Below, in pieces: positions 1 through 64,000 of a stretch of DNA of 64,000 nt. This stretch comes from Bradyrhizobium barranii subsp. barranii. GTDB taxonomy: Bacteria; Pseudomonadota; Alphaproteobacteria; Rhizobiales; Xanthobacteraceae. The DNA is taken from the NCBI RefSeq assembly GCF_017565645.3, contig NZ_CP086136.1:2494001-2558000 (forward strand), written 5' to 3'. Position 1 is the first letter of the stretch. Each line of letters begins with the position of its first letter. Made by a program: the position numbers and the translations under genes. Below the pieces are notes generated by a model. That model was not told where the DNA came from, ran no database searches, and saw nothing but the letters and a program-made list of their open reading frames with translations.

Positions 1-53
1 GGTTTTGTCGTTGCGTCGGGAGGGCGTAGCCCGACCAGAGCGACGACAAAACC
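1..53. repeat. Nested inverted repeat
   Basis: The outer arms GGTTTTGTCGT (1-11) and ACGACAAAACC (43-53) are perfect complements, and the inner arms GTCGGG (15-20) and CCCGAC (30-35) pair as well, giving a long hairpin. It lies just beyond the stop of the IS3 orfB gene. It may be a transcription-blocking hairpin of the element or a dispersed palindromic repeat; the sequence to its left is outside the window. Confidence 0.6.
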
Positions 54-64
54 GTCGGCGACGG

Positions 65-892
65 TCATGCGGCCATCACCATAGCTTGCGTGCCGAAGTA
101 AGCCTCGTCGGGCGTGCGCCCGTCAAGGCTCGAGTGAGGGCGTCCCTGATTGTAGAAGGCCAGATACTTGGCAATTGACGCTCGCGCCTCGGACACGCTG
201 TCGTAGGCGCGGAGATAAACTTCTTCGTATTTGACCGTGCGCCAGAGCCGCTCGACAAACACGTTGTCGCGCCAGGCGCCCTTGCCGTCCATGCTGATGG
301 CGATCTTCGCGTCCAGCAGCACATCGGTGAACTCGAGGCTGGTGAACTGGCTGCCCTGATCCGTGTTGAAAATCTCGGGCCTGCCGTGCTTCGCCAACGC
401 CTCCTGGACCGCTTCGACGCAGAAGGCCGCCTCCATTGTGATCGAGACGCGATGGGCCAGGACCCGTCGGCTGAACACATCGACGACCGCCGCGAGATAG
501 ACGAAGCCACGCCGCATCGGAATGTAGGTGATGTCCATTGCCCACGCATGGTCGGGCCGCTCGATCTTCAATCCGCGCAACAGGTACGGGTAGATCTTGT
601 GACCCGGAGCCGGCTTGCTCGTGTTCGGGCGACGATAGACCGCCTCGATCCCCATGCGCTTCATCAGCGTCGCGATGTGGCGGCGACCGGCGTATACGCC
701 CTCCCGCCGCAGCAACGATCGCAGCATACGCGCTCCCGCGAAGGGATAATCGAGATGCAGCTCATCGAGCCGACGCATCAAGGCAAGGTCCTCGGCCGAA
801 ACTGGCCGAGGTTCATAGTAGACCGTGCTGCGAGCCAGCTTCAGGACCTTCGCCTGGCGCACGATAGAAAGATCATGATCGCGGTCGATCAT
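65..892 (-). CDS. IS3-family transposase OrfB (DDE integrase domain)
   Basis: This is the catalytic half of an IS3-type transposase, 275 residues. The order is an HTH_21-like N-terminus (about 45-100) and an rve integrase core (about 110-265). The triad is visible as D in AMDITYIP, D in FNTDQGSQFTS and E in VERLWRTVKYEE. Its ATG overlaps the orfA stop (ATGA, 889-892), the usual arrangement for producing OrfAB by frameshifting. The frame is intact, so the transposase could be functional. The left end of the element could not be located and may be outside the window. Confidence 0.93.
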   Translation of the reverse strand: MIDRDHDLSIVRQAKVLKLARSTVYYEPRPVSAEDLALMRRLDELHLDYPFAGARMLRSLLRREGVYAGRRHIATLMKRMGIEAVYRRPNTSKPAPGHKIYPYLLRGLKIERPDHAWAMDITYIPMRRGFVYLAAVVDVFSRRVLAHRVSITMEAAFCVEAVQEALAKHGRPEIFNTDQGSQFTSLEFTDVLLDAKIAISMDGKGAWRDNVFVERLWRTVKYEEVYLRAYDSVSEARASIAKYLAFYNQGRPHSSLDGRTPDEAYFGTQAMVMAA

Positions 893-1194
893 CGCTTTGC
901 GCTCAGCAGGCCCGCCTTGGTGAGCGCGCCGGACAAAAAATCGTTTTCCAACGCCAGCTCGCCGATCTTGGCATGTAACGCCTTCAAATCGACCGGCGTC
1001 TCGGCCGATGTCTTGTCATGCCCAAACACGCCGGCGGCGCCTTCCAGGAGCTGGTTTTTCCAGATCGTGATCTGGTTCGGATGAACATCAAACAGTTGCG
1101 CCAGCTCCGCCAGTGTCTTGTCGCCTTTGACCGCAGCCAAAGCAACCTTCGCCTTGAATGCCGGAGAATGCGTCCGGCGGCTCTTCTTCGTCAT
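889..1194 (-). CDS. IS3-family transposase OrfA (helix-turn-helix)
   Basis: About 101 residues starting at MTKKSRRTHS, chosen because homologous OrfA proteins begin at this motif; the frame stays open further upstream to 1248. Residues 10-50 form the transposase_8 HTH (FKAKVALAAVKGDKTLAELA, then HPNQITIWKNQL), which binds the terminal repeats. The C-terminus is a leucine-rich coiled segment typical of OrfA dimerisation. It overlaps orfB by 4 bp. The right IS end is probably near 1277 (…GGGGCCA), but no matching left repeat was found. Confidence 0.88.
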   Translation of the reverse strand: MTKKSRRTHSPAFKAKVALAAVKGDKTLAELAQLFDVHPNQITIWKNQLLEGAAGVFGHDKTSAETPVDLKALHAKIGELALENDFLSGALTKAGLLSAKR

Positions 1195-1459
1195 CTTCGC
1201 TCCTGATTCGCAGCAAGAATCCTCGCCGCTGTCAGGCAGAAAATCCACTCAAGCTACTGTCCGAATTTGCGGGGCCAGCTCTCTCCTCGATCACGTCGCC
1301 AGTATTCATGATCTGGAAAAGCTCGATCTGTTTCTTCAGTTTTCAGATGGGGCTCATGCAGTTTGAGGGCATTGCCGCCAAGTTCATCGGCTCAGCCACT
1401 TGCCCCCCGAGACTGAGCAAGAACGCGGCATTTTCGTAGGTCGGTGTACGCTTCTGTTC

Positions 1460-1973
1460 ATGACGAATCGCACATTCAAGACCGGCGAGAGCCGCGACCA
1501 GGCCAGTCTGCTTCCTGCTCGGATTGAGGATTATGTCAGGCCGGACAACCCGGTCCGGGCAATCGAGAGCTTCGTTGGTGTTCTCGACCTTGCCAAACTC
1601 GGCTTTCGCCATGCGGATCGCAAGGCTGAAGGGGTCGGCCAGCCACCGTACGATCCGGCCGATCTGCTGAAGCTCTACCTTTACGGCTACATCAACCAAA
1701 TCAGGTCGTCGCGTCGGTTGTGAGGACGATGGCATCACGGCCTATGTGCCGGTGCCGGAGGGCAACGCCCGGCTCGAGAAGCAGGGCCGCTTTACCCTCA
1801 AGGACTTCAACTATGATGGCGCATCCGACACCTACCGTTGTCCCGCCGGCCAACTGCTACATCCGATGAAGAGCAGGCAGAAAAACACCAGTGGCCGCAT
1901 CGAGATCCGCTACGCGGCGCGCGGAGCGATCTGCAAGACCTGCCCGCTCAAGGTCCGTTGTCTCTCGTCGAAC
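1460..1973 (+). pseudogene. IS1182-family transposase remnant, internally deleted and cut by IS66
   Basis: The N-terminal part (MTNRTFKTGESRDQASLLPA … DLLKLYLYGYINQ) is the DUF772-type start of IS1182 transposases. At about 1708 it is joined out of frame to a late segment (CEDDGITAYVPVPE … CPAGQLLHP … CKTCPLKVRCLSS), so the middle with most catalytic residues is lost. The late segment stops exactly at the IS66 terminal sequence GTAAGCG (1974). The order of events is therefore internal deletion of IS1182 and interruption by IS66; the 3' tail was not found elsewhere in the window. Confidence 0.85.
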
Positions 1974-2085
1974 GTAAGCGACGTTCGCGTCCCATTCGCA
2001 AAGGTTTGGCGTGGGGATTGCAGTCTGTTGATCAACGTGTTTGCAAATCGTTGACGGGGGGTATGGAGGCGGCAACGACGGAGAA

Positions 2086-3711
2086 TTACGAGGTGCGGCC
2101 GAACGACCAGGGCAGGAGCTCGTCGATCCGGGACTGCGGGTGACCGGTTGCGATCGCTTTGAGCGTCGCTTTCATCCAGACGTAGGGCTCCACGCTGTTG
2201 ATTTTGCAGGTGGCGATGAGCGAAGCTATGCGCGCCCATGAACGACCACCTTCGTCGTGACCAGCAAATAAACTATTTTTACGCGTCAGAGTCAGCGGCC
2301 TGATTTGATTTTCGACGGGATTGGTGTCCATCTCAACGCAACCATCGTCGAGAAACAAGGTGAGGCCATCCCAATGGTTCAGGAGATAGGCGATCGCCTT
2401 GCCCATCTCGCTGCCCGGCGACAGGCGAGCGGCTTGCTCGCGCAGAAACCTCTCGAGTTCAGCGACGAGCGGCCGTGATCGCTCGTTACGGGTCGTTTGC
2501 CGAGCCGGGGCGTCGGCGCCACGGATCTCCTTCTCGATCGCATAGAGTGCGGCGATGCGCGCGAGAACGGCTTCGGCGATGGGTGAGCCGGCTTTCGGAG
2601 TCGCTGCGATGATCTTGCGCCTTGAGTGGGACCAACATGCGGCCAGCCGCAGCGGCACGCCGCCTTTGCGCTTGGGCCGTGCGAGCCGATGATAGCCCTG
2701 GTATCCGTCGACCTGAAGGATGCCGTCGAAGCCCTCGAGGATGCGCTCAGCATGGTCACCACCGCGTCCTGGCGCGTAGTGGTAGACCACGATTGGTGGA
2801 TCAGCGCCGCCGTGGCCGCGATCGTCGCGCAGGACAGCCCACAGATAGCCGGTCTTCGTTCGGCCCCGGCCCGGATCGAGCACAGGCGCCCTGGTCTCGT
2901 CTATGAACAAGCGGCCCGATTGCTTCATCACGACGCTCATGCGCTCGACCAGCGGCGCGAGGTGGAAGGCGACCGTTCCCATCCAGTCTGCCAGAACGGC
3001 GCGATCGATGAAGATGCCATGCCGAGCCAGAACCTGCGACTGACGATAGAGTGGCATGTGCTCGCTGAACTTGGCGACCGCCACCTGCGCCAGCAGCGCC
3101 TCGGTGGGGATGCCACCCTCCACGAGATGGGCGGGCGCCGGCGCCTGAGCAACACCGGTGCAGCCCTTTGCGCAGGCGTAGCGCGGTCGCACCGTCTCGA
3201 TCACACGATACTGGGCGGCCATGACATCGAGACGGCGGGAGCGATCCTCGCCGATCTGGACCATCCGGCCGCAGCCGCAGGGACACTCGAGGTTCTCGGG
3301 TTCGATCACCTGCTCGATGCGCGGCAGGTGCGCGGGAAAGGCACGGGCAGCGCGCCTGGTCCGGCGGCTGGACGGCGCCGTGCCGGCGCGGCGCGCACGA
3401 TCGTCCTGGCGTTCCTGGACTTCGGCGATGGCAATCTCGATGTCCTCGAGAACCAGTTGCATCTGATCGGGATTGAACTTCTCCGAGCGTTTACCGAAAC
3501 GTGCGCGCTCGTACTCCTTCACGAGCAGTTCGAGGCGTTCGACGCTCTCTTTGGACGCAGCCAGTTCACTCTCGACATGAAGGCGCGCCGAGCATTCATC
3601 GTCTGCGCGACGACGCTCGGCTTCAATCATCGCTTCCTGCGCGCGGAAGAGCGCGCGCAAATCGGCGGGCAGCGCTGCAAGACGGGCGGGATCAATGGGG
3701 GACGGCGGCAC
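2086..3711 (-). CDS. tnpC: IS66-family transposase TnpC
   Basis: The 541-residue DDE transposase has full family length. In order it shows an N-terminal coiled region with a KRSEKF motif (about 70-85), a zinc-finger-like segment (CPCGCGRM, CAKGC; about 140-190), and the DDE core (RLFIDETRAPV, ILQVDGYQGY, NPVENQIRPLTLTRKNSLFA). It differs from the copy at 19687-21312 by a single visible residue (Leu for Val in PAD(L/V)RALF). The start is the GTG at 3711, a little after the end of tnpB. It is intact although tnpB of this copy is broken. Confidence 0.95.
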   Translation of the reverse strand: MPPSPIDPARLAALPADLRALFRAQEAMIEAERRRADDECSARLHVESELAASKESVERLELLVKEYERARFGKRSEKFNPDQMQLVLEDIEIAIAEVQERQDDRARRAGTAPSSRRTRRAARAFPAHLPRIEQVIEPENLECPCGCGRMVQIGEDRSRRLDVMAAQYRVIETVRPRYACAKGCTGVAQAPAPAHLVEGGIPTEALLAQVAVAKFSEHMPLYRQSQVLARHGIFIDRAVLADWMGTVAFHLAPLVERMSVVMKQSGRLFIDETRAPVLDPGRGRTKTGYLWAVLRDDRGHGGADPPIVVYHYAPGRGGDHAERILEGFDGILQVDGYQGYHRLARPKRKGGVPLRLAACWSHSRRKIIAATPKAGSPIAEAVLARIAALYAIEKEIRGADAPARQTTRNERSRPLVAELERFLREQAARLSPGSEMGKAIAYLLNHWDGLTLFLDDGCVEMDTNPVENQIRPLTLTRKNSLFAGHDEGGRSWARIASLIATCKINSVEPYVWMKATLKAIATGHPQSRIDELLPWSFGRTS

Positions 3712-3764
3712 ATCCGCAAGCTATCATCCCAAAGCCCCGCGCGAAACAGGTTGTCGGGTCTGAG

Positions 3765-3827
3765 TCAGTTCGCCGCAGCTGGCGTCGCGACAATCCGTTC
3801 GCCCACTCGCTTCCAGTTCAGCCCTTC
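3765..3827 (-). pseudogene. tnpB: 3' fragment of IS66 tnpB
   Basis: Read on the minus strand this is the TnpB tail (…EGLNWKRVGERIVATPAAAN, then TGA at 3765-3767). It is separated from the rest of tnpB (6311-6604) by the inserted recombinase element. The same tail is present just ahead of tnpC in the second IS66 copy (around 19590-19640), which confirms the frame. Reconstructing the uninterrupted codons across the junctions gives FEALFEGLNW, the expected TnpB C-terminal sequence. Confidence 0.85.
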
Positions 3828-3837
3828 AAACGAGGGG
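3818..3837. other. Left attachment junction of the recombinase element
   Basis: The left half (up to CCCTTTC… region, 3827) is IS66 tnpB and the right half (AAACGAGGGGA) belongs to the element. The crossover dinucleotide is inferred to be TC at 3826-3827 because it is the only sequence shared with the other junction. The inferred element attachment site is GGGTGA-TC-AAACGAGG. Confidence 0.65.
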
Positions 3838-3838
3838 A

Positions 3839-4222
3839 TTGAGGAATGTCCCTGATAGTGAGTCTGACGAATCATTTCCGGAGGTGGTCGAGGTTGGGGA
3901 CCCCCACCATCCTTTGTGGGGGCGCTCATATCGAGTGATTAGGAAGATCGGTCAGCGAGGCCGAGGCATTCCCGCTTCGTATGAAGTTGAGTATCGCGCA
4001 GGAAGCAGTCTTCTGATTCAAGCAACCGCAATCGAATATTATGAGCAAGAGGCAAATCAGATTAAGCTGAGTATGGAGGCTCTACTCGAGCTTTTATCGA
4101 CAGCGGATTGTCCCGACGCACATGAGCATGGATCCAGCCGATCTTTGGTCGACGCTGACGCCCGCGCTCCGACGCCAGATCGTCGAAGACGTCGCCGCAA
4201 TTTTGGCGGAGATCCCTCATGA
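3839..4222 (+). CDS. Unknown protein of the recombinase element (DUF5372-like)
   Basis: This 127-residue ORF is the first gene of the element, starting 12 bp inside the left junction and overlapping the recombinase start by 4 bp (ATGA, 4219-4222). The middle part (DPHHPLWGRSYRVIR … YEVEYRAGSSLLIQATAIEYY) resembles small DUF5372-type proteins found beside recombinases; I am not certain of the family. The last 30 residues are arginine-rich and low in complexity. Over the same bases another frame starting at 4122 (MSMDPADLWSTLTPALRRQI…) also looks protein-like, so the true 3' end of this gene is uncertain. Confidence 0.5.
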   Translation: MRNVPDSESDESFPEVVEVGDPHHPLWGRSYRVIRKIGQRGRGIPASYEVEYRAGSSLLIQATAIEYYEQEANQIKLSMEALLELLSTADCPDAHEHGSSRSLVDADARAPTPDRRRRRRNFGGDPS

Positions 4223-6308
4223 AGTCCGAGCTGGTCACACCAAGCCACTTGGCGCGCAAAGCCGTAGTCTACATCCGGCAGTCGACGCCCCATCAGGTCG
4301 TAAGCAATCAGGAGAGCCTGCGCCTTCAATACGCGCTTCGCCAGCGCGCCCGCGAACTCGGATGGCGTGAGGCGGCCATCGACGTGATTGATGCCGATCT
4401 CGGGTTGAGCGGCGCGTCTATAGCACAGCGTAACGGCTTCAAGGAACTCGTTGGCCGTGTTGGCCTGAGTGAAGTGGGACTCATCCTGTCGATCGACGTG
4501 ACCCGCTTGGCGCGTAATTGTACCGACTGGTATCCGCTCCTGGATATCTGTGGTCTACGTGGCTGCCTGATCGCCGACCGCGATGGTGTCTATGATCCGG
4601 GCACTCCCAACGGACGGTTGCTTCTCGGGCTGAAGGGTTCGATCTCCGAGCTTGAGCTACATACGATCCGCAGCCGGCTGACCGCCGGCCTGCTGGCCAA
4701 AGCCGAACGCGGCGAACTTGCGGTTATGCTGCCAATCGGGCTGATGCGGGACCCGAGCGGTGTGGTCGTTAAGGATCCCGACATGGCCGTGCAAGGGCGG
4801 CTCGGTCTCGTCTTCCAGTTATTCCTGCAGCTGCGCAGCGTTGCCAAGGTCATGCGAGCGTTGAACGAGCGTGACCTGGAACTGCCGCGTCGTGATCGAT
4901 ATGGCGATTTGTGCTGGACACGCGCGCGACGCTGGCTGCCGTCGCGGCGATCTTGAAGAACCCCGCATACGCGGGCGCCTTTGTCTATGGACGAACCCGC
5001 TTCCGGCCGCCGAAGCGGGAGGGGGCCCTGCCACAAAAGGCTCCGCGGCCGATGGAGGAGTGGCGGATCGTCGTTAAAGATCGATATCCAGCCTATATCG
5101 ACTGGCCAATTTATGAAAAAATCCGATCCGTCATCAGAGATAACCGAGCCGAATACATGCGCATCAAAACCCGCGGCGCGCCTCGCAATGGCGAGCTCCT
5201 GCTCCACGGCATTGCCTGGTGCGCACGATGTAGCCATAAGATGTACGTCCGCTACAAGGGCGGCGGCGAATATGTATGCAATCACCTGCGTACCCAGGAA
5301 GGTCAGCCAACCTGCCAACACATCCGCGCCGCCCATATCGATGCAGCCGTTGGCGACGCATTCCTAACCGCACTAGCGCCGGCCGAACTCGATGCCTTGT
5401 CGCGCTCCCGCCGGGTGCAGCAGCAGACGAACAATGCGCTACGCTCCAGTGCAGAACGAGAGCTCGAGCGCAAGCGATACACGGCGGCGCTCGCCGAACG
5501 GCAGTTCAACCGAGCTGATCCAGATAATCGGTTGGTCGCCTCGGAACTCGAGCGTCGATGGGAAGCGGCGCTAAACGACGTGCGCGCCGCCGAAGAGGCG
5601 CTTGCCCGACAGACGCCGCCCAAAGCCATCACACAAGTGGCCATAAGCAAGGAGCTCAACGACAAGGTCATCAGCCTCACCGGCCGCCTCCCGCAGATAT
5701 GGGGTGACGAGACTATCTCGGATGCGCATCGCAAGGCGTTGTTGCGATGTCTCATCGAAAAGGTCGTTCTCGACCGCGGTGAGCGCGACTTGGCCCTGGC
5801 TAGGATCGTCTGGCGGGGAGGCGCCGTGACGGAGCTCGAAGTGAAGATGAGCGTCAACTCCGTCACCAGATTGACGCGAGGCACAGAGATGCGGGAACGC
5901 CTTCTGACGCTCGCTCGCGACGGCGTCCCAGACGACAAGATCGCCACAATCCTTACTCGGGAAGGTCACCGCTCTCCCCGTTGCGCCGATAAGGTGCTGC
6001 CTATCACCGTTGGGCGGCTCCGTCGTGCCGCCGCCATCAAGGTAACTGCCCAGCGCAGCCGATGGGAGCATGACGACTCATACCTCAGCCCGCCCGAACT
6101 GGCCCGAAGGCTCGAGATTCCAGTAAACTGGCTCTATGTTCAGATCCGAACCAAGCGTTTGCTAATTGATCGCCAGCCCAGCGGCGCCTATCTCTTCCCG
6201 AATACACCATCCGTTCTTCACGCCATCGGAGACCTTCGAAACCACGTCATCGCGCAACTTGATCTAAGAATCTGTCAGCCTAACAAGGAGGGGCATCAAC
6301 ATGGGTGA
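4219..6308 (+). pseudogene. Large serine recombinase, frameshifted
   Basis: The N-terminal resolvase domain (about 1-150) has the catalytic serine in VVYIRQST and downstream motifs DVTRLAR and ELELHTIRSRLTAG. A recombinase domain (RVMRALNERDLELPRR…), a zinc ribbon (CARCSHKM … CNHL … CQHI) and a coiled-coil C-terminus with a late HTH segment (SPPELARRLEIPVNWL) follow. Two frames (4219-4956 and 4911-6308) join if 2 bp are removed from the CG run at about 4919-4927, restoring WTRATLAAV. It is the likely enzyme that inserted the element; as read here it is inactive unless this is a sequencing error. Confidence 0.85.
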
Positions 6309-6319
6309 TCGAACAGCGC
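6300..6319. other. Right attachment junction of the recombinase element
   Basis: GGGTGATC (ending 6310) belongs to the element and GAACAGCGC (from 6311) to IS66 tnpB. The TC at 6309-6310 is shared with the left junction. The TGA stop of the recombinase (6306-6308) directly abuts the crossover. Confidence 0.65.
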
Positions 6320-6604
6320 TTCGAACTGCACGCGCGTCAGATGCATGACGCCGTCGCTGATCTGCGGCCACTCGAAACGACCATCGCGGCCAAGGCGCTT
6401 GTAGACCAAAACGAGGCCCGTGCCGTCCCATAGCAAAATCTTCAGCCGGTCGGCGCGCTTCGAACGAAAAACCACGATCAGGCCCGAATGCGGATCGAGC
6501 CCAAGCGTGTTTTGCACAAGACCGGCCAGCGCGTCGTGCCCGCACCGGAAGTCAACAGGACGCACAGCAAGCACAATCCGCAGTCCCTGCGCCGGAATGA
6601 TCAT
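6311..6604 (-). pseudogene. tnpB: 5' fragment of IS66 tnpB
   Basis: About 98 residues of TnpB from MIIPAQGLRIVLAVRPVDF through FRSKRADRLKILLWDGTGL to TRVQFEALF, the conserved IS66 Orf2 core of unknown biochemical role needed for transposition. Translation then runs into the inserted element (…DHPC, stop at about 6296). The ATG overlaps the tnpA stop (ATGA), the normal IS66 spacing. The missing tail is at 3765-3827. Confidence 0.88.
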
Positions 6605-6999
6605 GCGCCGCGCTCGATCGCAGTCACGATCTCCGCGATCCGCACCGCCGACACGTCCGCATCCAGGCGGACCGAAACCTTGCCAATCGTAATCTCGACG
6701 GGCCCCTCGCTCTTGCCTGACGCCACTGGATCGCTCAGCTCGATCGACACGAAATCCGCCGCGTCGTCCGTGACCAATGCGAGCCGGCCAGCACGCGCCA
6801 ATCTGCGCCACGTCGTCAACTGCTGGGCCTTCACACCATAACGCCGTGCGACATCACATACCCGGGCGTCGGGCTTCATGCTCTCGAAAACAGCGCGCCC
6901 CTTGATCTCCGCAGACCATAACCGGCCTCCAGAACGCGTCCGGCGCGTAAGCTTCCCCACAAAGCCATCAGCTTCGGCTTCCTCCCCCGATTGTTCCAT
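6601..6999 (-). CDS. tnpA: IS66-family TnpA (helix-turn-helix accessory protein)
   Basis: About 132 residues from MEQSGEEAEADG, preceded by GAGAGGAG as ribosome binding site; the frame is also open upstream to 7071. Residues about 30-70 (AEIKGRAVFESMKPDARVCD, then RRYGVKAQQLTTWRR) form the transposase_8 HTH. The C-terminus (ITIGKVSVRLDADVSAVRIA) is the usual IS66 Orf1 tail. It is the first gene of the IS66 operon and remains intact, unlike the tnpB that follows with a 4-bp overlap. Confidence 0.88.
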   Translation of the reverse strand: MEQSGEEAEADGFVGKLTRRTRSGGRLWSAEIKGRAVFESMKPDARVCDVARRYGVKAQQLTTWRRLARAGRLALVTDDAADFVSIELSDPVASGKSEGPVEITIGKVSVRLDADVSAVRIAEIVTAIERGA

Positions 7000-7097
7000 C
7001 GCCTTCAGTCTCCTCTCGGCTCTCTGACAAGCCAAGGATCGCAGAGCGAAAGCCGAAGCGAAACCAGTCAATCAAATGGGAGAAAAGCTCCGCTTAC

Positions 7098-7938
7098 ACT
7101 TTATCGTTTGTTCCTCGACGATCAGATGCAATATTCCTGCGCTTATTTTCGAGATCCCGAGCATGAGACGCTCGAACAGGCGCAGCGCAACAAGTTGGTT
7201 CACGCCACCAGCAAACTCCAATTAAAGCCTGGAATGACCGTCGCTGAGATCGGCTCCGGCTGGGGCGGCTTCGCCATCCATCTGGCGCGCGAGACCGGTG
7301 CCCATGTCACAGCAGTCAATGTTTCACCCGAGCAGATCAGGGCAGCACGTGTTTATGCCGAGGCCGCCGGCGTGGCCGATCGAGTCGTGTTTCGCGAATT
7401 GGACTATCGCCAACTCAACGGCCAATTTGACCGGGTGGTGTCTGTCGGCATGATGGAGCACGTCGGCATTGGACATTTTGACGAGTATTTCCTCAAAATC
7501 CGCGAACTCCTGACCCCTGACGGCTATGCCTTTGTCCATTGCATCGGCCGGATGTCGCAGCCTGGCACCACCGGTCCTTTCATCCGCAAATACATTTTTC
7601 CCGGCGCCTATGTGCCGGCCCTATCCGAGACCTTCGCCGCGACGGAGCGCTGCGGTCTGTGGTGCGACGACATGGAAGTGCTTCGGCTGCATTATCGCTA
7701 CACCGTGAAACACTGGCGCGAGCGCTTCGCCAAAAATAGACTACAGGCCGCTGCAATCTACGACGAACGGTTCTGCCGGATGTGGGAATTCTACCTCGCC
7801 GCTGTCGAACTCGAATTCTTGCATGGCTCCCACATGGTGTTTCAATTGCTTCTATCGACCAAACGCGATGCGGTACCGATCACGCGCGATTTTATGGCCG
7901 ACTTCGAGCGGGCGGCCTGGGCTAAAACAAGTGGTTGA
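7098..7938 (+). pseudogene. cfa: Cyclopropane-fatty-acyl-phospholipid synthase, 3' part
   Basis: The C-terminal methyltransferase portion of CFA synthase, which adds a methylene from S-adenosylmethionine to unsaturated phospholipid acyl chains. It begins right at the IS66 end: LYRLFLDDQMQYSCAYF, then the SAM motif VAEIGSGWGGFAIHLA, MMEHVGIGHFDEYF, and a long C-terminus to WAKTSG. The first 8 bp (ACTTTATC) are the IS66 target duplication. The matching 5' part lies on the other strand at 21425-21824. The open frame running back to 6991 across the IS end is accidental. Confidence 0.93.
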
Positions 7939-8058
7939 GCGCTGCCACCCCGACCTTCGGCTGCACCGAAAGACTTAGAAATCGCTACCGGGCATGTCGC
8001 CTGTTGGGCCCTTCGCGGACCTGAACCGCGGATCCGGTGATGTCCGCTCACAGTCCGC

Positions 8059-8072
8059 TTGATCCTGATCAA
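8059..8072. promoter_or_regulatory. FixK/FNR box (TTGATCCTGATCAA)
   Basis: A perfect TTGAT-N4-ATCAA palindrome. It lies 228 bp before the FixK-like gene and 65 bp before a hairpin with a T-run (8137-8174). It may control the regulator gene itself or a short transcript ending at that hairpin. Confidence 0.75.
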
Positions 8073-8105
8073 CAGGAGATCCATCCGCTGGAGCTACAGA
8101 AAATG

Positions 8106-8174
8106 TTGCGTGGCCCCCACCGCGCGACCCCACCCAAAGCCGCTGGCTTCCCAAGGGCTGGCGGCTTCCTTTTT
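8106..8174 (+). ncRNA. Candidate FixK-dependent small RNA
   Basis: This is inferred, not demonstrated. If the FixK box is centred about 40 bp before the start, transcription would begin near 8106 and stop at the T-run after 8167. The ~70-nt product would carry two C-rich stretches (GGCCCCCACC, GACCCCACCC) able to pair with ribosome binding sites, followed by a terminator stem. No ORF fits the interval. A plain leader of the regulator gene is the alternative. Confidence 0.25.
8137..8174 (+). terminator. Rho-independent terminator candidate
   Basis: The stem AAGCCGC (8137-8143) / GCGGCTT (8161-8167) has a partly paired 17-nt loop and is followed by CCTTTTT. It could end the cfa-side transcript or a small RNA started at the FixK box. 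Confidence 0.5.
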
Positions 8175-8299
8175 CCGAATTTCCACCGTGAGAGTCACCT
8201 CCGGTTGAGTACGAAGGTCCGACCAGATTTGCGCTCGATCAATCTTGGGGGGGCCTCTCTGTTTAACTCATGCAAAGTCTGAACAGGGAGGTTTCAACC

Positions 8300-8965
8300 A
8301 TGCTAATAAATGCGAACGCAGCCGCCTGTCAGCCTATCGACGGGCACCTCGCCGCTCTCGCTGGCGGACGCGTCGCCTGCAGCGAGTTCAAGTATCGCAG
8401 AGGCATCGAGATTTTTGGTGAAGGTGAGGACGCAGAATACGTCTACCAAATTACTTCGGGGGCGGTACGGACGTATAAGATGCTCCCAGATGGTCGCCGC
8501 CAGATTAATGCGTTTCACCTACAGGGTGACATGTTCGGATTTGAGAATGGAATCACGCACCGGTTTAGCGCTGACGCTCTCGTCGAAACTCACGTTCGCA
8601 TCATAAAGCGAGGCAGCATCCTCAATGCGATGCAAAGTCGAGTGGTCAGCACAAAGACCCTCATTTGCTACGTTACGCAAAATCTCCAGCACGCTGAAGA
8701 TCACATGCTTCTCTTGGGGCGAAAGACTGCCCTCGAGAGAGTTGCCGCATTTCTTCTTGAAATGGATGAACGGCTAAACCATCCCCCGATGATCGTCCTA
8801 CCAATGAACCGCCGCGACATCGCCGACTATCTTGGAATTACGTTGGAAACTGTCTCCAGAGCTTTCTCCGTGCTTCGAGACGAAGCATTACTACGTTTTG
8901 ACGGAAACACTCAGCGTCGGCTCGAATTGCTAGACCGTCAGGTCCTCGCGAAGTTCGACGCGTGA
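8300..8965 (+). CDS. Crp/Fnr-family regulator, FixK-like
   Basis: 221 residues starting at MLINANAAACQ; GGGAGG lies 9 bp upstream, so this ATG is preferred to the one at 8270. The order is a cyclic-nucleotide-type beta barrel (about 20-130), a dimer helix (about 130-150) and a winged HTH with NRRDIADYLGITLETVSRAF (about 170-195). The ETVSR recognition helix matches FNR/FixK proteins that read TTGAT-N4-ATCAA. The N-terminal cysteine cluster of oxygen-sensing Fnr is absent, so like FixK it is probably controlled by expression level. FixK boxes occur near several genes in this window. Whether it is a FixK2 orthologue cannot be told. Confidence 0.9.
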   Translation: MLINANAAACQPIDGHLAALAGGRVACSEFKYRRGIEIFGEGEDAEYVYQITSGAVRTYKMLPDGRRQINAFHLQGDMFGFENGITHRFSADALVETHVRIIKRGSILNAMQSRVVSTKTLICYVTQNLQHAEDHMLLLGRKTALERVAAFLLEMDERLNHPPMIVLPMNRRDIADYLGITLETVSRAFSVLRDEALLRFDGNTQRRLELLDRQVLAKFDA

Positions 8966-8971
8966 GCGCCC

Positions 8972-9160
8972 ATGCCCAAAAACTCCCCCCCCCCGATCTG
9001 CCCGAAATGCGGCAAGCCGATGCACTTCGTGATCGTTAAGACAGGCGGTCGCAAGTTTCGCTGCATCAAGTGTGACGACATTGACCCAATACAGGTCCCG
9101 GACTTTCAAGCATGGGCCAATAGCGAATTGCGCCCCCCGAAAGACGACATCAAGGCCTGA
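8972..9160 (+). CDS. Small zinc-ribbon protein
   Basis: A 62-residue protein beginning six bases after the stop of the FixK-like gene, so probably co-transcribed. CPKCGKPM (residues 10-17) and CIKCD (about 31-35) supply the four cysteines of a zinc ribbon. Proteins of this size and shape are common uncharacterised companions in rhizobia. No catalytic motif is visible and the function is unknown. Confidence 0.7.
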   Translation: MPKNSPPPICPKCGKPMHFVIVKTGGRKFRCIKCDDIDPIQVPDFQAWANSELRPPKDDIKA

Positions 9161-9330
9161 GTTGGGGCCTCTTAGATATCGCCTGTTGGCCCGCGTGAGC
9201 CATGCCGGGTGGTCTGACGATGTCAGTGCGCAGGGGGTAGACCGTAGGAGAACGGCACGCGGACAAAGTGACGCGATTGACCCAACTCAGACTCTTTAAG
9301 GTGGCAAAGGCCAGAAAATTCATAACCACA

Positions 9331-9358
9331 AAAAAGCCCCGGCGAGCCGGGGCTTTGG
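9331..9358 (-). terminator. Rho-independent terminator of the Omp25-like gene
   Basis: AAGCCCCGGC (9334-9343) and GCCGGGGCTT (9346-9355) form a perfect GC-rich stem, followed on the minus strand by a T-run (TTTTTTGTGG). It lies 20 bp beyond the stop of the minus-strand porin gene. Confidence 0.88.
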
Positions 9359-9377
9359 TTTGCGAAGATGCGTGCGA

Positions 9378-10142
9378 TCAGTATCTGGCCGCGACCGGTG
9401 CGCCGTATCCACCGAAGCGGTAGTTCAACCGAAGCGTGACCATGTCCACATCTTGGCTGACTCCGCTGCCGGTGAGGATGAACCCTCTAGGAGTAACCAC
9501 GCCTGCGAAGCCGGCATTATCACGCCCCATCCAGAGATGGTCGTATTCGATACCGAACGACCAGTTGGGCGTGAAGCCGTACTCCCAGCCAACGCCGAGG
9601 GCGCCGCCCCAGCGTGTGTGGCCTGCCGATGCCAGGCCGACCCCGGTGATGTTGTTGAATATATCGAATCGATTGCGCGTCACGGCGGCGCCGCCCTTCA
9701 CGTAGAACAGCGAGGCGTTCCACGCCCAACCGAGTTGCGCCGTGAGGAGCCCGATGGCGTCAATCTTGCCCGTGGTCGAAATCGATGGATCGATCAGACT
9801 GACGCGCGTGTTCTTGATTTCGGCCCAATCTCCCTGCGCTTCCAGGCCGAGCACAAATTGATTCGTTTGCCAGCGGTACCCGATCTGTCCGCCCGCGAGG
9901 CCTCCGGAGCGATCGGCGCAACCACCTGCGACTGTCCCTGCGGGCGTCACGAAATCCACACAACCGTGGCTTTGTCCCCAACCTCCGTTGGCACCGATGT
10001 AGAATCCCGTCCAGTCATAGATCGGCGCGACCACCGGGGGCGGCGCCTTGGTGTAGGGACGGGCCGCCAGATCAGCCGCCGACGCGGGGGCGGATAGAGC
10101 TACGGCCATCATCCCGGCTGCGGCTATCAGAAGCTTTTTCAT
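9378..10142 (-). CDS. Outer-membrane beta-barrel protein, Omp25/RopB type
   Basis: 254 residues from MKKLLIAAAGMMAVALSAPA, with GGGGAG upstream on the minus strand supporting this start. It has a signal peptide with an Ala-Ala cleavage region (residues 1-23), a proline-rich linker (TKAPPPVVAPIYDWTGFYIG) and an eight-stranded barrel ending in the aromatic-terminated strand (LNYRFGG…VAARY). YDWTGFYIGANGGWG is the hallmark of the rhizobial Omp25/Omp31 group. Such proteins are abundant surface porin-like proteins. It is transcribed alone and closed by a strong terminator. Confidence 0.88.
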   Translation of the reverse strand: MKKLLIAAAGMMAVALSAPASAADLAARPYTKAPPPVVAPIYDWTGFYIGANGGWGQSHGCVDFVTPAGTVAGGCADRSGGLAGGQIGYRWQTNQFVLGLEAQGDWAEIKNTRVSLIDPSISTTGKIDAIGLLTAQLGWAWNASLFYVKGGAAVTRNRFDIFNNITGVGLASAGHTRWGGALGVGWEYGFTPNWSFGIEYDHLWMGRDNAGFAGVVTPRGFILTGSGVSQDVDMVTLRLNYRFGGYGAPVAARY

Positions 10143-10611
10143 TACGAGCAATCTCCCCAGAAAGAAGTTCAAAAAAGGCACGACGCCCACCTAAGGAATC
10201 GATGCTATCCCGTTCGTCCGCAGGTTGATGTAGCCAAGCCGCAACACTCGGCTCAGATCTTTAGCGGGAATATCTTTATTAAGGACTTACAGGGAACCAA
10301 ATGCACGCCAACGTGCTTATTACGGCAGAAGAAAATCCGCCGACCCTGGAGAAAGTCCGCGGGAGTTAGGACTGTAGATCCTGATTGGGGCCCCCGGTCG
10401 CCGTTCAACTGTGGCATGGGACCCCCGGCGCGAACCGGCGTCACAAACCTGTGGCATGACCATTGCAAAATGCAGGACAACTGGGATTTCAGCGCTCGGT
10501 TAGAGAATAAGCGCTGCCGGGACGCTTATTTCGAGCCCGGTGACGCTTCCCTTTCTTCGCTTGCACCATCACTACGACGCATCTTGTTTCGACGAGTGGG
10601 GTACTCGGCGC
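10143..10611. other. Intergenic region upstream of the Omp25-like gene
   Basis: This 470-bp stretch must hold the minus-strand porin promoter and the plus-strand promoter for the small gene at 10612. No FixK box, clear promoter or convincing ORF is seen. Short ORFs in it lack ribosome binding sites and protein-like composition. Confidence 0.4.
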
Positions 10612-10791
10612 ATGACGTACGACACGGCAACGGTACATATGCTCCGCGACGTTCTAGACGACGTTCTTTCCAGTCCGTCATTCACTCGTCAGCAGCAGCG
10701 ATCTGCGGCGGAAGTTGCCGAGCGCGTTCTCTTACTCGCTTCCCAAGGCGAGCGTGAACCGATCAGTGATCAAACGACACCTGCTAAATGA
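10612..10791 (+). CDS. Small conserved rhizobial protein
   Basis: 59 residues starting at MTYDTATVHMLRDVLDDVLS. The sequence is acidic and helical, with a conserved-looking RQQQRSAAEVAERVLLLASQ segment, and resembles short unannotated proteins of about 60 residues found widely in Bradyrhizobium. A longer frame from 10540 exists, but its extra N-terminus is rich in His and Arg and unconvincing. No known domain; function unknown. Confidence 0.55.
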   Translation: MTYDTATVHMLRDVLDDVLSSPSFTRQQQRSAAEVAERVLLLASQGEREPISDQTTPAK

Positions 10792-11051
10792 GTTTTTGGC
10801 ATCCGCTGCCAGCGAAGCCAACCGGGGCCGCCCCCTTCGCCTGATCGACGGTGAGCACGCTAGGTGACCAAGGGCCGCTGGTAACGCCCTGCCGGTTCGA
10901 TCGTGTCTGCCATGCCACCACCGCCGCTCATCGGAGCATTCCCTGCCCCTGGCAGGTCGGCTTTTGATGCTGTGGACGGCTCCTCCACGGGCACGAGAGT
11001 GCCAAGGAGTGGGCGCCGTTTTGAGGCTCCCACGATTCGGAGGAGCGACCT

Positions 11052-12084
11052 ATGTAGTCAATTTCGACAATCGGTCTGGATATCGCGAAGTCGGTCTTTC
11101 AAGTGCATGGCATTGATGCAGCCGGCCAAGTGGTCGTGCGCCGTCAATTGAGGCGCCACCATGTCCTGGCGTTTTTCCAAAAGCTGCCGCCATGCCTGGT
11201 CGGGATCGAGGCTTGCGCGTCATCGCACCACTGGTCCCGCGAGCTGCAGGCGTTGGGGCATACGGTGCAACTGATGCCTCCGGTCTATGTGAAGCCCTAC
11301 GTCAAGCGGCAGAAGAACGACGCCACCGACGCGGAGGCGATTTGCGAGGCGGTCACGAGACCCAACATGCGGTTCGTGCCGACCAAGACGGTTGAGCAAC
11401 AGAGCTGTCTGATGCTTCACCGCGCGCGCCATCTCTTCGTCCGCCAGCAGACTGCCGTGATCAATTCAATCCGCGCCTATCTTGCCGAGTTCGGGATTGT
11501 CGCCCCTGTTGGACGCAGGGGTGTCGAGCAACTGCTGGAAGTCGTCGCCGATCCAGCCGACTGTCGGCTCCCCGAGGTGGCCCGTGCGTGTCTCGTTGCT
11601 CTCGGCAGTCAATTGCGAGCCCTGAAGGCCCAGATTCTGGAGTTCGACCGACGCATCATCGCCTGGCATCGATCAGATGCAACGAGCCAACGGCTGGACG
11701 CGGTCCCCGGCGTCGGGCCAGCGCTGGCCACTGCGCTAGTCGCGAGTGTTGCCGATGCCAAGTCCTTCCGATCGGGGCGGGATTTCTCGGCCTGGATTGG
11801 GCTCGTACCGAAGCAGAACTCGAGCGGGGGGCAAGGACAAGCTCGGCAGCATCAGTAAGCAAGGCGATCGCTACTTGCGCAGTCTGTTCACGGCTGGCGC
11901 CCTCGCCGTGATCCGCTACGCCAAGATCCATGGCACCCGGTATCGGCCCTGGCTCACCTCGTTATTGGCGAGGCGCCCCACAAAGGTCGCTGCGATCGCG
12001 CTCGCCAACAAACTTCCCAGGATGGCATGGGCGATGATGGCCAGGAACGAACGCTACAAGGAACCCGCCGCGCTCACGGCGTAA
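11052..12084 (+). pseudogene. IS110-family transposase, doubly disabled
   Basis: The sequence has the DEDD-type N-terminus (STIGLDIAKSVFQVHGIDA; GIEACASSHHW; KNDATDAEAI) and the Transposase_20 C-terminus (LDAVPGVGPALATALVA … KQGDRYLRSLFTAGALAVIR). Codon 2 is TAG (11055-11057) and a six-G run (11826-11831) shifts the frame, where five G would restore NSSGGKDKLGSI. A start at an internal GTG or ATG cannot recover the missing first catalytic Asp. IS110 elements lack terminal repeats, so the ends cannot be set; an IS256 lies in its 3' flank. Confidence 0.88.
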
Positions 12085-12212
12085 CGAGATCACACTGGCC
12101 ACGCCGGTGTGACGTAACGGTTGGAAGGGCGAACAGCACGTAATGCAGCGCCGGTCGACCCGGCGATCAGGACAACCCACATCGGGCCATAGCATCTTCG
12201 AATGCGTGCTTT

Positions 12213-13611
12213 GAGCTATGGCTGATTTTGGGTGACGCGGCCTGATCAGGCGGCGTGGCTTTCAGTGTTCGGAATGACTTCGATTCCGTCGATGAACTTT
12301 ACACCGGCGATGACTTTCGGCAACTGGTTCGTGCTCTTCAATCGCCGCCAGGTCTTCGATGCGGCGTCGATGAGCTTGAACACCATCAGCTTCGCAGTTT
12401 GTTGCGACAGCGATCCCTTGGTCCGCACCGTTCGGTGGCGCACCGTGGCGAAGACGCTCTCGATCGGGTTCGAGCTGCGTAGGTGGATCCAGTGCTCAGC
12501 AGGGAAGTCGAAGAAGGCGAGCAGCGCATGGCGATCCTTGATCAGGCACTCCACCGCACGTCCGTATTTGACGTGGTATTTCTCGACGAAGACGTCGATC
12601 GCGGTTTCAGCTTCGGCCCGGTGTGGGGCCAGATAGATGTTCCGCAGGTCGTTCTTCATGGGGCCCTGCACGGATTTGGCGACCTTGTCGAGTACGTTGC
12701 TCACTTTATGGCACCAGCATCGTTGGTGCCGCGTGCCGGGAAAGGCCTCGTCCAGTGCCTTCCAGAAGCCGAGGGCGCCGTCGCCGATGGCGAGTTGCGG
12801 GGCAATCCGTAACCCGCGTTGCCGCAGGTCGATCAGGAGTTCGCGCCAGCTCTGCGCGCTCTCGCGCACGCCGACCTGGAAGCCGATCAGCTCCTTCTTG
12901 CCTTCCGGCGTGGTGCCAATCAGCACCAGCATGCATTCGCTGTGATCTTCCATGCGGGCCTGCAGGTACACGCCATCGGCCCAGATGTAGACATAGCGAC
13001 GCGCCGACAGATCGCGTCTCTGCCAGCGTTCGTACTCGACCTGCCAATCGGCCTTCAGGCCGGCGATCACCGAAGGCGACAGGTTCGGCGCATCCTTGCC
13101 GAGCAGCGCCGAGAGCGCCTCCTGGAAGTCGCCGGTCGAGATGCCGCGCAAATAGAGGACCGGGATCAAGGCATCCAGGCTCTTCGTCCGCCGCGCCCAT
13201 AGCGGCAGGATTGCCGAACTGAAGCGGAGGCGGTCGCCTGGCCCGCTCGCTCCGCGGTCGCGGACCTTGGGACGAGCGACCTCCACCGGACCGATGCCGG
13301 TCGCAATCTCGCGCACCGGACCGTGCCCATGTCGGACCAGGCGCGCTCGACCGTCGGGCAGCGTCAGATTGGCCGTGCTGGCCAGAAACGCGCCAACCTC
13401 GATCTCGATCGCCCTGGCAAGCAGGTCCCGCGCGCCGGCACGAACGATATCGGTCAGTGGATCATCAACCGCGGACGGCTGACGGAAAGCAAGAACATTG
13501 GTAGTCTCGGTCATGGCGTATCGCTCTCCTCGAGAGGTTCTGGCAGGCTCGTCACCCGCCTCGATACGCCGCCTTCCTCACACCGTCATCACCCAGATTC
13601 CGCCATAGCTC
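12213..13611 (-). mobile_element. IS256-family insertion sequence, complete
   Basis: The inverted repeats begin GAGCTATGGC at 12213 and, read inward on the other strand, at 13611 (GAGCTATGGCGGAATCTGGG). The 9-bp direct repeat GCGTGCTTT flanks both sides (12204-12212 and 13612-13620). The element is 1399 bp with one intact transposase, a textbook recent insertion, probably into the 3' flank of the IS110. Confidence 0.93.
12246..13514 (-). CDS. IS256 (Mutator-type) transposase
   Basis: The 422-residue protein has the usual family length. The DDE-type core shows YVYIWADGVYLQARMEDHSE (first Asp), LAIGDGALGFWKAL (second Asp) with the following CWCHK, and the glutamate in SSNPIESVFATVRHRT. The N-terminus has the DNA-binding region with TGIGPVEVARPKVRDR. 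The frame is intact from MTETTNVLAF and fills almost the whole element, so it is probably active. Confidence 0.95.
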   Translation of the reverse strand: MTETTNVLAFRQPSAVDDPLTDIVRAGARDLLARAIEIEVGAFLASTANLTLPDGRARLVRHGHGPVREIATGIGPVEVARPKVRDRGASGPGDRLRFSSAILPLWARRTKSLDALIPVLYLRGISTGDFQEALSALLGKDAPNLSPSVIAGLKADWQVEYERWQRRDLSARRYVYIWADGVYLQARMEDHSECMLVLIGTTPEGKKELIGFQVGVRESAQSWRELLIDLRQRGLRIAPQLAIGDGALGFWKALDEAFPGTRHQRCWCHKVSNVLDKVAKSVQGPMKNDLRNIYLAPHRAEAETAIDVFVEKYHVKYGRAVECLIKDRHALLAFFDFPAEHWIHLRSSNPIESVFATVRHRTVRTKGSLSQQTAKLMVFKLIDAASKTWRRLKSTNQLPKVIAGVKFIDGIEVIPNTESHAA

Positions 13612-13894
13612 GCGTGCTTTTGATCGGGACCTGATCCGCGGAGGGCATTATGGCCAGCGGTCACGTGTACCGCGCAAATAGGCCGAACACATGGCTGCTC
13701 CGACCAATGCTGCGACGTGAAGATTCTTTTTGCCAACCTGGAGCCGTCCACACATGGCCCATCAGCGAAGTAACGGCCGAAACCGAGTACGTCCGATTGT
13801 CGGAGTCCGGAAATGAACAGGCGAAAGTCAAAGCGACGCGATTGACCCATTTGAGACATCGACCGATCGCAGCGGACGTCCGGTTGGCACAAGG

Positions 13895-14944
13895 CTATTT
13901 CACAACCGGATGCTTCGTGGGCGCTATGGCGGCAGGCGCGGACGGGGAAATGGTGAACGTCAGCCAGGTATTCCATCCTGACGGACGGTTGGCTGCACCG
14001 AACTCGCCGTATCCCCTCAGGCTAAGGGAGCCCTGCATGCCTGCGACCGGGAAGCTGTACCCGATTTGCGGACCGACACCGAAAACGCGTGACCTGAAGC
14101 CACCGAGGATCGGGTTCTGGCCTGAGTCGTCGGTGATTTGCTGGTAGGCATATCCGACAATGCCGACGAAAAGCTGCTTGGTGAGGTAGTGAGATGCGCC
14201 CCAGTCGAAGTGGAAATCGATGCCGCTCCGGTACAGGGTGTCGGGATTCCTGAAATTGTAGGTAAGGCCGGCGACGCCCGAGATTTCGTTTCCTGCCGCC
14301 GGGTCGAAATAGGTATAGGCGCCTCCAATGTCGATCGCACCGTGCCCGAGCCCGATATTGGGAATCCGCGTCGGATCATAGTCGCCGACGGGAACATTGC
14401 CCGTGACGTAAGCCATGTAATTGTCGACGCCGTGGCTCCATAGCAGTTGCGCGAATGGCGCGAGGTCGCCGTAGGAGGTAAGCGAGCCTTCGAGCATTCC
14501 GGTGCGCGTCACCACAATCGGTCCGGCTATCGCTGTCAGTGTCCCGGCGATACTGGTGGCGGCTCTGCCGTACTGGCCGGACATGCCCACGACCAACTGA
14601 CCGCCAAGCACTGCCGTCGCGAAAGTATACGATGGCGCAAGGGCGACCAGATCGGCCCGCCCGCTCAGACTCAGATTCAGATTAACGTTGACATTCGCGG
14701 GGATTTTGCCGGCCAGGATCTCTTTGGCCGCAGCAGCGCCCCCCGCGGCGGCGACGCCGGAATGGTAATCGATGACACTGAGCGCCCAGCCCGGTGTCTG
14801 CTGCATGGCCACGAGGCTCGCAAACTGACCCGGAAACCAGAATGAGCTACCGCCCTGGTCGGCATGCGAAACATCAGCGCAAAGCACGAGAGCAGCAACC
14901 GCCGCATAATTGATGACGCGGCTTTCCGGTTTGTTTGATCTCAT
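13895..14944 (-). CDS. Outer-membrane transporter of the phenol MetA/SphA type
   Basis: 349 residues with an N-terminal signal peptide (VINYAAVAALVLCADVSHAD) and a long beta-barrel that ends TWLTFTISPSA…, with alternating aromatic strands (YTFATAVLGGQLVVGMSGQY; DIGGAYTYFDP; GLTYNFRNPDTLYRSG; GPQIGYSFPVAG). This layout fits the Phenol_MetA_deg / SphA family, outer-membrane proteins often linked to uptake of aromatics. No pathway genes are adjacent, so the substrate is unknown. It stands alone, facing away from the FixK-box genes that follow. Confidence 0.8.
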   Translation of the reverse strand: MRSNKPESRVINYAAVAALVLCADVSHADQGGSSFWFPGQFASLVAMQQTPGWALSVIDYHSGVAAAGGAAAAKEILAGKIPANVNVNLNLSLSGRADLVALAPSYTFATAVLGGQLVVGMSGQYGRAATSIAGTLTAIAGPIVVTRTGMLEGSLTSYGDLAPFAQLLWSHGVDNYMAYVTGNVPVGDYDPTRIPNIGLGHGAIDIGGAYTYFDPAAGNEISGVAGLTYNFRNPDTLYRSGIDFHFDWGASHYLTKQLFVGIVGYAYQQITDDSGQNPILGGFRSRVFGVGPQIGYSFPVAGMQGSLSLRGYGEFGAANRPSGWNTWLTFTISPSAPAAIAPTKHPVVK

Positions 14945-15342
14945 TGCAAACCTCTGGGCGGCATTTGCAACCAGTGGCGGCTACTAGAAAGCGCCGCGAA
15001 CCGCGCGGCCTCAAGTTACGACGGCATTCAATACTAGGGCACAAGCAGCGTCGAAACCCGTGACAGAATGGTAACAGCGGGGGATATTTGTATTACGGCG
15101 ATGACGCAGTCTCGGCTCATCCAAGAGTTGCTTGGCGCTGGAGATGTTCGGTTTCTTTGCCCAAGCGAGGTTCGTTCCTGGGCCCATCTCGACAAATATG
15201 GGAGGTCTTGCTGAGGTCTCCTATCGAAGGCAGAGCCGACTTGATTTGCCCGCAAGTATTACGGCTCGTGACCCAACCGCGACATTGGCCTGGCCTCACG
15301 ACTTTGGGCGTAGTCGCTTCTCGCGGGCGCTCTGGCGCGGAC

Positions 15343-15356
15343 TTGATTTGGATCAG
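15343..15356. promoter_or_regulatory. FixK/FNR box (TTGATTTGGATCAG)
   Basis: TTGAT-N4-ATCAG, 9 of 10 consensus positions. Its centre is 73 bp before the ATG at 15423, which allows a start of transcription about 40 bp downstream of the centre and a short leader. Confidence 0.7.
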
Positions 15357-15422
15357 TAATCAAGCCTGTACGGGTGCCATAAATCCAAGCGTGGAATGCC
15401 CTCCTTGAGACGAGGTAGCATC

Positions 15423-15773
15423 ATGATTATCAAGACACTCGCGTTGCATTCACTTACCTGCCTGGTGGGCATTACTAGTTCATTGGCAGTGCCCCAACTC
15501 ATTTCTCCGTCGGGTACGGCGGCAGGCTTTCAGTCGGATACTCGTACTGAAGTCGCAATAGTTACTCGTCAGTTCGTGAACCGCACGGTCAAGAGTGACA
15601 GGTTGCCAGCCAACCAAGCAGGGTCTGAGGCTAATGGCAAAAGGCATCCTGTACAGGTGCCGGCAAACACCGCTCCAAATCGGGAATGGAAAACCGATTG
15701 CAAGCCGCCCATTGATGTAATTGGCCGCTGCTTTGCCGACCTTGGAGAAACCCACGGCACCTTTCGGACCTGA
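15423..15773 (+). CDS. Small secreted protein behind a FixK box
   Basis: 116 residues from MIIKTLALHSLTCLVGITSS, chosen over 15396 because a GAGGTAG ribosome binding site precedes it. The first ~24 residues form a signal peptide (SLAVP). The mature part is polar and ends with a cysteine-containing motif (DCKPPIDVIGRCFADLG) resembling the tails of other short exported rhizobial proteins. No known domain; possibly periplasmic. The FixK box suggests expression when oxygen is scarce. Confidence 0.65.
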   Translation: MIIKTLALHSLTCLVGITSSLAVPQLISPSGTAAGFQSDTRTEVAIVTRQFVNRTVKSDRLPANQAGSEANGKRHPVQVPANTAPNREWKTDCKPPIDVIGRCFADLGETHGTFRT

Positions 15774-15893
15774 CCCTGATGTAGTGCGCCCAATGCGCCG
15801 ACGCCCACCTGTGTTATGCGATATAGGACCGGGGTCCAGTTGATAACGACAGATCAGCATGGACGCCTGGCCAGGTCATAGGGGATCATCGGT

Positions 15894-16360
15894 TCAACCG
15901 TTGGCGTGGCGATATTGACACCGGCATTCGTCTTGATCGCGACCTCGGGACACGACTTGCTCCCGATAGTGATGCAGGGCGGCGATTATTCGCTTCTAGT
16001 GACGAAGGGTATGAGCCGTTTTACGTCGGGCGGCTGTTCGGGCTGATCGCCGCCAGTTTTCTAGTGCTCGCGCTGATCGTCGAGACTATTAAATTGTACT
16101 CGAGCGCACTGAGCGAGACCGCCAGCGCCGAGCAGAAAGTGGCGCAGCTGAAGCGCGCCCGTGCCCTTGGCGAAATTCCGCTTTCGAAGAAGGGAAGCGG
16201 CGTTCCCGTGGAATCTTATGTCCAGAAACAAAACATCGCTTATTATGAAACCTTGCTCAAATTCATGTCGCTTGGCGAAGACCAGCGCTGCACGGTGGAA
16301 AAACTCTTAAGTCAGGAAAAAGAGAAGCTTGGTTCGGTTAACACCGGCATAGCCGGATAG
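15894..16360 (+). pseudogene. Remnant of a membrane sensor (MASE4-like segments) fused to a coiled tail
   Basis: Frame one reads TVGVAILTPAFVLIATSGHD LLPI and stops soon after. From about 16013 a second frame reads EPFYVGRLFGLIAASFLVLA then LIVETIKLYSSALSETASAE. The two pieces match the start and end of the N-terminal membrane sensor of rhizobial two-component kinases, with the middle helices deleted and the frame changed at about 16010. The tail (residues after 16130, YYETLLKFMSLGEDQRCTVE) looks like a separate short helical protein. No kinase domain remains. Confidence 0.55.
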
Positions 16361-16466
16361 AGAAGGGTGGGACAAGCTGGGCTGGAGCTTGATGGACAAT
16401 GAACGGACCACCGCTTTTGACCCAGATCGACCAGGGCTTGCTGTCGTTGCAGCAAACACTTGTTCG

Positions 16467-16910
16467 CTCCGAGCATGTCAGTGTGACCGGTTGCGATCCA
16501 GATCCTCGCCCCTGCCGCGATCGGGATCATCGCCGCTCCAGCAGATCCAGTACGCGAGACAACGCGGTCATATCAACGCCGGCGTCCACGATTACGCGAC
16601 AGGCCTGGCCGATGACAATCTCCATGCGTCCGCTCGCTGGGCCGGCTGAAGCTACTGCCGGCTCCGGCAGCTGGTCTGGCATCACCATCGCCGGCACAAA
16701 GGCTGGCTGGCGTTGTTCGCTCGTCCGCGTCCCAAACGATCGTCGCCAAGTCAACATACCGTATCGTCGTGCTGTCGGCGAGACAGCACGCGGTGCCTGC
16801 AAACTCTCCAGAACGATCTTGAGTTTCTCATCATCGGTCCAGCGGCGGCGACGACCAGTCTCGACAACCTCGAACCGTTCGATCTGAGCACTGAACCTAT
16901 TGCTGTCCAT
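16467..16910 (-). pseudogene. IS66-family remnant: tnpA plus start of tnpB
   Basis: The 127-residue frame 16527-16910 begins MDSNRFSAQIERFEVVETGR and contains the WTDDEKLKIVLESLQAPRAV HTH of IS66 TnpA, but the helix after RRYG is shortened (…RRYGMLTWRRSFG), as if codons were lost. A tnpB start overlaps it (ATG at 16530; MIPIAAGARIWIATGHTDM) and is cut after about 21 residues. It belongs to a different IS66 lineage from the two other copies. The same tnpA type is seen as a scrap at 43204. Confidence 0.8.
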
Positions 16911-17239
16911 AAGCGCTGTTACACAGCACTCGCCCTAACCCGACAAGGCGGCCCTCACCGGAGGGAGACGCCTCACACGAAATTCACAGGCGACTTCGGT
17001 AACGCGATTGAGGTCATACGAGTCAGCGGTCGCTCACTGCGTAGTGTTTTCGCGAAAAGTCTTGAGCCCTCCAACTTTCAACTTTGGCAACACAATCGGC
17101 CCGTTTCGGACATGTCCCGTCGCGCTGACGATGCCCGTTGGTAAGACAAAGGCAGACCTTGGGAGTCCAAGCGCAGGGCGTGAGGAACCGCTGTTAACGG
17201 CTTGCCTGTGTCCAGCATTGGCGGGCGGATGCCTATAGG

Positions 17240-17253
17240 TTGATTTAGATCAA
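17240..17253. promoter_or_regulatory. FixK/FNR box (TTGATTTAGATCAA)
   Basis: A perfect TTGAT-N4-ATCAA palindrome centred 66 bp before the ATG at 17313. The rest of the preceding 400 bp (16911-17239) shows no gene. Confidence 0.8.
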
Positions 17254-17312
17254 CATCCACTCTCCGGAATTTGGGCGACCTGCAAGAGGGCGGGAGACAC
17301 GGAGTTTGAGAT

Positions 17313-17642
17313 ATGGGTGAACGATCGGAATCGATGGTCAGCCGTCGAGGCGCTCTTGCTGTTTGTGGATACGCAGCCGTCTTCGGGTTCCTGGCCTCGC
17401 CTGCAATTCTGATGGTGTCAGATGCTGACGCCCAGACCTCAACCGCACCGGCCACGCCCGCAGCGCCTTCCACTGAGACACCGCAGTCGGGCACGGAGCG
17501 ACGTCAGGAACGACGCACAGGGCGCACAGAACGGCGTCAGGATCGACGGACGGGGCGAACAGAACAGCGTCAGGAGCGACGGACGGGGCGCACAGAGCGG
17601 CGCGAAGAGCGGCATGACGGTGCTGCCGAAGAGAAAAAGTAG
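17313..17642 (+). CDS. Exported Arg/Glu repeat protein
   Basis: 109 residues with an N-terminal export signal containing a twin arginine (MVSRRGALAVCGYAAVFGFL; the ATG at 17334 is an alternative start) and a cleavage region near DADAQ. After a Pro/Thr/Ala linker the rest consists of ERRQ-ERRTGRT units encoded by a 33-bp tandem repeat, giving a highly charged, probably helical or disordered tail. No family recognised. The FixK box just upstream points to low-oxygen expression, and the gene at 17687 follows by 44 bp and may be in the same transcript. Confidence 0.65.
   Translation: MGERSESMVSRRGALAVCGYAAVFGFLASPAILMVSDADAQTSTAPATPAAPSTETPQSGTERRQERRTGRTERRQDRRTGRTEQRQERRTGRTERREERHDGAAEEKK
17502..17600 (+). 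repeat. Three tandem 33-bp repeats within the Arg/Glu repeat gene
   Basis: The units start at 17502, 17535 and 17568, each opening CGTCAGGA and closing with a GGGCG(C/A)ACAGA core, and a fourth degenerate part-unit follows. Being a multiple of three, copy-number change would keep the reading frame. Confidence 0.85.
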
Positions 17643-17686
17643 CCGCGCGTCCACCAAGCACGCCCCAACCAATTAAGAGCAAGTAC

Positions 17687-17984
17687 ATGAAAAGTACAAC
17701 GGTGCTCGGGGCGGCCCTCGGGGCAGCGATGTTGTGCTTGGCGCCCGTGTCGTTTCATTGGTCACCAGCCGGGACTATCGTTATCTCCCTCGACAAAGCT
17801 GACGCTCGTGTCGGTCGTCCGCTCACACCTGGCAGCGTTGCGGGGGTTCATAGGCGAGTGCATCGGCGCGCGTATCGTGGCGCGGGTGCTATGGAGCTGC
17901 TGTAGGCGCAGCTGCCGTCGGAGCAGGGCCACGGGAGCGTACCACCGGCAATGCGGTTATTATCCAAATCGTCCGAGCTATTGA
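17687..17984 (+). pseudogene. Small secreted RVGRPLTP-family protein, frameshifted
   Basis: The first frame (MKSTTVLGAALGAAMLCLAP signal, then ARVGRPLTPGSVAGVHRRVH) stops at 17905. The sequence continues in a second frame (GCYGAAVGAAAVGAG, about 17888-17930) and ends in a third (TGAYHRQCGYYPNRPSY, TGA 17982-17984). The combined reading parallels the intact relative at 25508, which also has ARVGRPLTPxSVAGV followed by a Gly/Ala/Tyr-rich tail. Two indels, near 17885 and 17932, are needed. It is probably a dying gene in the FixK-box operon starting at 17313. Confidence 0.7.
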
Positions 17985-18004
17985 GCGCGACGTCGCATCC
18001 AGCG

Positions 18005-18018
18005 TTGATCTACGTCAA
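18005..18018. promoter_or_regulatory. FixK/FNR box (TTGATCTACGTCAA)
   Basis: TTGAT-N4-GTCAA, one mismatch to the palindrome. Its centre is 87 bp before the ATG at 18098. It starts 20 bp after the end of the preceding pseudogene. Confidence 0.65.
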
Positions 18019-18097
18019 CATCACCCACTCTACTTTCCACCCACAAGTGCTTGCCGCGATGCATCTCTATCGGTTCGCGGCGAAAGGGAGGATCACC

Positions 18098-18361
18098 ATG
18101 CATCGGACAAAGAGTTTGTCGATCGAGTCAGCGACAGTTGCCGGGATTGCCGCCAGCGTCCTGCTGGGGTTGGGGGGTCTCACGCTCAATCCAACGCCAG
18201 CCAAGGCGGTCGTGTATTGCCAGTACGTTGAATATCCGGTGGGGTGCGTTGCAAGGGCTGGCGTCGTGCTCAGGCCTCGTCCGGTGGCGCGCGCTGCCGT
18301 CCGTCATAACGCAGGGGGCAATGCAAACGGCGGCGTCAATCGCGTTGGGGTGCGGCGGTAG
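18098..18361 (+). CDS. Small secreted protein with YCQYVEYPVGC motif
   Basis: 87 residues from MHRTKSLSIESATVAGIAAS; a GGGAGG site 7 bp before fixes the start, although the frame opens at 17951. The signal peptide ends near TPAKA (residues 1-37). The short mature part has a two-cysteine motif VVYCQYVEYPVGCVAR and a Val/Pro/Arg-rich end (VVLRPRPVARAAVRH … VNRVGVRR). Similar exported proteins of unknown role occur in Bradyrhizobium. The FixK box at 18005 suggests the same low-oxygen control as its neighbours. Confidence 0.7.
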   Translation: MHRTKSLSIESATVAGIAASVLLGLGGLTLNPTPAKAVVYCQYVEYPVGCVARAGVVLRPRPVARAAVRHNAGGNANGGVNRVGVRR

Positions 18362-18557
18362 GGCAGTGTGTCTGTGCCGCATTGTTGAAAAGATGCAGCC
18401 GCCTCAATTGCGGCACGGGACTCAGCCATTGATTCGCTCGGTAATCCAGCGTTCGTCGGCTTGTCCACGATCCCTTAGAACTCACACCTGGATCGGCCAA
18501 CGATGGGGGTGCAAGGGCGCTTGGTCCCCATCCGGGCGCCCTTGTGCTGCGAGAGGC

Positions 18558-18752
18558 CTAGGCTCCGCGCCAGACGCGCAACACGCCCTCGCGAAAGCCG
18601 CCGACGAAATGATCGGACGTATCCGATGGCAGAATTTGGCTGAGATCATCGAACGAGCCGCTCACCATGGTCGCAAGCTCATGTGCTGAAGCATGCTCCG
18701 CCCATCGGCGCCCCAGCTCTAAACCCCGTTGGCGATCTTCCTCTGCGTCCAT
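18558..18752 (-). CDS. Short hypothetical protein
   Basis: 64 residues (MDAEEDRQRGLELGRRWAEH … SDHFVGGFREGVLRVWRGA). The acidic start, balanced composition and helical pattern look like a real protein, and the C-terminal GFxxGxLxVW pattern recurs in short rhizobial proteins. No ribosome binding site stands out and no domain is recognised. It is next to a membrane protein on the same strand, with a GC-rich hairpin (around 18778-18812) between them. Confidence 0.45.
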   Translation of the reverse strand: MDAEEDRQRGLELGRRWAEHASAHELATMVSGSFDDLSQILPSDTSDHFVGGFREGVLRVWRGA

Positions 18753-18946
18753 CGTCTCGGCTATCTTGCGCGTTAGCCGGCCCCGACGAAGTTGCTGACC
18801 GCGCCGGGGCCTTCTACGTTCTCGCCAAGCTTAGGAAGCTTGGGGGCTGGAAAGATCGGCGAGGCGTATCGTAGGGAAGCACAAACCCGGTGCGTGGCTA
18901 GTGCACTTTGTGCCAATGCGAAGCGGATGACCGGCATCCGTCGTTT

Positions 18947-19402
18947 CTATTGGCTGCCTCCAAGGGCACGCCCCAGTCGTTCCAGTTTGACGCAGAATAG
19001 CGCGAACAGCGACGCCATGAGTTGCAGCCCGCGACGGAACATGAGCCAGAGATCGGCGCCGTGATTGATCTCGGGCAAATGTCTGAAGAACACGACGCCG
19101 AACAGTGAGCCACCGAAAATGAAAGCAAGGCGCCCCAGAAACAGAAACAGGTGGCTCAGGATTGGGTTCGAGCGCTGAGGGGGAAGCGGAACGCATCGAA
19201 GGCGATACCAATAGGCGACTTGCATCGCAACGATCATGATTGGCGCTGCAAGATTGTCAGACCGTTCGAAAGGTAGCTGCTCACCGGGATAGGTCATCAA
19301 GTGCCTAAATTCGGGCAGACCGTCCAAGATTATAAATAGCGCTCCCGTCAGTTGACCCAGGAGAAGAAGCAAATAGAGGGCTCTCGATTTCAAGTTCGTC
19401 AT
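18947..19402 (-). CDS. Four-helix integral membrane protein of unknown function
   Basis: 151 residues from MTNLKSRALYLLLLLGQLTG; a longer start at 19444 is possible but adds a polar stretch that would not suit an inner-membrane N-terminus. Hydrophobic helices lie at about 6-26, 55-75, 90-115 and 125-145, with YWYRLRCVPLPPQ between the second and third. No known family is recognised. The gene lies at the edge of the inverted block, about 150 bp from the IS66 end at 19550. Confidence 0.6.
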   Translation of the reverse strand: MTNLKSRALYLLLLLGQLTGALFIILDGLPEFRHLMTYPGEQLPFERSDNLAAPIMIVAMQVAYWYRLRCVPLPPQRSNPILSHLFLFLGRLAFIFGGSLFGVVFFRHLPEINHGADLWLMFRRGLQLMASLFALFCVKLERLGRALGGSQ

Positions 19403-19549
19403 GCCAAACACCCGTGAAAGCTTGCTGTCAGCGCGGCTGTGCACGAAGGCGTCCTGTATTGGGTCTGGTGACGGCCCGCCGCGTTAAATTGGCACAAACT
19501 GCATAGCGCAAAGTCACATAGCTGCATCGCGGCTTCCCCTGATTGTATC

Positions 19550-21424
19550 GTAAGCGGAGCTTTTCTCCCATTTGATCTGAACTGGAAGCGAGTGGGCGAA
19601 CGGATTGTCGCGACGCCAGCTGCGGCGAACTGACTCAGACCCGACAACCTGTTTCGCGCGGGGCTTTGGGATGATAGCTTGCGGATGTGCCGCCGTCCCC
19701 CATTGATCCCGCCCGTCTTGCAGCGCTGCCCGCCGATGTGCGCGCGCTCTTCCGCGCGCAGGAAGCGATGATTGAAGCCGAGCGTCGTCGCGCAGACGAT
19801 GAATGCTCGGCGCGCCTTCATGTCGAGAGTGAACTGGCTGCGTCCAAAGAGAGCGTCGAACGCCTCGAACTGCTCGTGAAGGAGTACGAGCGCGCACGTT
19901 TCGGTAAACGCTCGGAGAAGTTCAATCCCGATCAGATGCAACTGGTTCTCGAGGACATCGAGATTGCCATCGCCGAAGTCCAGGAACGCCAGGACGATCG
20001 TGCGCGCCGCGCCGGCACGGCGCCGTCCAGCCGCCGGACCAGGCGCGCTGCCCGTGCCTTTCCCGCGCACCTGCCGCGCATCGAGCAGGTGATCGAACCC
20101 GAGAACCTCGAGTGTCCCTGCGGCTGCGGCCGGATGGTCCAGATCGGCGAGGATCGCTCCCGCCGTCTCGATGTCATGGCCGCCCAGTATCGTGTGATCG
20201 AGACGGTGCGACCGCGCTACGCCTGCGCAAAGGGCTGCACCGGTGTTGCTCAGGCGCCGGCGCCCGCCCATCTCGTGGAGGGTGGCATCCCCACCGAGGC
20301 GCTGCTGGCGCAGGTGGCGGTCGCCAAGTTCAGCGAGCACATGCCACTCTATCGTCAGTCGCAGGTTCTGGCTCGGCATGGCATCTTCATCGATCGCGCC
20401 GTTCTGGCAGACTGGATGGGAACGGTCGCCTTCCACCTCGCGCCGCTGGTCGAGCGCATGAGCGTCGTGATGAAGCAATCGGGCCGCTTGTTCATAGACG
20501 AGACCAGGGCGCCTGTGCTCGATCCGGGCCGGGGCCGAACGAAGACCGGCTATCTGTGGGCTGTCCTGCGCGACGATCGCGGCCACGGCGGCGCTGATCC
20601 ACCAATCGTGGTCTACCACTACGCGCCAGGACGCGGTGGTGACCATGCTGAGCGCATCCTCGAGGGCTTCGACGGCATCCTTCAGGTCGACGGATACCAG
20701 GGCTATCATCGGCTCGCACGGCCCAAGCGCAAAGGCGGCGTGCCGCTGCGGCTGGCCGCATGTTGGTCCCACTCAAGGCGCAAGATCATCGCAGCGACTC
20801 CGAAAGCCGGCTCACCCATCGCCGAAGCCGTTCTCGCGCGCATCGCCGCACTCTATGCGATCGAGAAGGAGATCCGTGGCGCCGACGCCCCGGCTCGGCA
20901 AACGACCCGTAACGAGCGATCACGGCCGCTCGTCGCTGAACTCGAGAGGTTTCTGCGCGAGCAAGCCGCTCGCCTGTCGCCGGGCAGCGAGATGGGCAAG
21001 GCGATCGCCTATCTCCTGAACCATTGGGATGGCCTCACCTTGTTTCTCGACGATGGTTGCGTTGAGATGGACACCAATCCCGTCGAAAATCAAATCAGGC
21101 CGCTGACTCTGACGCGTAAAAATAGTTTATTTGCTGGTCACGACGAAGGTGGTCGTTCATGGGCGCGCATAGCTTCGCTCATCGCCACCTGCAAAATCAA
21201 CAGCGTGGAGCCCTACGTCTGGATGAAAGCGACGCTCAAGGCGATCGCAACCGGTCACCCGCAGTCCCGGATCGACGAGCTCCTGCCCTGGTCGTTCGGC
21301 CGCACCTCGTAATTCTCCGTCGTTGCCGCCTCCATACCCCCCGCCAACGATTTGCAAACACGTTGATCAACAGACTGCAATCCCCACGCCAAACCTTTGC
21401 GAGTGGGACGCGAACGTCGCTTAC
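19550..21424 (+). mobile_element. IS66 deletion derivative (tnpC only)
   Basis: The ends are GTAAGCGGAGC at 19550 and …GTCGCTTAC at 21424. The 27-bp left end is followed directly by the last codons of tnpB (LNWKRVGERIVATPAAAN), so tnpA and nearly all of tnpB are missing compared with the copy at 1974-7097. The right flank GATAAAGT (21425-21432) is the complement of ACTTTATC beside the other copy. The left flank (…ATTGTATC) has no partner, which fits end-swapping between copies. Confidence 0.92.
19687..21312 (+). CDS. tnpC: IS66-family transposase TnpC (second copy)
   Basis: The 541 residues are identical, apart from one visible Val/Leu difference near residue 18, to the copy at 2086-3711, and the same zinc-binding and DDE motifs are present. 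The start is GTG (19687). Without tnpA and tnpB on this element it would depend on proteins supplied by another IS66. Its near identity to the first copy makes the pair an efficient substrate for homologous recombination. Confidence 0.95.
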   Translation: MPPSPIDPARLAALPADVRALFRAQEAMIEAERRRADDECSARLHVESELAASKESVERLELLVKEYERARFGKRSEKFNPDQMQLVLEDIEIAIAEVQERQDDRARRAGTAPSSRRTRRAARAFPAHLPRIEQVIEPENLECPCGCGRMVQIGEDRSRRLDVMAAQYRVIETVRPRYACAKGCTGVAQAPAPAHLVEGGIPTEALLAQVAVAKFSEHMPLYRQSQVLARHGIFIDRAVLADWMGTVAFHLAPLVERMSVVMKQSGRLFIDETRAPVLDPGRGRTKTGYLWAVLRDDRGHGGADPPIVVYHYAPGRGGDHAERILEGFDGILQVDGYQGYHRLARPKRKGGVPLRLAACWSHSRRKIIAATPKAGSPIAEAVLARIAALYAIEKEIRGADAPARQTTRNERSRPLVAELERFLREQAARLSPGSEMGKAIAYLLNHWDGLTLFLDDGCVEMDTNPVENQIRPLTLTRKNSLFAGHDEGGRSWARIASLIATCKINSVEPYVWMKATLKAIATGHPQSRIDELLPWSFGRTS

Positions 21425-21824
21425 GATAAAGTTCGGTCGAGATGTCGTAGTGGTGGCGGGCGTGGGCGGCGGCAAGCCCGATCGGATTGGCTTGATGTCA
21501 GCGGCGCAGACCACGCCACACCCGTCGCATCAGCTTCTGTGAGCTGTACGAATAAAGCCCGGCCCGGTTGACCGAGAACAGCAGCAGAAAATCTTGGATT
21601 TCGTTACTGTCCTCCAACGTCAGTTTGCCGTCCATATAGGCTTCGGCGGCGTATAATTCCGGATTGATGAACAGTTTGTAGTAGAGCTTGCGATCGTGGA
21701 GACGGATGGCGACCTCGGGGCCGGGCTGGCATTCGCCGAAGACATGGACCGTGCCCTCAGCGTCACGGACTCGCAGAGTGCCTTGTCGTATGAAGCGTCG
21801 GAGCAGATCGGACAACAAACGCAC
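21425..21824 (-). pseudogene. cfa: Cyclopropane-fatty-acyl-phospholipid synthase, 5' part
   Basis: The N-terminal part of the same CFA synthase whose 3' part is at 7098-7938: MRLLSDLLRRFIRQGTLRVR, then LYYKLFINPELYAAEAYMDG and DFLLLFSVNRAGLYS, ending HHYDISTELY at the IS66 end. An in-frame TGA (21498-21500) after RGLRR is a second lesion; TGG at that codon would give an unbroken frame. The terminal 8 bp ACTTTATC (minus strand) repeat those at 7098-7105. Joined through a single ACTTTATC the two parts read …ELYRLFLDD… without gap. Confidence 0.93.
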
Positions 21825-22393
21825 GTGACAGCCTCCGTGGCCCCCGCAGGTCTATTCAATAAGGTACGCGAAACAGCGCACGGCGATCCGATTCAAACGG
21901 ATCTTGGTTGTTGTCCAAGTCCAGTCCGTTCGTCGGGGACACGCGGGTACTGCGGCATTGCTAACGAAAATCGCAAGGGATAATCGCCTCCACGTCTAAA
22001 GCCATGCTTGCAGTACAGGCATTCCTCTCCCTTTACCTTGCGATTTTTTTGAGGGTGGCAAGTTGTCGGAAGAAGTCCAGCTTTGGCTGAGCAGGGCTTC
22101 CAAGCACTTTGGCGCCTGGGGCCACATCCGATATTACGCCCGCTTGCGCTCCAATCTCTGCACCCTGACCGATCCGGACATGGCCCGCCATACCGGCTTG
22201 TCCCCCGACGCGGACAAAATCCTCTAGCCCGTCCTATTCGTGAGAGTGCGGCTTTTGGGCCCGATTGATGCGGCCGCACATCTTGTCTGACGAGGCGCAC
22301 AGGATTGCCTTCGGCTTTTCGCCGCCTGACGACCGGTACTTTGCAACGCGCTTGAGGGATGGGTTGGGCGAACGGGGGCGGACGCCCCGCCGG

Positions 22394-23737
22394 TCAAGGA
22401 CCGAGCGGCAGCAGCGCGCCGGGCAAGCCGCAGATCAGGTCGGCTTCGGGACATGCCGCGGCAAACGCAAGGCGAATGCGGCTCGTGGTCTCGACGACAC
22501 GGGCGGCGATTTTCAAGAGCCGAAGACGCAGCGTCGCGAACTCGGCAGCGGCCAATTCCCGGGCTTTGGGAATGGCGTCGCGCACGGTCAGCATCAGCCA
22601 ATAAGCGGCCGTATGGAGCACGAGACGGACCTGGTTGGCGAGCGCCGAACGGCAGCTGGTGCGATCGGAGGCGAGCTGCGTCTTATGCAGCTTGATCAGA
22701 TTCTCGGCTTGGCCGCGCGCGCAATACAGGCTGTCGTAGATCCACTCGGCCGAGCCGACATCGAGGCTGGTGACGACGAAGCGGATGTCGAGGCCGAGCA
22801 TCGTCGCCTCAATACGGGCGACAGTGCGCCGTTCGCGATCCCAGGACTTTGCCTTGTGGCGCGTCTCGGTATAGCCACGCAGAACCGGCAGGTTCTCGAT
22901 GGCGCGTCGCGTGCGGATGTCGTCGGCGACCTCGTCGACTTTTCTGGCGAGAGGCTTGGTGCCGGACAGACCGAAGATGTAGTCGATGCCGTTGGTCTCG
23001 CACCACGCCATGGCCTCCGGCCGGGCATAGTGCCCGTCGCCACGGAACGTAATTTGCGTGTTGTGCCATCGCGTCCGGATATGCCGTACCAGGCGGCGCA
23101 GATGGGCACGCACCTCGACGCCGCCCGGCGTCTTGCCGGGCCGCAGCACGACGGCCACGGGCCGGCTCTTCTCCGTGTCGTAGACGTGGATCGGCAGGAA
23201 GCAGCGTTCGTCATAATGAGCGTTGAACAGCGAGAGCTGCTGATGGCCGTGGACGACGTCGCAGGTATCATCGATGTCGAGCGTGACGGATGCCGGCTCG
23301 TGGGGGTAGCTATCCATCCATGCGTCGACCAAAATGTAGGTCAGCCGGATCACGTCGCGCAGGCGCGGAGCATTCTCCAGCCGCGACAGCGTCGGCTGGG
23401 AACACAAATCCCGGCCCGTGTCCGGCAGCCGTCCGCAGGCCAGTTTGAATGCCGGATCGGACCTCAGATGATCGAGGTCGTCGGCGTCCTCGTAGCCGCA
23501 GCAGATCGCGAACATGCGAGCGCGGAGCATATCGACCAGGCTGTGCACGACCCGCGTCGGATCGCGCCGATCCGGGAACACCCGGGCCAGATTGTTGGCC
23601 AAACCGAGACGCCGCTCGGCCATCGCCAGAAGCATCACGCCCCCGTTCGAGGTTAGGCGCCCACCATCGAAGGCAGCTGTGACTTTCTTGGCGTGAACGG
23701 CTGGAAACGAGAAGGGCGGAATCGTATCGTCGGTCAT
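22394..23737 (-). CDS. IS1380-family transposase
   Basis: 447 residues from MTDDTIPPFSFPAVHAKKVT, the family's usual length. The DDE core is visible as SVTLDIDDTCDVVHGHQQLS (first Asp pair), ITFRGDGHYARPEAMAW, and the C-terminal YCARGQAENLIKLHKTQLAS with the glutamate followed by RTSCRSALANQVRLVLH. The frame is intact. It is the sole gene of the element that disrupts lpxD. Confidence 0.93.
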   Translation of the reverse strand: MTDDTIPPFSFPAVHAKKVTAAFDGGRLTSNGGVMLLAMAERRLGLANNLARVFPDRRDPTRVVHSLVDMLRARMFAICCGYEDADDLDHLRSDPAFKLACGRLPDTGRDLCSQPTLSRLENAPRLRDVIRLTYILVDAWMDSYPHEPASVTLDIDDTCDVVHGHQQLSLFNAHYDERCFLPIHVYDTEKSRPVAVVLRPGKTPGGVEVRAHLRRLVRHIRTRWHNTQITFRGDGHYARPEAMAWCETNGIDYIFGLSGTKPLARKVDEVADDIRTRRAIENLPVLRGYTETRHKAKSWDRERRTVARIEATMLGLDIRFVVTSLDVGSAEWIYDSLYCARGQAENLIKLHKTQLASDRTSCRSALANQVRLVLHTAAYWLMLTVRDAIPKARELAAAEFATLRLRLLKIAARVVETTSRIRLAFAAACPEADLICGLPGALLPLGP

Positions 23738-23844
23738 GGCGGGCGTGGCGTTCGCGGTTGGAGGTGATGGGGTTGGCTTCGCAACCGAATCCTACGCCGC
23801 ATCAGCGCTTTACCCCTCAGGCGCACTCTTACGAATAAGACGGG
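23728..23844. repeat. IS1380 right end, copy A
   Basis: This is the terminus belonging to the intact transposase gene. It is ~90% alike, over its full length, to 24057-24193, except that copy B carries about 16 extra bases (ACCACGCTCGCCAGC region). Confidence 0.8.
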
Positions 23845-24056
23845 TTAAGTTGAAGAAAGATTGAGTGACTCCCGATCATTTCTGTGCCGAAACGTGGAGT
23901 CGCGGTCGTGCCGCGTCCAAAGAAACCGGCGCGAGCGGCCTATTAGACGCGGTAGGTGATCAGCCTCCGAAACGAGACTATCAAGCATGAAGAGATCGAG
24001 CGCGAGGCAGAGGTTTTATTTGTGTTGAATTCTTGCTTCTCGATAGTGGTCTGAAA

Positions 24057-24193
24057 TCGTATCATCGGTCATGGCGGGCGTGGCGTTCGCGGTTGAAGGT
24101 GATGGGGTGGCTTCGCAACCGAATCCTACGCCGCATCAGCGCTTTACACCACGCTCGCCAGCCTCTCAGGCGCCCTCTCGCGAATAAGACGGG
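24057..24193. repeat. IS1380 right end, copy B (touches lpxD)
   Basis: It begins inside the transposase start region (TCATCGGTCATGGCGGG) and ends with the terminal repeat next to CTAG. It has no transposase attached. It is probably what is left of an older IS1380 at this site after a second copy inserted in or recombined with it. Confidence 0.8.
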
Positions 24194-25433
24194 CTAGCAC
24201 GGTGGAGCCCGAAATGCCGACCTGAGCGACAATGACACAACACCGGCCGAGGATCACGTTGTGGCCGATCTGCACCAGGTTATCGAGACGGGATCCAGCG
24301 CCGATCACTGTGTCGCGCGATGATCCTCGATCAATCGTGGTATTGGCACCGACCTCAACATCGTCTTCCAGAATTGCCCGGCCAAGCTGGGGGATCGAAA
24401 GAAATCCATCTCCGGTGCAGGCGAATCCAAACCCTTCCTGCCCGATGCGGGCGCCGGGATGGACGTAGACGCGCGACCCCAGCATCGCGTGACTCAAGCT
24501 CACATGCGCGCCTATGCGACAATCTCGCCCGACGATCACGCCGCTTCCGATAACCGCGCAAGGACCGATCCGAGCGCGAGGTCCTATCTCTGCTCCTGCC
24601 TCAATCACAGACAACGGCCCGACCTCCGCCGACGGATCGACGAGAGCCTCCTCCGCGACGATTGCAGAACGGTGGATGCCGGGAGAAACCGGCGGTACGG
24701 GATAGAACAGCGCAGCGACACGCGCCCACGCAGCGTACGGCTCGGCCGTTACGATCGCTACCGTCCTAAAAGGCACTCGCGCTGCCATATCAGGATGCAC
24801 GATCACAGCACCGGCGAGTGTCTGTTTGAGCGCCGATGCATAACGTCGGTTATCCAGAAAGCTCACTTCATTGGGGCCAGCTGTTTGCAGGGGAGCCACG
24901 CCTTCGAACAGCAGATCGCGCTCGTCAGCAATCCCACGTGCCTCTCCCGCAACGGCTGCCAGAGAATGCGGCCCACTTCGGCGAAAGAACCTCGCGTTTC
25001 CCGTGGTTGCTTCGACCATATCCCGCTCCCCGCCCAAGGCTTGGGACTATCTCTAAAGCTGCAAACTAGGCAATCGCCGATCTATCGCCGAGGCCGGCGA
25101 GCGTGAGACCCATTCAAGCTAAAACCCTCAGCGTGAGGTCGCTGGACGACATCCGCGCAGACTTTCGCACTCGCGCATTCTCGAACGAATTCAATGTTCC
25201 CAAAAGCGGCAGCCTGATGTCCGAAACGGGGTTTCGCAGACCAGATCTTAGCTTCGTCAAACGCTTCTGCCACGAAGCCAAGCAGACTTTAAGTGAACGA
25301 ACGTTAGATTCACGTGACTAGGTCAGGCGGAGTTGGTCGCGTGAACCTGCATCGAAGGTACAATGCGGTTCATGATCAGAGGACGGACACAACATCTCGG
25401 CAATGCCGGATTCATAAAATTCTCTTGCAAGCT

Positions 25434-25447
25434 TTGATCTGGATCAG
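25434..25447. promoter_or_regulatory. FixK/FNR box (TTGATCTGGATCAG)
   Basis: TTGAT-N4-ATCAG, centred 68 bp before the ATG at 25508. The remainder of 25020-25433 shows no convincing gene. Confidence 0.72.
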
Positions 25448-25507
25448 CCCAGCTAAGAGCGTGCGAAACGAGCGTATCGTGGCAGGTTGTACAAAAGGAG
25501 AAAGTCG

Positions 25508-25984
25508 ATGACCTACGTAAGTAAGGCTGCCCTTGCTGCTTCCGCCTTCGTATGTGCGGCAATGTTCTCCCTCGGCTGGTCTGAGCAAGGCGGGGTTTCG
25601 CTCTCAGTTGAGAGCGCTCAGGCGCGGGTCGGTCGTCCGCTGACCCCCGTGAGCGTTGCGGGTGTTGCGCGTCGCCATAATCGGCGAGCTATGTACGGAT
25701 ACGGGTATGGCGCGGGTGTCGCAGGTGCCGCCGCGGTCGGCACGGCTACCGCTGTCGCCGCTTCCTCAAACTGGGGATGGGGCAACAACAATTGGGGCAA
25801 CGCTTACGCGGCTCAAACTGATCCTCACTTTGGGCAACCGCTCTACCCTCACAGAGCCTACTATGGACATAGTCCTTACTACGGTTACGCCGGATGGGAC
25901 GACTATTCGACGCGCAACAGCCTTAAGTGCCACCCGGGAGGCATGATCAAGCTTGACGACGGCCAGATGTACTACTGCCAGTAG
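25508..25984 (+). CDS. Secreted Gly/Tyr-rich RVGRPLTP-family protein
   Basis: 158 residues from MTYVSKAALAASAFVCAAMF, with AAAGGAG at the right distance. After the signal peptide it has QARVGRPLTPVSVAGVARRH, a Gly/Ala/Tyr/Asn-rich region (residues about 60-105), a run of HRAYYGHSPYYGYAGW, and a C-terminus with two cysteines (LKCHPGGMIKLDDGQMYYCQ). It is the intact relative of the broken gene at 17687. The function is unknown; the composition suggests a surface or periplasmic protein. A FixK box precedes it and a hairpin follows. Confidence 0.72.
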   Translation: MTYVSKAALAASAFVCAAMFSLGWSEQGGVSLSVESAQARVGRPLTPVSVAGVARRHNRRAMYGYGYGAGVAGAAAVGTATAVAASSNWGWGNNNWGNAYAAQTDPHFGQPLYPHRAYYGHSPYYGYAGWDDYSTRNSLKCHPGGMIKLDDGQMYYCQ

Positions 25985-26040
25985 GAGCTGTTGGCAGTTG
26001 CACAGTACGGACAATGAGACAGTCGATCTCGCCAAGCAAA

Positions 26041-26064
26041 CGGCCCCGGACCATGCCGGGGCCG
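26041..26064 (+). terminator. GC-rich hairpin after the Gly/Tyr-rich gene
   Basis: CGGCCCCGG (26041-26049) pairs with CCGGGGCCG (26056-26064), and GCAAA before and TTTGC after extend the stem. There is no strong T-run, so it may be an attenuator or RNA-stabilising stem rather than a full terminator. Confidence 0.5.
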
Positions 26065-26180
26065 AGGTTTGCGGAGCTGATCGTCCTGCCAGCGTTGATG
26101 CGCAGATGGTAAGTCGTTCGCATCTTGCCTTGGCTGAGTTGATCCGGACATCGCCAAGGGGCGCGACTGAGGAGGAGAGA

Positions 26181-26525
26181 ATGAAACGCGTCATGCTAAC
26201 CACGATCATTCTCGTGTTTGGGACAGATGGGGCTCGCGCCGAGGTCCCGGCTGCCCAGTGTTCGTCGTACTACATTTCGGAAATCAATCTCGTATCGACG
26301 GCCGATACCGAAGCCGGGCATGTTCAGACCTTCGTCGCATTCGGCCTCTCGAGAGAGGAGGCGGAGAAGAACGCCTTAGGGTCCTGCTCGCGCATCAGCT
26401 TTGACTTGCAGACTTGCCTGGATTCAGATCGCATTTCAGGTCTTAATGTCGCTTCGGATGCCCCAGGCAATTCGCTTCATCTGAAATACATGAAGGCCGT
26501 AAAGCGCATCACCGGTTGCAGCTAG
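26181..26525 (+). CDS. Small secreted protein, cysteine-containing
   Basis: 114 residues from MKRVMLTTIILVFGTDGARA, with AGGAGGAGAG just before. After the signal peptide it has AAQCSSYYISEINLVSTADT, a helix (LSREEAEKNALGSC), and further cysteines (LQTCLDSD, RITGCS), suggesting disulfides in the periplasm. It resembles short DUF-type exported proteins with an AxxxAxxxC pattern, but no family can be named. It lies downstream of the FixK-box gene at 25508 and could share some read-through. Confidence 0.62.
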   Translation: MKRVMLTTIILVFGTDGARAEVPAAQCSSYYISEINLVSTADTEAGHVQTFVAFGLSREEAEKNALGSCSRISFDLQTCLDSDRISGLNVASDAPGNSLHLKYMKAVKRITGCS

Positions 26526-26948
26526 GAGCAGCCTCGCTAAAGCCTCAATTTGGACATCCGACTCAGGCCCGACGGCACAGCCGGGCTGCCGCGTGGTGCT
26601 GCGGATGCAGAAGCCGAAGCTATTGCGCCACTGGCGAGCGCGACTGAGGGCACGGCGGCAGGCTGATGTGACTTGCCCGACCAACAGGTGCCAGCAATGC
26701 AAGTGCTGGCGAAGCTTCCTGATGATCTCCCGCAGATCGTCCGCGTACTCCTCGATCAACCGGCGTCCATTCCGAGAATGGGAGAGTTTGGCGCCAGCCC
26801 TTCCCGGCGGATCAACTCGTCACTGGTGCCATAGGGCCGATTTAGAAAGAAATCTCGGTTGCCGAGAGCTGACTCGGTGTTGGAGAATTTTTCGGCGAGC
26901 TACTTCTCTCCGACGTTTGTTTCAGGCTCAAGTACGTGATGTATCGTA
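26526..26948. other. Gene-poor stretch, probably decayed
   Basis: No full-length gene is seen. A short minus-strand frame near 26759 (MIEEYADDLREIIRKLRQHL) looks protein-like but loses sense after about 22 residues. The stretch abuts an IS5 remnant. Confidence 0.4.
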
Positions 26949-27102
26949 TTAGGGCGCGGACTCATTAACGCGCAGCCAGAGCCTTATTGACGCAAGCTGG
27001 ACCAAGGCCAGGTAGTTAACGGCAAGCTTGTCGTAGCGCGTTGCCACCCGGCGACATTGTTTGATCTTGCTGAAGAACCGTTCGACGCGGTTGCGAGCAC
27101 GG
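26949..27102 (-). pseudogene. IS5-family transposase, C-terminal remnant
   Basis: The minus strand encodes YRARNRVERFFSKIKQCRRV, then ATRYDKLAVNYLALVQLASI and RLWLRVNESAP, then stop (26949-26951). This is the conserved C-terminal end of IS5/IS427-type transposases, with the catalytic Glu in RVERFF. Everything upstream is missing and is replaced by the MarR fragment at about 27103, so a deletion adjacent to an IS removed the rest. Confidence 0.85.
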
Positions 27103-27103
27103 T

Positions 27104-27335
27104 AGACCGAGACGACCGGAGAGCGCGTCGTCTGTATGTCACAAGGCGGGGAACTGACTTGCGCCGCCGGCTGCGCCCGGTCCTGCTTGCCGCTCAGGAA
27201 CGCTTATTGGCCCCACTCTCAAAATCGGAGCGTGTTGCTCTGATGGATATGCTCGTCCGGGTAATCGAAGCCAACGATTCCTACGCCCGTCCCGGCAACG
27301 GTCGACGAAAGCCGCGCCGCAAATCAGGTGCATAA
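27104..27335 (+). pseudogene. MarR-family regulator, C-terminal remnant
   Basis: The reading VDRDDRRARRLYVTRRGTDL, then LAPLSKSERVALMDMLVRVI, is the wing and C-terminal dimer helix of MarR proteins (DRRAxxLxLT motif). The DNA-binding helix and N-terminus are lost at the IS5 junction. The open frame before it (MFDLAEEPFDAV…) is IS5 sequence read backwards. It stands just before a TctC-type gene that it may once have controlled. Confidence 0.78.
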
Positions 27336-27840
27336 TCGATGGCATAGGAGCCAAAGCGATGACTATTTGGCGACAACTGACGACGATCTTGCTTTCCGCG
27401 TCCCGGCCTTCAGATCAGCAAATGTGTCCGCCGGCAGATTGTGGGGCTACGGCTTTGCTCATTTGCTCTTGGCATTTGCTTTTCTAGTTCTTGTCTTCCC
27501 CGTTGCCGCTCATGCAGGCTGGCCTGAGCATCCGGTGAAACTAATCGTCACGTTTCCGCCAGGCAGCGCCAATGATGCCGCGGCTCGAATATTTGCCGAT
27601 GGGCTTTCCAGGAAATGGGGCAAGCCAGTTGTAGTCGAGGACAGGCCGGGCGGCGAAGGCACTATTGGAGTCGGCGCTTTCGTCGCGGCCCAAGATGACC
27701 ATACCTTGCTCTATACCGTTGCCGGATCAGTTAGCGTCGCGCCATTGTCGACAACCTGACCTACGACGTCGATCGGGATTTGGTGCCCATCGCGGCCACG
27801 ACGGCGATCGTTCTGACCCTTGCTATCAACGCATTCGAAA
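27328..27840 (+). pseudogene. TctC-type (Bug family) substrate-binding protein, broken
   Basis: After a signal-like segment (LLLAFAFLVLVFPVAAHAGW) it has the Bug hallmark PVKLIVTFPPGSANDAAARI then VVVEDRPGGEGTIGVGAF, the N-terminal lobe of periplasmic binders of tripartite tricarboxylate transporters. A lost base near 27750 shifts the frame; the next frame continues VDNLTYDVDRDLVPIAATTA and then loses similarity at about 27840. Roughly the first third of a ~320-residue protein remains. No membrane subunits are nearby. Confidence 0.75.
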
Positions 27841-27969
27841 TACTTCGGGTTGACCAGTGCCGCACATCGGGCCGCCACCTCGGCCCTCTGATTCACCACC
27901 AGCATTGGAGCCGACCTCAAGCCCGCGTTTCGACTGGCGGGTGAGCTGTCATGTATGATGTCGTAATGG

Positions 27970-28358
27970 TCAGAAGATGGACTGCGCGGTACCAAGCTGC
28001 TGCATATCAAGATCGAGCGTGTATTCGCCTCCGGCAAGCCGATAGGCCATCGTCACTGTGGCGTATGCATCTGTGATGAATATCGCCAAATGATCTTTGC
28101 CGTCATTTGGATGCGCCGCTTCACAACGCCGAACGCAGTCTGCGCAGTAGCTCCGGCGAGCTGCGCGTCTTCCGCAAACAGGTCTATGGCCGATCGGCAA
28201 GCGACGGACGCGCCTTCAAGGGCTTCATAAAATCGCGGCTTGCCAGCCGCCTCTGATAATAGATAGCTCTGCAGAAAACGCCGTGCTCGGCCAACAACGT
28301 ATTTTCGATCCTCTCGGATTATCTTCCGTCGGGGGTCCGTTTGTATCCAGTCAAACAT
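27970..28358 (-). pseudogene. Hypothetical protein with a frameshift
   Basis: The main frame starts MFDWIQTDPRRKIIREDRKY at 28358 and runs through YEALEGASVACRSAIDLFAE, then changes to a poor C-terminus near 28100. The alternative frame continues sensibly as DHLAIFITDAYATVTMAYRL … LDLDMQQLGTAQSIF and stops at 27970. One missing base in the ATGACGGCAAAGATC region explains both. The family is not recognised. The composition is helical and soluble. Confidence 0.5.
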
Positions 28359-28541
28359 GTTCGATCTCACTGATTGCTGGTCTGCTAATGCCCATTTGGC
28401 TCCAAATGGTGGATTCCCCAATGGACTGACTTCTTCCGAGGATTGCATCTCGCGAGAGCGACTGTCCGATCCACGCTGCTACAGTCGATCGTCGTCGAAA
28501 GTGCGAGCGATCCAGCGAGCAGCTATCCTAGCGAAGGATAG

Positions 28542-28724
28542 CTAGCGAGTCGGCGGCGCCAAATCGACCGGGGCAACACGAAGACCCGCCTCGTTCAGCG
28601 CTTGAACGATCTGCTTCGCAAGGAGCTTCGCTTCTTCAATTCCACACTGCGCGTCGGGATGTCCTTTGAAGAATTCGGAAATCGCGGTCGCAATGATGGA
28701 GTTCACCTGATGCGGATCGTCCAT
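28542..28724 (-). CDS. Short conserved-looking protein
   Basis: 60 residues (MDDPHQVNSIIATAISEFFK, then PDAQCGIEEAKLLAKQIVQA). It has an amphipathic helical pattern with even composition and a plausible full-length C-terminus (VAPVDLAPPTR). No domain is recognised. It stands alone on the minus strand in a decayed area and has no obvious partner. Confidence 0.5.
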   Translation of the reverse strand: MDDPHQVNSIIATAISEFFKGHPDAQCGIEEAKLLAKQIVQALNEAGLRVAPVDLAPPTR

Positions 28725-29018
28725 TTTATCTCGCAGTCGACTTCCTCAAGCACGCGAGGAGACTTTTGGGCGTGCGCGGCATAGCGGCGTTCGCTTGATT
28801 AAGCGCGGCCATGCCTCGTAGTTCCGAGTCTCGCGCTCGGGGGATACCGCGGGCGCAGTTCCATTCCTGCAGGCCGTCCAACATCTCAGGAAATAAATAG
28901 GCGTTCGATTCCGGCTTGTCGGCCAGCCAAGTCGCCAAGTATTTGCATACACTGAGTTTATCTCGAGGCTAAGCCAAGCGGTCCCATCAAGCGTACTCGA
29001 AATTCACGCCCGACCGGG

Positions 29019-29160
29019 AAAAATCTCTGGAAGAGAGTGGGGCCGGTCCGCGACTGGGAAAGCGTTGAGGAATTGACCACCCCCACCACTCGCTTCGCCT
29101 GCCATTGTCAGTGGCTTTTTGTATTTAATTCCAAAATGTCGCATACGAACCAGGAGACCG
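29019..29160. repeat. ~140-bp dispersed direct repeat, copy 1
   Basis: The core GAGAGTGGGGCCGGTCCGCG, GAGGAATTGACCACCCCCAC and GCTTTTTGTATT are shared, with scattered changes, with 37605-37748 in the same orientation. The two copies bracket the stress and envelope gene block. No ORF is visible in either. Confidence 0.8.
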
Positions 29161-29212
29161 CGACCAGCTTATCTGGTTCGGGTCTCCGGCTTTCGACGAC
29201 GACCGCACAGGG

Positions 29213-29725
29213 CTAGGCAGCTTTGCCAGGTGCAGCGGCCTTGTTCGGTACGGGGCTCGCGCTCGGGGGAGCGCCTGTCTTGATATCGATTGTCTTGGTA
29301 GTCTTCACGGCTTTGGCGGGCTTCTTGATAGCGAGATGCAGCACGCCCTTGTCGAAATGAGCTTCGACGGCTCCGTCTTCCGGCTCGAAAGGAAGAGACA
29401 TCGATCGATAGAAAGAACCATAGCTGCGCTCCTCGACGTGCCAGTCCTTTTCATCTTTCGTGCTCTCCGCCTTCTTCTCGCCGGAGATAACCAGCTGGTT
29501 GCCGTCGAGGCTGACTTTGATGTCTTTGTCGTCCACGCCGGGAAGTTCGGCTGTCACAGCATCCTTGGTTTCCGCTACATTGATTGCCGGTGCGCCCGCC
29601 CCAATGCTGGGAGACGGCGAACCCTGATCGAAAGCGCGAAATGCGTTTTCCATTTCACGCCGCATGGCTCTGATCGGGTCGAATGCAGGCTCCAGGCTGG
29701 TGGTCCACAATCTCGGAAGGCTCAT
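29213..29725 (-). CDS. Small heat-shock protein, Hsp20 family
   Basis: 170 residues from MSLPRLWTTSLEPAFDPIRA, with GGAGAAA as ribosome binding site; the open frame to 29872 has no good earlier start. The alpha-crystallin domain spans about 45-140 (PAINVAETKDAVTAELPGVD; VSLDGNQLVISGEKK; SYGSFYRSMSLPFEPEDGAV; GVLHLAIKKP). The C-terminus is Ala/Pro/Lys-rich and lacks a clear IxI anchor. It is an ATP-independent holdase for unfolded proteins. Its leader can fold over the ribosome binding site. Confidence 0.93.
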   Translation of the reverse strand: MSLPRLWTTSLEPAFDPIRAMRREMENAFRAFDQGSPSPSIGAGAPAINVAETKDAVTAELPGVDDKDIKVSLDGNQLVISGEKKAESTKDEKDWHVEERSYGSFYRSMSLPFEPEDGAVEAHFDKGVLHLAIKKPAKAVKTTKTIDIKTGAPPSASPVPNKAAAPGKAA

Positions 29726-29729
29726 CTGG

Positions 29730-29750
29730 TTTCTCCAAAGGTTGAAGAAA
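29730..29750 (-). promoter_or_regulatory. Candidate RNA thermometer over the hsp20 ribosome binding site
   Basis: Read on the minus strand, TTTCTTC (29750-29744) can pair with GGAGAAA (29736-29730) across a 7-nt loop, with one G-U pair, covering the whole Shine-Dalgarno sequence 4 nt before the ATG. A weak, AU-rich stem that hides the SD is the design of ROSE and fourU thermometers of bacterial hsp20 genes. It was not folded by program. Confidence 0.45.
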
Positions 29751-29944
29751 TATCGGATAGAGCCTGCTCCTTGCGCACCCGGCGGCCTTGATTTAGCGCA
29801 AAATCGGCGGGTTATTTCGAAGCGAAAAGGCGGGCAATGATGATGAATCCCGCAAGCAAGGGAGCGCGTCAACTAAGTTGACCTAATGATACTTGCATCG
29901 GTGCACTGAAAGCGGGCAGGCCGAGCGCATTCAGTCGCAGGGGG

Positions 29945-30634
29945 CTAATGCCAGAGGGCAAAGATCCATTTCGCGCCGAGGATGGTCTCCCAGACTACGG
30001 CCAATTCGACCGCCAGCACAACGACGCTGGCCAGCAGTGCGATCGAGAGCAGGAGTCCGTCCTCTTCGAGATAGGCTAGCGAGATCAGCGCGATCACCAG
30101 GGCGGGGACGACATTGCTGAGAGGGACTGGCGTGAAGAGCAGGGTGATGTTCAGGAGCACGACAACGGCGCCGACGAGACGCTTGGTCGCATCGAACGGA
30201 GTCGGCCAGCGGGGATGAATGAGTTTCTCGAGAGACCTCAGCACGGGCACGGCGCGCTGCACCAGAGCGGCAAGGTGCCGTGTCGGCAATGGACGGGCGG
30301 CGACGCGACGTGGGAACACCGGCATGTTGTGGCCCAGGATCATCTGGAACGCGGGGATCATGAGCAGCAGGCCCGCAACGATCGAGACACCCGGTGCAAC
30401 TGCAACCACACCGAGCAATAGCATGATGAGGCCGAAGGAGCGCTTGTGCATGCGGCTCATCAGCCAGCCGAGGGTAAAATGATCCGCGGGCGCCTCGTCG
30501 TGCAGCCGCTGCAGCAAGACCGAGGCGGGGGCGAGCGCGGTGTCATCAGTGGGTAGCTTCAGGTTCGGCCTCCTCCCTTCGTTGGCGTCTCGGTCGAGCG
30601 CAATGGATGAAATCAACGAACTCCAATGCGCCAC
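29945..30634 (-). CDS. exoD: ExoD-family membrane protein
   Basis: 229 residues matching ExoD over its length: DEAPADHFTLGWLMSRMHKR SFGLIM near residue 50, then hydrophobic helices at about 68-95, 150-170, 172-190 and 195-220, with PVFPRRVAARPLPTRHLAAL between. ExoD was named for a role in exopolysaccharide production and alkaline tolerance in rhizobia; the biochemistry is unknown. The ATG at 30634 is the first in frame; MHKRS… cannot be the start because conserved sequence precedes it. Confidence 0.88.
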   Translation of the reverse strand: MAHWSSLISSIALDRDANEGRRPNLKLPTDDTALAPASVLLQRLHDEAPADHFTLGWLMSRMHKRSFGLIMLLLGVVAVAPGVSIVAGLLLMIPAFQMILGHNMPVFPRRVAARPLPTRHLAALVQRAVPVLRSLEKLIHPRWPTPFDATKRLVGAVVVLLNITLLFTPVPLSNVVPALVIALISLAYLEEDGLLLSIALLASVVVLAVELAVVWETILGAKWIFALWH

Positions 30635-30663
30635 GACGAACAGACGCGGCAGAACTAATCCCC

Positions 30664-30707
30664 TATGGAATGAGCGGCATTTTAATATGGAATGAGCGGC
30701 ATTTTAA
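30664..30707 (+). repeat. Perfect 22-bp tandem duplication
   Basis: The 22-bp unit (TATGGAATGAGCGGCATTTT plus AA) occurs twice head to tail between exoD and the ABC transporter gene. It could be a duplicated regulatory site or a replication slip. Confidence 0.9.
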
Positions 30708-30799
30708 CCGGGCTCATCACCTGCTCCCGACTGCCGCTTGGTCAAAGTTGCTAGGCGAAAGCAAGATCAGCAGAATAACAATCACGGGGTGCACCCGGA

Positions 30800-32746
30800 T
30801 CATGGCCGGATAGTCATCAACCAGTCGTCGAGCCGCTGCAGCCAGCGTCGAGACGGAGGTGGCGCAGGCGGCGGTTTGAGTTTGAGGCGGTCACCGTCAC
30901 GTCCATGAACGAGCTGAAGCGTTCGAGTGTGATAGACGGCCAGATCCGGGCGGTGACCAATGCTCAACACGGTGGTCTGCTTCAGCTCATCGTCGAACAG
31001 AGCCATAACGCGGTGCTGGCTGTCTTCGTCGAGCGCGGCCGTCGCTTCGTCCAGAAAGACCCATGCCGGCTTGTGCAGGAGAAGGCGCGCAAAAGCGAGG
31101 CGCTCCTGCTCGCCAAGCGAAAGCTCCTTGTCCCAGCGCTCGATCGTGTCGAGCTTTGGAACGAGATCGCCGAGATCGCAGCGGCCAAGTGCTTGGCGAA
31201 CATTCGCTTCGGGGAAGGCGTCGACGGGGCTCGGATAGCTGAGGGCGTTGCGCAATGTACCCAGCGGCAGATAAGGGCGCTGCGGCAGAAATGCCATCGA
31301 CTCGAGCGGAGGCGTGAGGATTGATCCGGAACCCCGTGGCCAAAGGCCTGCCACGGCGCGAAACAGTGTCGATTTTCCTCTTCCGGTGTCACCGACAATC
31401 AGGACACGCTCGCCAGGGGTGATATGGACCGTCGCGTCATCGATGACGATATGTCCGTCGGGCAAGAGGATGCGGACGGCCTCGAAAGCGAGATGTCCCT
31501 CCGGATGCAGAGCGCGTTTGATCTCCTCCGCGCCCGCGTCGATCGCGGGGAGATTGTCGAGCGCTTCGCGAAAGCGCGCGACCCGATGGATCGCCGCGCG
31601 CCAATCGGCGAGGCGCGAGAAATTATCGACGAACCATCGCAGCGCCAGCTGTACCTGGGTGAACGCGCCCGCCACCATGATCAGGCCGCCGAGCGTCAGG
31701 CTGCCGCCGAAATAGGCCGGTGCCGCCACCAGTATCGGAACGACGAGCGACAGCCAGCCAATGCCCGATGTAATCCACGTCAGGTGAGCGAGCGAGGAGG
31801 ATATCCGTCGCATCGTGTCCACAACGGCCGCGAGCGCGGCCTCGAGATGCCGTCGTTCGTCCGTTTCCCCGCCATGCAACGCAATGCTCTCGCCGGATTC
31901 GTTGACCCGAACGAGCGCGAAGCGGAATTCCGCCTCACGCGCATATCGCTGGCCGTTCAGGGCAATCAGCGGCCGCCCTACGATCCAGGTCAGTGCGGAC
32001 CCGGTCAAGGCGTAAGCGAGCGCACACCAGACCATGTAACCGGGAATGGCGATCTCGTAGCCCGCGACCTGAAACGTGACTTGCGCCGATAGTGTCCAAA
32101 GCATGCCGACGAAAGCGATGAGCTGAAGCAGGGAATAGACGATGCCGCATCCGAGGTCGGCGGTGTAGTCGCCCAAGAGGCGCGTATCCTCCTGGATGCG
32201 CTGGTCCGGGTTGTGTCCATATTCGCCAGCAAAGCCGAGCTGATAGACGCGCAATGGCTTGAGCCATTCGGCCAGGAGGTGACGGGTAATCCATTCCCGC
32301 AGTCGAAACTTTAGGCGCTCCTGGAGAAAGGTGTTTGCGACCGTGAGCGCCAGCAAAATCACGACGATGACAACGAACGTCCAGAGGTCATGGAGGAAGC
32401 CCGACAGGTCCTTGCGGCCGACGGCGTCGAAGAACCGGCCGTTCCAGTCATTGAGCTGGACTTGTCCAAACATATTGGCAATGGTGATGACCGTCGAGGC
32501 AGCGAAGATCGCTACCACGCGCCGTCCGCCTTCGGCGCGAACACGCGCGAACACGCCCAGGTCCCGGACAAGATTGAAATCTTGTACTGGCGCAGCTTTG
32601 ATGAGCGCGTCCGCGAGAGGAGGTCTCGCCGTCGCGCCCGGCATGATTGGCAACAGAGGATCTGCGGCCTGCGGCAGCTTCGGAATTGCCTCCGCCGGTT
32701 GGGGAACGGCCTCGGGAGCCGTAGGTGATGCAACGTCAGCCTTCAT
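30800..32746 (-). CDS. ABC transporter, fused permease and ATPase, SbmA/YddA type
   Basis: 648 residues. A Pro/Ala-rich start is followed by the SbmA_BacA-like membrane domain (about 60-370; LNDWNGRFFDAVGRKDLSGF, ERLKFRLREWITRHLLAEWL, NPDQRIQEDTRLLGDYTADL). The ATPase domain (about 430-620) has Walker A GDTGRGKSTL, the signature LSLGEQERLAFAR and Walker B WVFLDEATAALDE. Relatives move peptides such as bleomycin or microcins, or envelope lipids; BacA-like members are needed for long rhizobial infections. The substrate here is unknown. It is a single gene with its promoter in 32747-32942. Confidence 0.92.
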   Translation of the reverse strand: MKADVASPTAPEAVPQPAEAIPKLPQAADPLLPIMPGATARPPLADALIKAAPVQDFNLVRDLGVFARVRAEGGRRVVAIFAASTVITIANMFGQVQLNDWNGRFFDAVGRKDLSGFLHDLWTFVVIVVILLALTVANTFLQERLKFRLREWITRHLLAEWLKPLRVYQLGFAGEYGHNPDQRIQEDTRLLGDYTADLGCGIVYSLLQLIAFVGMLWTLSAQVTFQVAGYEIAIPGYMVWCALAYALTGSALTWIVGRPLIALNGQRYAREAEFRFALVRVNESGESIALHGGETDERRHLEAALAAVVDTMRRISSSLAHLTWITSGIGWLSLVVPILVAAPAYFGGSLTLGGLIMVAGAFTQVQLALRWFVDNFSRLADWRAAIHRVARFREALDNLPAIDAGAEEIKRALHPEGHLAFEAVRILLPDGHIVIDDATVHITPGERVLIVGDTGRGKSTLFRAVAGLWPRGSGSILTPPLESMAFLPQRPYLPLGTLRNALSYPSPVDAFPEANVRQALGRCDLGDLVPKLDTIERWDKELSLGEQERLAFARLLLHKPAWVFLDEATAALDEDSQHRVMALFDDELKQTTVLSIGHRPDLAVYHTRTLQLVHGRDGDRLKLKPPPAPPPSRRWLQRLDDWLMTIRP

Positions 32747-32942
32747 GCGCCGGCGTCACCCTGTTTCATCAGCCGGGAGTTACTGAATTAGCTAAGCAGG
32801 CCCGGGCGATCGGGATCTTGACCCACCGCAAATGACTTCCCCGGCGGCATGACTATTATGCTATCATCAAAACGCTTGATTCAGGAAGAAGCAGGACCGT
32901 GATCACGGCATTGCCTGCAAAGCGCATTGATCGACCGGGGAC

Positions 32943-33992
32943 ATGCCAGAGATAACGGAAAAGTCTGACCGGCAGAAAGGTGCCGAAGCCGAAGTCGAAG
33001 GCTTTCGGAAAGACCTCGGCCCGTTTGTCGTCGCCGCTGAAACAACCCGAATGCCCATGCTGTTCACGGATGCGGCAAAACCCGACAACCCGATCATCTT
33101 CGCCAACGACAGTCTTCTCGCTCTGACCGGGTATGACCGGGAGGAAGTGCTCGGAAATGACTTCAACTTTCTGATGGCCAGCGGTTCGGATGTCGAGGCC
33201 TTGACGCGAGCCAAGGCCGAGTTCGAGGGTTCGTCTAACGGCGCCGAAGTGTTCTGCCGCCGCAAGGATGGCAGCGAATTCTGGGCCGCGCTCTTCGTCA
33301 GTCCGGTGCGCGATGAAGGTGGCGACATCGTTCAATATTTTGCATCCCTGATTGATCTCACCAAGCTCAAGGAAGATGAAGCTCGATCCAGGATGCTGAT
33401 CGACGAGCTGAACCATCGCGTCAAGAATACCCTTTCCACGGTGCAATCGATCGTCTGGCAGACGTTGCGAACGACGACCGATCCCGAGCAGATTCGACAA
33501 TCCATCGGATCCCGGTTGTCCGCGCTTTCCCGGTCGCACGACCTGCTGACCCGCGAGAAATGGGAGAGTGCCGGCCTGCTCGATATCGTTCACGATGCGC
33601 TGGAACCGTTCGGGGTCTCCGGCGGACGGGCGGATCGTATTGTGATCACGGGGGAGAACGTTCGCTTTCCACCGAAATCAGCTTTGGCCCTTGGTATTGC
33701 GTTCAACGAACTTGCGACCAATGCCGTGAAATACGGTGCGTTGTCCAACGCGGTCGGATCAGTCCAGATCTCGTGGACGGCGGAGACGCCGGCCGGGAAA
33801 AGGCTCGTGCTGAGCTGGAGCGAGAGAGGCGGTCCCCCCGTCGCGCCGCCGGCACACAAGGGATTTGGCTCGCGGGTGCTCGAGCGCGGCCTCGCTCATG
33901 AGCTGGAAGGTGAGGTGCAACTGGACTATCGGCCGAGCGGGCTTATCTGCACGATGGACATTCCGTTACCAAGAGGTGCCCCTGGTGGATAA
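32943..33992 (+). CDS. PAS-HWE histidine kinase
   Basis: 349 residues. The N-terminal PAS domain (about 28-145) is of the LOV type in shape (ANDSLLALTGYDREEVLG … FLMASGSDVEALTRAKAEF), but the flavin-binding cysteine of GRNCRFLQ is replaced (GNDFNFLMA). Next is the HWE phosphoacceptor box LIDELNHRVKNTLSTVQSIV (about 155-175), then a GHKL ATPase region (IAFNELATNAVKYGALS) and the C-terminal HELEGE stretch. It is cytoplasmic, with no membrane helix. Its partner is probably the response regulator that overlaps its stop. Confidence 0.92.
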   Translation: MPEITEKSDRQKGAEAEVEGFRKDLGPFVVAAETTRMPMLFTDAAKPDNPIIFANDSLLALTGYDREEVLGNDFNFLMASGSDVEALTRAKAEFEGSSNGAEVFCRRKDGSEFWAALFVSPVRDEGGDIVQYFASLIDLTKLKEDEARSRMLIDELNHRVKNTLSTVQSIVWQTLRTTTDPEQIRQSIGSRLSALSRSHDLLTREKWESAGLLDIVHDALEPFGVSGGRADRIVITGENVRFPPKSALALGIAFNELATNAVKYGALSNAVGSVQISWTAETPAGKRLVLSWSERGGPPVAPPAHKGFGSRVLERGLAHELEGEVQLDYRPSGLICTMDIPLPRGAPGG

Positions 33993-34359
33993 GTTGCTCT
34001 GCGGCCGGCGCGCCCTCGTGGTCGAGGATGAGATGCTGATTGTCATGATGATTGAAGACATGCTTGCCGACCTCGGCTGCAATTCGGTGACTTCGGCCGC
34101 GACGGTCGACAAGGCGCTCGCGCTGATCGATGCGCAGGCCTTCGACGTCGCGCTGCTCGACATGAACCTGAACGGCGACGATAGCTATCCGGTAGCGGAG
34201 GCGCTCTTTGCGCGCGGAGTTCCGTTCGCCTATTCCACCGGCAACACCGGTCAAAGCGTCAGAGACAGCAACCCCGACAGGGTTGTGCTGAAGAAGCCCT
34301 TCAAACTTGAAGACCTGGTCGCGATACTTAACCGCCTCAAGCTCGCGCCGATCGAGTGA
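33985..34359 (+). CDS. Single-domain response regulator
   Basis: About 124 residues from the GTG at 33985 (MDKLLCGRRALVVEDEMLIV), with AAGAGG 8 bp ahead; a GTG at 33976 is also in frame. It is a receiver domain only: the acidic pair in VVEDEM, the phosphorylated Asp in DVALLDMNLNGDDSYP, and Lys in RVVLKKPFKLEDL. No output domain. It overlaps the kinase stop by 8 bp, so translational coupling and partnership are likely. Such receivers often act as phosphate shuttles or sinks in HWE kinase systems. Confidence 0.88.
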   Translation: MDKLLCGRRALVVEDEMLIVMMIEDMLADLGCNSVTSAATVDKALALIDAQAFDVALLDMNLNGDDSYPVAEALFARGVPFAYSTGNTGQSVRDSNPDRVVLKKPFKLEDLVAILNRLKLAPIE

Positions 34360-34437
34360 AAGGCTCGATGATTGTCAGGTTGCCGTTGGCGGGGATCAAT
34401 TTGGCTGTGGCCGACCGGCAATCCGCCCAAGGTCGAT

Positions 34438-35385
34438 CTAGGACGTGACAAAAACTTCTACGAACATCCCGGCGAAAGCGCCGGTGCTACCGACGAAGCT
34501 GCCGGACACCGGGATCGTCTGGCGGATATCGCGCGCGACCGCGACCGGGATCAGATTGAAGCCGCCGAGGCTGCGATTCGTCGGGTCGAAGGTGATCCAG
34601 CCGGCGCCCGGTACGAAGACTTCCGCCCACGCATGGGTTGAACCCGCACCGCTCGATCCGATGCTCTGTTGTTCCGGATTGTAAAGATAGCCGGAAACGA
34701 TTCTGGCTCCGAACCCGAGCATGCGTGCTGCTTCGGTGAATAAGACCGCGAAATCCCGGCATGACCCCCAACCACGATTCAGGGTCTCTACCGGCGTTTG
34801 GGTGCCCTCATCCTCCCGGCTCTGATACCGGATAGCTTCGGAAACGCCGACGCTGAGGTCCTTTAGGAGCGACAACGTGTCGGTCCGACTTCCTCGAACG
34901 AACATTTGTGCCCAGTTTCGCAGGACCCCCGCCGTGTCCGAGAACTGGGGGACGGCCAGGGCGCCGAGATCGGTCCAATCGTCATCGGAATAGCGGAATG
35001 GATAAGATAGGGCCGAAACAGCGATGTCGAACACCGGCCATGCAACCGCGTCGAGCTGAAGCTCCGCGACGCTGGTGATCACCAGGTCGGAGGCTGTCAT
35101 CTGAAACGTGGCTGTCGCGATCGCATTGCCAAACACATCGTGCGCCCAGGTCAAGGCAGCCTGCGGCGTCACCGTGACGTTGCTCGAAATCAAGCGAAGC
35201 TCGCGGCTTTCGCGCGGACGAAGCATCAAGCGGTGCGGCAACAGGTGCACGTGTTCGTTGAAGCGATAAGTCGTCGTGTGAAGAACCTTCAGCGTAATCA
35301 ACGAAAGCTCCGATCGGTCAGCCTCTGGCCATGCCCCTTGTCCGGCGGTCCCCTTCGGGAAGTGTGGCCGAGTTGACGAGCCCAT
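34438..35385 (-). CDS. Transglutaminase-like protease family protein
   Basis: 315 residues. An N-terminal beta domain (LKVLHTTTYRFNEHVHLLPH RLMLRPRESR) is followed by the transglutaminase core with Cys in NRGWGSCRDFAVLFTEAARM, His in AGSTHAWAEVFVPGAGW and Asp in ITFDPTNRS. There is no signal peptide. Genes of this type often sit with circularly permuted ATP-grasp proteins, but none is near here. It is predicted to cut or modify peptides, or to form amide bonds; the substrate is unknown. The conserved domain begins near residue 30, so a later start is possible. Confidence 0.9.
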   Translation of the reverse strand: MGSSTRPHFPKGTAGQGAWPEADRSELSLITLKVLHTTTYRFNEHVHLLPHRLMLRPRESRELRLISSNVTVTPQAALTWAHDVFGNAIATATFQMTASDLVITSVAELQLDAVAWPVFDIAVSALSYPFRYSDDDWTDLGALAVPQFSDTAGVLRNWAQMFVRGSRTDTLSLLKDLSVGVSEAIRYQSREDEGTQTPVETLNRGWGSCRDFAVLFTEAARMLGFGARIVSGYLYNPEQQSIGSSGAGSTHAWAEVFVPGAGWITFDPTNRSLGGFNLIPVAVARDIRQTIPVSGSFVGSTGAFAGMFVEVFVTS

Positions 35386-35437
35386 GCAATTGTCGCTCCA
35401 GATGACTGAAACCAGAGGCGACTAGGAGGAGCACACC

Positions 35438-36226
35438 ATGAAGAACCGGCCGCCGCTTCCGAAGCATTTGAGCCGCCATAGATACCACACGCTGCTGGTC
35501 CGTCTGCAGATCGAGCTCGTCAAGCTGCAGCGCAGTGTGATTGAGCGCGGCCAGCGTATCCTTGTCATCGTCGAAGGTCGTGACGCCGCCGGCAAGGATG
35601 GCACCATCAAGTCGATTGTCGAACATCTAAGCCCGCGCGATACCCGCGTCGTGGCGCTGGGGCCGCCAAGCAATCGGGAGCAGAGTTCATGGTATTTCCA
35701 GCGTCACGTTTCGCACTTGCCCGCGGCAGGAGAGATCGTGCTGTTCAATCGCAGCTGGTACAACCGGGCCGGAGTTGAGCGTGTCATGGGCTTTTGCACC
35801 AAGGAGGAAACCGAGGAATTTTTCGAGACCGTGCCGGCGTTCGAGGCAATGATCGAGCGTTCAGGTATCACCCTGCTCAAGTACTACCTGGATATTTCGA
35901 AACAGGAACAGAAGCGACGGCTCGCTGACCGCCAAAGGGATCCCCTGAAGCAATGGAAGTTGAGCCCCATCGATGCCAAGGCGCAGAAGTATTGGAAGGC
36001 CTATTCCGAAGCACGGGACAAGATGCTGGAGCGGACGCACACCGTCACCTCACCCTGGACCTTGGTCCGAGCCGATGACAAGGAACATGCGCGACTTAAC
36101 ATTATTCGCGATGTGCTGTGGCGGCTGAATTATCCGGGCAAGCACCGTCGCCTCCACAGGCCGGATCCGGCGGTGGTGTTTCCCTACGATAAGGCCTGTC
36201 ATGAGCGCGGCCTGATCGAGGCTTAG
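35438..36226 (+). CDS. ppk2: Polyphosphate kinase 2
   Basis: 262 residues, the length of one-domain PPK2. Visible are Walker A VEGRDAAGKDGTIKSIVEHL, PSNREQSSWYFQRHVSHLPA, the lid and active-site motif LFNRSWYNRAGVERVMGFC, and SPWTLVRADDKEHARLNIIR. It transfers phosphate between polyphosphate and nucleoside di- or monophosphates. AGGAGG precedes the ATG. It is divergent from the transglutaminase gene. A role in energy or stress metabolism fits the neighbouring hsp20. Confidence 0.94.
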   Translation: MKNRPPLPKHLSRHRYHTLLVRLQIELVKLQRSVIERGQRILVIVEGRDAAGKDGTIKSIVEHLSPRDTRVVALGPPSNREQSSWYFQRHVSHLPAAGEIVLFNRSWYNRAGVERVMGFCTKEETEEFFETVPAFEAMIERSGITLLKYYLDISKQEQKRRLADRQRDPLKQWKLSPIDAKAQKYWKAYSEARDKMLERTHTVTSPWTLVRADDKEHARLNIIRDVLWRLNYPGKHRRLHRPDPAVVFPYDKACHERGLIEA

Positions 36227-36397
36227 ACGGAATGCTGCCATCAGGGAATTGCAGGTCTTAGCAGCTGAGCACGGCTCTCAGCGGCTTCTGCCGTTCGTGC
36301 TTTCGTCTGGAAGACCAGTTGTCAGAAAATATGCCGCACCCGACGGGTGATCTCTGAGCGCCTAGTTCGCTCAGAACCGCCGTTATGCAGTACCTTG

Positions 36398-36411
36398 TTG
36401 ATTTAGATCAT
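36398..36411. promoter_or_regulatory. FixK/FNR-like box (TTGATTTAGATCAT)
   Basis: TTGAT-N4-ATCAT, one mismatch. It lies about 130 bp before the open frame of the VIT-type gene. The rest of 36227-36535 shows no ORF. Confidence 0.6.
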
Positions 36412-36536
36412 TACGGGTGGCTCCCGGTTCCAGAGATTAAGATCAAGGAATCGATCGTGATGCACCTGCGGGGTGGTCGTGACCGAAAATCACGAAGTGT
36501 GAAAGAAAGTATCACGTCGGCTGTTTACCGTTAGCA

Positions 36537-37286
36537 AGCTCTTCAACCGGCCTCCGCAGGGCAGGAAAGGGCGGTTGAGAGAGTATTTGACAGAAGCCGC
36601 CTCCACAAAGAGACCCACCTCGTTGCGCGCATCGGCTGGTTGAGAGCGGCTGTGCTTGGCGCCAATGACGGAATCATATCAACCGCAAGTCTTATCCTGG
36701 GAGTGGCGTCGGCTGCCGTCTCCCGAAGCGATGTTCTCTTGACTGGGATCGCCGGGCTGGTTGCCGGCGCCATGTCCATGGCGGCTGGCGAATATGTTTC
36801 AGTCATTCGCAGTCGGATACGGAGCATGCCGACCTCGCGCGAGAGAGGCGCGAACTGGCAGACGACCCGGTGTTTGAGAGGGGGGAACTCGCGCAGATTT
36901 ATGTCGCGCGAGGCGTCGAGGCCGGCCTCGCTCGCGAGGTTTCTAAGCAATTGATGGCAAAGGACGCCTTGAGCGCGCACGCCCGGGACGAGCTTGGCAT
37001 TTCGGAAATCAGCACCGCTCGTCCCGTACAGGCCGCGTTGGCATCGGCCGCGACCTTCTCCGTCGGAGCGGTAGGGCCGCTTGCGCTTGTCCTGGTCTCC
37101 CCGTCCAACGTGTTGATCCCGGCCGTCGCTGCAGGTTCGTTGCTCTTCCTGTCACTGCTCGGCGCGATCGGTGCCAAGGCAGGAGGCGCCGGCCTGTTAA
37201 GGCCAACCATACGAGTGGCATTCTGGGGCGCCTGTGCGATGGCACTGACGGCCGGAATTGGCGCAGTTGTTGGCAAGGTTGTGTGA
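36537..37286 (+). pseudogene. VIT1/CCC1-family transporter, frameshifted
   Basis: The family exports Fe2+/Mn2+ or stores them away. Frame one gives [39 protein letters not shown] … [13 protein letters not shown]. One base is missing near 36800, and frame two continues [40 protein letters not shown] and the last membrane helices to GAVVGKVV (stop 37286). Upstream of RLHKET the frame reaches a TAG at 36534 with no ATG, so the start also looks damaged. A FixK-like box is upstream. Confidence 0.8.
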
Positions 37287-37465
37287 GCGCCCCTTTGCGG
37301 GAGCCCTTGCCACAGCAGGGCAGCGACCTGCGACGCCTCACGCTGGCGGAGCTTCGCTCGGCCGTTCATGCCGACGTGAGGCATCGGATCGTCGCCGAAC
37401 TCGACAAGGACCTCACCAAGCACCCTGTGCGCGATATCGAAAAGCATCTGCGAGACGCGGTCTGA
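37283..37465 (+). CDS. Short hypothetical protein
   Basis: 60 residues from a GTG overlapping the VIT stop by 4 bp. The sequence (LRRLTLAELRSAVHADVRHR, then IVAELDKDLTKHPVRDIEKH) is helical and charged and could be real, possibly translated by coupling with the upstream gene. No family recognised. Confidence 0.38.
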   Translation: MSAPLREPLPQQGSDLRRLTLAELRSAVHADVRHRIVAELDKDLTKHPVRDIEKHLRDAV

Positions 37466-37604
37466 AAACAAATGCCCGCATCCAATAGAGATTTGCCGGG
37501 CGACAGCCCGCCTTTCTCGGTGTAGGCATTTGAGATATCGAATCTTTTTCTAGAGGGCGGCGCCATAGCTTCTTTCGATCGAGCCGAAATTCGCGCTGCG
37601 CGAA

Positions 37605-37748
37605 AAAAAATCCGTGAATGAGAGTGGGGCCGGTCCGCGACTGAGGAAGCGATGAGGAATTGACCACCCCCACCCCCTCGCTTCGCCTGCCCTTGCCAGT
37701 TGCTTTTTGTATTCAATTCCACAATTTTGCATATGAACTAGGGACACC
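37605..37748. repeat. ~140-bp dispersed direct repeat, copy 2
   Basis: Same orientation as 29019-29160, with the same core and scattered substitutions (for example CCCCTCGC here for CCACTCGC). It marks the boundary between the stress block and the remnant zone. Confidence 0.8.
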
Positions 37749-37958
37749 GGTCCCGGTCAATCCATAGAGTTTTGACTACCCCCTCCGTCGATAACGTCTT
37801 TTCCTCTACTTCCTCCGTGGCGAGCTCTAGCAGCGCGGGCGATCGAGTGGTGGTGGTGCCGGCTGCGGCTGCCGCCGTAAAGCCGAACTCCGACGCAATG
37901 GAATTGGCCAAGGCGCTTTCGCAGGTGGAAGGTGGCCTGACGGACGAGGACGAGATCC

Positions 37959-38042
37959 CGAGGTAGCCGAAAGCGCCGTGTCGCAGCCAGGCGATATCTG
38001 GCAGTTGGGTACCCATCGGATTGCATGTGGCGACAGCAGCTC
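37959..38042 (+). pseudogene. Scrap of a ParB-type DNA methyltransferase
   Basis: The frame reads VAESAVSQPGDIWQLGTHRI ACGDSS. The PGDxWxLGxHRxxCGD motif is the junction between the ParB-like and methylase domains of phage-type DNA methyltransferases. Sequence before (37772-37958) and after loses sense, so only this piece is left. Confidence 0.5.
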
Positions 38043-38449
38043 CGCTGCACCGCGCGCACAAAAAAATAATCTCGCGGAATTTTGCGGCAAAAAATCCGTC
38101 ACTGGACTACCGGTCCGTGGGGAGATTTTAGACTTTGACGTGCTCCCACCTACCTTTCTCTTCGATCGTCCCTAGGTTCATCCGACCATGCACGGGTTCC
38201 GTGAGGAACGGCCGATGAACAAGTCGGGGCATGCTCGAGTTATCACCCCATTTCGCTTACGTGATGCGGCTCAGATTCGAAGGCGTCGTTCTCGGCCTTG
38301 TCGCGGCCGCTCATCGATGTTGAAGCCGCTTCGTTGCGACAATTGCGGTCCGCGCTGCCAAGCGAGAACCCGGCACACTGCATCGGTGCCGTTCCACAGT
38401 CAGACGTCGCTCCGTCAGCCTCATCCAATGCGGAGACTTGCAATACTCG

Positions 38450-39292
38450 TCAGAAGGCATTTCGGTCCCTTTTCCGTACTGCTTGCTGTCGGTGGTGTTC
38501 CGCAGCATCTCCGCGTGTTGCCCGCATAGCCCTGACGTGCCAGCCGGCTGGCACCCGGGCCAACTGGTTTGCACCGTCTTCTTCTATTTTTATATCTGTA
38601 TTCTTTGAGGTACTCATATTTGCGGACGATTTGGACCCTGTGCCGACAGCGAGGGTGCCCGCCGGTCGGCATCCCGTGGCCGCCGACGGTCCGCGCTTGA
38701 TCCAGACCAGCCACTCGGTCGAGATCACCCGGACAACATTGGTCAGGTGCTTCGCTCCTCGTTGCGGCCTCTCCTTGATCTGGATGTGGCCAAGAAGCCG
38801 AGCTTGGTGCATTGCGTTCTGTACCGTGGTTCTCCCGACGCCGGCACGATCGCCGATCTCGTCGATCGAGAGGTCACAGATGCCGTGACGTTTGACCTCG
38901 CCGGCAACGATGCAGAGCACGGCGCGCTCACCCTCGGTGTAGTGATGGCGTAGCTTGTCGGGCATTGCGCTAGAGCCGCCGAGCATCCGTTTTCGCTGCC
39001 GGCGCCTGGTCCGCTCTTCGTCGGTTAGCCGCTTACGGCATGGGCGCGGGACAAATCGCGACAGCTGGCGAGCGACCCTTGCGATCGGAACTCCAGTCGT
39101 GAAGCTGGTTGCACGCTGCGGCCGGCGCTTTTCGATCGCTTGGCTCAGGAACGTCGCGTCGTCATCGCCGATGGCGCCTTGGCCCAGGAGGTGCCAAACC
39201 GAGCGACTGAGGCTATCGAGCTGGTCGGGCGACAGGGCTGCGTTGATGCCGTTATAGAGGGTCGCTGCGGCGGGTGTCAGGATGTGCATCAC
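38450..39292 (-). CDS. Helix-turn-helix protein of plasmid/phage type
   Basis: 280 residues. The central part (HHYTEGERAVLCIVAGEVKR, then ICDLSIDEIGDRAGVGRTTV QNAM) is a clear winged HTH of the kind found in rhizobial replication-associated and phage regulatory proteins. A basic segment (RKRLTDEERTRRRQRKRM) precedes it. The C-terminus is poor in structure and may be out of date through frameshift. It overlaps the upstream small ORF by 4 bp. It has been seen as a short conserved gene on integrated plasmids; no exact function can be given. Confidence 0.62.
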   Translation of the reverse strand: MMHILTPAAATLYNGINAALSPDQLDSLSRSVWHLLGQGAIGDDDATFLSQAIEKRRPQRATSFTTGVPIARVARQLSRFVPRPCRKRLTDEERTRRRQRKRMLGGSSAMPDKLRHHYTEGERAVLCIVAGEVKRHGICDLSIDEIGDRAGVGRTTVQNAMHQARLLGHIQIKERPQRGAKHLTNVVRVISTEWLVWIKRGPSAATGCRPAGTLAVGTGSKSSANMSTSKNTDIKIEEDGANQLARVPAGWHVRAMRATRGDAAEHHRQQAVRKRDRNAF

Positions 39293-39576
39293 GCACCGCC
39301 AGTGCGAGCTACCGCAGCATAGGCGGCTCGTATTGCCTCGAATTCGCCGAGCGGACGATTGTCGGCGTCGTAGGCTGCGTATAACCGCTCTCCGACGCGA
39401 CTGTAATGCCCCAGTCTTTCGCGGCCAAAGTAGACAGAACGTTCGAGCGGTTCGAAATCCGGTTTGGGGGCAGAGCCAGAAACACTTTGAGTTTCAATGA
39501 CCGAACTTTGCCCCAAATTGTCCGCTAAGCCGTTGGTCTTGCAGATATGACGCTCTCCCCTAGGGAGCGCCAGCAA
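39289..39576 (-). CDS. Hypothetical protein upstream of the HTH gene
   Basis: 95 residues; the convincing part is C-terminal (ERSVYFGRERLGHYSRVGER LYAAYDADNRPLGEFEAIRA). The pattern GHYxRxxxxxYxAYDAxxRxLG resembles short proteins of mobile regions. Its stop overlaps the next gene's ATG, so the two are probably co-transcribed. The N-terminal 35 residues may be non-native. Confidence 0.5.
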   Translation of the reverse strand: MLALPRGERHICKTNGLADNLGQSSVIETQSVSGSAPKPDFEPLERSVYFGRERLGHYSRVGERLYAAYDADNRPLGEFEAIRAAYAAVARTGGA

Positions 39577-39659
39577 GTATTTTCAGTCACTTACATCAAC
39601 AAATAGCGGCGCTAGCGGCATTCGATAGCGACAATTCGCGTGGGCGTCATGCTCGCCGG

Positions 39660-39925
39660 GCGAGTGCTTCGTGAAGTTGAATTTGGATATGGAAATCGAC
39701 GAAAACCTGATCCGCCGCGACCTGTCGTCGGCGCAACGGGCGAAGCTGATCCCCAAGCGGAAGGCGGCTTGACGGCCTTATGGACAGTTTCGCTAAGGAC
39801 ACGGCGGCAAAATCTGGCAAGTCCGAGCGATCGATTGAGCGCGACGTAACCCGCGCCAAAGCGCTAGGCTCCGACCTTGATCGCGTGGCCGGGACGTCGC
39901 TGGAGAAGGAGCGCTTAACTGGACG
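39660..39925 (+). pseudogene. Remnant of a ParB-like nuclease-domain protein
   Basis: One frame gives LNLDMEIDENLIRRDLSSAQ RAKLIPKRKAA and stops. A second, from 39780, gives KDTAAKSGKSERSIERDVTR AKALGSDLDRVAGTSLEKE. Both are segments of rhizobial ParB-N-domain proteins, normally separated by about 40 residues and in one frame. An internal deletion explains the join near 39775. Confidence 0.68.
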
Positions 39926-40069
39926 CGCGGGCGTGCTGCAGACCACAGTAGCGCTTGTTCCAGATTTAACCTTCCGCGACGACATCAAGCTTAATCCGCG
40001 TCTTCGATTGCACCCGAGCTGCGGAGCGCTAACCTCTCTGCACCGGACATTGCCCCGTCCGGGTTCACC

Positions 40070-40411
40070 ATGGCGAGGTCGTCGCGCCAAGATATTCGGC
40101 GCGGCGGCTTCGTTTATCTACCGCAACGGTATGAGCTTCATTTGGCGAATAAGCCCGACGATGACCGGTTCGATCTCGTTGAGATGCGACGACAGATCAC
40201 GAACTTACGCTCGCAACACTCTGACAATCTTCTCGTCACATCGCGATTGAACCGCTTCTTCGTGAAGATTGCATTTTTATCTGAGCCGAAGGATGCAGCA
40301 CACGCGCAGCACCTGCGGTCAGAATTCGCGCGGACGCTGCAAGGTATTGAAACGATCGTCACCCGGAGGCCATCTGCGAAGCGATCTGGTATCGTTAAGC
40401 GGCCCAAGTAA
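40070..40411 (+). CDS. Hypothetical protein
   Basis: 113 residues (MARSSRQDIRRGGFVYLPQR, then LLVTSRLNRFFVKIAFLSEP). The composition is balanced, with a charged C-terminus (SAKRSGIVKRPK). Nothing identifies the family. The setting among ParB-like scraps and an HTH gene suggests an old integrated element. It could itself be a fragment. Confidence 0.4.
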   Translation: MARSSRQDIRRGGFVYLPQRYELHLANKPDDDRFDLVEMRRQITNLRSQHSDNLLVTSRLNRFFVKIAFLSEPKDAAHAQHLRSEFARTLQGIETIVTRRPSAKRSGIVKRPK

Positions 40412-40488
40412 TACTAACGCGGGTGCGCTCTTGCGCTCGCCGGGTCCGGGGCCGATGGTCGATGGAGTCGCGAAGTCGTCCTCGTTTC

Positions 40489-40782
40489 GCGTATCGAAGC
40501 CGCATCGCCGCGTTGGCGTTGATGCACCGCATTCCGAGCTTCGCGACATCGCCGGATTTCGTCGGGGAAGGTGGTCTACTCGCTTACGGTGCGTCGAGAC
40601 GGCGTCTTTTTATTCGATCAGATTACTACGTCAAAAGAATCCTTGAGGGTGCACGAGCCAGCGACTTGCCCGTCGAACAGCCGACGCGGGTCGAGTTATG
40701 GATCAACGTTAGAACTGCAAAAGCGCTCAAGCTCGTAGTTCCGACGACACTACTCGCACAAGCTGACCAAATAATTGAGTAG
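40489..40782 (+). pseudogene. ABC substrate-binding protein (DUF534/TrpX type), C-terminal remnant
   Basis: The tail RIAALALMHRIPSFATSPDF VGEGGLLAYG … YYVKRILEGARASDLPVEQP then WINVRTAKALKLVVPTTLLA QADQIIE matches the last ~95 residues of the DUF534 binding-protein family that is very numerous in Bradyrhizobium. The signal peptide and N-lobe are absent. Confidence 0.8.
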
Positions 40783-40932
40783 ACGCAAAAGACGTCTATT
40801 GGCACGAGCCCGACCAGTCGCGTTGGTCTGGCAAATTCCGTTCACGCGAGTAGACCGGAAGTCACCGGCTCAAAGGTAGACCGGTGCGTACGACCCGGAC
40901 ATTGGCGCGGGACTTCTGTCCTGGGCTTTTCG

Positions 40933-41151
40933 TTAGGACCACGGCGGCTCTTCGCTCGCCCCGATTGCCTCGTGGTGGATTGTGAAGCCCGCCGAACGCA
41001 GACCTGTCAGCAACACAGTTCTTACAGAGGCAGGATCGAAACCAATATCCTTGGCGTTTGGTGGATGTGCCTCGCTGCCCTTCAATCGGAGCGTCAAGTG
41101 CAATTGCTCGCAAAGGTGCCGAACCACGAGATTGACCTGATCGTCAGTCAT
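40933..41151 (-). CDS. Short hypothetical protein
   Basis: 72 residues (MTDDQVNLVVRHLCEQLHLT … DPASVRTVLLTGLRSAGFTI HHE). It has a smooth helical composition with a possible small domain, a plausible N-terminus and no recognised family. The frame ends EPPWS. It is on its own on the minus strand. Confidence 0.48.
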   Translation of the reverse strand: MTDDQVNLVVRHLCEQLHLTLRLKGSEAHPPNAKDIGFDPASVRTVLLTGLRSAGFTIHHEAIGASEEPPWS

Positions 41152-41581
41152 GATCTGCTTTTCCCGCTACCATCTTGCGACCCAACTGGTAGCACATCTG
41201 ATAGCCCTACACACAGCGACGCCGCCTCGCGAGTCGCGTGGTAGGGCCGCCTGCCGTCCGGACTTGGGCTGGATGAGTCGAGCCGGCCAACTCAATTTAT
41301 TCCCGGTCAAAGTGAATAGGTGACTGCGCAAAAGGAGCACTCCGTTGGGTATCCTAATGTGACAGATCGATTGTCCTAATTCGGACAGCTCCAGGCGGCT
41401 GGCCGCACGCTAAGGGTTCACTCGGGAGTGTCATTCCCCTTCGGCTCTTGTAAAAACTTTGGCGGATGAACTGACCCCTGAGCTGCGACCATCGATCTAT
41501 CGGGCCTAGTGCGCGACCTCGGAGGTAAGCCGCTTCCCGACATCAGTAGTCACATCGTGACACGGTAACGAAGTCTCAACC
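41152..41581. other. Intergenic stretch without a recognisable gene
   Basis: Only short frames with poor composition are present. No FixK box or hairpin with T-run was seen. It lies downstream of the NDUFA9-like gene. Confidence 0.4.
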
Positions 41582-42859
41582 CTACCTGGCTCGACCCTTA
41601 TTTGTGTTTTGAGTTTCCTCGTTTGTATGCTCGAGCATCGCTTTGAGTTCTTCTTCGAGCGATCGCGGCGAAATTCCGAGTGAACCGAATCCCGGCCGGC
41701 TGCCCGAGACCATCGTGTCGATCTGCATAAGCTCAACCTGATTGCGCGTGAGCGGCGGGTGCGGCAGGATCTCAGCGAGGCCGGCGGCGGTATTCCAGAA
41801 AGCAAAGGGTACTCGCACCAGCATTGGCCGCAATCCGGCGGTGCGCGCAATGGTCCGCAACAGCTCGCCGTATGAGTAAACGCGCGGGCCGGCCAGTTCG
41901 TAGATTGGAAACGGTCTTTGTGTTTGCCGCAGGACCTGTGCGATCGCCGCGGCGACGTCGTCCACGTACACCGGCTGAAGCATCGTCCTGCCGTCGCCGA
42001 ATAGCGGATAAGCCGGCAGGGTCCGAAGCAGCCCAAGAATTGTCGTGAGAAAGGCGTCGTCCGGCGCGAACATTACCGCCGGGCGGATAACGACTGCGCC
42101 AGGGAATGCCGCTTGCACAGCCACCTCGCCCTCGCCGCGATTGCGAATATAGGGCGAAGGCGATGTGGGGTCAGCGCCTATGCCTGATAGGTGCACAAAC
42201 CGTTTGACCCCGGCCCGCCGTGCCACTCCAGCGATCCTGGCGGCCGCTTCGACGTGCACCGAATGAAATGTGTCGCCTCCATGCTCGGTGTAAAGGCTGA
42301 TCGCGTTGACGACGCCGTCGGCACCCATAACGGCGGCCTCTACAGAGCGCTCGTCATGGGCATCAGCGATGACCTGTTCCGCGTTGTCGCCCTCGGCCCG
42401 CGCAGGATGCCGTGAGGCTATACGCACCGTAACGGTGGAGGCGCTCAAATGGCGTACAACGCGACAACCAACGAAGCCGGTCCCCCCAAACACGGTCACG
42501 CGGTTCATTCCCCGGTCCATCCCACGATCCTGCGCAACGTTCTGTATTGACCCGCCGAGCGCCGCGCGCACTGCCTCAGTGGCCTCCGCCGGCGAACTGC
42601 CTTTGTTGAGATGATGTGAGATCACATCAATCAAAATGTGCGCTGCAGGGCCGACCGTTTGCCACTCTTTCCTAGCTTGATCGATCAGCGGCTGCGCCTC
42701 ATTATAGAGCGTTTCCGCCTGTTCGATGATCGGATGTGCCTTACTGAGAAGATCGATCAGCGCCTTGGTCGCGGGCAATGACCGCTCAATTTGTTCAAGC
42801 TGCGCGTCGCTGAGACCGGAAACGTGACCAATGACTTCAATGAGCAAGTGTTTCAGCAT
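41582..42859 (-). CDS. NAD(P)-binding NDUFA9-like protein with N-terminal extension
   Basis: About 425 residues from MLKHLLIEVIGHVSGLSDAQ. Residues 1-115 are a helical extension (AHPIIEQAETLYNEAQPLID) not part of the usual family. From about 120 comes an atypical SDR domain: VTVFGGTGFVGCRVVRHLSA (Rossmann), VVNAISLYTEHGGDTFHSVH, FVHLSGIGADPTSPSPYIRN, and PVYVDDVAAAIAQVL near 310. This is the complex I NDUFA9 / YbjT-type group that binds NAD(P) without certain catalysis. The typical Tyr-x3-Lys pair is not seen (YIRNRGEGE instead). It stands alone. Confidence 0.85.
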   Translation of the reverse strand: MLKHLLIEVIGHVSGLSDAQLEQIERSLPATKALIDLLSKAHPIIEQAETLYNEAQPLIDQARKEWQTVGPAAHILIDVISHHLNKGSSPAEATEAVRAALGGSIQNVAQDRGMDRGMNRVTVFGGTGFVGCRVVRHLSASTVTVRIASRHPARAEGDNAEQVIADAHDERSVEAAVMGADGVVNAISLYTEHGGDTFHSVHVEAAARIAGVARRAGVKRFVHLSGIGADPTSPSPYIRNRGEGEVAVQAAFPGAVVIRPAVMFAPDDAFLTTILGLLRTLPAYPLFGDGRTMLQPVYVDDVAAAIAQVLRQTQRPFPIYELAGPRVYSYGELLRTIARTAGLRPMLVRVPFAFWNTAAGLAEILPHPPLTRNQVELMQIDTMVSGSRPGFGSLGISPRSLEEELKAMLEHTNEETQNTNKGRAR

Positions 42860-43203
42860 AGCGCAACCTTGCTGGTAGCGACGCACTAACTCAGGGCAAC
42901 CAAGCGAAAGTAGGCACGGGCTCGGGGGGCGTCAGTTGTTGTCTCAGCCGACAGGGCCCGGCCGCCAAGCTCTCGGAGCTTGGAACAATCGCGCGCAATG
43001 GTGGATGATATTTGATCCACATCGATTATGTCCAGCATTTGGACCCAAAATTTCGTTAGCTGCCTTGGGCAAGGCCTTTGGGGAGTGCAAGGCTGACAAG
43101 TCTTGGTACGTCCTAGAAAACACGATGTCGGGCCACTCTGTTAGGACACATCCGGCGGGGCCGCCTTGCCGAAAGAGGCGCGGTATTGAGAACTGTCCTG
43201 ATG

Positions 43204-43290
43204 GACGGTGATGGGCTCAGTGCCCAAGTCGAACGGCTTGAAGCGGTGGAGACGGGTCGGCGGCACCGCTGGTCCGAGGACGTGCGTGTG
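43204..43290 (+). pseudogene. Scrap of IS66 tnpA
   Basis: MDGDGLSAQVERLEAVETGR RHRWSEDV is the N-terminus of the same TnpA type as the remnant at 16527-16910. The similarity ends within the HTH. The remaining parts of 42860-43203 and 43291-43661 show no gene; a weak FixK-like sequence (TTGATCCACATCGA, 43012-43025) has nothing suitable downstream. Confidence 0.65.
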
Positions 43291-43661
43291 GCCATTTCCC
43301 GGCGAAACCGGTACGACACTTTCATTCAGGGATTATTTTTCGGGTCGACAGAACCTTTAGCGTTACCCAGCCGATCTTGTCGTGACCGCCAATCTTCCGC
43401 CAAGAAAAACGATTCTTGTATCGAATACTTGGAGAGCTGTGAAAGGCGATGAGCGGAGAGGTACGTGGGCAACCGCGTGCACTGGCCTAATCTCTGAACC
43501 TCAGAGACGCGCTGGCGCGTGGAAAAAACGTCGCGAAATTCGATAGGGGTGATCCAATCTTTGCGCGGACCGCAAGCAGTTCTGGAGCTAGATGCATGAA
43601 ACTATCCGACGGAGCGAAGCGAACATCAAGCCACCGCTCATACAGCTGCCGTCGCACGTAA

Positions 43662-44851
43662 ATGCGCAACAATCCGACCATCGTGCAAAAATACGGCGGC
43701 GTCTGTCTAGAAACCCCGGAAAAAATCCGCGCGGTTGCGAGGAGCCTCGCCGATTTGCACAGCCGTGGTCATCGCGTCGTGGCGATCGTTTCAGCGATGG
43801 GTAAGACGACCGACGAATTAATTAAGGCGGCTTATCAAGTAAGCCCGCATCCCAACCGCCGCGAACTGGATATATTGCTAACGACCGGTGAGCGCATCAG
43901 CATGTCGTTGATGAGCATGGCCCTGTCTGATCTCGGTGCGCCAGCCATTAGTTTTACCGGGAGTCAGGCCGGTGTAATGACAGACGAATCTCATTCTTCC
44001 GCGCGAATTTTAGATGTGCGGCCTGCGCGCGTGCTCGAAGAACTCGGTCGCGGACGCATCGTGGTTTTAGCGGGCTTTCAAGGCGTGAATCCGCGAACCA
44101 AAGAGATCACCACACTAGGCAGGGGCGGCAGCGACACCACTGCAGTCGCCATGGCTGCGGCGCTAAAGGCCGAGCGCTGTGAAATTATCAAAGAGGTCGA
44201 CGGAATTTGCTCGGCCGATCCGCGCGTCGTGGCGACGCAAAGCCATTGCGCCGGCTGGATTTTGCATCCTTATCCGAAATGTGTTTTTGGGGCGCCAAGG
44301 TTTTGCATTTTCGGAGCGTGGAGCTGGCACAAAGCCAAAATATCCCTTTGTATTTGCGAAAATGGGGCAATTCCGAACACAGCACGCGAGTGATGAAAGA
44401 GATTATCGGAATGGAAAGCAAAGTCTTGGCCGTCAACTCGATGGCTCGTATTGAGCATGTGGAGATCGCTTCGACGAATCTCAGTCACGGTTTTGAGAAA
44501 TTTGCGCAGCATCTCAAGCAAAACGGCCTATCTTGGCCGCAAGTCCTCGCCTCGGCTTTCACCGCCGGAAAAACGCGCATCATGATGACTTGCGAGTCGG
44601 AATCGCTCGATACTCTGCTGCGCACGCTGGAAAGGAGCAAGGACTTGCGCAAAGAGCGTGAGACTTTAAGTTCGGTGAGCCTTACTTGCTTCGGCGGCGT
44701 TTCTTCAGACTTGCCATTTCGGGCGATACAAATTCTGCAATCCCGCGGGATTGTCGTTGAAAAATACGTTCTATCACCACATTCGATAAATTTGTTCGTT
44801 CCTGTGGAGACCCGCGAGGCCGCGGTCACGGCCTTACATTCGCTGATCTAA
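43662..44851 (+). pseudogene. Aspartate kinase, divergent and frameshifted
   Basis: Aspartokinase makes aspartyl phosphate for Lys/Thr/Met or related compounds. Frame one: [90 protein letters not shown]. One base is lost near 44233, and the second frame continues [32 protein letters not shown] and two ACT-like regions to VTALHSLI. It is not the usual alphaproteobacterial LysC (KFGGTSVA start), and the DNA is visibly richer in A/T than its surroundings, suggesting transfer. Confidence 0.82.
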
Positions 44852-45013
44852 CAACCTCTTCGAGAAGATGTCACGAAATCGCGTAAGGGGAGGGATGGTC
44901 AAGAGGGGCGGCTCGCCGGCTCGATGCGGCGACAACGAGAGTTCTTAATCTTGCTGATACGCGCCCGTCCGCCATCGTTGGTGTCAATTTTTTAAAGTCG
45001 GGAGGCGTCGATC

Positions 45014-45850
45014 ATGCCGGGCACCATTGGTTGGCTACTTCGCGAGGGCGAACGAATCATTGCTTGCAACACAGGTCTATTGGGTGACAAGCACCTTCTA
45101 ATCGGCGCTACCCGCGTTCGTAACGAAGCGCTTATTCTCAGAGACACAATGGATTACGTGGGCAAGCAGGTCGATGCGATTGTCGCTTATGATGACGCGA
45201 GCACGGATCGTACGCTGGAGATTCTATGCGAACATCCGAAAGTCGCTCTGATTGTGACAAATCGGTCGTGGGAAGCTGACATCGAGGCGCGCCGGATTGC
45301 TGAGGGTCGGCATCGCGGCCTCTTGTTGCAGACGGCGCGCGAGCATTTGCAGTTCGACTGGATGTTTTGCTTCGATGCGGATGAGCGCGTTACCGGGGAT
45401 TTACGCGGATTCATAAAAGGAACGCATTCTAGCGAATGCGACGGCGTGCGGGTTCAACTGTTCGATGCCTATATGACTCCTGGGGACCACGCACCCTATC
45501 AGGCCGATCGCGAACTGTTGGACTTTCGTCGTTTCTTTGGTCCGGAAAGGCGAGACATTCTGATGTTGTGGCGAAACCGGTTGCAGGTCACCTTCGCAGA
45601 GCACCATGCGCGCGAGCCGGGTGGCGTTGAACGCGTGGCGACTGGCCTCTATTGCCAGCACTACGGCAAATCGTTGTCGGTCGACCATTGGGAAGATACC
45701 TGCGACTACTACATGCGACACTTTCCGTTCGATACCTACGGACGAAAATGGCGTGAACGCAAAGGTCGAGCAATCCACACCCAATCGGACTTCATGCGGC
45801 CGTTGTACGAGTGGGGTGACAGGCTCTTCGCGAATGCGATCAAGATGTGA
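45014..45850 (+). CDS. Glycosyltransferase family 2-like protein
   Basis: 278 residues. The core has LLIGATRVRNEALILRDTMD, VDAIVAYDDASTDRTLEILC (nucleotide-binding Asp pair) and DWMFCFDADERVTGDLRGFI (DxD-type metal motif), followed by W/Y/H-rich acceptor-side sequence. No membrane helix or signal is seen. The type fits the Glyco_tranf_2_4 group. GGGAGGCG precedes the ATG. It follows the aspartate kinase by 160 bp on the same strand, but no wider polysaccharide cluster is present. Confidence 0.85.
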   Translation: MPGTIGWLLREGERIIACNTGLLGDKHLLIGATRVRNEALILRDTMDYVGKQVDAIVAYDDASTDRTLEILCEHPKVALIVTNRSWEADIEARRIAEGRHRGLLLQTAREHLQFDWMFCFDADERVTGDLRGFIKGTHSSECDGVRVQLFDAYMTPGDHAPYQADRELLDFRRFFGPERRDILMLWRNRLQVTFAEHHAREPGGVERVATGLYCQHYGKSLSVDHWEDTCDYYMRHFPFDTYGRKWRERKGRAIHTQSDFMRPLYEWGDRLFANAIKM

Positions 45851-46218
45851 TTGTCCGAAAACTGAGCCGCCCCCGTGCCAATGCGGCCGCTTCGAAGTCG
45901 GCTTCGTTGATCTGGACGCGTTTTGGTCTGCGTTCGGTCGTGTTCGTTGTGTTCCGGTGAGATCGTTTCTGGTGCGAAACTGGTGCGGTAGATGGTCTGA
46001 GAGCGCGCCAAACAAATCGCGCCCAACAAGCCTTGCCGCCCCGCGCGGTCGACGAACCTCGCTCCGGGGGATGAAGTCGGCTCTGACGGTTCCAAACTAG
46101 GAACCTGACAGGCGCTGAGCGCAAGAATCCCGGGAGGTGTGAGGCGGCTCACACCCCCACGTCAGGCTTCGCGCTAATCAGATCGCTGCGGGGATTTCTG
46201 GCGGACAGGAGATTTCGC
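45851..46218. other. Stretch of 370 bp without a recognised gene
   Basis: Long minus-strand frames cross it (to 46152), but their composition is Ser/Thr/Arg-rich without motifs. The sequence may be the relic of an integration site; nothing firm can be said. Confidence 0.35.
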
Positions 46219-46434
46219 ATGAAGCCTTTGATCATTTGTTCCATCGCCGCTGTTGGTCTGCTTGCTGCTGTGACCGGCATCCCGCGATCACACTCGAACG
46301 CAACGGTCGGGCGCGCCGGAACATCAAGCACGTCGACATTGCAGGGCATGCAAGGCGGTCGAAGCGCAGACAAGCTGCCGGTCGACGATTTTGACGATCG
46401 GTCATTGGTCTTTCCGCGGGATTCCAAGCGCTAA
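46219..46434 (+). CDS. Small secreted protein
   Basis: 71 residues from MKPLIICSIAAVGLLAAVTG, with AGGAGA 8 bp before. It has a signal peptide (about 1-24, cleavage after HSNA) and a short polar mature part (LQGMQGGRSADKLPVDDFDD RSLVFPRDSKR). Similar short exported proteins with a VDDFDDRSL ending occur in Bradyrhizobium. Unknown function. No FixK box is present. Two hairpin repeats follow at once. Confidence 0.62.
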   Translation: MKPLIICSIAAVGLLAAVTGIPRSHSNATVGRAGTSSTSTLQGMQGGRSADKLPVDDFDDRSLVFPRDSKR

Positions 46435-46435
46435 A

Positions 46436-46480
46436 GCATGATCCGGAAAAGTGCGCAGCGGTTCTCCGAAAAGATCATGC
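46436..46480. repeat. 45-bp palindromic dispersed repeat
   Basis: GCATGATCCGGAAAAGTGCG … CCGAAAAGATCATGC forms an imperfect palindrome of the kind scattered between Bradyrhizobium genes (known from general experience of such genomes). It begins two bases after the stop of the secreted-protein gene. Confidence 0.75.
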
Positions 46481-46493
46481 TCAAACAACAACC

Positions 46494-46534
46494 TAAAGCG
46501 CGATGACGATTCATCCCAATCTCATCGCGCTTTA
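46494..46534. terminator. Hairpin, bidirectional terminator candidate
   Basis: TAAAGCGCGATGA (46494-46506) and TCATCGCGCTTTA (46522-46534) are perfect 13-bp complements with a 15-nt loop. It is suitable as a stop for the gene at 46219. Confidence 0.7.
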
Positions 46535-46629
46535 GGCAGAAGGCCGCGCAGCAGACCGTTCAGCCAGGGCTCGCAAATTGATGCGCTTGAGCCTGCGAGG
46601 TCGAACGAAATCGTGGTCGAGAGGCGGGG

Positions 46630-46869
46630 CTACGGGCCCAGGAAAGCGGGCGGAATCGGGTAGTCGTTCCCCAAAAGGCCGAGCAATTCCAGTTCGCCTC
46701 GATGAGCGTCCAGTTCCAGAATGGCCAAGAGAAGCATCAGTACGGCCGCGGTATAGATGAGGAGCGGTGACGTTTCAGCGGGCACATCGTCATGGTGTGG
46801 CGGTATCGCATTGCGAAGTGATCGCCACAACGAAATGAAATGCAGATACGTTTTAGGTCGTATTTGCAT
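46630..46869 (-). CDS. Small one-helix membrane protein
   Basis: 79 residues (MQIRPKTYLHFISLWRSLRN … TSPLLIYTAAVLMLLLAILE LDAHRGELELLGLLGNDYPI). One clear hydrophobic helix lies at about 34-52 and is followed by an acidic cytoplasmic or periplasmic tail. No family is recognised and no strong ribosome binding site is seen. Confidence 0.45.
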   Translation of the reverse strand: MQIRPKTYLHFISLWRSLRNAIPPHHDDVPAETSPLLIYTAAVLMLLLAILELDAHRGELELLGLLGNDYPIPPAFLGP

Positions 46870-47082
46870 GACGTCGTCCTCGACGTGTCAGATCAAGCAT
46901 AGGTTCAGGCTATGCCCGGTTCAAGCCGACAACAGCCGTTGCGGCATTGAGTAGCGGAGCCATGCCCGTCCTGCGGTGCAGCATGGAAACCGGATAACGG
47001 CTTCAATCATTGACGAGACCGAGCGAGTGCACGTACGCCGTGTCAACACCGACGACATGCTCGAACGACCTGTAAGCCGCAG

Positions 47083-48381
47083 ATGAATTGGGTCCCACGT
47101 CTCAGCACCAGTCTCTGCATCGTTGCCGCTCTGTTGGCGATGCATTCAGCGCCGGCGCCAGCGCAATTGACAGGTCACGGTGGGCCCGTGCGGGCGATTG
47201 CGATTTCCAGTGATGGCAACAATGTTCTGTCGGGCAGCTTCGACACCGCCGCCATCCGATGGTCGCTCAAGACCGAATCCGCCGAGCAGGTCCTTCGCTT
47301 TCACTCCGATGCGGTGAACGCGGTGTCCTTCCTGAAGGATGGGCGGATGGTGACTGCCGGAGCGGATGCGAAGGTAGCGATCTGGACGCCTGGCCGGCAG
47401 CAGCCGGATCAGGTTTTCGAGGGCCATGGCGCGCCGATCGCTTCACTTGCAGTCTCGCCGGATGGCGCAAGATTGGCTTCTGCCTCCTGGGACCATACAG
47501 TTCGTATCTGGTCGCTCGGCGATGGCGCGCAGCAGGTGCTGGAAGGGCATGCGCAGAACGTCAACGGCGTCGCATTCACGCCGGATGGACGATCGCTGGT
47601 GAGCGTGGGTTACGATCGTGAACTGAGGATCTGGCCATTGGCGGGTGGCACCCCAAATGTCATCACGCTGGGCTCACCCCTTAATGCCGTGGCAGTCGCG
47701 TCTGACGGCGAGATCGTAACGGGTGGTGCGGATGGCAAGCTACGCTTTCTGATGTCGGAGGGCCGGGAAAGCGGCGAGGTGCAAGCTGGCCAGACGCCGA
47801 TTGTCGCGTTGTCGATCTCTCCAGACGGCACGTCGGTCGCTGCTGCAGGAATTGGCGGTGTCGTGGCGGTCATCGACCGAAAGGCGCGAAGCATCGCGCG
47901 AAGCCTGTTCGATACAGGTTCGCCCGTGTGGTCGGTCGCTTTCCTGCCGGACAACGCAACATTGCTGACGGGTGGCGTCGAAGGCAGGATCCGGCGTTGG
48001 AATGCGCTGACCGGCGCCCCCATCGGCTCATCGTTGCAAGCCACGCCGCGCGATCCGCTTGCAGCCTATACGGGAGATCACGGGGCCGAGGTGTTCAGGG
48101 CGTGCGTTGCCTGTCATACCCTGTCCGAGCAGGACGCACAGCGCGCCGGCCCCACGCTTGCGGGCTTGTACGGCCGCAGGATCGCGTCGCTGCCTGGTTA
48201 TCGCTTCTCCGACGCACTCAAAGCGATGGACATCGTGTGGACGCCCGAGACCGTGTCAAAATTGTTCGAACTCGGTCCGAACGCCTATACGCCTGGCACA
48301 AAAATGCCAGAGCAGCGGATTGGATCCGCGAAGGATCGCAAGGCGCTTACGGATTTCCTGGCGCGCGCCACCGCCAAGTAG
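47083..48381 (+). CDS. WD40-repeat / cytochrome c fusion protein
   Basis: 432 residues. A signal peptide (LCIVAALLAMHSAPAPAQ) is followed by about seven WD40 blades (residues 28-325; for example PIASLAVSPDGARLASASWD HTVRIWSLGDG), then a mono-haem cytochrome c domain with CVACH (about 340), PTLAGLYGRRIASLPGYRFS and the axial Met in YTPGTKMPEQ. A periplasmic beta-propeller carrying a haem c could dock to or accept electrons from a membrane or periplasmic oxidoreductase. Its stop abuts that of the convergent 4Fe-4S gene with no gap; formate dehydrogenase is the obvious neighbour. Confidence 0.92.
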   Translation: MNWVPRLSTSLCIVAALLAMHSAPAPAQLTGHGGPVRAIAISSDGNNVLSGSFDTAAIRWSLKTESAEQVLRFHSDAVNAVSFLKDGRMVTAGADAKVAIWTPGRQQPDQVFEGHGAPIASLAVSPDGARLASASWDHTVRIWSLGDGAQQVLEGHAQNVNGVAFTPDGRSLVSVGYDRELRIWPLAGGTPNVITLGSPLNAVAVASDGEIVTGGADGKLRFLMSEGRESGEVQAGQTPIVALSISPDGTSVAAAGIGGVVAVIDRKARSIARSLFDTGSPVWSVAFLPDNATLLTGGVEGRIRRWNALTGAPIGSSLQATPRDPLAAYTGDHGAEVFRACVACHTLSEQDAQRAGPTLAGLYGRRIASLPGYRFSDALKAMDIVWTPETVSKLFELGPNAYTPGTKMPEQRIGSAKDRKALTDFLARATAK

Positions 48382-50400
48382 CTAACGCTTGGTCTCACGC
48401 TCACGGAGATAATCATCGGTCGCGCGAGGCGAAGCGCGTTCGGGCACGCCGGCGAACGGGTCGAACTGTTGTTCACTCATGGCGGTGACGCGGCAGTCCG
48501 CGCACATTCTGACCACGTCCAGCCGCTTGTCGCCCGCAGGATACATCCAGTGTCGGCCCTCGAGTTTCGCAGCGATCTTCTCGATCGTGCTCTTTACCCC
48601 AAAGGGCTTATTGCAGCGGATGCAAAGCGCCGGCTCTTCCTCCTTGATGATCCGTGCCGGAGCCCTTGCGGCCCGGAAATCGATCTGCGGCCTCAGAGTG
48701 ATCACCTTTTCCGGGCAGGTGCTCTGGCATAATCCGCACTGCACGCACGCATCTTCGACGAATTTAAGCACGGGACGTTCGGGATCGTCGCGGAGAGCCC
48801 CGGTGGGACAGGCCGACACGCAGGCCAGGCACAAAGTGCATCCGTCCGTATTGACGGTAACCGTACCAAGCGGCGCGCCCTGGGACAGCGCAATGACGTC
48901 GGTCGGCACAGGCGCAACGCGGTGCAGTTCGTGAAGAGCGAAGCGAAGCAGGTCGCGCCGCTTGCCTACCGTCTTGAAGGTTGCGGGACGCTCCACGGCC
49001 GGCGCGGGTTCAATCGACCGCAGCACTTCGTCCAGCACGTCCGGGTCGTCCGTTTCGATAGTCGCAACCCGGCGCCCCGAAAAACCTAATCCGGAAACAA
49101 TGGCATCAGCCATCGTTATGGTTTGAGAAAGCCCGGAGATGTCGTGCAGAGGTCTCGCGCGGAGGAGAAAGCGTATCCCCGCTGCGCCATAGGCGAAGGA
49201 TGCCACGACCGCTTCCAATCCAACCTGTGTCACCTCGTTGACGGCGAACGGCAGCACATTGGCGGGAAGCCCGTCGCCGTGGCGGGCGAGCGCATCGATC
49301 AGCGTGCTGCCATGTTGGGTGTCGTGCAGCAGCACGACCGCACCGGAGCCGCCGGCTTCGCGGTAGGTCAAAAGCATTGCGCGCAATTTGTGCAGCAGCG
49401 CATCGGGCGGCGGAAGGGCATAGGTTGCTGCACCCGTCGGACAGGCCGCGGCGCACTGGCCGCATCCGGCGCAGACCTCGGCGTTGATCTTGACGTGATC
49501 GCCATGTGGCGTGATCGCTCCGGTCGGGCAGAGATCGAGACAGCGATGGCAACCCGTCAGCCTCGAGCGCGAATGGACGCAGATCTCTGCGGTGAAATTG
49601 ACGTATTTCGGCTTGTCGAAGTTGCCGACGAGGTCGCGTGCCCTGAGCACCGCACGCAGCATCGCGGCCGGGTCCCGCGGATCCGCGCGGAGATAGCCGT
49701 CGCGCAAGTCATGCGCAGGAAAAAGCGGCTTCCCGCCGGAGAGATCAAGGACGATGTCGCAGCGCGAAGTCAGGCCGTCGCACGGAGCCTCGAAGACGAG
49801 CGTATCGCGCGAGGAGGGGCGGGGGGCCGCATAGTCGTCGACCGTCAACTCGAAGGCCCCCAAATGGCCCTTGGCGTTACGGATCGTTCCTTGGACGATC
49901 GGAAAGGATGTCGTCGCCGGCGGCATAATCTGTGACGGCTTTGTGATCATGATCGTCACGTCGAGATGATCGGCAAGCAATCGACCAGCTTCGACCGCAA
50001 GTTCGTCGCGGCCATAGATCAGGATCACCCCTTCGCTCGATAGGGTGACAAACGGAAAAGCAGGCGCAGCCTCGGACACAGCGGCGAGCAGTGCTGCCAT
50101 TTTTGGGCCTGCCTTGGTTCCCTCCACCGACCAGCCGGCCGTCTCGCGAAGGTTGATGAAATCCAGTTTCCCCGAACGCCCCTTCGCCTCGTCGCCAAAC
50201 AGTGGGGCCTCCTGGGTGCAGCCGACGATGAGCGGTCCTTCCGCCTTCGCCGCGTTGCGAAAATGATCGAGCTCGGCCCTGCAGAGCTGGCGGAACTCGG
50301 CGATTTCGCTTTTGCGGCATCCTCGCTTCACGGCGGCCGTATCGAGGCGCATCGTGTCTTCGCACGAGCAGATCAGGATCGTGTTCGGCGGATCAGGCAT
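48382..50400 (-). CDS. Multi-cluster 4Fe-4S protein of the formate dehydrogenase locus
   Basis: 672 residues from MPDPPNTILICSCEDTMRLD; AGGAGGTGAAGG precedes this ATG, and the frame open to 50625 is ignored. It has an N-terminal Cys-rich region (ICSCEDTM, GCTQEAPLF), a ferredoxin pair in the middle (GCHRCLDLCPTG; CAGCGQCAAACPTG), a second pair (CTLCLACVSACPTG; CVQCGLCQSTCPEK), and C-terminal CIRCNKPFG and CADCR. That is room for at least four clusters. No signal peptide, so it is cytoplasmic. It may carry electrons in cofactor assembly or link formate oxidation to a cytoplasmic acceptor. It is transcribed divergently from the accessory operon. Confidence 0.9.
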   Translation of the reverse strand: MPDPPNTILICSCEDTMRLDTAAVKRGCRKSEIAEFRQLCRAELDHFRNAAKAEGPLIVGCTQEAPLFGDEAKGRSGKLDFINLRETAGWSVEGTKAGPKMAALLAAVSEAAPAFPFVTLSSEGVILIYGRDELAVEAGRLLADHLDVTIMITKPSQIMPPATTSFPIVQGTIRNAKGHLGAFELTVDDYAAPRPSSRDTLVFEAPCDGLTSRCDIVLDLSGGKPLFPAHDLRDGYLRADPRDPAAMLRAVLRARDLVGNFDKPKYVNFTAEICVHSRSRLTGCHRCLDLCPTGAITPHGDHVKINAEVCAGCGQCAAACPTGAATYALPPPDALLHKLRAMLLTYREAGGSGAVVLLHDTQHGSTLIDALARHGDGLPANVLPFAVNEVTQVGLEAVVASFAYGAAGIRFLLRARPLHDISGLSQTITMADAIVSGLGFSGRRVATIETDDPDVLDEVLRSIEPAPAVERPATFKTVGKRRDLLRFALHELHRVAPVPTDVIALSQGAPLGTVTVNTDGCTLCLACVSACPTGALRDDPERPVLKFVEDACVQCGLCQSTCPEKVITLRPQIDFRAARAPARIIKEEEPALCIRCNKPFGVKSTIEKIAAKLEGRHWMYPAGDKRLDVVRMCADCRVTAMSEQQFDPFAGVPERASPRATDDYLRERETKR

Positions 50401-51271
50401 GCGCAGCCCTTCACCTCCTGAAGAGGTCCGGGAACGACGGCGAGCGGACTCGCGTCGCCCCTCCTGGTCGATTAAGTTATTCTCACGAGAGAAGAAAAGA
50501 AAGCTGGAGGTCCGCCTGAAACCGACAGCCCCTGGGCACTCATCGGTCACGGAGCCAATCAATCTGCCTCCGCCATTCACGCTGGTGAGGCTGCGCGAAA
50601 GTCGTGACTCTTTCGCCCATGCCATGCATATCGCCGAAGAGAGTGGGGCAGGTACGCTGACCTACGTGGGGCGGTTCGATCTTGCCGAGTTCGCAGTCGT
50701 CCTTGAACCTGGCGAGCCCTTGCGTACCGCGCGCCGCGCTTTCTATGCGGGGATGGTGGCGCTGACCGACGCCTTGCGCGCGTATGCGCCGCCGAACAAG
50801 GAGATTGCGATCGACTGGCCGGACGCGATCCGTGTTGACGGCGGCCTCGTTGGTGGCGGGCGGCTCGGCTGGCCTTCGTCCGCAAAGGAGGACGAGTCGC
50901 CGCGCTGGCTGGTGTTCGGTGCCATGATCCGGACGGTTGCGATGAGCGACAGGGAAGCCGGCGTTTATCCGCTCGCTTCCGCCCTGGATCAGGAGGGTTT
51001 TGGTGAGGCCGGCGCGATTCAGGTGACGGAGAGCTTTGTGCGGCATCTGATGCGCGCTCTCGACGCCTGGCAAGCCTATGGATTCGACGGCATCGCACGC
51101 GAGTTTCTAAGTCGGTTGCCGCGTGCGCGGCAAACCACATATGTGATCGCTGACAACGGTGACCTTATTGCTCGCCGGATTGGGACAAACAGGACCGATC
51201 GGCACGACCTGAAGAAGGGCTTGCTATCGCCGTCATGGTTCGATTCAATACTCGGAGGACCGCGTCTGTGA
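50399..51271 (+). CDS. Biotin/lipoate protein ligase-like protein (DUF4444 type)
   Basis: Conserved sequence begins near 50549 (EPINLPPPFTLVRLRESRDS) and runs LAEFAVVLEPGEPLRTARRA, KEIAIDWPDAIRVDGGLVGG GRLGWPSS to the C-terminus SPSWFDSILGGPRL. The lipoate/biotin ligase core with IDWPDAIRVDGG is present, but the usual lysine of the ATP site is not obvious. The only in-frame ATG is at 50399, which overlaps the divergent 4Fe-4S start; the first ~50 residues may not be translated and a non-standard start near 50516 is possible. First gene of the overlapping accessory operon. Confidence 0.8.
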   Translation: MRSPSPPEEVRERRRADSRRPSWSIKLFSREKKRKLEVRLKPTAPGHSSVTEPINLPPPFTLVRLRESRDSFAHAMHIAEESGAGTLTYVGRFDLAEFAVVLEPGEPLRTARRAFYAGMVALTDALRAYAPPNKEIAIDWPDAIRVDGGLVGGGRLGWPSSAKEDESPRWLVFGAMIRTVAMSDREAGVYPLASALDQEGFGEAGAIQVTESFVRHLMRALDAWQAYGFDGIAREFLSRLPRARQTTYVIADNGDLIARRIGTNRTDRHDLKKGLLSPSWFDSILGGPRL

Positions 51272-51807
51272 AGCTCTTGCGCACCATCGCGCTCGATCCA
51301 TCCGACACGTTCGTGTTCGACGTGCCGGCGCAGCCCGGCGATTGGGCGGTGTCGGGCGCCTTCCGCTTTTGTAATCGGGATGCAGCGAAGCTGAGCGGCA
51401 AGGACCGTTCGGCGTTTCGAAGCGGTTTCCTCGGCGTGCAATCCTGGGGCTGGTCGACACTGGTGCAAATCGTCCCCGCGACTGAAGGCGATCGCCGGAC
51501 GTTGGTGGAGCTCCTTGCGAAACAACTGGTCGAACGGTTCGGGGCGCCGGACCTTGCAACCGCGCGCCTTGCCGCTGAAGAGGAAGTCGCCTTTGCGCAA
51601 TCACTCTGCACGCATCCCATCAGCGCGCTGATCGCGGTCCACCGCTCGGCGAGCAATGGCGAGGTCCGCGAGTCATTCCGCAGATTGCAACTGCGCGAGG
51701 GCCAGCGTCACGGCAAGGCGTTCTCGTTCATGGAAGTGGAGGACGACACCGAGCCCGACAAGGATCTCAATCTTGCGAATATGAGCGAGGAGCCGTCGCG
51801 CCGATGA
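51268..51807 (+). CDS. DUF6505-type accessory protein
   Basis: 179 residues from the GTG at 51268 (MKLLRTIALDPSDTFVFDVP), overlapping the previous stop by 4 bp with CGGAGGA upstream. The N-half is beta-rich (GDWAVSGAFRFCNRD; FRSGFLGVQSWGWSTLVQIV) and the C-half helical (RRTLVELLAKQLVERFGAPD). It is recognised by resemblance and by position in rhizobial formate dehydrogenase loci, where a protein of this type always lies between the ligase-like and the DUF6352 genes. No enzymatic motif seen; cytoplasmic. Confidence 0.78.
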   Translation: MKLLRTIALDPSDTFVFDVPAQPGDWAVSGAFRFCNRDAAKLSGKDRSAFRSGFLGVQSWGWSTLVQIVPATEGDRRTLVELLAKQLVERFGAPDLATARLAAEEEVAFAQSLCTHPISALIAVHRSASNGEVRESFRRLQLREGQRHGKAFSFMEVEDDTEPDKDLNLANMSEEPSRR

Positions 51808-52811
51808 GGGATTTCTGGATCGCCTGCGGCCACCATCTGCTCGATCACAATGCGAGCGGCGGGCTCGTGGTCACGGATGAGTTCCTGAAGGCCTACTTCG
51901 TGCGCCCCGAGTTGATGCCGCCGGACGACGCTTGCGCGGTCGAACGCAGGTTGCACCAGGAGCTGCTCGCTGACCCGGGCCGAGCAGTCGCTGCGGAGGA
52001 GGTAGCTGCGATCGCCGATGCAGATGCGCGGGAGAACTGGCAATTCGTACTGGCATTTCGGAAGCTTCTGCTGCGTGAACCCACGTTGGAAGCGGCCTAC
52101 CTTGCATTGGTTCGCTCACGTCACGTCAACCTGCCGCCGCTGTTTGTGAACCACCTTGTTCACGTGATCCTGCGAAATGCGCTTGACGGCTGCGAGGACC
52201 CGTTCGTGCTGCGCGCGGCCGAACTGTTCTTCCGGCCGCAGCGTATCGTGCGGCACGAACACTTGCTGCTGTTGGGCGACGAGGAAATCATTGGCGGGCC
52301 AAGCCAAACGCCCGTGTTGTCGCTGATGTCCATGTTGGGGGCAACAACCGGCGCGGAGGTCGACGTCCTCAGCGAGGGGAATGCCGACAGCTACTGGCAG
52401 CGCAGCGATCAGTTCGATCTTGCGCTCGATTTCACCGGCGGAACGCGGGGCCCCGCTGCGCTGGCAGAGGCCATGGGGCGCTGGATTACTCATTTGCTTG
52501 GATTTGCCGTCGGAATTGAGCCGCTCACCGCCCTGCGCGATGCGAAGCTCACCTGGTATGTTGGGCTCGATGCTGAAGCCACCCGGATGGGCGACCAGCT
52601 TTGGCATGGAGAGGCGCTGGACGACCGCACCGCAAGCCGTGTGCTGGCGCTGTTCCGGCTCGCTTTTCCAGATTCCAACCTGGTCGTTGATGCGGTCGGG
52701 CGCGAGCCGGTCTACCTGATCCTTGCAACGACCTCCGATCAGCTGGTGCAGATGAAGCCGCAGAATCTGTTGACGGGGTTGCCGATCAAGCACCTGGAGG
52801 CTGCAACGTGA
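51804..52811 (+). CDS. DUF6352-type accessory protein
   Basis: 335 residues from MRDFWIACGHHLLDHNASGG, 4-bp overlap with the previous gene. The N-terminal third (DEFLKAYFVRPELMPPDDAC AVERRLHQEL) and the mid part (FVNHLVHVILRNALDGCEDP; LRAAELFFRPQRIVRHEHLL) are conserved in formate dehydrogenase loci, and the middle YWQRSDQFDLALDFTGGTRG is distinctive. It has helical, soluble character and no known activity. Co-transcription implies a role in making or targeting the dehydrogenase. Confidence 0.8.
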   Translation: MRDFWIACGHHLLDHNASGGLVVTDEFLKAYFVRPELMPPDDACAVERRLHQELLADPGRAVAAEEVAAIADADARENWQFVLAFRKLLLREPTLEAAYLALVRSRHVNLPPLFVNHLVHVILRNALDGCEDPFVLRAAELFFRPQRIVRHEHLLLLGDEEIIGGPSQTPVLSLMSMLGATTGAEVDVLSEGNADSYWQRSDQFDLALDFTGGTRGPAALAEAMGRWITHLLGFAVGIEPLTALRDAKLTWYVGLDAEATRMGDQLWHGEALDDRTASRVLALFRLAFPDSNLVVDAVGREPVYLILATTSDQLVQMKPQNLLTGLPIKHLEAAT

Positions 52812-53323
52812 GCCCCGGCGCGCTGCCATTGTTGCGCATTCCGGTCGGCGTTGTCGTCGAGCGCCGCAAGGCGGATTCCCCATGGATTGATTTTGTCTGG
52901 CGCGGCATCGGCGTCTTGCCGGATGAGTCGGAGATGATGCCGTGGACTGTCCTACGGGCGCAGGAGGGATTGACGCTCTTTTATGCCGGGAACGCCATGG
53001 TCGATCTCTATCGCTCGGAAACCGAGCGCTACCGCGACAATCTTGCCACGGGCGCTCCCCGCATCTGGATCGTATTGACTCCCTCCGAGGGCGCCTGGCC
53101 CTATGCCGTTTCGGCCGTCACCGCAGATCCAGCGGAAGGCGAGGCATTCACGGAAGCGGGTGCCAATCTGGTCGAAGCGGTGCCAATGCCTGAGATACTG
53201 CATAAGGCGATTGAAAATTTCATCGCCGAGCACCACGTCGAGAGGGAATTCGTCAAGCGCGAGCGACGCCGCGCCGATCCTGAGGCGCTTGCGCGGCGTC
53301 ACCACGACGGTGAGCACGAATGA
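52808..53323 (+). CDS. DUF3305 protein
   Basis: 171 residues from a GTG overlapping the previous stop by 4 bp. The typical DUF3305 features are present: RIPVGVVVERRKADSPWIDF VWRGIGVL, then TLFYAGNAMVDLYRSETERY RDNL and PRIWIVLTPSEGAWPYAVSA VTADP. The C-terminus is a charged helix (EFVKRERRRADPEALARRHH). The family is found beside formate dehydrogenase genes, always with DUF3306. Biochemical role unknown. Confidence 0.85.
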   Translation: MSPGALPLLRIPVGVVVERRKADSPWIDFVWRGIGVLPDESEMMPWTVLRAQEGLTLFYAGNAMVDLYRSETERYRDNLATGAPRIWIVLTPSEGAWPYAVSAVTADPAEGEAFTEAGANLVEAVPMPEILHKAIENFIAEHHVEREFVKRERRRADPEALARRHHDGEHE

Positions 53324-53973
53324 GCGACGAGCAATTCCTGGCGCGCTGGGCGCGCCGCAAGCTAGAGGCGAAGGCCGGTCACGCTGAACCAGCCCCTGAA
53401 GAAGCCGCTGAGGCGCATGGGCCGGCGCTGTCCAACCGGGCCACGGCAGAGCCGGCTCCCCCGGAGACGGAGCTGTCGAACTTGCCCCCGATTGAATCGA
53501 TCGATGCTGCCACCGACATCAGGGCTTTCCTGCGCAAAGGCATTCCGCAGGAGTTGAGCCGGGCGGCGCTCCGTCGCGCCTGGAGCGCCGATCCCACCAT
53601 CCGCGATTTCGTGGGGTTGGCGGAAAACGCCTGGGACTTCAACGACCCGAACGCCATGGCTGGCTTCGGTCCGCTGGACTATTCGGCCGAGCAAATTGAC
53701 GCTCTCGTCCGCCGCGTCGTCGGGGGCGTGGTAGAGGCCGCCGAGGGCCTCCCCAATCCGCGCGAGGCTGCTGAAGACGCCGCGCGATCGGCTCCCGCGG
53801 AGGCCGGTTTCGAGCAATCATCAAATCCGGTGAAGGCGATCACGGAACCTCGACCACTCGGCGAGTTCGCAGCCGCGGAATTGCCGTCGAATTCTACTGC
53901 ATCGCAACCCGTAGCTGCGAGTGAAGAGACTCCCCTTCGGCGCCGCACCCATGGCGGGGCGTTGCCCCGGTAG
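53320..53973 (+). CDS. DUF3306 protein
   Basis: 217 residues from MSDEQFLARWARRKLEAKAG, 4-bp overlap. The conserved core (LPPIESIDAATDIRAFLRKG, PQELSRAALRRAWSADPTIR DFVGLAENAWDFNDPNAMAG FGPLD) is flanked by low-complexity Ala/Glu/Pro tails. The first residues SDEQFLARWARRK are the family's signature. It is expected to act with DUF3305. After it comes a 119-bp gap before the TorD gene, the first real gap in the operon. Confidence 0.86.
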   Translation: MSDEQFLARWARRKLEAKAGHAEPAPEEAAEAHGPALSNRATAEPAPPETELSNLPPIESIDAATDIRAFLRKGIPQELSRAALRRAWSADPTIRDFVGLAENAWDFNDPNAMAGFGPLDYSAEQIDALVRRVVGGVVEAAEGLPNPREAAEDAARSAPAEAGFEQSSNPVKAITEPRPLGEFAAAELPSNSTASQPVAASEETPLRRRTHGGALPR

Positions 53974-54092
53974 ACTGCGACTAAATGCGATAGCCTCAGG
54001 CTATGGCTATCAATTGACCGCTCCCGGACACGCGGCTAGTCTTTGTTACGCAAACGCAATCAAGCGCTTGGCCCCCTGGATGGGAGGTCGGC

Positions 54093-54872
54093 ATGCGCGA
54101 TGCGGGCCTTGAACGAGCCATCGATGCGGCGGGCGGCGTTGCCGAGCTTGCCCGAAAAATCGGTATTGCCCAGCCCTCGGTGTCGAACTGGAACAGGGTG
54201 CCCGCGCAACGTGTGATTGCGGTCGAAGGCGCAACGGGTGTGTCGCGCAAAGTGCTTCGTCCCGATCTCTATAGCGAGCCGGCCGCGCCGGACGACGCGG
54301 TTGATCCGACCGATGCCGCGCGCGCGCAGGAATACGCGCTGCTTGCAACCTTGCTCTCGTCCGCGCCGTCGGCCGCATTGCTCGAGCAGATCGCGCAACT
54401 GCATGGCGATGCGACGCCGCTTGGACGCGCCCACGCAACCCTTGCAGAAGCTGCATCGGTAGCGGCCGTATCCGAGGTCGAGCGCGAATATTTTGACCTC
54501 TTCGTCGGTCTGGGGCGCGGCGAGTTGCTGCCTTACGCATCCTATTACTTGACGGGCTTTCTCCACGAGCGTCCGCTGTCGCGTCTGCGCGACGATCTCG
54601 CCGCGCTCGGCATTGAGCGGGTCGAGAGCAATTTTGAGCCCGAGGATCACGCGGCGACGCTGTGCGAGATCATGGCGGGCCTTGCGGTGGCACGCTTTCC
54701 GGTGCCAACGGAAGCACAGCGCACATTCTTCGAGAAGCATGTGTCCCGCTGGATGGGACGTTTGTTTGCCGACATGGAGAAGGCGGAAAACGCCAAATTC
54801 TACCGGTCGGTCGGAACACTTGGACGAAATTTTCTGGAAATCGAATCCGAGGCTTTCACGTTCGTCAACTGA
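54093..54872 (+). CDS. TorD/DmsD-type chaperone with N-terminal HTH
   Basis: 259 residues. Residues 1-65 (MRDAGLERAIDAAGGVAELA RKIGIAQPSVSNWNRVPAQR) form a YdaS/Cro-like helix-turn-helix. A TorD-family all-helical domain (about 78-255) follows with REYFDLFVGLGRGELLPYAS YYLTGFLHERPLSRLRDDLA and EPEDHAATLCEIMAGL. TorD proteins bind Tat signal peptides of molybdoenzymes and guide cofactor loading. The extra HTH may let the chaperone sense or regulate its own locus. Client candidates are the two Tat proteins just downstream. Confidence 0.9.
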   Translation: MRDAGLERAIDAAGGVAELARKIGIAQPSVSNWNRVPAQRVIAVEGATGVSRKVLRPDLYSEPAAPDDAVDPTDAARAQEYALLATLLSSAPSAALLEQIAQLHGDATPLGRAHATLAEAASVAAVSEVEREYFDLFVGLGRGELLPYASYYLTGFLHERPLSRLRDDLAALGIERVESNFEPEDHAATLCEIMAGLAVARFPVPTEAQRTFFEKHVSRWMGRLFADMEKAENAKFYRSVGTLGRNFLEIESEAFTFVN

Positions 54873-54900
54873 CCAGCGCCGCTGGTCCAGGAGAGATGCG

Positions 54901-55110
54901 ATGAAGGACGAGCAGAGAACGACAGTCGGACGCCGCGATTTCCTTCGCAAGGTCGGCATCGGCACGGTCGGTGCGGGCGCGACGCTGGCAACGCCCTTGA
55001 TCACGCCTGCTCAGGCGGACAGCGAGACCGACGATGAGAAACGCAAGGCGCGCTACAAGGAGACCGATCATGTGAAGGCGTACTACCGTGTCAATCGCTA
55101 TCCGGGTTGA
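54901..55110 (+). CDS. Small Tat-exported protein of the formate dehydrogenase region
   Basis: 69 residues from MKDEQRTTVGRRDFLRKVGI, with GGAGAG upstream. The twin-arginine motif GRRDFLRK is followed by a hydrophobic stretch (GIGTVGAGATLATPLITPAQ A) and a short charged mature part with KETDHVKAYYRVNRYPG. This is the TIGR02811-type formate dehydrogenase region protein. It lies 12 bp before the alpha subunit and 28 bp after the chaperone gene. It probably helps assemble or export the dehydrogenase. Confidence 0.88.
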   Translation: MKDEQRTTVGRRDFLRKVGIGTVGAGATLATPLITPAQADSETDDEKRKARYKETDHVKAYYRVNRYPG

Positions 55111-55122
55111 GAGGAGGCGGCC

Positions 55123-58071
55123 GTGCTGATCAGGAGAACACAACAGCGTTCCGAATCCGCTTCACGCGGATCAATCGCGGGAGGTTTGTCCGGGCAAACC
55201 AATGGTCTCGACCGCCGCACCTTCCTGCTCCGGTCCGGCCTTGGTGGCGGCGCTCTCGCCGCAGTGAGCACCCTGCCGGTCGGCGGCATCCGCAAGGGGA
55301 AAGCAGCAGTGGCAGGTCCCCTCACATCGGGAGCAACCGTTCGCAAGAGCGTCTGCACGCATTGTTCGGTTGGATGCACCGTGACGGCGGAGGTGCTGAA
55401 CGGGGTGTGGATCGGCCAGGAGCCGAGCTGGGAGTCCCCGATCAATCGCGGATCACATTGTGCCAAGGGCGCTTCGGTGCGCGAGCTCGTGCACAGCGAG
55501 CGGCGGCTGCGCTATCCGATGAAGCTTGTGGGCGGGCAGTGGACGCGTGTCTCCTGGGATACGGCGATCAACGAGATCGGCGACAAGCTCCTGGAAGTCC
55601 GCGAGAAATCTGGGCCCGATTCCATCTATTGGCTCGGCTCGGCCAAAATGACGAACGAAGGCGCCTATCTGTTCCGCAAGCTTGGCGCGTTCTGGGGAAC
55701 CAACAACACGGATCATCAGGCGCGCATCTGCCATTCAACGACCGTTACCGGCGTGGCCAACACCTGGGGCTACGGCGCGATGACCAACAGCTTCAACGAT
55801 ATCCGCAATGCCAAGACCCAGGTCATCATGGGCGGCAATCCAGCCGAGGCGCACCCTGTATCGTTGCAGCATCTGCTTGAGGGCAAGGAGCTTCAAAAGG
55901 CCAACTTTGTCGTCATCGACCCGCGCCTGACGCGAACCGCGGCACACGCGACCGAATATGTTCGGATGCGGCCGGGCACCGACATCCCGGTGCTGTACGG
56001 CATGATGTGGCACATCCTCCAGAACGGGTGGGAAGACAAGGAGTTCATCCGACAGCGGGTCTATGGATTCGATGATCTCCGGAAAGAAGTGGAGAAGTGG
56101 AATCCGGCAGAAGTCGAGCGTGTCACCGGCATTCCCAGCGAGCAGCTCAAGCGCGTCGCCAAGATGTTTGCTACCGAGAAGCCGGCAACGCTGATCTGGG
56201 CCATGGGCCAGACCCAGAAGACCGTTGGCACCGCCAACGTGCGGGCCAGTTGCATCGCACTGCTGATGACCGGCAATGTCGGCGGAGCGGGCATGGGCGC
56301 CAACATCTTCCGTGGCCATGACAACGTGCAAGGCGCGACCGATGTCGGGCTCGATATCGTCACGCTGCCGTTCTACTACGGGCTCGCCGAAGGCGCGTGG
56401 AAGCACTGGTCGCGGGTTTGGGAAGTCGACCATGAGTTCCTGAAGTCGCGCTTCGACTCCAAGCAGATCATGGAAACGCCCGGCATCCCGCTGACCCGCT
56501 GGTTCGAAGCGGTGACGCTGCCGAAAGATCGGATCGCGCAGAGGGACAATGTGCGGGCCGTGTTCGTGCAGGGGCACGCCAGCAACAGCATCACCCGCAT
56601 TCCTGAATCCCTTAATGGCCTGAAGGCGCTCGAGCTGCTCGTCATCGCCGACCCGCATCCGACGACCTGGGCCTCGCTCTCGGTCGAGGCGGGACGCAAG
56701 GATGGAGTCTACATTCTCCCGGTTGCCACGCAATTCGAGTGCAAGGGTTCGCGCGTTGCCTCGAACCGCTCGTTGCAATGGGGCGAGCAGGTCGTGAAGC
56801 CGATCTTCGAATCGAAGGACGACCTCGAGATCATCTATCTCCTGGCGAAGAAGTTCGGCTTCGCCGACAAGATGTTCAAGAACATCAAGGTCGAGAACAA
56901 TCTGCCCGAGGCGGAGGATGTGCTGCGTGAGATGAACCGCGGCAGCTGGTCGACGGGATATTGCGGGCAATCGCCCGAGCGCCTCAAGGCGCATATGAAG
57001 AACCAGGCGAAGTTCGACATGCTGACGATGCGGGCGCCCAAGGACGATCCCGAGGTCGGCGGCGACTATTACGGTCTGCCTTGGCCGTGCTGGGGATCAC
57101 CTGAAGTCAAGCATCCGGGCACGCCGCTGCTCTACAACACCAATCTGCACGTGATGGACGGTGGCGGCACGTTCCGTCCGCGCTTTGGCGTCGAGCGCGA
57201 AGAGAAGCTGCCCGACGGCACCACGCGCAAGGTCAGCCTGCTCGCGGACGGCTCGTACTCGAAGGGTTCGGCGATCGAGGACGGCTATCCGGAATTCACG
57301 CTGGCGAGCCTGAAGAAGCTCGGCTGGGACACGGAGCTCACGGAAGCCGAAATGGCTGTTATCAACAAGATCAACCCGGCCAAGCCAGACGTGGTGTCGT
57401 GGTCGCTCGACCTGTCGGGCGGAATCCAGCGTGTCGCGCTCATGCATGGTTGCGTGCCCTATGGCAACGGCAAGGCGCGGATGAATGCGTTCGGCTTGCC
57501 CGACCCCATTCCGGTACACCGGGAGCCGATCTACACGCCGCGCGTCGACCTGGTCGCGAAATATCCGACGTTGCCCGACGCCGAGCAGTTCCGGGTGCCC
57601 AATATCGGCTTCTCGGTGCAAAAGGCGGCGGTCGAGAAGGGGATCGCGAAGCAATTTCCGCTCATCCTGTCGTCCGGCCGTCTGGTCGAATATGAGGGCG
57701 GCGGCGAGGAGACGCGCACCAACCCTTGGCTCGCCGAATTGCAGCAGGACATGTTCATCGAGATCAATCCAGCCGATGCCGCCGAGCGCGGCGTCACGGA
57801 CGGTGGCTGGGTCTGGGTCACGGGCGCAGAGAACAATTCGAGGGCCAGGATGAAGGCGCTCGTCACCGAGCGTGTCGGCAAGGGCGTTGCCTGGATGCCT
57901 TTCCACTTCGGCGGTTGGCTCGCAGGCAAGGATCTTCGCAGCAACTACCCCAAGGGCACCGATCCGATCGTGCTAGGCGAAAGCGCGAACACGATCACCA
58001 CCTACGGGTATGATCCCGCGACGAACATGCAGGAGACGAAAGTCACTCTCTGCCAGATCGCGGCGGCATAA
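55123..58071 (+). CDS. fdhA: Formate dehydrogenase, alpha (catalytic) subunit
   Basis: 982 residues from a GTG with GAGAGGAGG just before. It has a Tat signal (LDRRTFLLRSGLGGGALAAV), a 4Fe-4S domain (VCTHCSVGCTVTAEVLNGVW … GSHCAKGAS), bis-molybdopterin guanine dinucleotide domains and a C-terminal barrel ending ANTITTYGYDPATN. The metal ligand is Cys in ARICHSTTVTGV, where E. coli FdnG has selenocysteine. It oxidises formate to CO2 in the periplasm and passes electrons to the beta subunit. Full length, intact. No metal-cofactor sulfurtransferase (fdhD) gene is within the window. Confidence 0.96.
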   Translation: MLIRRTQQRSESASRGSIAGGLSGQTNGLDRRTFLLRSGLGGGALAAVSTLPVGGIRKGKAAVAGPLTSGATVRKSVCTHCSVGCTVTAEVLNGVWIGQEPSWESPINRGSHCAKGASVRELVHSERRLRYPMKLVGGQWTRVSWDTAINEIGDKLLEVREKSGPDSIYWLGSAKMTNEGAYLFRKLGAFWGTNNTDHQARICHSTTVTGVANTWGYGAMTNSFNDIRNAKTQVIMGGNPAEAHPVSLQHLLEGKELQKANFVVIDPRLTRTAAHATEYVRMRPGTDIPVLYGMMWHILQNGWEDKEFIRQRVYGFDDLRKEVEKWNPAEVERVTGIPSEQLKRVAKMFATEKPATLIWAMGQTQKTVGTANVRASCIALLMTGNVGGAGMGANIFRGHDNVQGATDVGLDIVTLPFYYGLAEGAWKHWSRVWEVDHEFLKSRFDSKQIMETPGIPLTRWFEAVTLPKDRIAQRDNVRAVFVQGHASNSITRIPESLNGLKALELLVIADPHPTTWASLSVEAGRKDGVYILPVATQFECKGSRVASNRSLQWGEQVVKPIFESKDDLEIIYLLAKKFGFADKMFKNIKVENNLPEAEDVLREMNRGSWSTGYCGQSPERLKAHMKNQAKFDMLTMRAPKDDPEVGGDYYGLPWPCWGSPEVKHPGTPLLYNTNLHVMDGGGTFRPRFGVEREEKLPDGTTRKVSLLADGSYSKGSAIEDGYPEFTLASLKKLGWDTELTEAEMAVINKINPAKPDVVSWSLDLSGGIQRVALMHGCVPYGNGKARMNAFGLPDPIPVHREPIYTPRVDLVAKYPTLPDAEQFRVPNIGFSVQKAAVEKGIAKQFPLILSSGRLVEYEGGGEETRTNPWLAELQQDMFIEINPADAAERGVTDGGWVWVTGAENNSRARMKALVTERVGKGVAWMPFHFGGWLAGKDLRSNYPKGTDPIVLGESANTITTYGYDPATNMQETKVTLCQIAAA

Positions 58072-58083
58072 GGAGCAACGACG

Positions 58084-58680
58084 ATGGCACGGATGAAATT
58101 TCTCTGCGACGCCGACCGTTGCATCGAGTGCAACGCCTGCGTGACGGCCTGCAAGAACGAGCACGAGGTCCCCTGGGGCATCAACCGGCGTCGTGTCGTC
58201 ACCATCAATGACGGCAAGCCGGGCGAACGCTCGGTCTCGATGGCCTGCATGCACTGCACCGATGCGCCCTGCGCTGCGGTGTGTCCGGTGAACTGCTTCT
58301 ACACCACCGCCGACGGCGTGGTGCTGCACTCCAAGGACCTCTGCATCGGCTGCGGCTATTGCTTCTACGCCTGTCCGTTCGGCGCGCCGCAATATCCGAA
58401 GGTCGGCAATTTCGGCTCCCGCGGCAAGATGGACAAATGCACCTATTGCGCCGGCGGTCCCGAAGCCGACGGCAGCAAGGAAGAATACGAGAAATACGGC
58501 GCGAACCGGCTTGCCGAAGGCAAGCTGCCGCTCTGCGCCGAGATGTGCTCGACAAAATCGCTGCTCGCCGGCGATGGCGAGATCATCGCCCAGATCTACA
58601 GAGAGCGCGTACTGAAGCGCGGCTACGGCTCGGGCGCATGGGGCTGGAAAACCGCCTATCGCGAGACGATCGAGTCCTGA
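58084..58680 (+). CDS. fdh3B: Formate dehydrogenase, beta (iron-sulfur) subunit
   Basis: 198 residues. There are four cysteine sets for four 4Fe-4S clusters: CDADRCIECNACVTACKNEH, CMHCTDAPCAAVCPVNC, CIGCGYCFYACPFGAP, and CTYCAGGPEADG … CAEMCSTKSL. It is the FDH3-type short beta subunit, without the C-terminal membrane anchor of FdnH. It relays electrons from the catalytic subunit to the haem b of the gamma subunit. It starts 12 bp after the alpha stop, with AAGGAGCAACG. Confidence 0.95.
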   Translation: MARMKFLCDADRCIECNACVTACKNEHEVPWGINRRRVVTINDGKPGERSVSMACMHCTDAPCAAVCPVNCFYTTADGVVLHSKDLCIGCGYCFYACPFGAPQYPKVGNFGSRGKMDKCTYCAGGPEADGSKEEYEKYGANRLAEGKLPLCAEMCSTKSLLAGDGEIIAQIYRERVLKRGYGSGAWGWKTAYRETIES

Positions 58681-58722
58681 AGCAGGCCGCGGCCACGCGG
58701 CGTAGATGCCGAGGAGGAGTTC

Positions 58723-59727
58723 ATGTCGTCATCCGGAAGGTTCATTCCAGTCACCATCGGCGCGTGGGCATTGCTTCTGTTGATCATTGCGGCGCCGGCA
58801 CCGTCACCGGCCCAGCAGGTCAATCCGACAGCGAGCTCGGTTAGCGAGCGGCAGCTGCTCCAGGAAACGGACCGGATCCAGGGGCGCGTCAGCATTCCCG
58901 ACCAGCGCTCCAGCGTGCTCATGCAGCCGGCTGGCCGCGAGTGGCGTGAATTCCGCAACGTGGCGCTACGTTGGATTGGCGGGGTTGCCATCCTCGGCAT
59001 GCTGGCGGTTCTCGTGATCTTCTATTTGACGCGCGGCATGGTCCGTCTGGAAAGCGGACGATCCGGCCGCACAATCGTGCGCTTTTCCTTATTCGAGCGT
59101 TTCGTGCATTGGATGACTGCGACCTGCTTTGTCGTTCTGGCGATTTCCGGATTGAACATCACGTTCGGCCGTCCGTTGCTCCTGCCGCTGATTGGCCACG
59201 AGGCGTTTTCCGAATGGTCGCAGTGGGCGAAGTACGCGCACAACTACCTCAGCTTTCCGTTCACCATCGGAGTCGTGCTGATCTTCCTGATGTGGATCGC
59301 TGGCAACGTCCCGAACAAGGCGGATGTCGATTGGATCAAGCGCCGTGGCGGTATGGTGGGTCACGATCATCCACCGGCCTATCGTTTCAACGCCGGCCAG
59401 AAGGCGATCTATTGGATCGTGGTCATCGGCGGAGGCCTGGTGGCGGCCACCGGATATGTGCTGATGTTCCCGTTCTATCTGTCAGGTATCGAAGGGATGC
59501 AGTTCGCGCAGATCGTTCACTCCATCGTGGCGATGCTCTTCATCGCGGCGATGCTGGCGCACATCTATATCGGGACGATCGGTATGGAAGGCGCGTTCGA
59601 GGCAATGGGCAGCGGCACTGTCGATGTCAACTGGGCCAAGGAGCACCATGGGCTCTGGCTTGAAGAGCAGAATGCGCGCGCCGAAGCGAATGCACGGCCC
59701 CGGCCGGCGGCCACCGCGGCGGAGTAG
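58723..59727 (+). CDS. Formate dehydrogenase, gamma (cytochrome b556) subunit
   Basis: 334 residues. A signal-like N-terminus (AWALLLLIIAAPAPSPAQQ), a periplasmic stretch and then helices at about 88-106, 128-146, 180-200, 228-248 and 262-285 form the b-type cytochrome. Candidate haem-ligand histidines are in FERFVHWMTATCFV, WAKYAHNYLSFPF, and QIVHSIVAMLFIAAMLAHIY. It passes electrons from the beta subunit to quinone. AGGAGGAG precedes the ATG. Final gene of the operon on the evidence of direction and spacing. Confidence 0.93.
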   Translation: MSSSGRFIPVTIGAWALLLLIIAAPAPSPAQQVNPTASSVSERQLLQETDRIQGRVSIPDQRSSVLMQPAGREWREFRNVALRWIGGVAILGMLAVLVIFYLTRGMVRLESGRSGRTIVRFSLFERFVHWMTATCFVVLAISGLNITFGRPLLLPLIGHEAFSEWSQWAKYAHNYLSFPFTIGVVLIFLMWIAGNVPNKADVDWIKRRGGMVGHDHPPAYRFNAGQKAIYWIVVIGGGLVAATGYVLMFPFYLSGIEGMQFAQIVHSIVAMLFIAAMLAHIYIGTIGMEGAFEAMGSGTVDVNWAKEHHGLWLEEQNARAEANARPRPAATAAE

Positions 59728-59762
59728 GGATCGCGCGGCCCATAAATGTGCCAGGCGCTTGG

Positions 59763-59885
59763 TCAGAGCCGCACGCCCGTCGTCGCAAACGCTTGTTGGA
59801 CGGGTTCCTGGATCTGGTCAAGGACGACAAAACCGGCCGCCGCGATCACAATTGCGGCTGCGCAGGCGAGCAAGAAGGCTTTCAT
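59763..59885 (-). CDS. 40-residue membrane peptide gene
   Basis: On the minus strand ATG (59885-59883) opens MKAFLLACAAAIVIAAAGFV VLDQIQEPVQQAFATTGVRL, followed by TGA. One hydrophobic helix (4-21) and a C-terminus QxAFxTxGVRL that I recall from tiny conserved proteins in Bradyrhizobium. GCGGAGCC lies just upstream. It is convergent with the formate dehydrogenase gamma gene. Role unknown; perhaps a small subunit or regulator of a membrane complex. Confidence 0.6.
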   Translation of the reverse strand: MKAFLLACAAAIVIAAAGFVVLDQIQEPVQQAFATTGVRL

Positions 59886-60204
59886 GGCAAGGCTCCGCAG
59901 GAGATCGGGGGGTAGTTTATATGAGCGAGCAACCTGCGGACAACTGAATCAGCACGTACCAAAATCCGATCGTTGGTTGGCCGGTTGGCACGATAGCGCC
60001 GCCGAATCTACCACAAGAACGGAGAGACCATAGTCAGCTGTCGAGCAGTAGTTTGACGAAACAACATAGGCAATCATCGCGACTCCTTGGCGCAATTGCA
60101 GAGCCGTCAGGAAGAAACTGTCCGCAGATCATTTAGGTCGCGCCGATGATCGGCACATCGCGTGCCTTTGAATTATGACAAATTTTCTGCTGGCGGCGGC
60201 CTTA

Positions 60205-60345
60205 CGGACCGGGCAGCTCGATCCGCGGGCTGGACGAGCACCCGGTCGTGCATGTGGCGTTCAACGACGCCGAGGCTTTTGCCAAGTGGGCAGGCAAGGA
60301 ACTTCCGACCGAGGCCGAATGGGAATTCGCGGCGGACCTCGCCAC
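60205..60345 (+). pseudogene. Remnant of a formylglycine-generating enzyme-like domain
   Basis: The plus strand reads [41 protein letters not shown], the FGE-sulfatase core (HPVVHVxxxDAxAFxx[12 protein letters not shown]). Sequence on both sides lacks the rest. The tract 59886-60204 shows nothing else. Confidence 0.85.
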
Positions 60346-60464
60346 TTTGCGCTGTTTCGCGATCCTGGCGACCCAGGTTCGAGCACCCGTGCCCCCGCCT
60401 TGAGGCGCTATTCCGACCGCGAAATCGAGCGGCGGGCGTCCCTCATTTCCGCTATGATCAAGCC

Positions 60465-63248
60465 ATGACGATCGGGATCACCGGACCCGAACGGAAGGTA
60501 CCAAGGCAGAGTGCCGTGGTCGGGCTCACTATTGCGGCCGCTGTCATTGGGGTTTGCCTGATCCTGCTCTGGCTCGCGACCGACCTCCTCGTCGACTGGC
60601 TGTGGTTTTCCTCGATCAATTCTCCGCAGGTTTTTTGGACGACAATCGGTGCGAAAACCGTCATCTTTCTTGCGGTCTGGACCGGAACCGCCATCATCCT
60701 TTGGGTGAACGGATGGTTCGCCCTGCGCTTTGCCCGACGGCGGTCGACACAGCTTGTCACCGCTTCGGTGTGGAACTTCGCGGTCAACGCGCCGCCAGAT
60801 TTGCTTGCGCTTTTACGCGGTCGACTGCCATGGTCCCGGTTGACCGTAGGTGGGGCAGCTTTGCTTGCTCTGCTCGTCGCCGCCGCAGAAGTCGGCAACT
60901 GGGGTGTCTTCCTGCGGTTTGTCTATCAGGTGCCATATGGCGCAGACGATCCGCTCTACAACAAGGACATCGGCTTCTATCTCTTCTCGCTGCCCGCCTA
61001 TATCCTCATCAAAAACTGGATGATGCTCGCGCTCGTTCTGAGCGCGCTTTTCGCCGCGGCGATCTACTGGGTGCACGGCGATATCGAATACGACCTTCAT
61101 CATCGATCAATGTCGTCGATGGCGATTGCCCACGGCTCGGTGCTGCTCGGTCTTTTCTTTGCGGTGAAGGCCTGGTCCTATGGTCTTGATCGCTATCTGC
61201 TGCTTTACGGCGACAACGGTGTGGTCGTCGGCGCAAGCTACACCGATGTCCACGTGAGGCTCCCGGCCTTGTGGTTGATGATCGGACTTTCGGTCATCGC
61301 GGCGTTCGCCACGTGGGCAAATTTGCGAGTGCGCACCTACCGGCTTCCAGCCGCCGCGTTCCTGCTTGTCGTGATCGGGTCTTTCGTGCTGGCCAGCGTG
61401 ATTCCCGTGCTGTTCCGGGAGTTCTTCGTCAAACCAAGCGAATTGGAGCTGGAAAGGCCCTATATCGAACGCAACATTGCGCTCACCCGGCAGGCTTACA
61501 ATCTCGATCAGATCGCAGCCAAGCCGTTTGCGGCGGAACAGAAGCTTAGCTTCAAGACGCTCGACGCCAACAAGGCGACAATCGACAATATCAGGCTGTG
61601 GGACTGGCTGCCCTTGTCGGACACCTACGCGCAGCTGCAAGAGATCCGCACTTACTACAAATTCCATGATCTTGATGTTGATCGCTACTGGCTCGATGGC
61701 TCCTACCAAAGCGTAATGCTCTCGGCTCGCGAATTGCAGCCCTCCCTGCTGCCGCCGAATGCCCAGACATGGGTCAACCGCCACGTGCTGTTTACTCACG
61801 GCAATGGCGCGGTGATGAGCCCGGTCACGCGCAAAAGCACCGAGGGGCTACCGCTGCTCTATTTGCGGGATATCCCTCCGGTTGCGGATGGAGGCCCCAA
61901 AATCCACGAGCCGCGCCTCTACTACGGCGAACGGAGCGACAACTACGTCATCGTCAAGGGGAGCACGCCGGAGTTCGACTATCCGAAGGGAAAGGACAAT
62001 GTCTACGCGGCTTATGACGGTACGGGCGGCGTTCCGATAGGAGCGATGGTGTGGAGAGGCCTGTTCGCTTACTACTTCAACGACCCGAACCTACTGCTCT
62101 CAAGTTACATCACGACCGACAGCCGTATCATGATCCGGCGCAATATCGGGGAAAGAGTACGAACGATCGCCCCGTTCCTCAGGCTCGATCACGATCCTTA
62201 TCTGGTCATCAGCAATGGGCGGATGTTCTGGATGCAGGACGCCTACACGGTGAGTTCCTACTTTCCCTCCGCGCAGCCGGCGCAAGACGAGGATATCAAC
62301 TACATTCGCAATTCAGTGAAGGTCATCGTCGATGCCTATAACGGGACCGTCGACTTTTACCTGATGGAGACCGGCGATCCGATTGCAGCGACCTATCGGC
62401 GTATCTTTCCGAGCCTGTTCAAGCCATTCTCGGCCATGCCGGCGGATATGCAGAGGCACATTCGCTATCCGGAGGACCTGTTCCTGATTCAGGCGCAGCT
62501 CTATCAGAGCTATCACATGGAGGCCGCTGACGTTTTCTATAACCGCGAGGATCTCTGGCAGTTCCCGCGCCAGCCGGGCGGCGGCGGCATTGCGACGATG
62601 GCCCCATATTACATCATCATGCGACTGCCCGGCGAGCCGCAGGCCGAGTTTTTCCTCATGCTTCCCATGGTGCCAAGCCGCCGCGACAATATGATCGCGT
62701 GGCTCGCCGCGCGTTGCGACGCACCCGACTACGGCAAGCTGATTGTCTACGAGTTTCCCAAGGAGAAGCTCGTCTACGGGCCGTTCCAGATCGAAGCGCG
62801 GATCAATCAGAGCACCGATATATCGCAGCAGATCACGCTGTGGAATCAGATGGGCTCGCGGGTGATACGCGGTGCGAACCTGCTTGTGATCCCAATCGAG
62901 AACTCGATCCTCTACGTAACGCCGCTCTATTTGCGAGCGGAGCACGGACACCTGCCGGAGCTGAAACGCGTGATCGCAGCCTATGGTGAACATGTGGTGA
63001 TGAAGGAGACGCTCGACGAGGCCTTGTCAGCACTGTTTATCGAGCCTGGCGCGGTGCAGCCGGTCTCGAGCACGAAGGAGGAAATGCCTGTCGCACGCCC
63101 GTCGGCAAGTCAGGCACGGGAGGCGCTCGACCGCTACAATCATGCCGTTGAACGATTGAAGTCCGGCGACTGGAAAGGCTTTGGCACGCAGTTCGACGCA
63201 ATGCGCGAGCTTCTGGAGGAAATGAACCGGCACGCCACGGGCCACTAG
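60465..63248 (+). CDS. UPF0182 (COG1615) membrane protein
   Basis: 927 residues from MTIGITGPERKVPRQSAVVG; frame upstream of this ATG contains the FGE scrap, so it is excluded. Seven hydrophobic helices lie in the first ~310 residues (for example TIAAAVIGVCLILLWLATDL, then LVDWLWFSSINSPQVFW). The large soluble domain begins near FVKPSELELERPYIERNIAL and contains the family motifs YGERSDNYVIVKGSTPEFDY, GGVPIGAM and RINQSTDISQQITLWNQMGS RVIRG. Function unknown; widespread in Actinobacteria and some Proteobacteria. Intact. Confidence 0.93.
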   Translation: MTIGITGPERKVPRQSAVVGLTIAAAVIGVCLILLWLATDLLVDWLWFSSINSPQVFWTTIGAKTVIFLAVWTGTAIILWVNGWFALRFARRRSTQLVTASVWNFAVNAPPDLLALLRGRLPWSRLTVGGAALLALLVAAAEVGNWGVFLRFVYQVPYGADDPLYNKDIGFYLFSLPAYILIKNWMMLALVLSALFAAAIYWVHGDIEYDLHHRSMSSMAIAHGSVLLGLFFAVKAWSYGLDRYLLLYGDNGVVVGASYTDVHVRLPALWLMIGLSVIAAFATWANLRVRTYRLPAAAFLLVVIGSFVLASVIPVLFREFFVKPSELELERPYIERNIALTRQAYNLDQIAAKPFAAEQKLSFKTLDANKATIDNIRLWDWLPLSDTYAQLQEIRTYYKFHDLDVDRYWLDGSYQSVMLSARELQPSLLPPNAQTWVNRHVLFTHGNGAVMSPVTRKSTEGLPLLYLRDIPPVADGGPKIHEPRLYYGERSDNYVIVKGSTPEFDYPKGKDNVYAAYDGTGGVPIGAMVWRGLFAYYFNDPNLLLSSYITTDSRIMIRRNIGERVRTIAPFLRLDHDPYLVISNGRMFWMQDAYTVSSYFPSAQPAQDEDINYIRNSVKVIVDAYNGTVDFYLMETGDPIAATYRRIFPSLFKPFSAMPADMQRHIRYPEDLFLIQAQLYQSYHMEAADVFYNREDLWQFPRQPGGGGIATMAPYYIIMRLPGEPQAEFFLMLPMVPSRRDNMIAWLAARCDAPDYGKLIVYEFPKEKLVYGPFQIEARINQSTDISQQITLWNQMGSRVIRGANLLVIPIENSILYVTPLYLRAEHGHLPELKRVIAAYGEHVVMKETLDEALSALFIEPGAVQPVSSTKEEMPVARPSASQAREALDRYNHAVERLKSGDWKGFGTQFDAMRELLEEMNRHATGH

Positions 63249-63451
63249 CGTCGCGGCTCCTTTGGCGCTCATTGGAGAACACAGGGGCTGCATAGTTCGG
63301 GCTGAACACGCAACGAAGAGAGGCCTTGAGCTTGATCCGATACAGGCGGTGTTTGCACTCGCGGTACGAATGCCGCTGAGACGCGAGGTGGACCGCAAGC
63401 AGGTCGAGCTGGATCTCCTCTGTGAACCAACCGACAGGCCCACTGTCGCGC

Positions 63452-63664
63452 CTACTGCTGTAGCCACTGACTGAGTTCATCTTCAGTTACAACACGCTCG
63501 AAATTCTCGGTTTTGCTTTTGATGCGGTATCGAATGCGTCCGTCCGCCTCAATCGGGAGGCATGCAACAATAGTGTAGACGGTCCGTTCGCCATTGTCGG
63601 CGCGGCCCTGCGGTCGCTGGGCTTGATGATGAACGTCGTCGTTGATCGAGAAGATGTAGGGCAT
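63452..63664 (-). CDS. Short conserved protein
   Basis: 70 residues from MPYIFSINDDVHHQAQRPQG. The C-terminal half (YTIVACLPIEADGRIRYRIK SKTENFERVVTEDELSQW) is conserved in many rhizobial small proteins of this length, as a small beta-rich fold. No catalytic motif. The frame upstream to 63730 has less natural composition, so this ATG was chosen. Single gene. Confidence 0.72.
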   Translation of the reverse strand: MPYIFSINDDVHHQAQRPQGRADNGERTVYTIVACLPIEADGRIRYRIKSKTENFERVVTEDELSQWLQQ

Positions 63665-63975
63665 TGTGTTCCTTACAGCATTTGGGGCGCGTGCGCCGCA
63701 CAGAGAAGCCCGCCGGCCCGCTGATTGCAATCAAGGTTTTGCGGGCCGTGAACAGTCCCTTCGAGAAGGCCGCGGAACCCGAGGCCAGCCGCGGCGCCCT
63801 CTCATCTCATTCCCGTGGCAACCCATGCCACCGGTGGTATGGTGAAGGGGTTCGACCTATTGAATGACTTGATGGCCGCGCCCCGAGGGGGCCTTTCCAA
63901 GACATCGCTGGATCGAATTTGCTCACACGGATTGTGGGTAACGAACCCTTTCGTGGGTATTGTTGGAGACGGATA

Positions 63976-64000
63976 ATGGCAACGGGTGTCGTGAAGTGGT
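63976..64000 (+). CDS. Cold-shock protein, first codons only
   Basis: ATG at 63976 opens MATGVVKW, the N-terminus of CspA-type RNA chaperones, and the window ends there. GGAGACGGAT just before the ATG is the ribosome binding site. The upstream tract (63665-63975) has no other gene and ends in an A/T-richer leader as expected for csp genes. Confidence 0.8.

What the first reader, a model, noticed from the sequence alone, without database searches (positions are those of the whole stretch)
7098..21824. cfa is split over 14 kb and reveals an inversion between two IS66 copies
The 3' part of a CFA synthase (7098-7938, plus strand) and its 5' part (21425-21824, minus strand) each end exactly at an IS66 terminus, and both carry the 8-bp sequence ACTTTATC there, the length of an IS66 target duplication. 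Flipping 7098-19549 through the two nearly identical, oppositely oriented tnpC genes restores cfa with one complete IS66 and a matching duplication. So the block carrying the FixK-like regulator, an Omp25-like porin and the first FixK-box genes was inverted after IS66 entered cfa. The inversion could still switch back and forth.
Basis: partly seen in the sequence, partly recalled or inferred. Interest (0 to 1): 0.8.

Follow-up and report, generated by a model that had tools for sequence, protein, structure and literature searches.

The report
Two neighbouring inversions between IS66 copies
A stretch of a nitrogen-fixing soil bacterium's chromosome was flipped by recombination between two copies of a jumping gene, splitting an already broken lipid-modifying gene over 14 kilobases, and the next-door stretch was flipped in the same way; this is an ordinary kind of event, but here it can be read unusually clearly.

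Summary
In detail: the two cfa pieces end at IS66 termini and share the 8-bp duplication ACTTTATC, and related genomes carry an uninterrupted cfa in which the flanks overlap by 8 bp. A third IS66 copy, 15.8 kb upstream of the window's left copy, pairs with both. The ancestral order was therefore X1-P(rev)-Q(rev)-Y, and two adjacent blocks (P, 15.8 kb; Q, 12.45 kb) were each flipped in place. Insertion-free versions of all three joins exist in other genomes. Over 19 of the 21 near-complete tnpC copies, the window's two copies are reciprocal recombinants: swapping them within 2054-2158 / 21240-21344 turns two unique haplotypes into two that exist elsewhere, the only such case among 29 combinations. 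That favours homologous recombination over replicative transposition. The flip did not break cfa: IS66 did, and the 5' part also has an in-frame stop, so flipping back cannot restore it. Ongoing switching is untested, and reads were not available to exclude misassembly. New member of a known kind; modest interest.

The parts
1..1973 (.). Window part of block P (the rest is C1:2480159-2494000), the second inverted block; ends in an IS-type transposase gene cut by IS66 at CGTCGAAC (1966-1973)
   Evidence: The 8-bp flank pairs with GTTCGACG at the outer left end of IS66 copy A, 21 kb away; uninterrupted joins in other genomes; the joined halves read through in frame
1974..7097 (-). IS66 copy L, 5,124 bp: IRR at left, tnpC (2086-3711), serine-recombinase element in tnpB (about 3832-6311), tnpB, tnpA, IRL at right
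2054..2158 (-). Interval in copy L within which the crossover that inverted block Q most likely lies
   Evidence: Informative SNPs and haplotype swap test; coordinates from the L/R mismatch list
7098..7938 (+). 3' part of cfa (CMAS domain), starting with the duplication ACTTTATC (7098-7105)
7098..19549 (.).
   Evidence: TSD pairing, relatives, Pfam
19542..19549 (+). ATTGTATC, the duplication that pairs with the right flank of IS66 copy A (C1:2480159), not with copy L
   Evidence: insertion-free site with 8-bp overlap in G011 and G162
19550..21424 (+). IS66 copy R, 1,875 bp: 27-bp IRL joined directly to the tnpC region; tnpA, tnpB and the recombinase element are deleted
   Evidence: exact junction found in 0 of the 264 other genomes searched
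21240..21344 (+). Interval in copy R within which the Q crossover most likely lies
   Evidence: coordinates from the L/R mismatch list
21425..21824 (-). 5' part of cfa (GTG start at 21824), duplication copy GATAAAGT at 21425-21432, in-frame TGA at 21498-21500

Best explanation
Three IS66 insertions stood in alternating orientation on this Bradyrhizobium chromosome: one in an IS-type transposase gene (between X1 and block P), one between blocks P and Q, and one in cfa (between Q and Y). RecA-type homologous recombination between opposed neighbours flipped block P (15.8 kb) and block Q (12.45 kb), each in place, leaving the three pairs of 8-bp duplications split between different copies. Shown: the three duplications pair crosswise, the joined flanks exist without insertion in other genomes, and the two window copies carry a reciprocal SNP exchange near the end of tnpC. 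Inferred: that the crossover was RecA-dependent, that P flipped before Q, and that the flips happened in the lineage rather than in the assembly. cfa was already inactivated by the IS66 insertion, and has an additional in-frame stop; a CMAS gene elsewhere (C1:5379150-5379962, open frame of 429 aa) is uninterrupted.
For: TSDs: of 21 two-ended IS66 copies in the genome, 16 have an identical 8-bp repeat at both ends and one shares 7 bp; copies A, L and R pair crosswise on three 8-mers (two found by the script, the third read by eye behind 16 extra bp at copy A); one other copy (C3:57587) has unmatched flanks. Insertion-free joins: cfa in 11 of 11 loci compared; Q-end/P-start contiguous with an 8-bp overlap in G011 and G162, the only two of the 15 other genomes with a match (264 others searched) whose match reaches the block's end; X1/P joined in 18 of 19 fetched loci, with an 8-bp overlap aligned directly in L208 and extrapolated by two bases in L206 and L210. 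Crossover footprint: over 6 informative tnpC sites in 19 copies (of 21 near-complete ones; C3:57587 and C3:153767 left out) R is GAAGCG and L is TAAATA, both unique; swapping after the fourth site gives GAAGTA (the copy at 5414351) and TAAACG (copies at 8847132 and 4259236); of 29 combinations of unique-haplotype pair and breakpoint this is the only one that yields two existing haplotypes. A, L and R are not each other's nearest relatives. Precedents for IS-IS homologous recombination with exchanged flanks: PMC6778807 (IS66, passages), PMC8692435 (Bradyrhizobium, passages).
Against: No reads and no sister strain with the un-flipped order were available; the one same-species genome found (G107) has no listed match to the cfa end of block Q (query 1-868) at E 1e-20, with 40 of 173 candidates scored. 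A misassembly through near-identical inverted repeats would give the same junctions. Five pairs of SNP sites show all four combinations; four of them need A, L or R, but 163/1829 does so without them, so gene conversion among IS66 copies (or repeated mutation) happens here and weakens the SNP argument. The P crossover is only loosely placed. The model does not explain the extra 16 bp in front of copy A. The X1/P comparisons are other copies of a common IS, not orthologous loci.
Confidence: 0.88

Rival explanations
1. Intramolecular replicative transposition of one IS66: each event copies the element into a nearby target on the same molecule and inverts the DNA between, which gives the same split duplications with no pre-existing second copy.
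For: The duplication pattern is formally identical (the inversion outcome is described for IS6-family elements in PMC7986276, passages).
Against: It predicts that A, L and R are near-identical siblings; instead they carry different SNPs, each shared with distant copies, and R has lost 3.2 kb. The L/R haplotypes are reciprocal recombinants of two haplotypes found elsewhere. I made no search devoted to IS66's transposition mechanism.
Confidence: 0.08
2. Assembly artefact: blocks P and Q were placed in the wrong orientation because the flanking IS66 copies are near-identical inverted repeats.
For: The pattern would be the same, and reads were not available. [quoted passage not shown]
Against: The genome is in 4 contigs with a 10.69-Mb chromosome, and 17 of 21 two-ended IS66 copies, 11 of these 17 being 5.1 kb long, have self-consistent flanks. 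Copy R is only 1,875 bp and carries a junction found once in 265 genomes, so a read of a few kb would place it (inference).
Confidence: 0.06
3. The serine recombinase carried inside IS66 inverted the block by site-specific recombination.
For: Copies A and L carry a large serine recombinase gene (Resolvase, Recombinase and Zn-ribbon domains in copy A's product).
Against: The inferred L/R crossover lies in the 3' end of tnpC, more than 1.5 kb from the recombinase element's boundary, and copy R has lost that element. In copy L the recombinase frame is split by a 2-bp insertion.
Confidence: 0.02

Closest known systems
IS66-IS66 homologous recombination on the Agrobacterium tumefaciens 15955 At megaplasmid (PMC6778807; passages seen)
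   Same: Same IS family, 8-bp duplications, recombination between two near-identical copies inferred from the exchanged flanking 8-mers.
   Different: There the copies are in direct orientation and the result is a large deletion; here they are opposed and the result is inversion, twice in a row.
IS-mediated deletion and duplication in Bradyrhizobium symbiosis islands (PMC8692435; passages seen)
   Same: Same genus; homologous recombination between existing IS copies keeps copy-specific sequence variation and target duplicates.
   Different: Other IS elements (ISRj1, ISRj2, ISBj2, ISBj12, ISFK1 fragments), direct orientation, deletions and duplications that were caught experimentally. The passages name inversion only as a general possibility.
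Intramolecular replicative transposition of IS6-family elements (PMC7986276; passages seen)
   Same: Can yield an inversion of the DNA between the element and its target.
   Different: Replicative: each event would add an identical new copy (from general knowledge); the copies here are distinguishable and recombinant.

Membership tests
IS66 family | TnpC transposase with IS66 DDE domain | tested here: met
   PF03050 E 7.7e-102 plus PF13817, PF13007, PF13005 for 19687-21309
IS66 family | tnpA and tnpB upstream of tnpC | tested here: met
   Present in copies A and L (tnpB loses its last residues to the recombinase element), absent from derivative R; tnpB is so named in public records of near-identical elements
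IS66 family | 8-bp target duplication | tested here: met
   16 of 21 two-ended copies with identical 8-mers, one with 7 bp, one unmatched, three paired crosswise
Inversion by homologous recombination between opposed IS copies | Near-identical inverted repeats at both ends of the inverted block | tested here: met
   1,848 bp shared by L and R with 4 mismatches, opposite orientation
Inversion by homologous recombination between opposed IS copies | Duplications swapped between the two copies | tested here: met
   Three cross-pairs among copies A, L and R
Inversion by homologous recombination between opposed IS copies | Reciprocal exchange of copy-specific SNPs | tested here: met
   For block Q: L x R is the only pair among 29 combinations that yields two existing haplotypes. 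For block P the exchange could not be placed.
Inversion by homologous recombination between opposed IS copies | RecA dependence | not testable with these tools
   Needs a recA mutant
Phase-variable invertible segment | Both orientations present in a population | not testable with these tools
   No reads; one assembled orientation only
CFA synthase (CMAS) | CMAS domain in an uninterrupted reading frame | tested here: not met
   The 3' part carries CMAS, but the gene is cut by IS66 and its 5' part has an in-frame stop

The most novel reading that the evidence does not exclude
The alternating row of IS66 copies (A forward, L reverse, R forward) acts as a live shuffling device: blocks P and Q flip independently and repeatedly, so cultures are mixtures of up to four orders that place a Crp/Fnr-type regulator and an outer-membrane protein next to different neighbours.
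Probability: 0.1. Interest if true: 0.5.

Novelty: new member of a known kind. Interest (0 to 1): 0.3.

Why it matters
It is a worked case of how to read past rearrangements from target duplications: two adjacent flips, with insertion-free versions of all three joins found in other genomes and one crossover placed within about 105 bp. It also warns that gene order in such regions reflects IS history, so operon or regulon inferences across these IS66 copies (for example a FixK-type regulator beside a broken cfa) are unsafe.

Tried and rejected
A single inversion between two simple insertions was rejected because the outer flanks do not match. Inversion by the serine recombinase was rejected on crossover position. 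Replicative transposition was disfavoured by the SNP pattern. A first SNP table was unusable for tnpC because loci were not oriented; it was redone. Looking for a sister strain with the un-flipped order: the one same-species genome found, G107, has only scattered matches to Q, P and Y and no listed match to the cfa end of Q (40 candidates scored per genome). A plasmid search with the cfa end of block Q found nothing. Paper searches touching IS-mediated inversion or IS66 in Bradyrhizobium or elsewhere listed related work but nothing on this locus; (a guess at the strain) and searches added nothing used here. I did not establish the strain's name.
Full report
Setting. The window is C1:2494001-2558000 of an 11.4-Mb, four-contig genome. 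Of the seven best cfa hits among named genomes, six are Bradyrhizobium and one is a metagenome bin labelled Hyphomicrobiales.

Observation. Copy L (1974-7097, IRR left, IRL right) and copy R (19550-21424, IRL left, IRR right) are IS66 elements in opposite orientation. cfa's 3' part starts at 7098 with ACTTTATC; its 5' part on the minus strand ends at 21425 with the same 8 bp. I compared 11 loci, the closest of those fetched (L089-L095, L170-L173; three pairs appear to be the same contig, so 8 distinct genomes). In 11 of 11 the two flanks are contiguous and share 8 bp, aligned to the last base in two and extrapolated by one to three bases in nine. The 5' part reads into an in-frame TGA at 21498-21500, so cfa carries a second lesion; the three relatives translated (L089, L091, L094) are open there. 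An uninterrupted CMAS gene (open frame 429 aa) lies at C1:5379150-5379962.

What one inversion does not explain. If two ordinary insertions had recombined, the outer flanks should match: CGTCGAAC left of L should be the complement of the 8 bp left of R, which is ATTGTATC. It is not. I therefore listed IS66 ends in the genome: one search gave 48 matches, 47 with at most one mismatch, plus one with two that I did not examine. One search read the flanks of all 47. There are 21 two-ended copies: 16 have identical 8-mers, one (5406943) shares 7 bp, one (C3:57587) has unmatched flanks, and three (A at 2475037-2480158, L and R) do not match themselves but match each other: A-right/R-left ATTGTATC, L-right/R-right ACTTTATC, and A-left/L-left GTTCGACG. 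The last was read by eye, behind an extra 16 bp of IRL in front of copy A. Five further ends are single.

Reconstruction. Naming the blocks X1-A-P-L-Q-R-Y, the pairs give the ancestral order X1-IS-P(rev)-IS-Q(rev)-IS-Y. Flipping P between the first two copies and Q between the last two gives the present order. Both other ancestral joins exist elsewhere. Q-end and P-start: 265 genomes were searched; 15 besides our own had a match (E 1e-20); in the two whose match reaches the block's end, G011 and G162, P follows with an 8-bp overlap, and in G183 the two matches lie about 315 bp apart. X1-end and P-end form one IS-type transposase gene: of 32 genomes with a match (our own included) I examined 19 fetched loci; 18 hold both on the expected sides, one (L213) lacks X1; the 8-bp overlap is aligned directly in L208 and extrapolated by two bases in L206 and L210, while the other alignments stop short of the site. 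The joined frame is open across the site. These X1/P comparisons are other copies of a common IS, not orthologous loci.

Mechanism. The split duplications alone fit both homologous recombination and replicative intramolecular transposition. SNPs separate them. I compared 19 of the 21 near-complete tnpC copies (C3:57587, C3:153767 and shorter fragments left out); they have six informative sites. R (GAAGCG) and L (TAAATA) are both unique; a swap between the fourth and fifth site yields GAAGTA, the haplotype of the copy at 5414351, and TAAACG, that of 8847132 and 4259236. Among 29 combinations of unique-haplotype pairs and breakpoints, this was the only one to give two existing haplotypes. From the L/R mismatch list the crossover lies at 2054-2158 in L and 21240-21344 in R; the script's own conversion of the second site is one base off because of a gap column. 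For P, undoing the Q swap leaves A (TACACG) and a middle copy (GAAGTA). An exchange before site 163 makes the first insertion match the 5414351 copy, including its rare SNP at element position 122 (seen in that copy only in the stitched piece); an exchange after it gives the haplotype of 5435155 to the second. I cannot choose between these. P-then-Q needs fewer unseen haplotypes than Q-then-P (reasoned by hand). Against: five site pairs show all four combinations, and one of them, 163/1829, does so without A, L or R, so conversion or repeated mutation among copies occurs, and SNP numbers are small.

The element. Of the 21 two-ended copies, 13 are 5,121-5,124 bp long: an IS66 with a serine-recombinase element of about 2.48 kb in tnpB. 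Copy L is 99.8% identical to a copy on a B. japonicum USDA 123 plasmid, and a 2,641-bp form without the insert exists on plasmid p1S06B. Copy R keeps 27 bp of IRL joined to element position 3275; that exact junction was found in our genome only, 1 of 265.

Known or new. IS66-IS66 recombination with exchanged 8-bp flanks was reported as a deletion in Agrobacterium (PMC6778807, passages), and IS-IS recombination with preserved sequence variation and duplicates in Bradyrhizobium symbiosis islands (PMC8692435, passages). This is an inversion case of the same kind, doubled. I did not find this locus described in the searches.

Consequences. The flip did not inactivate cfa and cannot restore it. Whether the block still flips is open: 1,848 bp of inverted homology at the ends of a 12.45-kb block makes it plausible (inference), but no population data were available. 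Misassembly is not excluded but is unlikely, given the contiguity and the 1.9-kb length of copy R.

Noticed in passing
window 19550-19590; C1:5406943-5409512; C1:4259236-4261850 and C3:82148-84762 (same junction); C3:57587-60031; C2:4008-5192: Shortened IS66 derivatives that lost the serine-recombinase element have widely different left break points (element positions 27, 535, 720, 767, or unidentified other sequence in C2:4008), but all resume within about 10 bp of each other (3272-3282), just past the tnpC-side edge of the recombinase element. One end of that element looks like a fixed end for deletions; the cause is unknown.
   Followed up: partly
C1:2475021-2475036 (locus L085): Sixteen bp of the IS66 left end stand in front of copy A's own left end, as if a second IS66 had inserted into the end of the first and most of one copy was then lost, or as a small tandem duplication.
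   Followed up: partly
window 3832-6311: The recombinase element sits inside tnpB and replaces its last residues, yet 13 of 21 two-ended copies are of this 5.1-kb form, 11 of them with identical 8-bp flanks; in copy L its recombinase is split by a 2-bp insertion.
   Followed up: partly
window 22232-24195: Other mobile DNA (DDE_Tnp_1_4, PF13701) separates the DNA upstream of cfa from the next gene compared with relatives such as L089, where the two parts are contiguous; it has about 40 listed matches at 93-95% in the same-species genome G107.
   Followed up: partly
C3:57587-60031: IS66 copy with non-matching 8-bp flanks (GGAAAATG before IRL, AAACAATT after IRR) and an inverted 70-bp piece inside; probably another rearranged copy.
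   Followed up: no
locus L085 12934-13554 (block P): A reading frame resembling the C-terminal half of a FixK/Crp-type regulator, apparently truncated, in the neighbouring inverted block (resemblance judged by eye).
   Followed up: no
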